A DNA stretch of 37,213 nucleotides from Clostridiaceae bacterium BRH_c20a (GTDB lineage Bacteria > Bacillota > Peptococcia > Peptococcales > BICA1-8). The notes under the pieces were generated by a model, which was not told the origin of the DNA, did not search any database, and was given only the letters and a program-made list of their open reading frames with translations. Below are positions 1 through 37,213 of this stretch, one piece after another; the first letter of the stretch is position 1, and each line of letters begins with the position of its first letter. The translations under genes and the position numbers were made by a program. The DNA lies in NCBI GenBank assembly GCA_000961765.1, contig LADT01000063.1, forward strand, positions 1-37,213. Direction: 5' to 3'.

Positions 1-521
1 TTCGTGGAGCTTAGCAAAGAAAAATCCACAGGTATAAAGGTAGCGCCATCTGACCAACCAAGGGTAAGCATGCGAAATCCTTTATAAAACCGCATCTTTT
101 GAGAAGCATGATCAAAGCACCGGGCTAGTAACTCTACAGACTTGCTACGATTTCTTTCATAGGATGAGTCATCTAAAATTAATACTTTAGGGCGATTATG
201 ATTTGTAAGCTTCGTGATTTTTCCAATAGTATCTGAGCTAAGAAATAGTAAAAATCTGCGCCATGCAAATGTAGGTTGGTTCAAAAAACGATAGACCGCA
301 TCCTTAGCTGGAAAATCATTAGGCTTCTTACTTTCTAGAGTTCTAAACCAGTTTTTATTTCCAAAGATTAAGCAAAATATTAATTGAAAAAGGTAACAAC
401 AAGAAAAGCCCAAAGACTTAGTAATACCCGCTCTTCTCAAATGTTTTAAAACTTTTAACTCTTTGAATGTTATATTTAGTTCATTTGGTAGTTGCTTGTT
501 TTGGTTAATATCCGTTATCAT
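1..521 (-). CDS. IS4-type transposase, N-terminal part (runs off left edge)
   Basis: This minus-strand reading frame starts at ATG 521-519 and stays open to the window edge, giving about 173 residues. It is not interrupted within the window. The translation begins MITDINQNKQLPNELNITF and contains KVLILDDSSYERNRSKSVEL, where the Asp pair matches the first catalytic Asp of IS4-like DDE transposases. It is followed by a GFRMLTLGWSDGATFIPVDF-type strand typical of that family. The enzyme would cut and join the ends of its own element. An AGAGGTG ribosome binding site lies about 8 bases upstream of the ATG, inside a long-range hairpin (529-591). The rest of the gene and the far inverted repeat lie outside the window. 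The IS4 assignment rests on the fold pattern around the DDS motif, and a subfamily cannot be given. Confidence 0.8.
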   Translation of the reverse strand, partial: MITDINQNKQLPNELNITFKELKVLKHLRRAGITKSLGFSCCYLFQLIFCLIFGNKNWFRTLESKKPNDFPAKDAVYRFLNQPTFAWRRFLLFLSSDTIGKITKLTNHNRPKVLILDDSSYERNRSKSVELLARCFDHASQKMRFYKGFRMLTLGWSDGATFIPVDFSLLSST

Positions 522-528
522 ATAGGGG

Positions 529-591
529 ACACCTCTTCTGTATGGTATTTGTGGTTTTTCGTCAAATCAACTATACCAAAAGTTGAGGTGT
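529..591 (-). promoter_or_regulatory. Hairpin at IS 5' end that would mask the transposase ribosome binding site
   Basis: Positions 529-547 and 574-591 are imperfectly complementary: ACACCTC pairs with GAGGTGT and TGGTA with TACCA, leaving a loop of about 26 bases. On the minus strand the 3' arm contains the GAGGTG ribosome binding site of the transposase. A transcript that enters from outside the element would therefore fold the site away. On the plus strand the second arm is followed by TTTTT, so it could also act as a terminator. Both roles are inferred from sequence; RBS-masking hairpins are an established control in IS10 and IS50. Confidence 0.5.
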
Positions 592-1018
592 TTTTCATGT
601 CTATTTAAAAATCAAGTAACATACTTAAATAGATACAAGCACTACTAAGAGTTAAGCAAGTCACATTTATTTAGATGCGAAAGTTGAGTATCTAAATTTA
701 AAGAAACTCTAGAAAATAAGGTGGTATATGAGAATTATCTTTCCTCCTTTGCTATTATTAGGCAATATATAACAGAATTAAATTATCATCAATGGTTAGC
801 GAATAAGTGGAAATCAATTTAATTAAATTTATAATTCCAGTCCTGAAAGCAGAAAAAAATTTCTTCTTATACATCTTACAATAGATTCTGCTCTTGATTG
901 AAGGTGGCTTTCTGTTAAGAAACGCTCCATAAGCCGAATATCAATGATTGGCTTTTAGATCGTGTTCCCCCTGAGCCAACTGAAGGATTTCCGAACATGA
1001 TTTTTTATAGCTTTTTAA
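592..1018. other. Gene-poor stretch between IS and Fe-S gene fragment
   Basis: This stretch of more than 400 bases is AT-rich and has stop codons in all frames at short intervals. I see no intact gene, tRNA or convincing terminator in it. A short piece around 783-822 could encode NYHQWLANKWKSI before a stop, which may be decayed coding DNA, but it is too short to assign. The adjoining IS and the truncated gene downstream suggest this is scar sequence. Confidence 0.4.
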
Positions 1019-1447
1019 TTCTATTTATTAGTACTATTAAACAATCTAATGAAGGATGGGAAAATCCAATTAACAGATATAAATATCTCCATCACCTATC
1101 ATGATTCTTGTTATCTAGGGAGATATAATGATGTTTATCAAGCACCTAGAGAACTACTAAGAGCTATTCCAGGTGCACGGCTATTCGAACTTGAAAGAAT
1201 AAAGGAAAAAAGTTTTTGTTGTGGTGCTGGTGGTGGGCGGATGTGGATGGAAGAAAACCTAGGTACTAGAATTAATGAAAACCGAACTAAGGAAATACTC
1301 AAAACAGGGGCTAATCATGTATGTACTGCTTGTCCCTTTTGTTTAACAATGTTGGATGATGCAATTAAGGCCAAAGCTGAGAATGTGCAGGTATTAGATA
1401 TAAGTGAGATATTACTTAAAGTCTTAAACCAAAATAAAGACAATTAA
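1019..1447 (+). pseudogene. C-terminal fragment of Fe-S (CCG-domain) oxidoreductase
   Basis: The frame is open from 1019 and has an internal ATG at 1049, giving up to 142 residues. It carries one complete cysteine-rich CCG domain: HDSCYLGR, then FCCGAGGGRMW, then CTACPFC. Such domains bind a non-cubane Fe-S cluster in heterodisulfide reductase HdrB-like proteins and form the C-terminus of FadF-type ETF:menaquinone oxidoreductases. Full-length members have several hundred more residues upstream, including two 4Fe-4S motifs and often membrane helices, and none of this is present. Residues before ATG 1049 (LLNNLMKDGKI) still look like the family, so the original gene extended upstream and was truncated. 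It is most likely a non-functional remnant. The link to ETF oxidation is inference, attractive because etfBA lie in the same window. Confidence 0.7.
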
Positions 1448-1497
1448 AGTTTTTTAGCGTAAATTTAATTTTAGGTTATTAATATGAAAAGTTATAG

Positions 1498-1545
1498 AAC
1501 TGAATCTAGCCTCCTACAATTGTAGGAGGCTAGATTCAGTTTTGA
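1498..1545 (+). terminator. Strong palindromic terminator
   Basis: Positions 1498-1541 form a perfect 44-base palindrome centred on CAATTG, with arms containing CTAGCCTCCTAC. It is followed by TTTTGAATTTTTT. It lies about 50 bases after the Fe-S fragment stop and before the MaoC gene, as expected for an intrinsic terminator. Because it is fully symmetric, it could work in both directions. Confidence 0.8.
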
Positions 1546-1661
1546 ATTTTTTCGTTACTAATTTTAATTATAAAAAAGGAATATTTTAATTCATGTCGAA
1601 TAGTTTGTACAATAAACAAAACCACCGTTCAAAATAATGAACTAAAAAGGAGGAATAATAA

Positions 1662-2114
1662 ATGGTAGGCAAATACTTTGATGAATGGGTATTAAATGAG
1701 GAATATATTACCCCTAGTCGTACAATAACGGAAACTGATGTTGTGATGTTTGCGGCAATGAGCGGAGATTATAATGAGATACATACTAGTGAGGAATTCG
1801 GAAAAGAAACCATTTTTGGCGAAAGGATAGTTTTTGGTCTTTTAGGGCTTGCGATTTCCCACGGCTTGTTATTTCGATTAGGAATATTAGAAGGTTCAGC
1901 CATTGCTTTTCTGGGTATTGATTCTTGGCAGTTTAAAGCCCCTATCTTTTTTGGGGATACAATTAAAGTTAAAGTTAAAGTGATTGAAAAAATAGAAAGT
2001 AAAAGTAAACCAGATAGAGGATTAATCAAGCTATATTTACAAATACTTAAGCAAGATGGTACAGTAACTCAAGAAGGTATTAAGACTTTAATGATGAGAC
2101 GTAAGACCAAGTAG
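1662..2114 (+). CDS. MaoC-like (R)-specific enoyl-CoA hydratase, copy 1
   Basis: This 150-residue single hot-dog domain protein is typical in length for PhaJ/MaoC-type (R)-enoyl-CoA hydratases, which add water to trans-2-enoyl-CoA in the cytoplasm. The hydratase signature has Asp36 and His41 in SGDYNEIHTSEEF, matching the catalytic Asp/His pair. A good AAAGGAGG site lies just before ATG 1662. It is by eye about two thirds identical to the MaoC protein at 9927. One oddity is Phe58 in RIVFGLL, where copy 2 and most family members have His (IAHGLL). The gene stands alone after a strong terminator and about 200 bases before the GRE operon, so its acyl-CoA partner pathway may be the later CoA operons rather than the GRE. 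The substrate is unknown. Confidence 0.85.
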   Translation: MVGKYFDEWVLNEEYITPSRTITETDVVMFAAMSGDYNEIHTSEEFGKETIFGERIVFGLLGLAISHGLLFRLGILEGSAIAFLGIDSWQFKAPIFFGDTIKVKVKVIEKIESKSKPDRGLIKLYLQILKQDGTVTQEGIKTLMMRRKTK

Positions 2115-2310
2115 GGAAATACATAGAAGTTAGTAAATACAATTGAGGTAGGGTCTTCAAACAAGGCTCTCTTTTTGATACCCATGTATAGGATGATTAA
2201 TTTTATATTTTCATTGTAAGGCAATGAATGATTTAGGATGCCAAAATATCTATTGAATCCCGGTGAAAATAAAAGTTATATTTTTCGAATATTCAAACGG
2301 AGGTGTTAAT

Positions 2311-4707
2311 ATGCCCCAACAAAAACAAGAACCAAAATACATGGAGCGGGTAAATCGCTTGAAAAGTAGAGTGCTTGAAAATAGGCCTGAGATGGAACTT
2401 GAGAATGCGAGAATTCTTACAGAGAGTTTCCGTGAGACAGATGGAGAGCCACTCGTAGTTCAGAAAGCCAAGGCTTTTCGTAAACAATGCCAAGAGAAAA
2501 CTATTAAGATATGGGATGATGAACTCATCGTTGGTTGTTCGGGAAGTAAGATGCGGGCTGGTATTTTGTGCCCAGACACATGTTGGTCCGTACTAAACGA
2601 GGAACTAGATAGCATTAGTGAACGACGTTACGATCCGTTTTATCTAAAATCTGATGATCGGAAAATATTTGAAGATGAAATTCGTCCCTACTGGAAAGGG
2701 CGATCTAACTATGAAGAGTGGCTTGCCCAGATTCCTGATGATACTCGTGAACTACGTGATAATGGAGTCATATATATAAACCGCAAGGCAGTTCGTGGAT
2801 GGGGAGAGACTACCGCCGGATATGAGTGGTTAATTTGCGAAGGGGTTTTGGGTATCGTAAAAGTGGTGGAAAAGAGGAAAGCTGAACTTGATATCACAGT
2901 ACCGGGAGACTACGAAAAAGATTATTATCTGAAATCTCTTTTGATTGTAGCTGAAGGAATTAAAACATTGGCAGAGCGCTATGCTGTAGAAGCTAAGCGA
3001 TTAGCTACCATAGAAAAAAATCCGCTGAAGAAAAAGGAACTTTTGGAGATAGCCGAAACTTGTAGCCATGTTCCTGCAAATCCAGCAAGAACATTTCGTG
3101 AAGCTTTACAATCACTTTATTTCTATCAAATATGTATTTTTATGGAACAGAATGCTGCTAGCTACAATCCGGGGCGCATGGATCAGTATCTCTTGCCTTA
3201 TTACAAGGCAGACATTGAAGCTGGGCGTATCAATCCTGAGGAAGCGCAGGAGCTTCTTGATTGTCTATGGGTTAAGTTTAGTGAACCATGTCTTTTTCAG
3301 GATGCTCAAACAGCAGAATTCGCTGCAGGTTATCCAATGTTCCAAAATGTTTGCGTTGGAGGAGTGGATGATACGGGGAGGGATGCGGTTAACGATCTTT
3401 CCTATATGATCCTCCAGGCAACAATGGATGTGCAGCTTTATCAGCCTTCTTTGGCTGTTCGATATAGTCTAGCTAAAAACCCCAACTCTTTTCTAAGAAA
3501 AATAGTAGATTTAGTCAGTCTCGGGACGGGGTTCCCTGCTTTTCATAACGATGATATTGGAATTAGGATGCTCATGAATAAAGGGATTCCGCTAAAGGAG
3601 GCATATAACTGGAATCCGTGTGGCTGTGTAGAAACCAATTTAGAGGGACGATTGCGGCACTATACGGCTCTAGCTGATATTAATCTTGGTAGTGTGGTTG
3701 AATTGGCACTTTTGGATGGGAAAAATAGGAAGAATGGAGAATATATATCCATAAGGACCGGGAAGCCGACTGAATTTAGAATATATGAAGATTTCTTAGC
3801 GGCAGTAAAAAAACAAATAGAATATTCAACCCGAGCCGTTGTTAAGGGAAGCCATGTAATTGATGAAATTTGCATGAATCGCCCATCACCAGCACTCTCC
3901 TTAACATTTAAGGAATGTATAGAAAAGGCTAAGGACTATGCTTGGGGCGGAGCTAAATATAATACTGGAAACGGGATTATTCTGATTGGTGTAGCCGACC
4001 TTATTAACAGTATTGCCGCAGTGCGTTATCTTGTATATGACAAGAAGAAGGTAACTATGGCACAACTTCTTATTGCACTTGACTGCAATTTTGAGGGATT
4101 CGAGGAAATCCAAAAGCTATGCCTTGATGCGCCTAAGTATGGTAATGATGACCCAATGGTTGATGAAATTGCGGGAGATATGTTCACCTTTATAGCTGAT
4201 GAGATCGAAAAGTATGAGAGCAAATTCGGACGCATGACCCCCGGGATTCTCCCCGTGTCTGGCAATACGCCTTTTGGACTAGAGGTCGGCGCACTTCCTT
4301 CCGGCCGAAATGCTTGGAAGCCACTTGCAGATGGCGTTAGTCCCAGTGGAGGTACAGATTTTAATGGTCCCGGTTCAGTGCTAAAGTCGGTTGCTAATAT
4401 TCCTCATGGGCGTTTCGTCCAGGGAACCTTGCTAAATATGAAAGTGGAGCCGGCTATGTTGTCTACCGAAAATGGTATAACCCAGATGATGGCTCTTCTG
4501 AAGAGCATGTGTAGTCTTGGTGTCTATCATGTGCAGTTTAACGTAATAGACCAGGAAAAATTAATACGTGCGCAGAAAAACCCTGATGAGTACAAGGGAT
4601 TACTTGTACGAGTGGCAGGCTATACTGCCTATTTTGTGGAACTTGGAAAAGACGTGCAGGATGAAATAATAGGTCGCACTGTACAACATGGGATATCTGT
4701 GGGGTGA
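2311..4707 (+). CDS. Glycyl radical enzyme, HypD/dehydratase-like
   Basis: This is a cytoplasmic glycyl radical enzyme of 798 residues. ATG 2311 is preferred because CGGAGGTG lies 5-12 bases upstream; an in-frame start at 2263 has no such site. The PFL-like domain ends with RVAGYTAYF, the glycyl radical loop, with Gly770 as the predicted radical. The active-site loop has the thiyl Cys439 and the general base Glu441 in CGCVETN. The Cys-x-Glu pair argues for a dehydratase, C-N lyase or decarboxylase rather than a pyruvate formate-lyase, which uses Cys-Cys. Length and spacing match trans-4-hydroxy-L-proline dehydratase (HypD), and a ProC-like gene follows, as in hyp clusters. However, the WNPCGCVETNLEGR loop differs from the HypD form I recall (SGCVETG), so the substrate is not settled. 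The stop lies 4 bases before the activase start. Base composition looks less AT-rich than the blocks downstream, which is compatible with transfer. Confidence 0.88.
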   Translation: MPQQKQEPKYMERVNRLKSRVLENRPEMELENARILTESFRETDGEPLVVQKAKAFRKQCQEKTIKIWDDELIVGCSGSKMRAGILCPDTCWSVLNEELDSISERRYDPFYLKSDDRKIFEDEIRPYWKGRSNYEEWLAQIPDDTRELRDNGVIYINRKAVRGWGETTAGYEWLICEGVLGIVKVVEKRKAELDITVPGDYEKDYYLKSLLIVAEGIKTLAERYAVEAKRLATIEKNPLKKKELLEIAETCSHVPANPARTFREALQSLYFYQICIFMEQNAASYNPGRMDQYLLPYYKADIEAGRINPEEAQELLDCLWVKFSEPCLFQDAQTAEFAAGYPMFQNVCVGGVDDTGRDAVNDLSYMILQATMDVQLYQPSLAVRYSLAKNPNSFLRKIVDLVSLGTGFPAFHNDDIGIRMLMNKGIPLKEAYNWNPCGCVETNLEGRLRHYTALADINLGSVVELALLDGKNRKNGEYISIRTGKPTEFRIYEDFLAAVKKQIEYSTRAVVKGSHVIDEICMNRPSPALSLTFKECIEKAKDYAWGGAKYNTGNGIILIGVADLINSIAAVRYLVYDKKKVTMAQLLIALDCNFEGFEEIQKLCLDAPKYGNDDPMVDEIAGDMFTFIADEIEKYESKFGRMTPGILPVSGNTPFGLEVGALPSGRNAWKPLADGVSPSGGTDFNGPGSVLKSVANIPHGRFVQGTLLNMKVEPAMLSTENGITQMMALLKSMCSLGVYHVQFNVIDQEKLIRAQKNPDEYKGLLVRVAGYTAYFVELGKDVQDEIIGRTVQHGISVG

Positions 4708-4711
4708 TTTA

Positions 4712-5659
4712 ATGAATCAGGATGCAGAGCTTCTAGGTTCAGTTCTTAGGATTGAGAGGACCTCCATTCATGACGGGGAGGGACTACGAACAGTGCTTTT
4801 CCTTAAAGGATGCCCCCTTAGGTGTAGTTGGTGTTCAACTCCTGAATCGCAGCTGTCTTATACCGAAAAGGGGTATGCATTTGACTTATGCTTAGGATGT
4901 GGGAAATGTATCCGTTCATGTCCCGAAGGGGCCCTTTCCATGTCTGAAGACGAACCAAAAGTATTAAACGATATTACTAAATGCAAAAAATGTTTTATTT
5001 GTGTATCAAAATGTCCGCGGAGGGCTTTAAAAAGCTACGGTCGCCTGATGTCTGTACAGGAAGCAGTACGAGAAATCATTAAGGATGAGATTTTCTATTT
5101 TCACTCAGGTGGTGGTATTACCATAAGTGGTGGTGAACCCTTATGTCAGCCAGATTTTGTTGCAAAAATCCTCCAAGAGTGCAGAGAGCGTGGGATTCAT
5201 ACGGCGATGGAAACCAGTTTTTATGCTCCATGGGAAAATATCGAAAAAATTCTGCCTTGGCTAAATTTCCTCTATGTAGATATTAAGCATATGGATAAGA
5301 AGTTGCATAAATATTGGGTTGGGGTTGATAATTTACAGATTCTAGCTAACATTAGAAAAACTGATCGGTCTGAATATCCGTTGGAGATTGCTGTGCGTAT
5401 CCCAATGATTCCAGGAGTAAATGATTCAGATATAAATCTATCTGCGACTGCGGAGTTCTGCAGATCCATTAAAAAACTAAAAGAGGTAGAATTATTAGCA
5501 TATCATCGTCTTGGTATTGAAACCTACAAATATCTTGGAATAGATTATGCATTAAAGAATCTAGTGCCACAATCACAGGAAAAAATTCTAGAACGAGCTG
5601 TATTTCTATCAAGGCAGAATCTGGGTGTTCTAATAAGAGTGGGTGGTGGGTTTGTGTAA
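4712..5659 (+). CDS. Radical-SAM glycyl radical enzyme activase
   Basis: This 315-residue protein installs the glycyl radical on the upstream enzyme using S-adenosylmethionine and an Fe-S cluster. The radical-SAM motif is CPLRCSWC (Cys34, Cys38, Cys41). It is followed by a bacterial ferredoxin-like insert with two 4Fe-4S motifs: CLGCGKCIRSC (60-70) and CKKCFICVSKC (91-101). This layout is standard for activases of GRE dehydratases and decarboxylases and is absent from PflA. SAM-binding GGE occurs in ISGGEPL. ATG 4712 is chosen because GGGGTGA, which also holds the GRE stop codon, sits just upstream; the in-frame ATG at 4688 lies inside the GRE gene. The 4-base gap indicates translational coupling. 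Partner assignment is secure from position and domain type. Confidence 0.93.
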   Translation: MNQDAELLGSVLRIERTSIHDGEGLRTVLFLKGCPLRCSWCSTPESQLSYTEKGYAFDLCLGCGKCIRSCPEGALSMSEDEPKVLNDITKCKKCFICVSKCPRRALKSYGRLMSVQEAVREIIKDEIFYFHSGGGITISGGEPLCQPDFVAKILQECRERGIHTAMETSFYAPWENIEKILPWLNFLYVDIKHMDKKLHKYWVGVDNLQILANIRKTDRSEYPLEIAVRIPMIPGVNDSDINLSATAEFCRSIKKLKEVELLAYHRLGIETYKYLGIDYALKNLVPQSQEKILERAVFLSRQNLGVLIRVGGGFV

Positions 5660-5845
5660 AATAGCAACATAGCTATACATCCTTGTTATTATTAGAGGTT
5701 TTAACAAAAAGATATGGGAAACATTCTGATAACGAGATGTGCGTGGCAGATTATCATTAATGAATGACTGGATACATTAGAAGAACGACACAGCAAAGGA
5801 ATGGTTTTGATAAACATCCCTTTTGATTGAGAGGAGTGCTTGAAT

Positions 5846-6619
5846 ATGGGAGTGAACATTGGTTTTATTGGAACTGGAACAATTACATCGGCTCTTGTAA
5901 CGGGTCTTTGTTCTTATGGAGACCTAGACCATAGAATATATTTATCACCACGAAACGCTGAACGAGCATCAGAGCTTGCGGAAAAGTTTAAAAACGTAAC
6001 AGTAGCTAGCTCCAATCAGGAGGTTTTGAATAGAGCAGAGTGGGTTGTTCTCGCTGTTGTTCCGAAATTTGCTAAGGAAATTCTTTTTCCCCTGTCTTTT
6101 CGGGAGGACCACCGTATTATTAGCTTAATGTCTGATCATAAATTACCCGAGATTGCTAGTTGGATAGGGAAAACTCGGACACTAATTCACATGGTTCCGC
6201 TTCCATTTGCGTCAAGAAGAGTTGGCCCAATTGTAATTTGTCCGAACGATAGGGATGTCGTGGAACTTTTTACACCACTTGGTAAAATAGTAGCCCTTGA
6301 TGATGTGAAAAAAATGGAGGGGTTACTTAGTATTACGGCACTAATGAGTTCTTACTACGACCTTTTATGGGAAATCGTAAAATGGAGTGAAAGTAATGGG
6401 ATTTCTAGGAAAGAGTCCATTGATTATACTACTGCTTTTTTTGAGGCGCTGTCATCTCAGGCTCGCCATGCAAAAGGTGGAGATATTGGTGGCCTTGCTG
6501 AAGAGATGACGCCCGGAGGGCTCAACGAAATGGCATTACTGGCCATAAGGGAACAAAATGGGTTTAAACCTTGGCTCAAATCACTTGATTCTGTGCTAGA
6601 GCGAGTTAGAAATAATTAG
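5846..6619 (+). CDS. Pyrroline-5-carboxylate reductase-like (ProC family) protein
   Basis: This protein of 257 residues has an N-terminal Rossmann fold (IGFIGTGTITSAL, residues 5-17) and a helical C-terminal domain like ProC. ProC reduces 1-pyrroline-5-carboxylate to proline with NAD(P)H. The usual substrate-loop motif near the C-terminus (SPGGTT) is here TPGGLNE (222-228), so it belongs to a divergent subgroup. ATG 5846 is favoured over the in-frame TTG at 5840, since GAGGAG at 5831-5836 then has 9-base spacing. It follows the GRE activase by about 190 bases and reads the same way. In hydroxyproline clusters, HypD makes pyrroline-5-carboxylate and ProC reduces it, so a cyclic imine substrate is the natural inference. 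The changed motif leaves open a different imine or a keto acid. Confidence 0.78.
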   Translation: MGVNIGFIGTGTITSALVTGLCSYGDLDHRIYLSPRNAERASELAEKFKNVTVASSNQEVLNRAEWVVLAVVPKFAKEILFPLSFREDHRIISLMSDHKLPEIASWIGKTRTLIHMVPLPFASRRVGPIVICPNDRDVVELFTPLGKIVALDDVKKMEGLLSITALMSSYYDLLWEIVKWSESNGISRKESIDYTTAFFEALSSQARHAKGGDIGGLAEEMTPGGLNEMALLAIREQNGFKPWLKSLDSVLERVRNN

Positions 6620-6755
6620 AGTTAATTTTTCCCTGCATCTGTTTTAAAATATTGAAAAATGGAAAAAAGTTTTTCCAATAATAAGCAATAGTAATCTTGA
6701 TTTTCAAATTATATTAGTAGAATCATTATGCTTAATCGTATCTTGAATTTGTGAT

Positions 6756-6786
6756 AGGAGGTGGCTAATTAATGAATATGGGATAG
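6756..6786 (+). other. Strong SD plus four-codon mini-ORF in DapA-like leader
   Basis: AGGAGGTGG at 6756-6764 is followed after 7 bases by ATG 6772, and the frame stops at TAG 6784-6786 (Met-Asn-Met-Gly). No longer frame continues from it. It may be a leader peptide, a relic of a gene start, or chance. The rest of the 280-base gap between the ProC-like and DapA-like genes is AT-rich, with an A/T-rich hairpin at 6660-6677 and nothing else recognisable. Confidence 0.3.
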
Positions 6787-6901
6787 ACTACCTTGGGGAA
6801 AAAAGAAAAAATTTATATATTTGGGAAAAGTAGCACGTGTTTTACAAAGAAAATAAAAAAATATTCTAATTTTAATTTTCTAGTTAGATAATGGGAGGAT
6901 G

Positions 6902-7846
6902 ATGATTAGATTGAGGCCTAGTCTAGTTCTTAGTGGTGTAATACCAGCCAATCTTTTACCTTTTACCCCATATTTGGAAATTGATGAGAAAAACTATAGA
7001 AAACACCTGCGATATCTTGTAAATACAGAAGGTGTTAATGGTATTACTATCAATGGACACGCAGCGGAAGTGGCAACTTTGAACTTTGAAGAACAACAGT
7101 ACTGTTTAAATGTTGCCATAGATGAGGTAAGTGGTAAGGTGCCTGTAATTTTTGGCGTATACTCTGATGGTACACAAAATGCTATTAGATTAGCTAAAAT
7201 GGCTGAAAAAGAAAATGCGAACTGTCTTTTGGTTTTTCCATCAACTGTTTATGATTATGGGTCTTACCTTCGCCCTGAAATGGCATACAATCATATCGCA
7301 AAGATCGCTGAAGCAACAAGTTTGCCTATTATTGTTTTTGTCTATCCAATTACTTCAGGCCTCCATATACGAACTGAAAATCTTGTGAGAATTGGTGCGG
7401 AAATTGATAATGTAATTGCAATTAAAGAATGGTCTAATGATATTACAGTTTATGAACGTAATTACCGTGAACTTAAAAAGCTAGATAAGAATATTTCTGT
7501 GTTGACAAGCTTCAGTAAAGCCTTATTGCCTAGCTTATGTATTGGAGCTGATGGAATTTTGTCTGGACATGGAAGTCTAATTGCTGATTTGCAGGTTGCG
7601 CTGTTTAATGCCGTTAAAAATAATGACCTTATTGAGGGTCGTAATCTAGCTAAAAAAATCTACCCGTTAGCACAAGCATTTTACAAAGAGCCATTCTTGG
7701 ATATGCATAATCGTATGAAGGAGGCTAATGTAATGTTAGGTAGATTTGATTCAGCCTATGTGCGCCCACCCCTTCAACCCGTTACGTCTAGGGAAAGGGA
7801 AGAAATCCGTTCAGTACTAGTAAGTACAGGCTTACTACTCGCTTAA
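6902..7846 (+). CDS. DapA/NAL-family Schiff-base lyase or deaminase
   Basis: This is a TIM-barrel protein of about 314 residues in the dihydrodipicolinate synthase/N-acetylneuraminate lyase family. Members form a Schiff base between a lysine and a 2-oxo acid. The catalytic lysine is Lys175 in VIAIKEWSND. The position normally held by the proton-relay tyrosine (VYNIP) is Phe146 in VFVYPITSG, with a Tyr two residues later. The GTTGE loop is NGHAAE. These changes point away from true dihydrodipicolinate synthase and toward a catabolic lyase, aldolase or deaminase. Family members act on hydroxyproline-derived pyrroline-4-hydroxy-2-carboxylate, among other compounds. The start is uncertain: GGGAGG at 6893-6898 is 3 bases from ATG 6902 and abuts ATG 6899, while TTG 6911 would have 12-base spacing. 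Its co-orientation with the GRE and ProC-like genes suggests a shared pathway. Confidence 0.8.
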   Translation: MIRLRPSLVLSGVIPANLLPFTPYLEIDEKNYRKHLRYLVNTEGVNGITINGHAAEVATLNFEEQQYCLNVAIDEVSGKVPVIFGVYSDGTQNAIRLAKMAEKENANCLLVFPSTVYDYGSYLRPEMAYNHIAKIAEATSLPIIVFVYPITSGLHIRTENLVRIGAEIDNVIAIKEWSNDITVYERNYRELKKLDKNISVLTSFSKALLPSLCIGADGILSGHGSLIADLQVALFNAVKNNDLIEGRNLAKKIYPLAQAFYKEPFLDMHNRMKEANVMLGRFDSAYVRPPLQPVTSREREEIRSVLVSTGLLLA

Positions 7847-7874
7847 TAATTTATAAATTTAGGAGTATCAAACT

Positions 7875-8622
7875 ATGCTATTAAAAGATAATGTTGCTTT
7901 GATTAGTGCATCAGCTTCCGGAATTGGCAAAGCTAGCAAAAAAAAATTGCATCAGAGGGAGCGAAAGTAATAATTACATCAAGAAATGAAGAGAGGGGCT
8001 TGGCATTGAACAGGAGATAAAAGATATTGGTGGTGAAAGTATATTATCCGGGCTAATCCCACAATAGAAAAAGACGTTCAAGAACTTGTTAGAAAATCGC
8101 AAGAAAGGTATGGAAAAATTGATATACTTGTTAATAATGTTGGCGGAGTATTAAAAGGAACTGTACTTATCCATACATTAGATGAATGGAACTACATTTT
8201 AATCTTAATGTTACTACCTGCTTTTTATTCTCTCACTATGTCTTACCGGTAATGGTAAAGAGTGGTGGGGTTATTCTTAACATTTCTTCGGAAGTTGCTC
8301 AAAAAGGATTTGCTAATCGTGCAGCCTATAGTGCCTCAAAAGCTTCAATTGTAGGGTTAACCAAGGCAATGGCTATTGATCATGCTGAACATGGAATAAG
8401 AGTAAATGTTCTTTGTCCTGGTACGGTAGAAACACCAATGGTCTCTAATCTTATAAAAGAAAAGGTGATAAAAAGAGACAAGAGTTTATCGAAAGAAAGC
8501 TTGCAGATTATATTGGTAAGCCTGAGGATATTGCCAATGCAGCCCTATTTATTCGTTCAGCTCAAGCGAGATACATGACAGGAGTTGTAATTTCTATTGA
8601 TGGAGGTTCTACTTGTAAATAA
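7875..8622 (+). pseudogene. Frameshifted short-chain dehydrogenase/reductase
   Basis: Reading across frames recovers a nearly complete SDR of about 250 residues. The N-terminal SASASGIGKA cofactor loop starts at ATG 7875. ILVNNVGG follows, then the catalytic YSASK with ISSE upstream, RVNVLCPGTVETPM, and a C-terminal GGSTCK ending at TAA 8620-8622. Such enzymes oxidise or reduce alcohols and ketones with NAD(P). Five single-base shifts break the frame: in the A9 run near 7938, near 8010, near 8055, near 8200 and near 8465. All fit loss of one base. A GGAG ribosome site precedes the ATG. It follows the DapA-like gene by about 28 bases, so it was probably the last gene of the GRE operon. As read, only a 130-residue internal piece (8186-8578) can be translated. 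Confidence 0.85.
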
Positions 8623-8733
8623 TAGAACTTATTTTTAGACTTAGTAAATCGGTACTGACCAAACAATTCCCTAAGTACAGTTTTTTTGCATAAAATTATT
8701 GTTAATGAGTAATGAAAGAGTTGACTATAAGAG

Positions 8734-9489
8734 CTATCTTATTGATAGAATATTACTTGCTTCTTCTAAAAAGGGCAAATAGTCAACTGCATTTTCGAAG
8801 GAAATTTGGGTTGTTAATCCTGATATGCTAATCGCAACTTTCACCTCACCATCAACTCCCCATATCGGAACACCGATACCTCTAATATGTGGTAAATTTT
8901 CTTCATTATCGAATGAGAAACCTCGTTTGCGTGTAATTTGAAGGTCCTGTCTAAGTAAATTAACTTCTGTAATTGTTGTCTCTGTGTTCTTGATCAATTG
9001 TATCTCTTGAAGTAAATTTTCTTTTATTTCTTCTTTTTGCCACGCTAATATTGCTTTACCAATAGCAGTACAATGTAGAAAAGACCTTTTCCCAACCCGA
9101 GTTCTAATAAATACTCCATCCGGAGATTCTACTTTTTCTAAATACACTGCTTCTAATCCGTCTAAGATACCTATTTGTGCAGTTAGATGGGTCTTATTAG
9201 TTAATTCTTTTAGTACAGGCAATGCTTCCTTCCGAATATCAATTGTTTCACCCACTGAAAAGCCTAATTCGAAAAACTTAAATCCTAATAGATACTTCCC
9301 TGTACTTTGATCTTGTTTGATATAACGATTAAATTCTAAAGTGCTGAGGATTTGGTAAGCGGTACTTTTAGGTATATCAAGATCAGTAAATATTTCGGTG
9401 AATGTCGCTTCTTTATTCTTATGTAAGAACTCAATAATTTTGATGGTCTTAATAATGGAAGGTACTTCATATAATTTCTTATGTTTCAT
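8734..9489 (-). CDS. IclR-family transcriptional regulator 1
   Basis: This 251-residue protein has an N-terminal winged helix-turn-helix (about residues 9-70, with TFTEIFTDLDIPKSTAYQIL as the HTH) and a C-terminal IclR effector domain. The effector domain carries LHCTAIGKAILAW and RGIGVPIWGVDGEVKVAISI, both typical. It lies convergent to the SDR pseudogene and divergent from block A (MaoC, dctP and onward), with about 437 bases between starts. Local control of block A, the GRE genes or both is likely. IclR proteins bind small carboxylates or aromatic acids and can activate or repress; the ligand is unknown. ATG 9489 is preceded by a GGGGGTA-type site on the minus strand. A second IclR gene occurs at 33584. 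Confidence 0.92.
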   Translation of the reverse strand: MKHKKLYEVPSIIKTIKIIEFLHKNKEATFTEIFTDLDIPKSTAYQILSTLEFNRYIKQDQSTGKYLLGFKFFELGFSVGETIDIRKEALPVLKELTNKTHLTAQIGILDGLEAVYLEKVESPDGVFIRTRVGKRSFLHCTAIGKAILAWQKEEIKENLLQEIQLIKNTETTITEVNLLRQDLQITRKRGFSFDNEENLPHIRGIGVPIWGVDGEVKVAISISGLTTQISFENAVDYLPFLEEASNILSIR

Positions 9490-9926
9490 AATCTACCCCC
9501 TAGATAACTTTGAACTATCAACAGCTATTCAATAGTTAGAATACTTTTATAATTAAGAAGGAATCCTAAAAACTCATAGAGAATATACTCCATTATAAAA
9601 TTGGAAATCATTTGTTATTTAGTAACAAAACGACAAGTTTTAGGTAAAGAGATTTTTGGCAGACATACATAAATGTATTGTTCAAATTTTGTTTTGCATG
9701 AGAAACCTATTTTATTATAGCGAACAGAGCTGTCCTTTACAATAGTTACTTTTCTATATAAAAATAATAATAACGACATTAACCGCATATATAAGGCAAA
9801 GCTATATTAATGTTTTTGTTCGGTAGGACTTCTAAGGTAACTATTGACACAAGTTATTTGAGCCGGGGGGTGATCAAACGCTTTGATATGGGTCCTTTAA
9901 ATAAAAAAATAGAAAGGGAGGAGTCT
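9490..9926. promoter_or_regulatory. Divergent regulatory region between IclR and block A
   Basis: This region holds no gene that I can support; a frame upstream of the MaoC ATG is open from 9810 but has no ribosome site. Two interrupted palindromes could be operators: AACTAT-13-ATAGTT at 9513-9537 close to the IclR start, and GAACAGAGCTGTCC at 9722-9735, where ACAG pairs with CTGT. A plausible sigma-A promoter, TTTGCA at 9693 and TATAGC at 9716 with a 17-base spacer, would place the second palindrome next to the -10 box. These are pattern matches only. Confidence 0.35.
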
Positions 9927-10373
9927 ATGCTTGGAAAGTATCTTGATGACTGGGAAGTTGGTGCCATATATGTATCACCGACTAGGACTATAACTGAAAC
10001 GGATGTTGTTATGTTTGCGGCAATGACTGGAGATTATAATGAGTTACATACAAGTAAGGAGTATATGAAAAATAGTCAATTTGGAAAAAGAATAGCACAC
10101 GGACTTTTGGGTCTAGCTATTTCTCACGGTCTATTATCCAGATTAGGCTTATTAGATGGTTCAGCAATTGCTTTTCTTGGAATAGAATCATGGGATTTTA
10201 AAGCTCCAATCTTATTTGATGATACTATTTTTGTAAGAGTCAAGGTGCAAAATAAGAAAAATAGCGGTAGTAAGCCTGATCGTGGTGTAGTGACGCTGTT
10301 TTTACAAATTATTAATCAAGAAGGTGTAGTAGTTCAAGAAGGTATAAAAAAAATTATGATGAAGCGAAATTAA
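9927..10373 (+). CDS. MaoC-like (R)-specific enoyl-CoA hydratase, copy 2
   Basis: This single hot-dog domain protein of 148 residues has catalytic Asp36 and His41 in TGDYNELHTSKEY and an IAHGLLGLAISHG segment. ATG 9927 is chosen because AAAGGGAGGAG lies just upstream and because the protein then aligns end to end with copy 1 at 1662. It should hydrate a trans-enoyl-CoA, or dehydrate a 3-hydroxyacyl-CoA, in the cytoplasm. It is the first gene of block A, 13 bases before dctP, so it is probably co-transcribed with the uptake system and CoA-transferase. By eye it is about two thirds identical to copy 1 and much less like the MaoC protein at 21165. Substrate chain length cannot be read from the sequence. 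Confidence 0.87.
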   Translation: MLGKYLDDWEVGAIYVSPTRTITETDVVMFAAMTGDYNELHTSKEYMKNSQFGKRIAHGLLGLAISHGLLSRLGLLDGSAIAFLGIESWDFKAPILFDDTIFVRVKVQNKKNSGSKPDRGVVTLFLQIINQEGVVVQEGIKKIMMKRN

Positions 10374-10386
10374 AGGAGATGAAATT

Positions 10387-11439
10387 ATGTTTAAATTAAA
10401 AAAAATCCTTATAATGGTTTTATGTGTGATGTTTTTCCTTACTGCTTGTGGGACAAGTAAAGTGAAAAAAGAGGACAAAGAAGGGAAAACAGATAATGCA
10501 GCCAAGGTTAAAACAATAACTTTATCAGCTGGAACAGAGGCAGTAAAAGGCTCACTTTACTATGAGGAGTTGGATTATCTTGCAAAAGAAATGGAAAAAC
10601 GGACAGACGGAAAAATAAAGATAAATATTTATCCGGCACAAGAATTAGGTAGTGAAATAAGTATGATGGAAGGATTGCGTAGTGGAAGTATTGATTTAGC
10701 CATAATAGGCGGTGCTAATCTTGCATCTGTAGTTCCGGAACTCCAATTGCTCAGCGTACCTTATATTTTTAAAGATTTTGATACCTTTAAAAAGGGATTG
10801 AGCCCAGATAATAAATTATGGCAGACTTTAGTAAAGACAATTGAAGACAAAAATGTTGGCCTTAAATTAATGGCTCCAGCTACTATTGGTTCACGGTGGT
10901 TCGTAAACACCAAGGGAGAAGTACGAACTCCTGATGATATAAAAAAACTAGGGTTAAAAATTAGGGTTCAAGCCAATCCAACTGAAAGTAAAGTATGGAG
11001 TGCCTTTGGAGGGAATCCTACCAATATGCCAATGCCTGAAGTTTTCACTGCAATGCAGCAAGGTGTTGTAAGTGCAGTCGAAAACGCACCTGACCTTCTA
11101 TACCAGTATAAAATTCATGAAGTAGCCAAGTATTTTTCTGCAACCGACCATAATTGGTATGTTGCCACGTTACTAATGAGTGATAAAACATGGAATAAGA
11201 TTCCAGAGGATCTTAAGACAATTGTTAAAGGGACAATTGAAGATGCTGGTAAGCACATCTTAGATGTTACCTTGGATTTTCAAGCGAAAGCTATTAAAGA
11301 TTTAGAAAATACAGGTGCGGTTATAACTACAGATGTAAATAAAGAAGCTTTCCGTTCTTTAATAGTTGAACTATATGATGAAGTAGCAAAAGCTAATAGT
11401 GCAGAGGATATTTTAAAAGCTATAAATGAAATACAATAG
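10387..11439 (+). CDS. dctP: TRAP transporter substrate-binding lipoprotein (block A)
   Basis: This 350-residue lipoprotein has a signal peptide and a lipobox FLTAC (Cys21), so it would be anchored outside the cytoplasmic membrane. The mature part is a DctP/TAXI-like TRAP binding protein. LKIRVQANPTESKVW contains the conserved arginine that pairs with a substrate carboxylate, followed by PMPEVFTAMQQGVVSAVENA, a family hallmark. Its role is to capture an organic acid and deliver it to the DctQ/DctM permease encoded next. An AAGGAG site lies 4-9 bases before ATG 10387. A strong hairpin (11447-11495) separates it from dctQ and would favour higher expression of this component. The ligand is a carboxylate, identity unknown. 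Confidence 0.93.
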   Translation: MFKLKKILIMVLCVMFFLTACGTSKVKKEDKEGKTDNAAKVKTITLSAGTEAVKGSLYYEELDYLAKEMEKRTDGKIKINIYPAQELGSEISMMEGLRSGSIDLAIIGGANLASVVPELQLLSVPYIFKDFDTFKKGLSPDNKLWQTLVKTIEDKNVGLKLMAPATIGSRWFVNTKGEVRTPDDIKKLGLKIRVQANPTESKVWSAFGGNPTNMPMPEVFTAMQQGVVSAVENAPDLLYQYKIHEVAKYFSATDHNWYVATLLMSDKTWNKIPEDLKTIVKGTIEDAGKHILDVTLDFQAKAIKDLENTGAVITTDVNKEAFRSLIVELYDEVAKANSAEDILKAINEIQ

Positions 11440-11446
11440 GTAATAC

Positions 11447-11495
11447 TTTACTCTCCCGCCTTAAATTTCTATGGAAGTTATAGGCGGGGAGTAAA
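11447..11495 (+). promoter_or_regulatory. Intercistronic hairpin between dctP and dctQ (block A)
   Basis: TTTACTCTCCCGCC (11447-11460) pairs with GGCGGGGAGTAAA (11483-11495) with a single bulged base and a 22-base loop. There is no T-run after it, so it looks more like an mRNA processing or stabilising element, or a partial terminator, than a full stop. It starts 8 bases after the dctP stop codon. Confidence 0.65.
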
Positions 11496-11549
11496 ATTAA
11501 CTTAACTATAAAATTTTGCTTATAACTATGGATCATAAGGAGGATGATC

Positions 11550-12081
11550 ATGCTTGCGTTTAAATTAAAAAACTCCAGGTTCTTTACTATTTTAACTAAA
11601 ATTAATAATCTTTGGGAAAAACTCATATCTTCCTTATCAATTTTTGCTGTAATTTTAATGCTTTTTTGTACAATTATTGAAATAACAGCTCGTAATTTAT
11701 TTAAAACATCTTTTATTTGGACTAATGATCTGGCAGTTTTCTCATTTATTTGGATTGCCTTTTTGGGTGCATCAATTGCAGTGCGAACTGATGAGCACTT
11801 TGTTATTGATGTTTTCCCGGAATCATGGAAGAAAAAACAGGGATTTCATTTAAGTTTAAAGTTTTTATCAATATTTTTAGAAATCTTGATTGGTTGGGTG
11901 TTGTTTTATTATGGTGCTGAGTTCGTTAAGATGGCTATTAGCCGAATGTCTTATGCATTAGGGATAAGGGATAAGGCTAAGTTATGTTGTTATTGTAATT
12001 CCCCTATCTGGTATACTAATAATTTTAGCGGCACTTGAACAATTACTTAATGCATTAATATCTGAAAGGGGTGGTGAATAA
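11550..12081 (+). pseudogene. dctQ: TRAP small permease, frameshifted by 7-bp duplication (block A)
   Basis: This is the small four-helix TRAP membrane subunit. ATG 11550 sits 6 bases after AAGGAGG. Family features are clear: TIIEITARNLFKTSF, then FIWIAFLGASIAVRTDEHFVID. After SYALGIR the frame is lost and the read-through ends at 12038 with an unrelated tail. The cause is visible: GGGATAA is present twice in tandem at 11961-11974. Removing one copy restores LGIRLSYVVIVIPLSGILII and a stop at 12079-12081, 1 base before the dctM ATG. The restored protein would have 174 residues, exactly the length of the block B dctQ product. As it stands the last transmembrane helix is missing, so the block A transporter may be inactive. 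A phase-variable switch, a recent mutation or a sequencing artefact are all possible. Confidence 0.85.
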
Positions 12082-12082
12082 G

Positions 12083-13366
12083 ATGAGTGAAATTGCTCTA
12101 TTATTAACTTTAATTTCATTATTTCTGGTATTAGTCCTTTTAAAAGTTCCAGTTGCTTTTGCTCTAGCTAGTTCGTCGCTTTTAATTATTGTAATTATGG
12201 GTAAACCTCCTATTTTAGTTATTGAAAGAATGTACGCTTCTTTAGAATATTTTCCCTTATTAGCCATTCCCTTTTTTATGCTCGTGGGTGTGTTGATGTC
12301 TACTGGAGTAGCTATGGAGCAAATCATTCAGGTATCAAGAGTATTCGTTGGACACTTCCAGGGCGCCTTAGCTCATATAAATATATTAGTAAGTATGTTA
12401 TTTGCAGGTGTAAGTGGTACATCCACCTCAGATACGGCAGGAATTGGGTCGATACTAATACCGGCAATGCATAGGAGTGGCTTTCCTTTAGGTTTTTCTG
12501 TCGCTATTACGGCAGCTTCTTCTACAATAGGGACCATTATTCCACCTAGTGTGCTTATGGTAATTTATGGTTCCATTAGTGGAGTATCTATATCAAAGCT
12601 TTTTTTGGCAGGTGCTATTCCTGGTGTATTAGTAGGTTTTGTTCAAATGGTATATGCATATATGTTGGCTAAAAAAAACAATTGGCCTGCAAATGAAAGG
12701 GCTAGCCTTAAAGAAATCGGATCAGCTTTAAAGAACGGTACTCTGCCCATGATGATACCTGTGATTATAATCGGAGGTATCATTGGCGGAATATTTACGG
12801 CAACCGAAGCAGGAGCTATAGCAACGCTATATGCTTTAATATTGGGAATTTTCTACAGGGAAATAACACTAACTAATATTGGAGCGATAATAAATAAAGC
12901 AGCTCGGACTGTAGCATTACCTTTATTTGCTATTGCAGCGTCAACACTTTTTGGTTGGTTAATAGCTTTTTTAAAAGCACCTAATATTGCAACCAAATTT
13001 GTCTTAAGTATTACAAACTCTCCGCAAATTGGGCTAATGTTTATAATGTTAGTTTTCTTTATTGTGGGCATGTTTATTGATGGAGTCCCGGCAATAATAA
13101 TTTTTTCACCTGTTGCAAATGCCATCGGGAATGGGCTGGGTATTCCTGAAATGCAAATAGCAATAGTCGTTTGTATGACAGTATCTTTAGGACTTATAAC
13201 ACCGCCTTTTGGTCTTTGCCTTCTTTTAGCTTCTAAAATTGGCAAAATATCAGTAGTCCAAGCCTCTATAGATACAATTCCCTTTGTATTACTTTTTATT
13301 ATTGTTGTACTTATTGTTATATTTTTCCCTGCAGTATCATTATGGTTACCAAGCTTGCTTAATTAG
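12083..13366 (+). CDS. dctM: TRAP transporter large permease (block A)
   Basis: This 427-residue membrane protein has about 11-13 hydrophobic segments and is the DctM subunit that couples sodium flow to substrate entry. Family motifs include PFFMLVGVLMSTG, GVSGTSTSDTAGIGSILIPA, IIPPSVLMVIYG and a late LGLITPPFGLCLLLASKI. ATG 12083 is used; an in-frame GTG at 12071 is upstream, but GGGGTGG at 12068-12074 fits ATG 12083 well. The start is 1 base after the (repaired) dctQ stop, which supports tight coupling. It has exactly the same length as the block B DctM at 18656, pointing to common ancestry. This gene itself is intact even though its partner dctQ is frameshifted. Confidence 0.93.
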   Translation: MSEIALLLTLISLFLVLVLLKVPVAFALASSSLLIIVIMGKPPILVIERMYASLEYFPLLAIPFFMLVGVLMSTGVAMEQIIQVSRVFVGHFQGALAHINILVSMLFAGVSGTSTSDTAGIGSILIPAMHRSGFPLGFSVAITAASSTIGTIIPPSVLMVIYGSISGVSISKLFLAGAIPGVLVGFVQMVYAYMLAKKNNWPANERASLKEIGSALKNGTLPMMIPVIIIGGIIGGIFTATEAGAIATLYALILGIFYREITLTNIGAIINKAARTVALPLFAIAASTLFGWLIAFLKAPNIATKFVLSITNSPQIGLMFIMLVFFIVGMFIDGVPAIIIFSPVANAIGNGLGIPEMQIAIVVCMTVSLGLITPPFGLCLLLASKIGKISVVQASIDTIPFVLLFIIVVLIVIFFPAVSLWLPSLLN

Positions 13367-13404
13367 AGTGGAAATATTCTATATAAAAATCAGGAGGGAT
13401 TTCG

Positions 13405-14934
13405 GTGAGTGGATTAAAAGTTGTTACTGCAAAAGAGGCTGTAAAACTAATAAATAATGGTGATACAATTGCAGTCTGTGGTTGTGAGAACTTGTTGCTA
13501 CCAGAAAAAATTCTAAAGACTTTAGAAGAAAGGTTTTTGAGTACAGGGGAACCTAAAAACTTGACGGAATTCCATACAGTAATTTATGGTATGGGGCAGG
13601 GATTAGGAATGGAAAACTTTGCTCATGAAGGAATGATAAAAAGTAGCATAGGAAGCGGTTTTAGTTATTTGAAAACTTCTCGAATGAGTCAGATGTTAAG
13701 AGAAGATAAAATTCATGCATATGTTTTGCCGATGGGTACAGCATATCAGATGCTGCAAAATATAGCCTCTGGCTTAGAATATACTTTAACACAAGTAGGT
13801 TTAAACACATTTGTTGACCCACGTATAGAGGGTGGATGCATGAATGAGGTCACACCTAATGTTTTTGTGGAAATTGTAGAATTCAAAGGGGAGATTTTCT
13901 TAGGTTATAAAAACCCAAAAATTAACATTTCCATAATCCGAGGTACAACAGCGGACGAAAATGGCAATATTTCTTTAGAAGAAGAACCCGTGAATTTGGG
14001 AGTTTTGTCAATGGCAATGGCTGCAAAGGCATGTGGAGGTAAAGTAATTGCCCAGGTTAAAAGATTGGCGAAATCAGAAACATTACATCCACGTTCGGTA
14101 ATTGTTCCCGGGATCATGGTTGATGCAGTAGTTGTAGATGAAGAACAATCATACTCAGGGGGGAATCTGAATCCAGTGCTTACAGGGGAGATTCGAATGC
14201 CTCTAGCACAATTTGAACCACTGCCTTTGGATGTTAATAAAGTAATTTTGCGGCGGGCTGCGCAGGAGATAGGAGAGATACCTAAAACCATTAATTTAGG
14301 AGTTGGTATACCTGTGGGTATACCAAGGATTATTGTAGAAAATGGTTCTATTGGTGGTTATACTTTTTTCCCAGAACATGGCTCATTGGGTGGAATACCG
14401 GGTGATAGAAGTATCTTTGGAACTAATATTAATCCTGAAGCAATTATTGATCCTACTAATGTGTTTGAATACTACAGAGGTGGAGGCCTTGATATAACAT
14501 TTTTAGGATGTGGTCAATTAGACCGCTATGGAAATGTGAATGTTAGTAAGTTTAATGGTGTTATACCTGGTTGCGGAGGGTTTATTGATATTACTTACTG
14601 TACTCCTAAAATAGTTTTCTGTGGTACCTTTACTTCCGGTGGTTTTAAAGCAGAAGTAAAAAAGGGAACATTAAATATAATTCAAGAGGGAAAGTTCAAA
14701 AAGATAATTCCTGAAGTAGAACAGATTACACTAAGTGGTAAAAATGCTTTAGATAGAGGACAACAAGTTATATATGTAACTGAACGAGCTGTCTTTAAAT
14801 TGGGAACTGAAGGCTTAATATTAATAGAAATAGCACCTGGCGTCGATTTGCAAAAAGATATAATTAATCATATAGAATTCCCTATACATATTTCTCCTAA
14901 TCTAAAATCTATGAATACAGAAATTTTTAAGTAA
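13405..14934 (+). CDS. Family I acyl-CoA:carboxylate CoA-transferase (block A)
   Basis: This 509-residue protein is a fused alpha-beta family I CoA-transferase of the propionate/acetate CoA-transferase type (YdiF/Pct). It moves CoA from an acyl-CoA to an incoming carboxylate through a glutamyl-CoA thioester. The predicted catalytic Glu is residue 324 in FFPEHGSLGGIPG. Other family segments are VCGCENLLLPEKIL near the N-terminus, GGGLDITFLGCGQLDRYGNVN, and the C-terminal ERAVFKLGTEGLILIEIAPGVDLQKDI. The start is GTG 13405 after AGGAGGG. It lies 38 bases after dctM, so the transported acid is probably its substrate. A paralogue is at 22805; there the glutamate context is TIEQGAVGG, closer to the classic motif, so the two may differ in substrate. 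Confidence 0.9.
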   Translation: MSGLKVVTAKEAVKLINNGDTIAVCGCENLLLPEKILKTLEERFLSTGEPKNLTEFHTVIYGMGQGLGMENFAHEGMIKSSIGSGFSYLKTSRMSQMLREDKIHAYVLPMGTAYQMLQNIASGLEYTLTQVGLNTFVDPRIEGGCMNEVTPNVFVEIVEFKGEIFLGYKNPKINISIIRGTTADENGNISLEEEPVNLGVLSMAMAAKACGGKVIAQVKRLAKSETLHPRSVIVPGIMVDAVVVDEEQSYSGGNLNPVLTGEIRMPLAQFEPLPLDVNKVILRRAAQEIGEIPKTINLGVGIPVGIPRIIVENGSIGGYTFFPEHGSLGGIPGDRSIFGTNINPEAIIDPTNVFEYYRGGGLDITFLGCGQLDRYGNVNVSKFNGVIPGCGGFIDITYCTPKIVFCGTFTSGGFKAEVKKGTLNIIQEGKFKKIIPEVEQITLSGKNALDRGQQVIYVTERAVFKLGTEGLILIEIAPGVDLQKDIINHIEFPIHISPNLKSMNTEIFK

Positions 14935-14996
14935 AATATTGTAATCAACTTAACCAGGGGATTTCTGCATGAAATAATTAAAAAAGGAGAATTGCA

Positions 14997-16703
14997 ATGA
15001 CTGAATATTTCGAGCATATTACCGATGTGTTAGTAATAGGTGGTGGTGGAGCAGGGGCTAGGGCTGCATTAGAGGCGGCAAAAAATGGAGCTATGGTAAC
15101 TCTTATAGATAAAGGAGTATTTGGTACTTCGGGCTCTACCGCCTATGGAATCGTAGAGACTGCTGGACTTAGTGCCTCAGATGGCCAGGTTGATGAATTT
15201 GATACCCCGGAGGAACATTATAAAGATATCTTAGAAGCTGCACAAGGAACCTGTAGCCCTACTTTAGCTAGGATTGTAGCGGAAGAGGCTCCTCAAGTGA
15301 TAAAAGACTTAGAGGAGATAGGAGTTAATATTGAGCGTGATAGTAAAGGAAAGTATATAGAGGTAAGAGGATGTTTTGCCTCGAAGCCAAGGATGCATAT
15401 AATAAAAAACCACGCTATTCCAATAATTAGAGCATTAGCAAAGGGCTTGGAAAAAGCACAGGTAAAGATTTTGAATAAAACTACTGCAATTGACTTAATT
15501 GTTTATAAAAGTTGTTGTTATGGAGCTTTATGCATAAATGATGAGGGGGAACTAATTTTAATTAAAGCTAAAGCAGTTATTTTGACTACTGGTGGAGCTG
15601 GTCAACTTTTTAAATATAATCAAAATCCAACTGAAATTACTGGTGATGGTTACGGTCTTGGTTGGAGAGCAGGAGCTAAATTAGTTAATATGGAGTTTAT
15701 GCAGGCTGGAGTAGGCATAATACATCCGACAAAGATTTTTTTAAGTGCCTGGATGTGGGAAGGCAAACCAGTTCTTTATAATGATAAGGGTATTAACTTC
15801 TTAACTAAATATATACCTGAAGGTATAACTGAAGAAAGCTGTATACTTGAAAAAAGCAGGCATTTTCCTTTTAGTAGCCGTGACATGTCACGTTATATAG
15901 AAATATCTATACAAAATGAACTTAAAAAGAATCCGCAAAGTAAAGTATTTTTGGACTTAACTAAATCACAAGAATACATCAATAACCTTCCAAAAAAAAG
16001 CGATTTTCATAAAATGTGGGATGTAACAAAGAAATGGATGTTAGATTGTGGATTAGATATTACAGCAAATGCTGCTCAAGTTGCTTGTTTTGGACATGCG
16101 ATTAATGGCGGGTTACTTATCGACGGAAATGGTGAAACCAGTATAAAAAATCTTTTTGCTGCTGGTGAAACTGCGGGTGGGCCCCATGGAGCAGATCGTT
16201 TAGGTGGAAATATGCTTGTAACTTGTCAAATATTCGGGAAAAGGGCAGGAATTAAGGCTGCAAATAATGCAAGAGAAAAAACACTACTAGATATAAATAA
16301 AATTTTTAAATCCAGAATAAACGAAATAATGAATCAAGTACCGAAAATAAATAAACTAGATAAGGATACAGTAAATAGGATGAAGATAAATCTACAAGAT
16401 TTATTTTGGCAAAATTTCCTTGTTACAAAAGATGCAAATTCCTTAAAAAGCTGCATTGAAGGTTTGAATAAAATAAAGGAAGAGTTCACAAAGTCGGATT
16501 TAGGATTGAATAGGGAAAGTTTAGAATTAAGAAATTTAATAGATACTTCTAATATAATGTCTTCAGTTGCTCTAATGCGTGATGAAAGTCGTGGAAGTCA
16601 TTATAGAGAAGATTCCCCATTAACAAAAGCTCAATGGAGCGAAAGCATAACTATTTGGAATAAATACGGGAAAAGTCAGTTTGCAAGGGAAAAACTAGTT
16701 TGA
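14997..16703 (+). CDS. FrdA/SdhA-like FAD flavoprotein (block A)
   Basis: This 568-residue protein of the fumarate reductase/succinate dehydrogenase flavoprotein family has an N-terminal FAD dinucleotide fold (DVLVIGGGGAGARAALEA, residues 9-26). TGDGYGLGWRAGAKLVNMEF, GGPHGADRLGGNM and a late SRGSHYRED follow; in FrdA and SdhA the matching segments hold FAD and the dicarboxylate. It has no signal peptide, no twin-arginine motif and no FMN or heme domain, so it should be soluble and cytoplasmic. No Fe-S (FrdB) or membrane subunit gene is nearby, so it may exchange electrons with ETF or pyridine nucleotide. ATG 14997 has AAAAGGAG upstream. It directly follows a CoA-transferase, as does its paralogue at 24417. 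The reaction, such as reduction or oxidation of a free or CoA-bound acid, is unknown. Confidence 0.85.
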   Translation: MTEYFEHITDVLVIGGGGAGARAALEAAKNGAMVTLIDKGVFGTSGSTAYGIVETAGLSASDGQVDEFDTPEEHYKDILEAAQGTCSPTLARIVAEEAPQVIKDLEEIGVNIERDSKGKYIEVRGCFASKPRMHIIKNHAIPIIRALAKGLEKAQVKILNKTTAIDLIVYKSCCYGALCINDEGELILIKAKAVILTTGGAGQLFKYNQNPTEITGDGYGLGWRAGAKLVNMEFMQAGVGIIHPTKIFLSAWMWEGKPVLYNDKGINFLTKYIPEGITEESCILEKSRHFPFSSRDMSRYIEISIQNELKKNPQSKVFLDLTKSQEYINNLPKKSDFHKMWDVTKKWMLDCGLDITANAAQVACFGHAINGGLLIDGNGETSIKNLFAAGETAGGPHGADRLGGNMLVTCQIFGKRAGIKAANNAREKTLLDINKIFKSRINEIMNQVPKINKLDKDTVNRMKINLQDLFWQNFLVTKDANSLKSCIEGLNKIKEEFTKSDLGLNRESLELRNLIDTSNIMSSVALMRDESRGSHYREDSPLTKAQWSESITIWNKYGKSQFAREKLV

Positions 16704-16943
16704 TGTATTTTGATTTTCTACCTATAATATGATACCTAAGGAAATCTAAATATAAAATTCTCATTTATCTCAATAGATATCTAGGTTTTTTGTAACCGTT
16801 AAGTATTTGTGAACAAATTTTGCTAAATAACCTTTAAAGCATAATATTATATTTCTAAATGATTTTTTCGGCTTGACCCTATTACTATACAGTTTAAATG
16901 AATAACCTCACATTTATGAATTTGTACATTCAGTACATTTGAG

Positions 16944-16985
16944 AAATACCAAAGCCTTGATATTAAAGCTTTGGTATTTTTGATT
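16944..16985 (+). terminator. Terminator after block A
   Basis: AAATACCAAAGC (16944-16955) pairs perfectly with GCTTTGGTATTT (16968-16979), with a 12-base loop and a following T-rich run. It lies 240 bases after the flavoprotein stop and is the only good intrinsic terminator seen before the IS21 relic. Confidence 0.75.
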
Positions 16986-17030
16986 TTTTGAGTTTCACCT
17001 CAAACAAAAATTAAATATTTTTCGATTATA

Positions 17031-17491
17031 CTCATGAATTATTCGGTCAAAATTGCGGTTGTATTGCTGGACCCCTAGTAGTTGGCCCCAATCTCCGGGT
17101 CCTTTATTGGAAGTTATAATAATTGAGATTTGACCCATAGAGTTTGTTATAAGCTGAAAAAACATGTTAGCTTAATTGCTATCCATAGCCATAAACATTA
17201 AATCATCAATAGGTTATAGTTTTTTCAACCCACAACAATTTCTTTAATTGCTGCAACTGTTTTTACTTAGTGATTGTTGCTCGGTTATGTTGAAATTGTC
17301 TGTCGTTCCGGGAAAGCAGCCCATTTAAGCCACTTATCCCGTTGCTTTTAATAGCTCATAATTAATAATTTTATGTAAGAATCCCTGATAGCTAAGCCCC
17401 TTTGTTTGTGCCTTTAACAAAAAGTCATCAAGAACTTTGACCATTTCAAAGTTTTTAATGTACTGGATTTTTTTTTGGTTGTTTCAAACAT
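17031..17491 (-). pseudogene. IS21-family istB relic
   Basis: The minus strand carries decayed but recognisable IstB segments. From a possible ATG at 17491 (with AAAGGGG upstream on the minus strand), a shifted frame reads LDDFLLKAQTKGLSYQGFL, then WAAFPERQTI after a gap with stops, matching the IstB N-terminus. Nearer 17031-17215, DDLMFMAMD, a stop, then ANMFFQLITNSMGQISIIIT, SNKGPGDWG and FDRIIHE match the Walker B to sensor region and C-terminus. The middle part with the Walker A ATP-binding loop is deleted, leaving about 460 of the usual 750 bases. IstB is the ATPase helper of IS21 transposition, so this copy must be dead. An istA tail may precede it (17500-17660, minus strand), but that match is weak. 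Confidence 0.7.
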
Positions 17492-17949
17492 GTATTACCC
17501 CTTTAAGAATAGATTGGTAGGTTTTAATGCCCTAATTTGTGGCTTAGTTTTTAGTTTACTGCGATTCGCTTTATTAGTTTCTTTATCATAAATCACTTAA
17601 TTGGTTTCATCAACTATTACAATAGCAACTTTTTAGAAAAACAATCAAAAATCGACTTAATTCGACAAAAAATTCAGAATATTTTTTTATAGTTAGCAGG
17701 ATTTTAAAAAAAAGGATAGAATAATATAATTTATAAAAGTTCATGATTTTAAACAAGTGTTTCTCTTTTAAAACATGTACGAAATGTAAATGTGCAAATA
17801 AACTTTATATCCATATTTATGTAAATTGTTAAGTTTGATTTCTCTAAGCAAATTCGATTACCCTGTTAGTTAAGAATTGTGGAATAGACGTTTAATTCTG
17901 ATAATAACTAGTAAAATTAATAAAGTTGAATAAAGTCGAAAAATTCAAA
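17492..17949. other. AT-rich stretch without recognisable gene
   Basis: This is DNA between the istB relic and the block B promoter. Every frame is broken by stops. Short near-repeats such as AATCGACTTAATTCGAC (about 17648-17664) and AAAGTTGAATAAAGTCGAA (about 17923-17941) are present. I see no tRNA, riboswitch or intact small gene. Confidence 0.4.
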
Positions 17950-17950
17950 G

Positions 17951-17978
17951 TTAAACTTTTTTTTAATTATTATATAAT
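17951..17978 (+). promoter_or_regulatory. Candidate sigma-A promoter for block B
   Basis: TTAAAC at 17951-17956 and a perfect TATAAT at 17973-17978 are separated by 16 bases in a very T-rich spacer. It is the best promoter-like sequence in the long gap upstream of the block B dctQ, and would give a leader of about 140 bases. Confidence 0.5.
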
Positions 17979-18027
17979 TTAAAAATGTTTAATAGGCTAA
18001 ATATTGAGAAAACTGCAAAGTCTAAAT

Positions 18028-18050
18028 AAGGAGGTATTAAAAAAATGTAA
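18028..18050 (+). promoter_or_regulatory. Near-perfect SD followed by a start-stop (ATG-TAA)
   Basis: AAGGAGGT at 18028-18035 is followed after 9 bases by ATG 18045 and immediately TAA 18048. It lies in the untranslated leader of block B, 77 bases before the dctQ start. Minimal AUG-stop elements can trap ribosomes and affect downstream mRNA; it could also be a relic of a lost gene start. Confidence 0.35.
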
Positions 18051-18126
18051 AATAAATGGTTATTGTAGTTTGAAAAAGATGAATTAATAATTAATAACTA
18101 AGTTGGAGAGACGGAGGCGATGACAG

Positions 18127-18651
18127 ATGAATTTAGAAACCCCGCAAGAGGTGGTGAAGGCAAGTATATTACGGCAATATGTAAACTTAATGGATGTTGT
18201 AAATAAACTTCTAGTTAAACTTATTGGAGTTATGATGTTATTAATGAGCATTTTTGTATTTATTCAAGTTTTTTGCAGATATCTACTCGGATTTACTATT
18301 CCCTGGACCGAGGAGATAGCCCGTTATCTGATGATTTGGAGCACATTTTTAGGCGCATCAGTAGCTATGCGAAGATCGTCATTAATATCTTTGGAAATTT
18401 TTGTTCATTTTACTCCTAAACTAGTATCTAAAATCATTACATTTTCTGCTATTGTAATCTCTTTTGTATTCTTTTTGGTATTAAGTAAGATTGGTTTAGA
18501 AATGATCATTTTGTCAGGTACTGAAACTTCCCCGGTAACAAAATTTCCTATGACCTATGTTTATGCAGCTTTGCCAGTATCAATGGTATTTATGGTATTT
18601 AATGGTATTGTAGTTTTTATAGAAAAATTTTTGCTAAAGGAAGGTGTATAA
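18127..18651 (+). CDS. dctQ: TRAP transporter small permease (block B)
   Basis: This 174-residue membrane protein has four hydrophobic segments. The family core is IFVFIQVFCRYLLGFTIPWT, then EEIARYLMIWSTFLGASVAM, with the conserved Arg and Trp pattern of DctQ subunits. It pairs with DctM to form the TRAP membrane complex. ATG 18127 has GGAGG 8-12 bases upstream; an earlier ATG at 18121 is out of frame. Its stop overlaps the region just before the dctM start (18656). It is the first gene of block B, so here the order is Q-M-P rather than the P-Q-M of block A. Unlike the block A copy it has no frameshift, and the two have equal length once that copy is repaired. Confidence 0.9.
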   Translation: MNLETPQEVVKASILRQYVNLMDVVNKLLVKLIGVMMLLMSIFVFIQVFCRYLLGFTIPWTEEIARYLMIWSTFLGASVAMRRSSLISLEIFVHFTPKLVSKIITFSAIVISFVFFLVLSKIGLEMIILSGTETSPVTKFPMTYVYAALPVSMVFMVFNGIVVFIEKFLLKEGV

Positions 18652-18655
18652 AGAT

Positions 18656-19939
18656 ATGGCATTACCTTTAGTATTTTCTTTATTGATTTTGCTTTTTTTA
18701 AGTGTTCCTGTAGCGTTCTCTCTAGGGCTTTCTGCCATAATAGCTATGAAAATGTCAGGTATGACCTCTATGCTTGCCGTAGTACAATCGATGTTTGCTA
18801 ATATGGATTCCTTTCCCTTAATGGCTGTACCCTTCTTTATGTTGGCAGGTGACTTAATGCAGTGGAGTGGTATTTCTGAAAAATTGATAAATCTGGCAAA
18901 GACAATGGTTGGGCATATACGGGGGGGGTTAGGTGCAGTCTCAGTAGTAACTTCTATGTTTTTTGCTACTTTATCAGGTTCTAGCTCCGCTACTACAGCT
19001 TCTATAGGAAGTATTCTTATCCCAGCCATGGAAAAGGAAGGTTATGACAAAAGATTTGCTGCCGCAATCTGTGCTTCTTCTGGTGAGTTGGGGGTTATTA
19101 TTCCCCCTAGTATATCTATGGTTATTTATGGAATAGCTGCCGGAGTTTCTATAGCCGATCTTTTTTTGGCTGGTTTTATACCAGGGATTCTTATTGGTTT
19201 CACGCTGATTATTACGGTGCATATTATTTCGCGGATTGAAGGTTATGGTGGAAGTGATACTTTCACTTGGAAGGAAAAAATCCGTATCACGTGGGAAGCC
19301 TTACCAGCTTTGGTTATGCCAATTATTATCCTTGGGGGTATCTATGGAGGCATATTTACACCAACTGAAGCTGCAGTGGTAGCTGTTGCGTATGCCTTTT
19401 TAGTAGGGTTGATTAATGGTCAGATTAAGTTTAATAAGGTAATTGATACATTTGGGAAATCAGGTGTATCTATGTCGATAATTTTAATTATAGTTGGAAA
19501 TGCCGCGGGATTTGCTTGGGTAGTTACCAGGGAACAAATTCCTAGTCAAGTTGCTGAATTAATGATTGGTTTATCCGCTAGTCCTATCGTATTTTTGTTA
19601 TTAACTAACTTATTTTTACTTGTTGTTGGTATGTTTATGGAAACTTTGGCGTCTATCTTGATTATTGCTCCAGTATTAGCTCCAATTGCTATCCAGTATG
19701 GGATTAATCCTGTGCATTTCGGTTTAATTATGGTTGTTAACCTGGCTATAGGTATGCTCACGCCACCTGTTGGAGTAAATCTTTTTGTAGCTTGTGCAAT
19801 TGCCAAAATTCGGTTGGATGAAATTATATCACCGCTACTTAAATTTTTATTTATATTAATAGTGGATGTCCTTATTATCTCTTATATTCCTCAACTATCA
19901 CTTTGGTTGCCATCCTTATTTGGCAAGGGCGTCTATTAA
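18656..19939 (+). CDS. dctM: TRAP transporter large permease (block B)
   Basis: This 427-residue polytopic membrane protein of the DctM family has PFFMLAGDLMQWSG, TLSGSSSATTASIGSILIPAM, IIPPSISMVIYG and NLAIGMLTPPVGVNLFVACAIAKI as hallmarks. It is the sodium-coupled translocation subunit of a TRAP transporter. ATG 18656 is preferred over the in-frame GTG 18644, which lies inside dctQ; AAGGAAGG at about 18637 serves it. It sits 4 bases after the dctQ stop and about 90 bases before dctP. A short frame at 19972 with its own ribosome site overlaps the dctP start and could encode a 24-residue peptide, but I have no support for it as a gene. Confidence 0.93.
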   Translation: MALPLVFSLLILLFLSVPVAFSLGLSAIIAMKMSGMTSMLAVVQSMFANMDSFPLMAVPFFMLAGDLMQWSGISEKLINLAKTMVGHIRGGLGAVSVVTSMFFATLSGSSSATTASIGSILIPAMEKEGYDKRFAAAICASSGELGVIIPPSISMVIYGIAAGVSIADLFLAGFIPGILIGFTLIITVHIISRIEGYGGSDTFTWKEKIRITWEALPALVMPIIILGGIYGGIFTPTEAAVVAVAYAFLVGLINGQIKFNKVIDTFGKSGVSMSIILIIVGNAAGFAWVVTREQIPSQVAELMIGLSASPIVFLLLTNLFLLVVGMFMETLASILIIAPVLAPIAIQYGINPVHFGLIMVVNLAIGMLTPPVGVNLFVACAIAKIRLDEIISPLLKFLFILIVDVLIISYIPQLSLWLPSLFGKGVY

Positions 19940-20032
19940 AAAAAAGTTAAGTTTAAAATAGGGGGTGATAAATGAAAATAATTTTGCCCAATCTTAGGTT
20001 TAAAGCCAAAAAAATTGAAAGGGGTTATAACT

Positions 20033-21094
20033 ATGAAAATTGGTAAGTTGAAACTCTTAATTCTATTTACTTTGTTGGTAGCATTAATGGTAACTTTAAC
20101 TGGGTGTGGTGGAGCAGAGAAAAAGGAAGAACCTCCTAAACAAAGTGAACAAAAACAAGAGGAACCTAAACCTCAAGTGAAGGCCAGAAAGTTAAACTAT
20201 GGTATTACTTTGGTCATGGATAACCATTATGGTCTGTTAGGCTTAAAATGGAACGAACTAATAAAACAAAAAACAAATGGAGAACTTGAATTAGCAATGT
20301 TCCCATCTAGCCAATTAGGTGGAGAGGTGCAGATGATTCAGGCTGCTCGTGCTGGTACACAAGATACTTTGGTAACTGCCCAAGCTGTACTAGAAAATAC
20401 AATTCCTGAATGGTCATTGTTTGATGTCCCTTATTTATTTGATAGTGTTGAGCAAGCAAATAAAGTATTAAGTAAAGGTAAAGTGCCTGAAGAGTTCTTG
20501 AAAATGCTGGAACCACATGGGTTAATAGGCTTTGGTTTTCTATCCGTAATGGAGAGAAATGTATTCTCCAATAATCCTATTGAAACAGTAGATGATATGA
20601 AAGGCATGAAAGTAAGGGTAATGCAATCTCCAGGTTATGTTGGGGCGTATAATGCTTTGGGTGCTAGCCCAACTCCAATGGCTTATAACGAAGTGTATGT
20701 AGCTTTACAACAAAAAGTTGTTGACGGTGCAGATACATCTCCTGACCAATTTATGCAAGATAAGTTCGTAGAGGTTGCAAAATATTATAACATAACAAAA
20801 GTACATTATTTACCAGCTGTATTACTTATGGGTCAACCAACTTGGAAAAGCTTAACTCAGGAACAGCAAAAAGCTGTTACAGAGGCTGCTGATGAAGCAT
20901 TAGAATATGCACGTGGAATTTATATGGATCATTATAATAAAGCAATAAAAGATATGCAAGACCGTGGAGTTACAGTAGTGAAGCCTGACCTCACAGAATT
21001 CAAGAAAAAAGCACAACCAGCCGTAGAACAGCTTGTAAAAGATATCCCAAGAGGGCAAGAATTATTCGATATGATTCAAGAAGCTAAAAAGTAA
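20033..21094 (+). CDS. dctP: TRAP transporter substrate-binding lipoprotein (block B)
   Basis: This 353-residue lipoprotein has the signal peptide and lipobox TLTGC (Cys25), followed by a Lys/Glu/Pro-rich linker. The DctP fold is shown by MKGMKVRVMQSPGYVGAYNA, with the carboxylate-binding Arg, and by PMAYNEVYVALQQKVVDGAD. It captures a carboxylate outside the membrane for the DctQM permease just upstream. ATG 20033 has GAAAGGGG at a suitable distance; the TTG at 20015 is upstream of that site. The protein differs clearly from the block A DctP, so the two transporters may take different acids. A GC-rich hairpin follows at 21117-21141, as a hairpin also follows the block A dctP. Confidence 0.93.
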   Translation: MKIGKLKLLILFTLLVALMVTLTGCGGAEKKEEPPKQSEQKQEEPKPQVKARKLNYGITLVMDNHYGLLGLKWNELIKQKTNGELELAMFPSSQLGGEVQMIQAARAGTQDTLVTAQAVLENTIPEWSLFDVPYLFDSVEQANKVLSKGKVPEEFLKMLEPHGLIGFGFLSVMERNVFSNNPIETVDDMKGMKVRVMQSPGYVGAYNALGASPTPMAYNEVYVALQQKVVDGADTSPDQFMQDKFVEVAKYYNITKVHYLPAVLLMGQPTWKSLTQEQQKAVTEAADEALEYARGIYMDHYNKAIKDMQDRGVTVVKPDLTEFKKKAQPAVEQLVKDIPRGQELFDMIQEAKK

Positions 21095-21116
21095 AAAGAA
21101 TATTTAATAATTAACT

Positions 21117-21141
21117 ATTTGGGGGCTATATGCCCCCGAAT
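21117..21141 (+). promoter_or_regulatory. Intercistronic hairpin after dctP (block B)
   Basis: GGGGGC (21121-21126) and GCCCCC (21132-21137) form a tight GC stem with a 5-base loop TATAT, extended by ATTT/GAAT pairing with one wobble. There is no T-run after it. Its place after dctP parallels 11447-11495 and suggests mRNA stabilisation or partial termination. Confidence 0.65.
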
Positions 21142-21164
21142 ATATAAATGGAGGCTATAAAAAC

Positions 21165-21605
21165 ATGAATCCACATATGGATTATCTCAAAATAGGGGAG
21201 ACTGAGTCATTTTCCAAAACAGTGTCAGAATACGATATTTATGCATTTGCTGGAATAGTAGGTGATTTTTATGGAGTTCATTTGAATGAAGAGTACGCTA
21301 AGCAAACTCAGTTTGGTACTAGAATTGCTCAAGGGGCTTTGATGGTAGGTTTTATTGCTACATTAATGGGATATATGGCTGCTAAAGTACCTTCTCCTGG
21401 GGCAGTTTCTTATAGATATGATATTAAATTTAAGGCTCCTGTCTTTATGGGCGACACTATTACATCTAAACTTGTATTAATTGAAAAACAGGAAGAAAGA
21501 AATAGTTGTATCTATGAAGCTACATGTGCAAACCAGAATGGAGTTATAGTAGCGGCTGGACAGACGGTTCTAAAAGTATTAACACCTGATATAGTTAAAG
21601 AATAA
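21165..21605 (+). CDS. MaoC-like enoyl-CoA hydratase, copy 3 (block B)
   Basis: This hot-dog protein of 146 residues has the (R)-hydratase pair Asp34 and His39 in VGDFYGVHLNEEYA. IAQGALMVGFIATLMGY occupies the place of the family IAHG helix, with Gln instead of His. The C-terminal half ends in GQTVLKVLTPDIV. It would hydrate an enoyl-CoA or dehydrate a 3-hydroxyacyl-CoA. ATG 21165 has GGAGG about 10 bases upstream. It lies between the transporter and the first acyl-CoA dehydrogenase of block B. It is clearly more distant from copies 1 and 2 than they are from each other, so it is not a recent duplicate. Confidence 0.85.
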   Translation: MNPHMDYLKIGETESFSKTVSEYDIYAFAGIVGDFYGVHLNEEYAKQTQFGTRIAQGALMVGFIATLMGYMAAKVPSPGAVSYRYDIKFKAPVFMGDTITSKLVLIEKQEERNSCIYEATCANQNGVIVAAGQTVLKVLTPDIVKE

Positions 21606-21632
21606 TTTTTTTTATGATAGGAGGTCTATAAT

Positions 21633-22772
21633 ATGAACTTTGAACTTTCGGAAGAACAATTGATGATACAAAAAATGGCCCGTCGTTTTGCTGAAGAAAA
21701 AATTGCACCTATCGCAGAAAAATCATGGGAAGAAGAGGAATTCCCTTATGATCTTTTTGCACAAATGGGTGAGTTGGGTTTAGTAGGTATTCCCTATCCG
21801 GAGGAGTATAATGGCGGCGGAATGGATGTTTTGACCTTTGCTTTAGTTCTTGAGGAATTGGCACGTATTGATAATTCAGTGGCAAATTCTATAATGGCTA
21901 ATTCATCGTGTGCATCACTAATTAATAATTTTGGAACTACTGAACATAAAGAAAAATATTTGGCACCAATTCTTGCTGGAGAGAAAATTGGAGCAATTGG
22001 TTTGACTGAACCTAATGCAGGTAGTGATGCGGCAGCAATCCAAACAACAGCTGTTTTAAATGGTGATGAATGGATTATAAATGGAAGTAAAATCTTTATA
22101 ACTAATTCCGGGACAGATATAACTTGGCCAGTAGTAATTGCTGCTGTCACTGGAACAGGTGAAAAAAAAGAAATTAGCAATTTTATCGTTTCTAGTGGAA
22201 CTCCAGGGTTTAACATTAGTAAAAAATTTAAAAAAATTGGGTGGAGGGCTTCTGATACAAGGGAACTGAGTTTTGATGACTGTCGAATTCCTGCAGAAAA
22301 CCTTTTGGGTAAACGAGGAGAAGGTCTGAAACAGACTCTTTCTACAATAAATACCGGACGAATCTTAATTGCTTCCATGGCTGTAGGTTTAGCTCAAGGA
22401 GTACTGGATGCTTGCTTAGACTATGTTAAAGGAAGATTTGCTTTTGGTAAACCAATAGGTAAATTTCAAACTATTCAGCATAAATTAGCAGATATGGCTA
22501 CTAAGACAGAAATAGCTAGAGTTATGGTGCATAAAGCGGCGGTTTTAAGGGATTCCGGGAAACCTTTTTCTAAAGAAGCATCTATGGCTAAGCTTTTTGC
22601 AACAGAAATGGCAATGGAAGCTGCTCACCAGGGAATCCAAATTCACGGTGGTTATGGAATAATGACTGAATACGCTGTATCTAGATATTTCGGTGATGCA
22701 AAAGTATTAGAAATTGTTGAGGGTACTTCTGAAATTCAACGCACAGTTATAGCTCGTCAGTTAGGCTTATAA
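21633..22772 (+). CDS. Acyl-CoA dehydrogenase 1 (block B)
   Basis: This 379-residue FAD enzyme of the acyl-CoA dehydrogenase family inserts, or in reverse removes, an alpha-beta double bond in an acyl-CoA, passing electrons to ETF. Family features are LTEPNAGSDAAA (FAD binding), FGKPIGKFQTIQHKLADMAT, IQIHGGYGIMTEYAVSRYFGDAKV and the C-terminal catalytic loop IVEGTSEIQ with Glu363 as the predicted base. The length is typical of short- and branched-chain enzymes. ATG 21633 follows TAGGAGG at good spacing, 27 bases after the MaoC stop. etfBA at the end of the operon are the likely electron partner. A second, different acyl-CoA dehydrogenase lies at 26162. Confidence 0.93.
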   Translation: MNFELSEEQLMIQKMARRFAEEKIAPIAEKSWEEEEFPYDLFAQMGELGLVGIPYPEEYNGGGMDVLTFALVLEELARIDNSVANSIMANSSCASLINNFGTTEHKEKYLAPILAGEKIGAIGLTEPNAGSDAAAIQTTAVLNGDEWIINGSKIFITNSGTDITWPVVIAAVTGTGEKKEISNFIVSSGTPGFNISKKFKKIGWRASDTRELSFDDCRIPAENLLGKRGEGLKQTLSTINTGRILIASMAVGLAQGVLDACLDYVKGRFAFGKPIGKFQTIQHKLADMATKTEIARVMVHKAAVLRDSGKPFSKEASMAKLFATEMAMEAAHQGIQIHGGYGIMTEYAVSRYFGDAKVLEIVEGTSEIQRTVIARQLGL

Positions 22773-22804
22773 TCAAGGTATTTACGAGAAAGGGGTAATT
22801 GAGA

Positions 22805-24373
22805 ATGGCTCCGAAATTTATTAGTGCTAAAGATGCGGCAGTGTTTATAAAAGATGAATGTGTACTCTGGATTGAAGGAAGCAGTGGAGGATTGAATGAG
22901 CCTGGTGCTTTATATGAGGCTGTATCTAAAAGATTTGAAGAAGATGGACATCCCAAGGACATTACACTAGTGCATAGTAATGGTATTGGTGATAGCAAGG
23001 GATTAGGTACTGATCTTTTTGCCAGAGAAGGATTAGTGAAATGCTGTATAGGTGGTCATTATGGTTTTGCTAATCAAATGGTTAAAATGATCAATGAAAA
23101 TAAACTAGAAGCTTATAATATTCCGCAAGGTGTAATAGCGCAATTAGCCAGAGAAATTGCATCGGGTCGCCCAGGACTAATTACTCATGTAGGGTTACAT
23201 ACTTTTGTAGACCCGAGAATTACAGGAGGGGCTTTAAATAGCATCTCAAAAAGAAAATTAGTAGAAGTAATAGACGTTAAAGGTAAAGAATACCTTTTTT
23301 ATCCTTCTTTCTCTATTGATGTAGTTTTTGTCAGAGGCACTTCTGCTGATGAGGATGGAAATATAAGTATGGAGGATGAAGTTTCTTATTTGAATATGTT
23401 AGCTGCTGCTCAAGCTGGTCATAATTGCGGAGGCATTGTTATAGCTCAGGTTAAGCGCAAAGTAAAAAAGGGTTCTTTAGATGCTAGACTTGTTAAAATA
23501 CCTGGTATTTTAGTAGATTATGTTGTTGTTGAGGAAAAACAGTGGCAAAGTTTTGTCGGTGAATATAATCCTGCCCTTTGTGGCGCTGCAAAGGTTGTAA
23601 TCGCGTCCACTATTGAAAGAGAATTAAGTGAACGCAAAATTGTTGCACGTAGAGCAGCAATGGAATTAATTCCTGGGGTAATTAATTTAGGTTTTGGTAT
23701 GTCCTCAGAAGTGGCAAGTGTTGCTGCTGAGGAAGGTTTAGCTGAAGATATTGTACTAACTATTGAACAAGGTGCTGTGGGAGGAGTTCCAGCTAGTGGA
23801 TTGATTTTTGGGTGTGCTATGAATCCGCAGGCAATTATCGACCAGCCAAACCAGTTTGATTTTTATGATGGTGGAGGCATCGATGTAACATTTTTAGGTC
23901 TAGCCCAAGCAGATCAATATGGTAATGTTAATGTAAGTAAATTTGGGTCAAGGATTGCTGGTGCCGGAGGATTTATCAATATAACTCAGGGCGCTAAATC
24001 TATTGTATATTGTGGTACTTTTACAGCAGGTGGATTAAAAATTGCCATAGAGGATGGAAAATTAAAAATACTAAATGAAGGAAAAATCAAAAAATTTGTT
24101 AGCCAAGTTGAACATATTACTTTTAGTGGTCAATTTGCACAAACGAGAAACACACCTGTACTATATGTCACAGAAAGAGCTGTTTTTGAATTAACTCCTG
24201 AAGGTGTGACCTTAATTGAAATTGCTCCTGGTATTGATTTGGAAAAAGATATTCTGGCAAATATGGAATTCATACCGGAAATTGCTAAGGATTTAAAAGA
24301 AATGAATCCTAGGATTTTCATGTCTGAAGTAATGGGAATTAAGGATATTATTTTGAATAAACAAAAGAAATAA
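22805..24373 (+). CDS. Family I acyl-CoA:carboxylate CoA-transferase (block B)
   Basis: This 522-residue fused alpha-beta CoA-transferase resembles propionate CoA-transferase and acetate/acetoacetate YdiF. The predicted catalytic Glu321 lies in TIEQGAVGGVPASG, close to the classic EaGavGG motif. GGGIDVTFLGLAQADQYGNVN and ERAVFELTPEGVTLIEIAPGIDL also match the family. It would activate the imported acid at the expense of another acyl-CoA, saving ATP. ATG 22805 is preferred to TTG 22799, since AAAGGGG at 22789-22795 then has 9-base spacing. It is followed within about 45 bases by an FrdA-like flavoprotein, the same pairing as in block A. The block A paralogue differs at the active-site loop (PEHGSLGG). 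Confidence 0.91.
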   Translation: MAPKFISAKDAAVFIKDECVLWIEGSSGGLNEPGALYEAVSKRFEEDGHPKDITLVHSNGIGDSKGLGTDLFAREGLVKCCIGGHYGFANQMVKMINENKLEAYNIPQGVIAQLAREIASGRPGLITHVGLHTFVDPRITGGALNSISKRKLVEVIDVKGKEYLFYPSFSIDVVFVRGTSADEDGNISMEDEVSYLNMLAAAQAGHNCGGIVIAQVKRKVKKGSLDARLVKIPGILVDYVVVEEKQWQSFVGEYNPALCGAAKVVIASTIERELSERKIVARRAAMELIPGVINLGFGMSSEVASVAAEEGLAEDIVLTIEQGAVGGVPASGLIFGCAMNPQAIIDQPNQFDFYDGGGIDVTFLGLAQADQYGNVNVSKFGSRIAGAGGFINITQGAKSIVYCGTFTAGGLKIAIEDGKLKILNEGKIKKFVSQVEHITFSGQFAQTRNTPVLYVTERAVFELTPEGVTLIEIAPGIDLEKDILANMEFIPEIAKDLKEMNPRIFMSEVMGIKDIILNKQKK

Positions 24374-24416
24374 AACATATATTCTAAATTGCTCTAAATA
24401 TGAAGGGAGTACTAAT

Positions 24417-26138
24417 ATGAGTGCAACTTATCAAACAGATGTGTTAGTTATTGGTTCTGGTGGTGCAGGCTGTCGTGCTGCTTTGGAGGCCTTTAGAGCC
24501 GGTGCGGATGTTATTATTGTAGCTAAAGGTGCTTTTGGGAAAAGCGGAACCACTGCCTTTAGAGTAGCTGACACTGCAGGTTATAATTTTGCAGATGGTA
24601 TTGTTGATCCTAACGATAGCCCAGAAATACACTACCAAGACATAATTAAAGCCGGCCTTGGTATGACCTATGAGGAGCTAGCTAAGATTTTAAGTGAAGA
24701 AGCAATGGAAACAGGGCCCTATTTAGAAGGATTAGGAGTTGAATTTCAAAAGGATCCCTCTACTGGACGCTATATTGAAGTTCGGGGTTGTTTCTCTACA
24801 AAACCTCGTATGCACGTATTAAAGGATCATGGAGAACCGATAATTAAGGCTTTAGAAAAGGAGATTAATGGTCATCCAATTAAAATTCATGAACATACGA
24901 TGATTACTAAGTTACTTGTATCTAATGGTACTTGTTTTGGCGCTGTTGGTTTAGACAAGGAAGGTGAACCAGTAGTTTTCCAAGCTAAGACAGTGATTAT
25001 TGCTGCTGGTGGAGCGGGCCAACTTTTTAAATATACTCTTACACCACCGGATATAACAGGTGATGGTTATGCTTTAGGTTTAAGTGCCGGAGCTGACTTA
25101 GTTAATATGGAATATATGCAAGTAGTTGTAGGAACCGTAAATCCAACTAAAAATCAGCTAAACGCATTTTTATGGTGTGCTAGACCCAAATTATTGAATG
25201 GTTCTGAGGAAGAGTTCTTAGGTAATTATCTTCCAGAGGGAATGACTGAAGACATGGTAATGGAAGCAAAGTCAACCCACTTTCCTTTTAGTACACGAGA
25301 TAACTCAAGGTTTATAGAGATAGCAATTCAGAAAGAAATTCTGGAAGGTCGTGGCACTGCTCAGAGTGGAGTATATGTAGATTTAACAGGAATTAATGAT
25401 GAAGTTGTAAATACTTTGCCTGATGATAGTCCTTTACCTAAAGTATGGCCAATAGTTAAAGAGTTTATGGCGCAAAGAGGTTTTAAAATCGAGACTGAAC
25501 CTATTCAGGTTGGTTGTTTTGCACATGCGATAAATGGAGGCTTAAAAATCGATGAATGGGGTCGCACGACAATATCCGGTTTATATGCTGCTGGTGAAGT
25601 GGCAGGAGGGCCACATGGTGCGGATCGTTTAGGCGGTAATATGCTTTTAACATGCCAAGTCTATGGGGCTAGAGCCGGCAAGGATGCTGCTTTAAAAGCA
25701 GACAGGAGTTCCTATAATCAAATACCTGAAGAACAGGTTAAAATAGAAATAGCTAGATTGCTAAAGATGAGTGGCGGAGAAGGTATGCAAAAAACAGATG
25801 AACTTAAAGCCCGACTACAGGATGCAATGTGGAAGGGAGTATTGGTTGTTAGAAGTGAAGAAAGTCTTAACAAAACTTTAGACGAATTAAAAAGTCTAAG
25901 AGAAGAAATTAATAATAGCTCCATCGCTAGCAAAGATGCGGTTAAAGCTACATTAGAGTTAGAGAACCTTATCGATATAGGTGAAGTTATTACAAGGGTG
26001 GCCCTTTTTCGGCGGGAGACCCGTGGTAGCCATTATCGAGAAGACTACCCAGAAATTGACCCAAAATGGGAAACTAAGCTTTTAGTTAGAAAAAATAGTG
26101 AAACAGGACTAGTAATTATTAAAGAAAATCAAAGTTAA
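24417..26138 (+). CDS. FrdA/SdhA-like FAD flavoprotein (block B)
   Basis: This 573-residue flavoprotein is a paralogue of the one at 14997. The FAD fold is DVLVIGSGGAGCRAALEAFR near the N-terminus, followed by GKSGTTAFRVADTAG, TGDGYALGLSAGADLVNMEY, GGPHGADRLGGNMLLTCQ and TRGSHYREDYPEIDP. It lacks a signal peptide, heme-binding CxxCH motifs, an FMN domain and a neighbouring Fe-S subunit, so it is expected to be soluble. Comparable single-subunit proteins include L-aspartate oxidase, but the succinimide-like LASNSL segment of that enzyme is replaced here by LGGNML. ATG 24417 follows AAGGGAG. Its position between a CoA-transferase and an acyl-CoA dehydrogenase suggests a redox step on the same substrate; the exact reaction is unknown. 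Confidence 0.86.
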   Translation: MSATYQTDVLVIGSGGAGCRAALEAFRAGADVIIVAKGAFGKSGTTAFRVADTAGYNFADGIVDPNDSPEIHYQDIIKAGLGMTYEELAKILSEEAMETGPYLEGLGVEFQKDPSTGRYIEVRGCFSTKPRMHVLKDHGEPIIKALEKEINGHPIKIHEHTMITKLLVSNGTCFGAVGLDKEGEPVVFQAKTVIIAAGGAGQLFKYTLTPPDITGDGYALGLSAGADLVNMEYMQVVVGTVNPTKNQLNAFLWCARPKLLNGSEEEFLGNYLPEGMTEDMVMEAKSTHFPFSTRDNSRFIEIAIQKEILEGRGTAQSGVYVDLTGINDEVVNTLPDDSPLPKVWPIVKEFMAQRGFKIETEPIQVGCFAHAINGGLKIDEWGRTTISGLYAAGEVAGGPHGADRLGGNMLLTCQVYGARAGKDAALKADRSSYNQIPEEQVKIEIARLLKMSGGEGMQKTDELKARLQDAMWKGVLVVRSEESLNKTLDELKSLREEINNSSIASKDAVKATLELENLIDIGEVITRVALFRRETRGSHYREDYPEIDPKWETKLLVRKNSETGLVIIKENQS

Positions 26139-26161
26139 GATTAAAAAGGAGGTTCAAAATA

Positions 26162-27304
26162 ATGAATTTCAATTTAAACGAAGAACAAAAAATGATTCGT
26201 GATATGGTTAGGCATTTTGCGGAAAACGAAATCAAACCTGTTGCAGATCAACTAGATCGGTCGGGGGAATTCCCTACAGAAATTATGAAGAAGTTATCTG
26301 AACTTGGGGTACTAGGTATACCCATTCCTGAAGAATATGGTGGCATAGGGTCAAGCTTCTTAAGTTATATAGTCGCTATTGAAGAATTGTCCCGTGCTTG
26401 TGCATCTACAGGTGTAATAGTTGAAACACATACATCATTAGGTTCGGAACCTATTCTAGATTTTGGAACTGAAGAACAAAAAAGAAAATATCTACCTCGC
26501 TTGGCAAGTGGACAGATTATTGGATCTTTTGGTTTAACGGAGTCAAATGCAGGGTCTGATGCAGCAGGAATGCAGACTTTTGCAGTTATAGATGGTGACG
26601 ATTATGTGATTAACGGGTCCAAGATATTTATTTCCAATGCAGGTATTGCTGATCTTACCATTCTTTTTGCGAAAACTGATAAAGAAAAAGGTGTTAAAGG
26701 TATCAGTGCATTTATTGTTGAAAAAAACACTCTCGGCTATATCGTTGGACCTCCTGAGGACAAATTAGGTATAAGAGCATCACAAACCTGTGCTTTAACA
26801 TTTGAGGATATGCGTATTCCTAGGGAAAACTTACTCGGAAAAGTTAATGAAGGTTTTAAAATTGCTATGCATACTTTAGATGGTGGTAGAATCGCTATTG
26901 CTGCCCAAGCCCTTGGAATAGCTCAAGCTGCTTTTGAAGCTGCTTCAGAATACTCTAAACAGCGTGTTCAATTTGGTCAGCCTATTGGTAAACTGCAAGG
27001 TATTCAGTGGCACATTGCTGATATGGCAACTGAAATTCAGGCTGCCCGTTTATTAACCTACCAAGCTGCTTGGTTAAAGGACCAAGGGTTAAGATACACT
27101 AAAGAAGCTGCTATGGCAAAACTTTTTGCATCAGAGGCTGCAAGTAGATTTACATCTAGAGCTATACAAGTTCATGGCGGCTATGGGTTTATGATGGAAT
27201 ACCCTGTACAAAGACATTACCGAGATGCTAAAATCACAGAAATTTATGAAGGTACTTCAGAAATTCAACGCATGGTAATTGCTAATAACGTTTTATTTAG
27301 ATAG
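26162..27304 (+). CDS. Acyl-CoA dehydrogenase 2 (block B)
   Basis: This is a 380-residue FAD-dependent acyl-CoA dehydrogenase. Key segments are FGLTESNAGSDAAG, VINGSKIFISNAGIADLTIL, FGQPIGKLQGIQWHIADMAT, IQVHGGYGFMMEYPVQRHYRDAKI and IYEGTSEIQR with Glu363 as the predicted catalytic base. This is the arrangement of butyryl-CoA and crotonobetainyl-CoA-type enzymes. AAAAGGAGG lies about 7 bases before ATG 26162. It is immediately followed by a gamma-carbonic-anhydrase-like gene, a crotonase and etfBA, so it probably works with that ETF. Whether it oxidises acyl-CoA or reduces enoyl-CoA cannot be read from the sequence; in an anaerobe either direction is possible. Confidence 0.93.
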   Translation: MNFNLNEEQKMIRDMVRHFAENEIKPVADQLDRSGEFPTEIMKKLSELGVLGIPIPEEYGGIGSSFLSYIVAIEELSRACASTGVIVETHTSLGSEPILDFGTEEQKRKYLPRLASGQIIGSFGLTESNAGSDAAGMQTFAVIDGDDYVINGSKIFISNAGIADLTILFAKTDKEKGVKGISAFIVEKNTLGYIVGPPEDKLGIRASQTCALTFEDMRIPRENLLGKVNEGFKIAMHTLDGGRIAIAAQALGIAQAAFEAASEYSKQRVQFGQPIGKLQGIQWHIADMATEIQAARLLTYQAAWLKDQGLRYTKEAAMAKLFASEAASRFTSRAIQVHGGYGFMMEYPVQRHYRDAKITEIYEGTSEIQRMVIANNVLFR

Positions 27305-27348
27305 GAAGAATGGAAGTTTTTAATCGAGTATAAGGAGTGACAATTGAA

Positions 27349-27861
27349 TTGAGATACAATGCAAAAGGAAAAATTCCAAAGATTTCAGAAGAGGCTATGG
27401 TGGTCGATGGTGCTTGTATTACCGGGGATGTGGAAGTTGGAGCGAAAACAACTATTTGGTATAACGCAGTAATTAGAGGGGATTTTGCTCCAATAAAAAT
27501 TGGAAGAGAAACCAGTATACAGGATTGTGTGGTAATTCATGGTGATCCAGGTGGCAGTGTTTCAGTTGGAGATCGCGTTACTTTGGGGCACGGTGCAGTA
27601 CTACATGGTTGTATTATAGAAGATGATGTAGTAATTGGGATGAATGCAGTAGTGCTTGATGAGGCAGTTGTAGAGAAAGGAAGTATTATCGGAGCAAACT
27701 CACTAGTTCGACGTGGACAACACATACAGGCGGGGGTCATAGCTGTAGGTAACCCGGTCAAGGTTATACGTTCACTTACAGAAGAAGAGAAGCAAGGTAT
27801 CCAAAAAGGTGTAGAACTGTATGTCGGTCTGATAAAACAATACAGCTCCTTAGAAGAGTAG
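27349..27861 (+). CDS. Gamma-carbonic-anhydrase-like hexapeptide protein (CaiE/PaaY-like)
   Basis: This 170-residue left-handed beta-helix protein has repeated hexapeptides, for example VEVGAKTTIWYNAVIRGD and IEDDVVIGMNAVVLDEAVVE. The three metal-binding histidines of gamma carbonic anhydrases are present: His64 in VIHGD, and His81 and His86 in LGHGAVLHGC. Relatives in acyl-CoA operons are CaiE (carnitine) and PaaY (phenylacetate); PaaY is reported to hydrolyse CoA thioesters. A repair or thioesterase role, or bicarbonate supply, is therefore possible. The start is uncertain: TTG 27349 gives 11-base spacing from AAGGAG (27332-27337), while GTG 27337 overlaps that site. The gene is embedded between an acyl-CoA dehydrogenase and a crotonase, both in the same direction. 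Confidence 0.85.
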   Translation: MRYNAKGKIPKISEEAMVVDGACITGDVEVGAKTTIWYNAVIRGDFAPIKIGRETSIQDCVVIHGDPGGSVSVGDRVTLGHGAVLHGCIIEDDVVIGMNAVVLDEAVVEKGSIIGANSLVRRGQHIQAGVIAVGNPVKVIRSLTEEEKQGIQKGVELYVGLIKQYSSLEE

Positions 27862-27879
27862 AAAATGGGGTGTATATAA

Positions 27880-28668
27880 ATGCAAGAACGCGAGTCAGTA
27901 GTTTTAGTTCAGAAGGATGGTCCTATATGTACTGTAAGTATTAATAATCGACCTCTAAATATACTTGATTTAGATGTAAGAGCAAAACTTTTAGAGGTTT
28001 TTCAGGAAATTAATAATGATATGGAAACAACAGTTGTTATTCTTGAAGGAATGGGTGGAAAAGCATTTTCTGTTGGTTCCAACATAAATGAGTTTCCATT
28101 AGCAGAAGGGGTCCAAGGTGGAATAGAAAAAGCGGAATTTGAACATAAATTACATAACTTATTAGAAGGATTACCCCAGGTAACTATAGCATGTATTAAT
28201 GGGTTTGCATTAGGTGGTGGCGGTGAATTAATGCTAAGCTGTGACATGAGAGTCGCGTCTGAACGTTCAGCATTTGGCTTCCCGGAAGTTAAATTAGGGG
28301 CTTTTCCCTGCTCGGGAGGTACCCAACGTTTGATGAGGGTAGTTGGGTATTCCAAAGCAAAGGAACTTATGTTTTTTGGAGATCCTATTGATGCAGCGGA
28401 AGCACTAAGACTTGGTTTAGTTAATAAAGTTGTACCTACAGATAAGTTAGAAGAAACAGTTAAAGGTATGGCAAATCGTTTAGCCGAAAAACCATTTGGG
28501 GCACTTAAGGCTATTAAGTCTAGTGTAAATGCAGGATTATGGGGAACAATGAAAGATGGTGTGGAAAAAGAAGTGGAGACATTCGGGGAACTTTTTAAAA
28601 CAAAAGATTTAATTGAAGGATTACAGGCTTTTAAGGAAAAACGTAAGCCTAATTTTAAAAACTGTTAG
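27880..28668 (+). CDS. Enoyl-CoA hydratase/isomerase (crotonase family)
   Basis: This 262-residue crotonase-fold enzyme has both catalytic glutamates of classical enoyl-CoA hydratase: Glu116 in GGGGELMLSCD and Glu136 in FGFPEVKLGAFP. They are exactly 20 residues apart, as in rat mitochondrial hydratase (Glu144/Glu164). The oxyanion-hole loop is SVGSNINEF and the family segment SGGTQRLMRVVG follows. It should hydrate a 2-enoyl-CoA to an (S)-3-hydroxyacyl-CoA, in contrast to the (R)-type MaoC proteins in the same window. ATG 27880 has an ATGGGGTGT-type site upstream. It lies 18 bases after the gamma-CA-like gene. CaiD-like racemase or dehydratase activity is an alternative reading from the operon layout. 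Confidence 0.91.
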   Translation: MQERESVVLVQKDGPICTVSINNRPLNILDLDVRAKLLEVFQEINNDMETTVVILEGMGGKAFSVGSNINEFPLAEGVQGGIEKAEFEHKLHNLLEGLPQVTIACINGFALGGGGELMLSCDMRVASERSAFGFPEVKLGAFPCSGGTQRLMRVVGYSKAKELMFFGDPIDAAEALRLGLVNKVVPTDKLEETVKGMANRLAEKPFGALKAIKSSVNAGLWGTMKDGVEKEVETFGELFKTKDLIEGLQAFKEKRKPNFKNC

Positions 28669-28724
28669 GGATAAAATCCTTTTAATTTTATAAAATTCAA
28701 AATACAAAGGGGAGGTAGAGCACT

Positions 28725-29510
28725 TTGAACATTATAGTTTTATTAAAACAAACCTTTGATACTGAAGCAAAAATTCAACTAGACAGTAATAATAATGTAA
28801 TTACAGATAATATTCAGTATATTATTAATCCGTATGATGAATTTGCTCTTGAAGAAGCTATTCGCATTAAGGAAAAATTGGGTGATGTTATAATTACCGT
28901 AGTGTCAATGGGGCCCCGAAAAGTAGAGGAGGCTTTACGACAAGCATTAGCAATGGGAGCAGATAAAAGTATTTTATTAAATGACGAGGTATTATTTGGC
29001 GGAGATGAACATACAGCAGCAGTAGCTCTTAGTCAAACAATAAAGCAGATACCCTATGACTTAATTATTGGTGGACAGGTAGCTATTGACGATGGTTCGG
29101 GGCAAGTAGCGATAAGAGTTGCAGAAATATTAGATATTCCTCAGGTTAATTTAGTTACTAAGCTTGATGTAGAAAATAATAAATTAGCTGCCCACAGGCA
29201 GGTAGAAGTAGGAACTGAAGTCATAGAAGTATTCTTACCTGCAATGATTACTGCTCAAAAAGGTTTAAATGAGCCAAGATATCCAGCCCTCAAAGGAATT
29301 ATGCAAGCCAAGAAAAAAGAATTAAAGATATTAGGGTTAGCAGATTTAGGTCTGACTGAAAACCAAGTTGGTTCTAATGGGGCCAATCTCAAGGTTATCT
29401 CTACCTTCCTTCCTGCCCCTAGAAATGCAGGTAGAATTTTGAGTGGTGAAATATCAGAAAATGTTCAAGAATTAGTTCGACTGCTGCGGGAAGAAGCGAA
29501 AATTATCTAA
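28725..29510 (+). CDS. etfB: Electron transfer flavoprotein, beta subunit
   Basis: This 261-residue EtfB/FixA protein starts at TTG 28725, 10 bases after GGGGAGG. It begins MNIIVLLKQTFDTEAKIQLD and has the AMP/FAD-binding core DLIIGGQVAIDDGSGQVAIRVAEILDIPQ and the recognition-loop region VEVFLPAMITAQKGLNEPRYPAL. It forms a heterodimer with EtfA next door and accepts electrons from acyl-CoA dehydrogenases. The VAIDDGSGQV stretch matches EtfB proteins that bind a second flavin or AMP; a bifurcating role cannot be settled by eye. It is co-directional with both acyl-CoA dehydrogenases, which are its probable partners. No ETF oxidoreductase gene is intact in the window, although a CCG-domain fragment lies at 1019. 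Confidence 0.95.
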   Translation: MNIIVLLKQTFDTEAKIQLDSNNNVITDNIQYIINPYDEFALEEAIRIKEKLGDVIITVVSMGPRKVEEALRQALAMGADKSILLNDEVLFGGDEHTAAVALSQTIKQIPYDLIIGGQVAIDDGSGQVAIRVAEILDIPQVNLVTKLDVENNKLAAHRQVEVGTEVIEVFLPAMITAQKGLNEPRYPALKGIMQAKKKELKILGLADLGLTENQVGSNGANLKVISTFLPAPRNAGRILSGEISENVQELVRLLREEAKII

Positions 29511-29556
29511 ATAATGTATAGAATTAATTAAAATTTAATAAGGAGGTTGTAGAGAT

Positions 29557-30546
29557 ATGTCTAAAGGAATATGGGTTTTTATCGAACTAAGGAACGCTAA
29601 AATTACAAATTCCAGCTATGAACTTCTGAGTGCCGGTAGAAAGTTTGCTGATAAGTTAGAACAAGATTTTACTGCTGTATTATTTGGATACAATATTGAA
29701 TCTTTAACCGATGCTATTGCACAATATGGAGTTGACAAGATAATTTTAGCTGATGATCCTAAGTTAGAAAAATACACAACAGATGCTTATGCTACAGTTC
29801 TTACAGACTTAATTAAAGCAAAACAACCGGAAACAGTATTTTACAGCCACTCAGCTTTAGTTAAAGATTTAGCTCCGAGAGTTGCAGAACGTCTAAAAAC
29901 AGGTGTCGCTACAGATTGTATAGGTGTTGAAATAAGTGATGATGGGCAGTTTAAATTTACAAGGGCTTTATATGCTGGTAAATTATTCAACCAGGTGTAT
30001 TCTCCTCATGCACGCCCTGTAATGGCTACTTTTCGTCCTAATGCCCTAGGAGTAGAAGACCCTTCAGGCGTTAGAAATGTGCAAATGGAAAAAGTTAAAG
30101 TTCAATTGAATCTGGAAAATTTAAGAACATTAGTAAAAGAAATTCTAGGTAAAGTTCAAAATAAAATGGATTTAACTGAAGCAGAAATTATAGTATCTGG
30201 TGGACGTGGAATGAAAGCTTCTGAGAACTTTAAGTTATTAGAGGAATTAGCAGAGGTTTTAGGCGGTGCAGTAGGTGCATCTAGGGCTGCTGTTGATTCG
30301 GGATGGAGAGATCATTCCAACCAAGTAGGTCAAACAGGTAAAACTGTTTCTCCCAAATTATATATTGCGTGTGGTATTTCAGGAGCAATTCAGCACTTAG
30401 CAGGCATGAATTCCTCTAGATTTGTAGTAGCTATCAATAAAGACCCAGAAGCAAATATTTTTAAAATTGCAGATTACGGGATTGTTGATGATTTATTCAA
30501 AGTTATACCACTTTTAACGGAAGAGTTTAAAAAAATGCAAGCCTAG
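29557..30546 (+). CDS. etfA: Electron transfer flavoprotein, alpha subunit
   Basis: This 329-residue EtfA/FixB protein has an N-terminal nucleotide-binding-like domain and a C-terminal FAD domain. The FAD domain carries IIVSGGRGMKASENF, LGGAVGASRAAVDSGW, HSNQVGQTGKTVSPKLYIACG, ISGAIQHLAGM and the terminal SRFVVAINKDPEANIFKIADYGIV, all highly conserved. It holds the main FAD and shuttles electrons between acyl-CoA dehydrogenases and a membrane or soluble acceptor. AAGGAGG lies about 13 bases before ATG 29557, and the gene follows etfB by 46 bases. There is no 4Fe-4S ferredoxin domain at the N-terminus, unlike some clostridial EtfA fusions. It is the last intact gene of block B before a decayed transporter gene. 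Confidence 0.95.
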   Translation: MSKGIWVFIELRNAKITNSSYELLSAGRKFADKLEQDFTAVLFGYNIESLTDAIAQYGVDKIILADDPKLEKYTTDAYATVLTDLIKAKQPETVFYSHSALVKDLAPRVAERLKTGVATDCIGVEISDDGQFKFTRALYAGKLFNQVYSPHARPVMATFRPNALGVEDPSGVRNVQMEKVKVQLNLENLRTLVKEILGKVQNKMDLTEAEIIVSGGRGMKASENFKLLEELAEVLGGAVGASRAAVDSGWRDHSNQVGQTGKTVSPKLYIACGISGAIQHLAGMNSSRFVVAINKDPEANIFKIADYGIVDDLFKVIPLLTEEFKKMQA

Positions 30547-30558
30547 GTTAATGAATAT

Positions 30559-30598
30559 GATCTATGTTCAAGTCGTCTAAGTGATCTGAATATAGATC
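30559..30598 (+). promoter_or_regulatory. Long-stem hairpin just after etfA
   Basis: GATCTATGTTCA (30559-30570) pairs with TGAATATAGATC (30587-30598) with one G-U wobble and a 16-base loop. It starts 12 bases after the etfA stop. There is no T-run, so it is probably a 3' end stabiliser or weak terminator, or a chance inverted repeat. Confidence 0.45.
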
Positions 30599-30614
30599 GA
30601 GTAAGGTTGTAAAT

Positions 30615-31306
30615 ATGATAAAGGCTTTCTTATCTAGGATTAATTTGCTACTTGGGGAGTATTAATATCTATTATTTTGTTTGCTGGTGTTTTGTCAATG
30701 CCATTATCTACTGGCTGCTCTCTTTACTAATTCTTAGCCCTTTTCCCCGGGCACTATTACTTGTATCTATTATTGAAGTGATTGCCCAAAAAAGAATTTT
30801 AATAAAAAAGATAAAGTCTCTGTTAGATTTGCTGTGTTTTCAGGTTCAACTGCCATCTTAATGATATTTTATACAGGAGATGTATTATTAAACGGTGCCG
30901 TGTCAAATTTATCGGGATATGTACTTTCTTGGAATCAATGGTTTATATATATGAGTATCCCCGGTTTTTTAGCATCAAGTTTAATGTTACTGTTATATCT
31001 AAAATTATTTCCCTTTACTGGGATTGGAATATAAATAAAGAATTAATTGAACATGATTTAACTAAATTAGGACCAATTTCACCCACAGAAAAGAAAAAGT
31101 TAATAGGGATAAGTTTGGCATTAGTATTATGGAAGCTAGATTTTATTCATGGTATTGGTCCAGCACCATTCTATTAGGTTCCGGCCAAGAGGCAGGATAT
31201 GGAGAAAGAGAAACAATTAAATCGGGATTCCGCTTACAGCTTTACTGTTTTTTATAGTATTTTTTGTTGAACTTCCTTGGTGGAGTTTTATAGGTCTGAT
31301 TCCTTA
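30615..31306 (+). pseudogene. Decayed DASS/SLC13-type transporter gene
   Basis: Several short frames read on from each other. Near 30615 they give MIKAFLSRINLLLG and VLISIILFAGVLSMPLST in shifted frames, then AVFSGSTAILMIFYTGDVLL with VSWNQWF-like SWNQWFIYMSIPGFLASSLM and LYLKLFP. After another shift come LTKLGPISPTEKKKLIGISL and LVLWKLDFIHGIGP. The order of a late transmembrane pair, an LFP exit, an LGPMS-EKK-like cytoplasmic loop and a following LW helix matches the divalent anion:sodium symporter family (SLC13/CitT). Total length is well short of the usual 450-500 residues, so internal deletions as well as frameshifts occurred. It may once have taken up a dicarboxylate for the pathway. Family assignment is moderate because no single long piece remains. 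Confidence 0.55.
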
Positions 31307-31337
31307 ATTAATTCTTATTAGTGAGGTGCATCAATAA

Positions 31338-32321
31338 ATGAAAATTGGCAGCCAACTTTTATATTTATCAAGGAAAGACATAGAGTCTCTACAATTACAG
31401 ATGAATGAAGTTATTAATGTTTTAGAAGAAGCGTTTATAGAAAAAGCCGAAAACCGAATAGAACTTCCTCCTAAAACAGGAATACGCCCTCAAAATAACG
31501 ATGCATTTATCAACGCTATGCTTTGTAGTATTCCGAAATTTAATGCAGCAGGAGTTAAGTGGGTTGCAGCTTACCCACAAAATAAGAGGAGAAATCTTCC
31601 TCAGATAACTGGACTTATAATTTTAAATTGTCCCGAGACCGGATTACCCTTAGCAATTATGGAAGGGAGTTTATTAACTGCTATCAGGACTGGTGCAGTT
31701 ACTGGTTTATCAGCTAAATATTTAGCTAAAAAAGATAGTAGTATCGCCTCAATTATCGGTTGTGGTGTGCAGGCAAGCACACAATTAGAAGCACTATTGG
31801 CAACAACGCCAGATTTACAATTAATAAAAACATATGATATTAACTCAGAGGCATTAGAACTGTTTAGTAGAAAAATGCAAGAACGATTTGGAGTTAATAT
31901 TGAATCTACTAATTCTGCCAAGGAAGCGGTTTTAGATAGTGATATTATTATTACTGCAGGTCCAATTCTGAAAAAACCTCAACCAACCATTGAAGCTTCC
32001 TGGTTAAAAGAAGGGTGTTTTGGTGCCCCTATTGATTATGATTCTTATTGGCATAAATGTGCCCTGGAATCTGCAGAACATATTTATGTTGATGATACAA
32101 CACAGTTTGAGTATTACAGAAGTCTTGGTTATTTCCAGGATGTTCCACCCGTATTTGGAGATTTGAGTCAGCTTATTTCAGGGAAAATTCCTGGTAGGTC
32201 CAATGAAAAGCAACGTTTGATTGCAATCAATTTGGGATTAGCATTAGAAGATATAGTTGTTGCTTCCAGAGTATACCAAATGGCTATTAATAAAGGAGTA
32301 GGCCAAATGCTTGAGATTTAA
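31338..32321 (+). CDS. Ornithine cyclodeaminase/mu-crystallin family NAD(P) enzyme
   Basis: This 327-residue protein contains GVKWVAAYPQN (Lys of the substrate pocket), LLTAIRTGAVTGLSAKYLA (conserved Arg) and the Rossmann entry SIIGCGVQASTQLEALL. IYVDDTTQFEYYRSLG, with the Asp that acts as base in ornithine cyclodeaminase, follows near residue 255. Family members include ornithine cyclodeaminase, alanine dehydrogenase of archaea, ketimine and pyrroline-2-carboxylate reductases and opine-type dehydrogenases. All handle imines or amino acids, so this gene does not obviously fit the acyl-CoA operon. ATG 31338 follows a GAGGTG site. An iron alcohol dehydrogenase begins 20 bases after its stop, and an IclR gene follows. 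The precise substrate cannot be assigned. Confidence 0.85.
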   Translation: MKIGSQLLYLSRKDIESLQLQMNEVINVLEEAFIEKAENRIELPPKTGIRPQNNDAFINAMLCSIPKFNAAGVKWVAAYPQNKRRNLPQITGLIILNCPETGLPLAIMEGSLLTAIRTGAVTGLSAKYLAKKDSSIASIIGCGVQASTQLEALLATTPDLQLIKTYDINSEALELFSRKMQERFGVNIESTNSAKEAVLDSDIIITAGPILKKPQPTIEASWLKEGCFGAPIDYDSYWHKCALESAEHIYVDDTTQFEYYRSLGYFQDVPPVFGDLSQLISGKIPGRSNEKQRLIAINLGLALEDIVVASRVYQMAINKGVGQMLEI

Positions 32322-32341
32322 TTTTGAGGGAGGAATAATGT

Positions 32342-33484
32342 ATGATTGAGAAAAATTGTTGGCAGTCATATATGCCTACCCGTGTTATTTATGCCAATGG
32401 GGCAGTAAATGTCTTGGGTGGAGAGGTTTTAAAGATAGGTAAAAGTGTTTTGCTAGTAACTGGTCGTACTTCAATGCGTAAATTAGGAATAACGGAAAGA
32501 GTATGTACTATTTTGGAAAAAGCAGGTGTAAAGGTTAATGTCTATGAGAAAATTGAGTCTAATCCCAGATTAGAAACTGTAGAAGAAGGGGGTTTTTATG
32601 CTCGAGATTTGAACGTTGACGTAATAATCGGATTGGGTGGCGGCAGCGCTATGGATAGTGCTAAAGGCATTTCAGCTGTGGCAACAACTGGGAAAAAAAT
32701 AGAAGAAGTTATGCAGGAGCCTAATTTGCCGATTTTAAAACCTATAGTGGCTATTCCGACAACATCAGGTACTGGTAGTGAAGTTACCCATATTTCAGTA
32801 TTTACAGACGTTAAGAAAATGCGTAAAAGCGCGTTAAGAAGTACTAATACATTTCCACAGATCGCCTTAGTGGACCCTGAATTAACTTATCCATTAAGTC
32901 CCTATTTTACTGCTGTCACAGGTATGGATGCTCTCACACATGCAATAGAAGCAATATTAATACATGATTTTAACCCAGTAGTTGATGCGTGGGCAGAGAA
33001 AGCTATTTTGTTAGCAAGTAAGTATTTAGTAAGTGCAACAACTATCGGTGATGCTGAAAGTAGAGCAGGTATGGCTCAAGCTAGTGTATTAGCCGGTATG
33101 GCCATCTCACAGGTCGGCACAGGTCTTGCTCATGGAATAGGTATGAGTTTAGGAGGAGTATTTGATATTGACCACGGAGCGGCAGTCGGCTTTTTATTAC
33201 CAAAGGTATTAGAATTTAATTCACCTATACGGGAACAAAAATCTAGATTAATTGCTAATCTTATAAGCGAAGGAGCTAATTTTTCAAGTGGTTATTCCGC
33301 AGACGAAGCGGTAAAACAATTGTTTAATACTTTACCTATACAGCGGGGGCTTAATTCTTTAGGTATTAAGGAAGATCAGCTTGAAATGGTTGTAGGTGAT
33401 GCATTAACGCAAGGAGCGACCAAAAATAACCCGCGTATGGTATCCCGTGAAGATATATGGTCAGTACTTAAATGTTCTCTTTAG
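32342..33484 (+). CDS. Iron-containing (group III) alcohol dehydrogenase
   Basis: This 380-residue NAD-dependent dehydrogenase has the dinucleotide motif GLGGGSAMDSAKGIS and TTSGTGSEVTHISVF. The metal site is Asp in ALVDPELTYPL and His in DALTHAIEAI, TGLAHGIGM and DIDHGAAVGFLLP, the pattern of Fe2+ ADHs. It would interconvert an alcohol and an aldehyde or ketone in the cytoplasm; members include 4-hydroxybutyrate, 1,3-propanediol and lactaldehyde dehydrogenases. GGGAGG lies upstream of ATG 32342. It appears co-transcribed with the cyclodeaminase-family gene 20 bases before it. The C-terminal NPRMVSREDIWSVLKCSL is ordinary for the family. Which alcohol it acts on is open. Confidence 0.9.
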   Translation: MIEKNCWQSYMPTRVIYANGAVNVLGGEVLKIGKSVLLVTGRTSMRKLGITERVCTILEKAGVKVNVYEKIESNPRLETVEEGGFYARDLNVDVIIGLGGGSAMDSAKGISAVATTGKKIEEVMQEPNLPILKPIVAIPTTSGTGSEVTHISVFTDVKKMRKSALRSTNTFPQIALVDPELTYPLSPYFTAVTGMDALTHAIEAILIHDFNPVVDAWAEKAILLASKYLVSATTIGDAESRAGMAQASVLAGMAISQVGTGLAHGIGMSLGGVFDIDHGAAVGFLLPKVLEFNSPIREQKSRLIANLISEGANFSSGYSADEAVKQLFNTLPIQRGLNSLGIKEDQLEMVVGDALTQGATKNNPRMVSREDIWSVLKCSL

Positions 33485-33583
33485 TTCAACAAAGATGTTA
33501 TCAGTATAAGTCTTAATCAAAAGATAAGGTTTATTATTTAAACCTGTGATAATATATAAAATTTGCGAGACAGGTGGAAGGAT

Positions 33584-34354
33584 ATGGAAAATAACCCTTA
33601 CCGAGTTCCAGGAGTAGAGAGGGTAATAGATATCTTAGAGTATCTAAGCGAGCACCCACAGTCTTCATTAACAAATATTTATCAAGACTTAGGATTGGCA
33701 AAAAGCACTACTTATGGAATTGTTTTAACCTTAATAGACAGAGGTTATATTAGAAAAGACGTTTCAGGTGGGTTTTATTTAGGTTTGAAGCTATACGAAC
33801 TAGGTATAAAAGCAAAAGATAAAGTTGACTATGCTAAAGAGGCATTACCTATACTAAATGAATTAGCACAAAAAACTGGTTTTACTTCCCATTTTGGTGT
33901 ACTGGAAGGGGACGTTGGGGTTTATTTAGAAAAGGTTGACAGTTCAAGTTCAATACGCCTAAATTCATGGAAAGGAAAAAGAATTTATTTGCATTGTACT
34001 TCATTAGGCAAAGTTTTACTTGCTTATAGAACCTTGCCGGAGATAATTGAGGTGCTTGAAAGAATTTCTCTAGAACCATTAACTAACAAGACAATAACAG
34101 ATAAGGAAACTCTATTAAGTGAATTACTCCAAGTAAAAAAGAATGGGTTTGCTGTTGACGCTGAGGAAAATGAAGCTGATATTACCTGTATTGCCGCTCC
34201 GGTATTTGATTATGCTGGGAAAATTGTTGGAGCTGTAAGTATTTCTGGCCTAACAAGTTGGATAACCCCCCAGAAAAAAGAAGAGTTAGTACTACTTCTT
34301 AAAAGTGCATGTAAAAGAATATCAGAGCATATTGGTGCAAAGAAAAATGAGTAA
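33584..34354 (+). CDS. IclR-family transcriptional regulator 2
   Basis: This 256-residue protein has an N-terminal winged helix-turn-helix with SLTNIYQDLGLAKSTTYGIV as HTH, followed by the IclR effector domain with YLHCTSLGKVLLAYR and DITCIAAPVFDYAGKIVGAVSIS. ATG 33584 has AGGTGGAAGG just upstream; a start at 33563 would lack a site. It lies about 100 bases after the iron alcohol dehydrogenase and points the same way, so it may close the operon and regulate it. By eye it is a paralogue of the regulator at 8734. Having two IclR genes in one window supports two separately induced carboxylate pathways. The effector is unknown. Confidence 0.92.
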   Translation: MENNPYRVPGVERVIDILEYLSEHPQSSLTNIYQDLGLAKSTTYGIVLTLIDRGYIRKDVSGGFYLGLKLYELGIKAKDKVDYAKEALPILNELAQKTGFTSHFGVLEGDVGVYLEKVDSSSSIRLNSWKGKRIYLHCTSLGKVLLAYRTLPEIIEVLERISLEPLTNKTITDKETLLSELLQVKKNGFAVDAEENEADITCIAAPVFDYAGKIVGAVSISGLTSWITPQKKEELVLLLKSACKRISEHIGAKKNE

Positions 34355-34364
34355 ATCTACAAGT

Positions 34365-34581
34365 TGTTAAAATGCCAAAAATAGTAGTAAGGCATTACAA
34401 TAACAATTTTGTTGTTTAAATAAAATAGCCTCTCGGAATAAAAAAACACTTAAAGGCTAAAATGGCAAATATAAACTGGGAATTATCAGATTTTGAGGAA
34501 AATATCTTTTATTTTTGTCATAACCGTAAAAAGGGCATAAGAAATAAACCTAGCAATATTAATTTTAAAAAATGTTTCTAA
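34365..34581. other. Gap between IclR 2 and transposase gene
   Basis: This AT-rich DNA carries two short inverted repeats: AATGCC-GGCATT around 34370-34397 and TAGCC-GGCTA around 34427-34460. The first could be a weak terminator for the IclR gene. The left end of the transposable element should lie here, but I could not find a terminal inverted repeat matched at the other side, nor target duplications. Confidence 0.35.
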
Positions 34582-36081
34582 CTAGGCAGTTTTATTGAAA
34601 ACGAGTTTAGGCAGATTTAAGGTTTCTTTTTGTTCACTGTACCAAGCATCAATGTGCTGGCACATCGTGATGCAGTAAATACGGATGTACCACATTTTAG
34701 TGGAGTGGTGCCGACCGGCTTCCAAGTGGAAATCGATTTTTTCCCGTTTATTAGAACGTTCAACAGAAGTACGTCTTTTATAAGTAAGCTTCCATTGGTC
34801 TGAAGATCTAGGCGTATTAGGAAAAAGGCGTAGATTATCTTTCGAAAAGGTATGAAATGTTCGACCGTATTTGGCAGTAGAGCAAGGGTTTTTGCATGTA
34901 TTTTCAGTTCTGCAAGCAAGAGGACATCTCCATTTTTGACGGTTCTGGGATGCATCATATCCGTTGGGTTTCATTTCTTTACCAATAGGACAGATAGGGA
35001 TGCCTTTAGGAGAAATTTGAATATCACTTTCTGTGCTATAGTTTTTCTTCGTTCTAGGGTTTAGATCAATAAAAGGCTCAATTTGGTGGTGAATTAATAA
35101 TCGGTAGATAGCTTCGGCATCATGAGCAGCATCAAGGAGTATTCTATCAATCGTGCCCAAGGTGAATCGTTGCGAAAATTCAATTGAACTAGCAACAAAG
35201 CTGACTGCATCGTGTCGCGAAGCAGGTTGAAGTCTTGGATATAAAGGCAAATCGTATGTACTGTCGCTAGCAGATATCATGTAGAGGTGGTATCCATTGA
35301 AATATTTTTCCCTAGAGCTATCCCAACCTGAATTACAGTCAGGTTGGGAATAAAGACGGGGATGATTACATTTCGTTATACCTTGGGCACTACAATCACA
35401 AATAGATTTGCTTCTTGGGTATCTGGAAGTTTCCAAAGGGGTGCCGTCCCCAGCAACCCCAATGGAATTCAAATCTCCAAGTAGACCTAATTTAGCAGAT
35501 ACAGTAAGAAATTGAGATTGAAAGAAATCAAATAAACGGTCTCCAGGCAAAAGTTTTTTCTTGGAGCCATAGCGAAGAAATCGATTGACTAATTTTTCAA
35601 CTATCCCAGGATCTTTTGGAGCTTGTTTCTCACCCTTTTTCAACTTTTTCTTTTTCTTCTTTTTGCGTTTGGGCTGAATTTTGGGTTTAATGTTTTCTTT
35701 TTCTAGAGCCCATAGACGCTGAAAAAAGTCATAAAATGTTCCAACACCAGGGATATCCCCTGGTTCAAAGCCACTTAGAATGGCATAAAGAGGAACACGA
35801 TGCATTTCATCAACCCACTTGGTAATACCGATTGTAGGGTTAGTTAAGAGAAACAGAAGGTAAGAACGTAACATGGAGACAGGATCCCGAGGGGCAGGAC
35901 CCTTAAGGGAATAAGTATCAAAAAGCCAGGTTGTTGCGTAGGAAAGATCCGTGATCCACAATTTGGTGATGGTAGGCCAGTCTTTATTGATTAGAGTTAG
36001 AATTCCACCTGAATAGTGTTTTTGTAGTTGTTCAAGAACGAAGTTTTGATAAGTTTCATGTGTAACGAGTATAGGTTTCAC
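34582..36081 (-). mobile_element. DDE transposase of an IS element (IS1182/ISNCY-like)
   Basis: This intact minus-strand gene of about 499 residues uses GTG 36081 with AGGGGTG upstream; an in-frame start at 36156 would give 524 residues. It has an N-terminal helical domain, a very basic Lys stretch (PKRKKKKKKKLKKGEK) and a DDE catalytic core. The core acids are probably Asp in GVAGDGTPLE, Asp in LLDAAHDAEAI and Glu in TSVERSNKREK. A Cys-rich insert (CPLACRTENTCKNPC) before the last acid is typical of related transposases with a DUF-type zinc ribbon. It separates the IclR gene from iorA. Terminal repeats were not found, so the element boundaries are not given. Family assignment is tentative. 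Confidence 0.8.
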
Positions 36082-36233
36082 TTTTAACACCCCTATTATG
36101 GTTAGTAAGGAAAAAATCCCTTCACGCCGATTATTGGGGCGTTTTGAAAAAGTCAAGTGTTTTTTGCGATTTTTTAAAAAAAATTTTAAATTTCAAAGCG
36201 GAATTTCCAATTCTGTTAAATTGAAATAAAAAA

Positions 36234-36255
36234 TCCACCTACAAAAGTAGGAGGA
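36234..36255 (-). terminator. Possible minus-strand terminator upstream of iorA
   Basis: TCCACCTAC and GTAGGAGGA pair with one mismatch around an AAAA loop. On the minus strand the stem is followed by TTTTTTATTT. No minus-strand gene is seen to its right in the window, so its role is unclear; it may shield iorA and the IS from each other. Confidence 0.4.
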
Positions 36256-36341
36256 ATCAAATAAAGATGGTTCAAGCAAAGCCTTATCCCATCTAACTCG
36301 GGAATTCCGAGAGACTATTAAAGTTATAGGAGGACAAAATT

Positions 36342-37213
36342 GTGCAGAAACGTAAGTTTATAATGGGCGATGATGCTATGGCTATGGGTGCCATCGAAGC
36401 AGGCGTAAAGGTTGTTACCGGTTATCCCGGCACACCTGCTACAGAAATCCTAGAGGTAATTGCCAAAGAAAGACCTGATATTTACTCTGAATGGTCCTGT
36501 AATGAAATGGTTGCGACAGAGGTTGCCATGGGTGCTTCTTTAGCTAATGTCCGTACACTGGCCGTAATGAAGCATAACGGCACAAATGTGGCCACTGATA
36601 TGATAATGCATTTTGCCTTTACAGGAGTAAAGGGAGCTTATGTTTTAGTTTCCGCTGATGACCCAGGTGCTAATTCATCCCAAAATGAAGAGGACACTAG
36701 GATTTTATTACACACCTATGGACATTTGCCTATTTTAGATCCAGCTTCTCCAGAAGAAGCCAAAGAAATGATGAAGGCTGCATTTGATCTTTCTGAAGAA
36801 ACAAGTTCCGCATATATCCTGCGCCCAGTAATGCGGGTTTGCCATGCTCGTTCTGTTATCGAAGAAGGCCCAAGTACTGCTCCGGACCGGGAGCCCAGTT
36901 TTGAAAATGATCGGTCCCGTTTTGTTATGAGTGCTGTATCAGAGCCTAAGGCTGGCGGCAAAATGCGTCCCCTTTGGAGACATGAGCTGTTAAATGCTAA
37001 ACAGGCAGAATATAAAGAAATTGCGGAAAAAAGTCCTTTTAACTGGATAGAAAAGGGTGAAGGTCGTACTGGTCTGGTTGGTTGTGGGATTGGTTACACC
37101 TATGCCAAGGAAGCTTTAGAAACTTTAGGCCTGAATTTGCCGGTCTTAAAGCTGGGGACTCTTCCTTTGCCTCCTAAAAAAGTACGGGAGTTTTTAAACC
37201 AGGTAGATAGGGT
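36342..37213 (+). CDS. iorA: Indolepyruvate:ferredoxin oxidoreductase alpha subunit (partial at right edge)
   Basis: The frame opens at GTG 36342 after ATAGGAGG and continues to the window edge, giving 290 residues of a protein usually about 600 long. The N-terminal segment GDDAMAMGAIEAGVKVVTGYPGTPATEILEVIA is the pyruvate:ferredoxin oxidoreductase domain I of IorA. EWSCNEMVATEVAMGASLANVRTLAVMKHNG follows, matching the pocket near thiamine diphosphate. The enzyme converts aryl pyruvates to aryl-acetyl-CoA with reduction of ferredoxin, in amino acid fermentation. The thiamine-binding and C-terminal ferredoxin domains should lie beyond the window. It is separated from the acyl-CoA cluster by a transposase and probably begins a different operon with iorB. 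Confidence 0.92.
   Translation, partial: MQKRKFIMGDDAMAMGAIEAGVKVVTGYPGTPATEILEVIAKERPDIYSEWSCNEMVATEVAMGASLANVRTLAVMKHNGTNVATDMIMHFAFTGVKGAYVLVSADDPGANSSQNEEDTRILLHTYGHLPILDPASPEEAKEMMKAAFDLSEETSSAYILRPVMRVCHARSVIEEGPSTAPDREPSFENDRSRFVMSAVSEPKAGGKMRPLWRHELLNAKQAEYKEIAEKSPFNWIEKGEGRTGLVGCGIGYTYAKEALETLGLNLPVLKLGTLPLPPKKVREFLNQVDR

Follow-up and report, generated by a model that had tools for sequence, protein, structure and literature searches.

The window, that is, the whole stretch analysed (positions 1 to 37,213 of the forward strand of contig LADT01000063.1 from Clostridiaceae bacterium BRH_c20a), harbors two genes for FrdA-like flavoproteins, P0001 and P0002, each located in a unit with a TRAP transporter, a MaoC-like gene and a type I CoA-transferase (Table 1).

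Flavoproteins and gene order in the window

P0001 and P0002 are real FAD-only proteins of the FrdA fold. Both exhibit a FAD_binding_2 domain followed by a Succ_DH_flav_C domain, both carry the motif HGADRLGGN, and FMN, heme and separate NAD-binding domains were absent in a Pfam scan. The FAD-binding motif lies about 8-10 residues after the N-terminus, which leaves no space for an export signal. The original prediction of soluble proteins devoid of FMN or heme domain is thereby borne out, and NADH, which it had considered as a direct donor, finds no separate binding domain in either protein. The predicted AlphaFold model of P0002 (pLDDT 90.5) is closest to FrdA (1kf6; Z 51.6, rmsd 3.2 Å, 542 residues aligned), then to NadB (Z 46.8), and matches the flavocytochrome c folds with Z 35-36 across about 370 residues.

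Table 1. Genes in and around the two flavoprotein units, with the basis of each assignment.
Feature	Position	Strand	Basis or remark
MaoC-like hydratase/dehydratase, first unit	9810..10373	+	PF01575, 82 bits
TRAP transporter DctP, DctQ, DctM, first unit	10387..13366	+	clusters with DctP/DctQ/DctM families
Type I CoA-transferase, directly upstream of P0001	13405..14934	+	PF01144; FadX-like 363 bits, under 750 cut-off
Flavoprotein 1 (P0001)	14997..16703	+	568 aa soluble FrdA-fold FAD protein; PF00890 + PF02910, residue mapping
TRAP transporter DctQ, DctM, DctP, second unit	18127..21094	+	clusters with DctP/DctQ/DctM families
MaoC-like hydratase/dehydratase	21165..21605	+	PDB relatives are (R)-specific enoyl-CoA hydratases
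Acyl-CoA dehydrogenase, acryloyl-CoA-reductase-like	21633..22772	+	NF042972 424 bits, under 640 cut-off
Type I CoA-transferase, directly upstream of P0002	22799..24373	+	PF01144; E. coli YdiF structure 2ahu, 486 bits
Flavoprotein 2 (P0002)	24417..26138	+	573 aa soluble FrdA-fold FAD protein; PF00890 + PF02910, AlphaFold model
Second acyl-CoA dehydrogenase	26162..27304	+	family shared with 21633-22772
Hexapeptide protein, gamma-carbonic-anhydrase/CaiE-like	27337..27861	+	PF00132
Enoyl-CoA hydratase/isomerase (ECH) family	27880..28668	+	PF00378, 200 bits
EtfB + EtfA	28725..30546	+	sequence; families match those in Halalkalibacter loci L021/L022
Iron-containing alcohol dehydrogenase	32342..33484	+	PF00465 + PF25137; present also in related Halalkalibacter cluster
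IclR-type regulator	33563..34354	+	clusters with IclR family seen near 12/47 family loci

The start of P0001 is found 62 nt, and that of P0002 43 nt, past the stop of a YdiF-like CoA-transferase. The genome encodes only three type I CoA-transferases, and two of them directly precede the two flavoproteins. As had been predicted, no gene for FrdB or a membrane anchor can be found in the window; the only FrdB-type (PF13085) gene of the genome lies on another contig, where it adjoins another FrdA-like protein, C13, a genuine SdhA/FrdA, so that the only FrdB goes with another flavoprotein and not with this pair. The DctP of the first unit (10387-11439) is related to solved sialic-acid/TRAP binding proteins, and that of the second (20015-21094) has 4pdd and 4p47 as its best PDB matches; in both units these structure matches are too wide to assign a ligand. 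The window region also contains pyrroline-5-carboxylate reductase-like and ornithine cyclodeaminase-like genes, a DHDPS-family gene is located 7 kb upstream of P0001, and Etf genes are absent from the first unit.

Active-site residues and placement of the family

In the tree, P0001 and P0002 belong to a family that groups apart from the FrdA, SdhA, NadB and TfrA references, and within it to a supported clade of eight rows (96/90) together with members from Desulfotruncus, Halalkalibacter, Ammoniphilus and Methylomirabilota; the TfrA-type sequence L064, which has a FrdB-like gene alongside, falls outside the family. The long-branch rows L014, L019, L051 (first copy), L062 and L067 were given no weight. 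The closest curated models are those of fumarate reductase, succinate dehydrogenase and L-aspartate oxidase, and both proteins score far under every curated FrdA, SdhA, NadB and TfrA cut-off. The best NCBIfam score is given by the TfrA model NF004900 (PRK06263; 310 and 379 bits, cut-off 718), and the NadB model TIGR00551 gives 244 and 251 bits (cut-off 452.75). Membership in the NadB, TfrA, SdhA/FrdA or flavocytochrome c groups was rejected, as neither scores nor residues fit. No characterised family member was found in the tree, a PDB search or the literature, and one annotated relative carries only the name 'FAD-binding protein'. The original prediction of a distinct FrdB-less subgroup is thus upheld, and a match to a characterised oxidase clade was not found.

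Judged by 48 family members (FrdA numbering), the active site is predicted not to be a dicarboxylate site, because the equivalents of H232, T244 and E245 are lost throughout (kept in 0/48) and only the half formed by the carboxylate pair H355 and R390 is retained (48/48). The original reading of a kept dicarboxylate motif is thus right only in part, the H355/R390 half being retained and the other half gone in all members. The proton-shuttle Arg R287 is kept in 13 members, including both window proteins (R295, H367 and R401 in P0001; R294, H370 and R404 in P0002), and is replaced in most relatives by Ser, Tyr, Ala or Glu. At the position of the covalent-FAD His44, where 17/48 members have His, P0001 has Tyr50 and P0002 has Phe48.

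These residues bear on the view that the window enzymes are enoate reductases, in which an alpha,beta-unsaturated acid, either free or as CoA ester, would be reduced with EtfBA electrons as a fermentation electron sink. The retained proton-donor equivalent together with the His/Arg pair, the Tyr/Phe at the flavinylation position as in L-aspartate oxidase, and the EtfBA and acryloyl-CoA-reductase-like dehydrogenases of the second operon all point this way. However, the first unit lacks Etf, Tyr replaces the Arg in the close relatives L020-L023 of the same supported clade, and EtfBA is found near only 3/47 family loci, each also with acyl-CoA dehydrogenases able to use it; this alternative appears somewhat unlikely, and ETF, which had been suggested as a possible partner, finds no support as a general one.

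Neighbours of the family in other genomes

Genes within about 10 kb were compared for 47 family loci sampled across Bacillota, Pseudomonadota, Spirochaetota, Planctomycetota and other groups. A CoA-transferase, either type I or of the unrelated CaiB/BaiF type III, is present at 40 loci, MaoC dehydratase at 32, sugar-acid genes at 28, ECH at 24 and FrdB at none. The control consisted of 20 other FAD_binding_2 loci taken from relatives of the window genome and not from the taxa of the family sample, and there CoA-transferase, MaoC and sugar-acid genes were each found at 0/20 and FrdB/SdhB at 7/20 (Fisher p 1.5e-11 for CoA-transferase, family versus control; 3.7e-9 once relatives were thinned). 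The association thus extends beyond the window, and from these counts and the position of two of the three genomic type I enzymes the pairing is above chance. The flavoprotein was originally predicted always to follow a CoA-transferase directly; both window copies do so, and in the family sample only about 20 of the 47 loci show this order. Since type III replaces the non-homologous type I enzyme at 17-18 loci, including in the clade of P0001 and P0002 itself, it is the activity, rather than one linked gene pair, that seems to be under selection. This replacement and the sugar-acid context go beyond the original prediction.

Four unrelated kinds of downstream enzyme can be found near the family, namely KDG kinase, KDPG aldolase, the DHDPS family and AraD1/FAH, which have 2-keto-3-deoxy acids as their common substrate class. 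Compact operons occur with the order MaoC, CoA-transferase, flavoprotein and AraD1 (L060), or CoA-transferase, flavoprotein, AraD1 and aldehyde dehydrogenase (an Agrobacterium plasmid), and neither of these two contains a classical sugar-acid dehydratase. In others only a transporter, a CoA-transferase, the flavoprotein and MaoC are present, and further members adjoin LacI regulators, ribose- or maltose-type ABC importers or GH88 genes. Hydroxyproline catabolism, suggested by DHDPS, aldehyde dehydrogenase and a FAD enzyme and by the pyrroline-5-carboxylate reductase-like gene of the window, was set aside, since it would not account for the neighbouring KDG kinase, KDPG aldolase, IlvD, LacI, sugar ABC and GH88 genes.

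The absence of a conserved electron carrier beside the family, in aerobes and anaerobes alike, could also be read as a redox-neutral reaction, where FAD would briefly oxidise the substrate for an epimerisation or elimination and return the hydride, with no electron partner required; the lack of any other redox domain and the compact operons just described agree with this. Against it, we know of no redox-neutral precedent in the FrdA/NadB fold, and NadB itself needs no gene-linked partner, using O2 or fumarate, so this reading is improbable. An amino- or imino-acid oxidase in the manner of L-aspartate oxidase is more improbable still: NadB models match over most of the length, NadB is among the closest folds, and the pyrroline-5-carboxylate reductase-like and ornithine cyclodeaminase-like genes would suit it, but the NadB scores are far under the cut-off, the substrate residues H244, T259 and E260 are gone from their columns, and the gene company consists of CoA and sugar-acid genes. 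An ordinary complex II type flavoprotein with a distant FrdB, to which the shared fold and the retained C-terminal domain might point, is hardly credible and was rejected, given the lost dicarboxylate site, FrdB at none of the family loci, and the sole PF13085 gene lying beside C13.

Proposed function and comparison with known systems

It can be proposed, tentatively and with slightly less than even confidence, that P0001 and P0002 act in the cytosol as single-subunit FAD oxidoreductases on a hydroxy monocarboxylate of sugar type, within a module that feeds 2-keto-3-deoxy-acid catabolism. For the family we infer the substrate class, the carbon attacked, the direction and the electron acceptor as follows. 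The TRAP importer would take up an aldonic- or saccharinic-type acid, the probable substrate, on which CoA-transferase, flavoprotein and MaoC hydratase/dehydratase would act; in many relatives the product may enter catabolism by KDG kinase and KDPG aldolase, or alternatively by a DHDPS/AraD1-type dehydratase and a 2,5-dioxovalerate-type dehydrogenase. The invariant His/Arg pair (H370/R404 in P0002) would bind the free carboxylate, as it does one carboxylate in FrdA, loss of H232, T244 and E245 would remove the second-carboxylate pocket and give space for a hydroxylated chain, and hydride would be exchanged between flavin N5 and a nearby substrate carbon (C2 or C3). The loss of the proton-shuttle Arg in most relatives would favour oxidation of an alcohol (C-OH to C=O) over C=C reduction; P0001 and P0002 keep this Arg, so that Cα-Cβ chemistry is possible for them. 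No conserved neighbour of the family qualifies as a dedicated partner, so that electrons probably pass to a general acceptor, i.e., ETF, quinone or O2, varying with the host.

Several observations count against the sugar-acid proposal. KDG kinase and KDPG aldolase are absent from the window operons, and the pair found in the genome is part of an amino-acid-like cluster on a different contig. The second operon, with two acyl-CoA dehydrogenases, ECH and EtfBA, resembles acyl-CoA metabolism, and why an aldonate should need CoA activation is without explanation.

The family is a little-described FrdA-like one, spread over several phyla, that has lost the fumarate-binding pocket and probably oxidises or reduces a sugar-type acid: half of a much-studied active site is kept and the other half discarded, and the gene company points to chemistry on sugar acids and not on fumarate. 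Should this be confirmed, many annotations would be corrected, sugar-acid catabolism would gain a branch, and the R287 position, variable within one family, would offer a natural test of the FrdA-fold residues that set substrate and direction. A bolder suggestion, held with limited conviction, is an undescribed route for sugar-type acids via CoA thioesters, in which CoA-transferase, a FrdA-fold flavoprotein with a one-carboxylate pocket and MaoC would lead to 2-keto-3-deoxy acids in aerobes and strict anaerobes, the flavin possibly working without an external acceptor; such a route would handle acids beyond the reach of ordinary sugar-acid dehydratases. The gene set was not found described in literature including that on isosaccharinic acid, 4-O-methylglucuronate and FAD sugar-acid dehydrogenases, nor was a FrdA-like protein found in the passages covered from a published precedent for a CoA-activated sugar acid.

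With E. coli FrdA and SdhA, the window pair shares the whole fold, the FAD and C-terminal helical domains, H355/R390 and R287. Differences are the absence of FrdB and anchor, the loss of H232, T244 and E245, the CoA-transferase and sugar-acid neighbours, the replacement of R287 in most relatives and, in the pair, the missing covalent-FAD His. NadB is likewise soluble, FrdB-less and FAD-only, with a comparable flavinylation position and fold, but differs in score, in its Asp-binding residues and in gene company. TfrA (PRK06263) provides the top NCBIfam model for both proteins, although at about half of its cut-off and with TfrB absent, given no FrdB-like gene near the 47 loci and one PF13085 gene in the genome. 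Urocanate reductase and the flavocytochrome c fumarate reductases have the FAD_binding_2 domain in common with the pair, which in contrast exhibits an additional Succ_DH_flav_C domain and is devoid of FMN-bind and heme domains and of an export signal. The partner CoA-transferase resembles E. coli YdiF, and the ECH, acyl-CoA dehydrogenase, Etf and CaiE-like genes of the window recall the CoA-cycling carnitine reduction of the cai system; the flavoprotein, however, has no counterpart there, and many family loci use CaiB/BaiF and carry 2-keto-3-deoxy-acid enzymes.

Neighbourhoods of the flavoproteins

The soluble FrdA-like flavoproteins noted to lie right after a CoA-transferase are indeed so placed in both window ORFs (P0001 and P0002, 46% identical), the gap from the type I CoA-transferase gene to the flavoprotein start being 62 and 43 nt, respectively; the genome has three type I CoA-transferases, two of which precede P0001 and P0002. 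Both proteins are full-length with FAD_binding_2 and Succ_DH_flav_C domains, Pfam shows no heme, FMN or separate NAD(P)-binding domain in them, and their N-terminus starts at the FAD motif, leaving no space for an export signal.

The family extends beyond the window, although it is uncommon, with strong matches in 3/60 related genomes and 6/398 genomes of the phylum. An alignment-guided scan of species genomes yielded 50 loci, mostly belonging to the family, in Bacillota, Pseudomonadota, Spirochaetota, Planctomycetota, Synergistota, and Methylomirabilota; neighbouring ORFs were clustered and each locus was checked again by tblastn. A CoA-transferase can be found within about 10 kb in 40 of the 47 family loci (type I in 23, type III (CaiB/BaiF) in 18, both in one locus), and MaoC (32 loci), ECH (24), and a TRAP importer (about 22) are also found. 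In contrast, none of 20 non-family FAD_binding_2 loci used as controls, which come from the window genome and its relatives, has a CoA-transferase or MaoC; the Fisher p-values for CoA-transferase (1.5e-11, or 3.7e-9 once thinned to <75% identity) serve as a guide only, since control and family sample differ in taxa. While placement directly after a CoA-transferase holds in the window, it does not hold throughout the family, where the gene immediately upstream on the same strand is a type I transferase at 15 and CaiB at 5 of 47 loci. Type I and type III CoA-transferases are non-homologous, and they alternate inside the clade holding P0001 and P0002 as well, which argues that CoA-transferase activity itself is required, rather than for one hitch-hiking gene pair.

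Sugar-acid catabolic genes, near 28/47 loci, are the distinguishing feature of these neighbourhoods. In Desulfallas, Desulfotruncus, and Pseudoflavonifractor loci the flavoprotein is followed by KDG kinase and KDPG aldolase; in Pseudomonadota, either a DHDPS-family gene with an aldehyde dehydrogenase of the dioxovalerate type, or AraD1 (GguC, 538 bits vs 340 cut-off), comes after it. IlvD- and UxaA-type dehydratases, mandelate-racemase-type enzymes, GH88, LacI regulators, and ribose- or maltose-type importers can be found at other loci, and an annotated Agrobacterium pusense plasmid has the order ABC importer, amidase, SDR, CoA-transferase, FAD-binding protein, araD1, aldehyde dehydrogenase, MFS, MaoC. 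The convergence of four unrelated 2-keto-3-deoxy-acid enzyme types on this single flavoprotein family, together with several compact operons lacking a classical sugar-acid dehydratase, is taken as the best clue to the substrate class. The window itself gives a weaker clue, with a DHDPS-family gene 7 kb upstream of P0001; the genome encodes its KDG kinase and KDPG aldolase together outside the window, in a cluster that also contains a D-amino-acid-transaminase-like gene. It is tentatively proposed that the family provides the soluble oxidoreductase of a module in which transporter, CoA-transferase, flavoprotein, and MaoC would handle a sugar-type acid.

Other features

Coordinates in the window (+, plus strand; −, minus strand) and, in the last line, on contig C69 of the same genome
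Position	Feature	Observation
2263-5659	Glycyl radical enzyme (814 aa) and its activating enzyme	Under all equivalog cut-offs (CutC 714 of 1050); very near solved 8id1, entered as a formate C-acetyltransferase (1260 bits), with 8iof next (962 bits); NPCGCVETN in the active site
5840-6619	P5C-reductase-like (PRK06476, 240 bits vs 254 cut-off)	Shortly after the activase; possibly a hydroxyproline-type or other imine reductase
7865-8650	SDR gene split across three reading frames	Pseudogene or assembly error; relatives are SDRs adjoining family members L026, L054, and L057
13405-14934 (+)	Type I CoA-transferase (PF01144)	
14997-16703 (+)	P0001, 568 aa	
16703-18127	1.4 kb between the two units, no intact ORF	By eye, minus-strand frames resemble a decayed IstB-type (IS21 helper) gene, which suggests an old insertion between the units
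22799-24373 (+)	Type I CoA-transferase (PF01144)	
24417-26138 (+)	P0002, 573 aa	
31338-32321	Ornithine cyclodeaminase/mu-crystallin family protein	Flanked by EtfA and iron alcohol dehydrogenase; unexplained within an operon of acyl-CoA type
34582-36156 (−)	Probable transposase (by eye)	Another mobile element at cluster edge; no match in PHROGs search
36342-37213	ORF truncated by window end	26% to a 2-oxoacid:ferredoxin-oxidoreductase-type protein at locus L064 (distant)
822-10925 (C69)	KDG kinase, KDPG aldolase, TRAP transporter, aldehyde:ferredoxin-oxidoreductase-like, D-threonine-aldolase-like, D-amino-acid-transaminase-like, and RidA-like genes	Looks like amino sugar acid catabolism; names by eye except KDG kinase and KDPG aldolase

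Active site and candidate reactions

E. coli FrdA is the top fold match (Z 51.6, rmsd 3.2 Å, 542 residues) of an AlphaFold model (pLDDT 90.5) for which 30 family sequences were used; Sdh1, SdhA, and NadB come next. In FrdA and FccA structures, H355 and R390 (E. coli FrdA numbering) hold one substrate carboxylate, while H232, T244, and E245 hold the other. In one family-wide alignment of 48 members, with E. coli FrdA, SdhA, and NadB as comparison, the dicarboxylate site presumed to be kept is so only by half: H355 and R390 equivalents are present in 48/48, whereas those of H232, T244, and E245 are gone from all 48. With the fold and one carboxylate anchor kept and the fumarate-specific half lost, the natural substrate class would be a monocarboxylate with a polar tail.

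The column of the proton donor R287, present in FrdA, SdhA, NadB, and TfrA-type rows, contains Ser (27), Arg (13, including both window proteins), Tyr (4), Ala (2), or Glu (2), and about ten changes at this site are required by the tree. For most members, alcohol oxidation beside the carboxylate would be more readily imagined than reduction of a C=C bond. Enoate reduction in the window organism, where P0001 and P0002 carry Arg and relatives in the same supported clade carry Tyr, is a doubtful alternative. The His44 that binds FAD covalently in FrdA and SdhA is Tyr or Phe in P0001 and P0002, as NadB has Tyr; it is His in 17/48 members, seen in a Pseudomonadota clade (L025, L028, L031, and similar loci), where these residues may point to a covalent flavin and a different redox potential in aerobes.

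Regarding the electron acceptor of the proposed sugar-acid oxidoreductase, ETF, as originally predicted, is plausible for P0002, which has EtfBA in its operon; for the family as a whole it is not, EtfBA being found at 3/47 loci. A redox-neutral flavin enzyme is an unlikely alternative.

Relation to known enzymes and pathways

In a PDB search, the closest solved sequences are Mycobacterium Sdh1 and L-aspartate oxidase. NCBIfam scores of P0001 and P0002 come to no more than roughly half the TfrA cut-off, and they fall far under those of SdhA, FrdA, and NadB, in agreement with the expectation that no characterised oxidase clade would be matched; an amino-acid oxidase, despite the likeness to L-aspartate oxidase, is improbable. 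That the proteins belong to a complex II with a remote partner is very hard to sustain: FrdB is near 0/47 family loci (FrdB or SdhB near 7/20 controls), and, as first noted, no FrdB partner was found, the genome's single PF13085 gene (C13:11989) directly following a different FrdA-like gene (C13:10229).

The gene set is undescribed in the open-access literature searched, subscription journals being mostly outside that search. The family represents a known fold and superfamily with an altered active site and a metabolic role that is predicted only; for CoA-activated sugar acids, the closest precedent in that literature is deoxyribonate catabolism in Klebsiella (PMC6365646).
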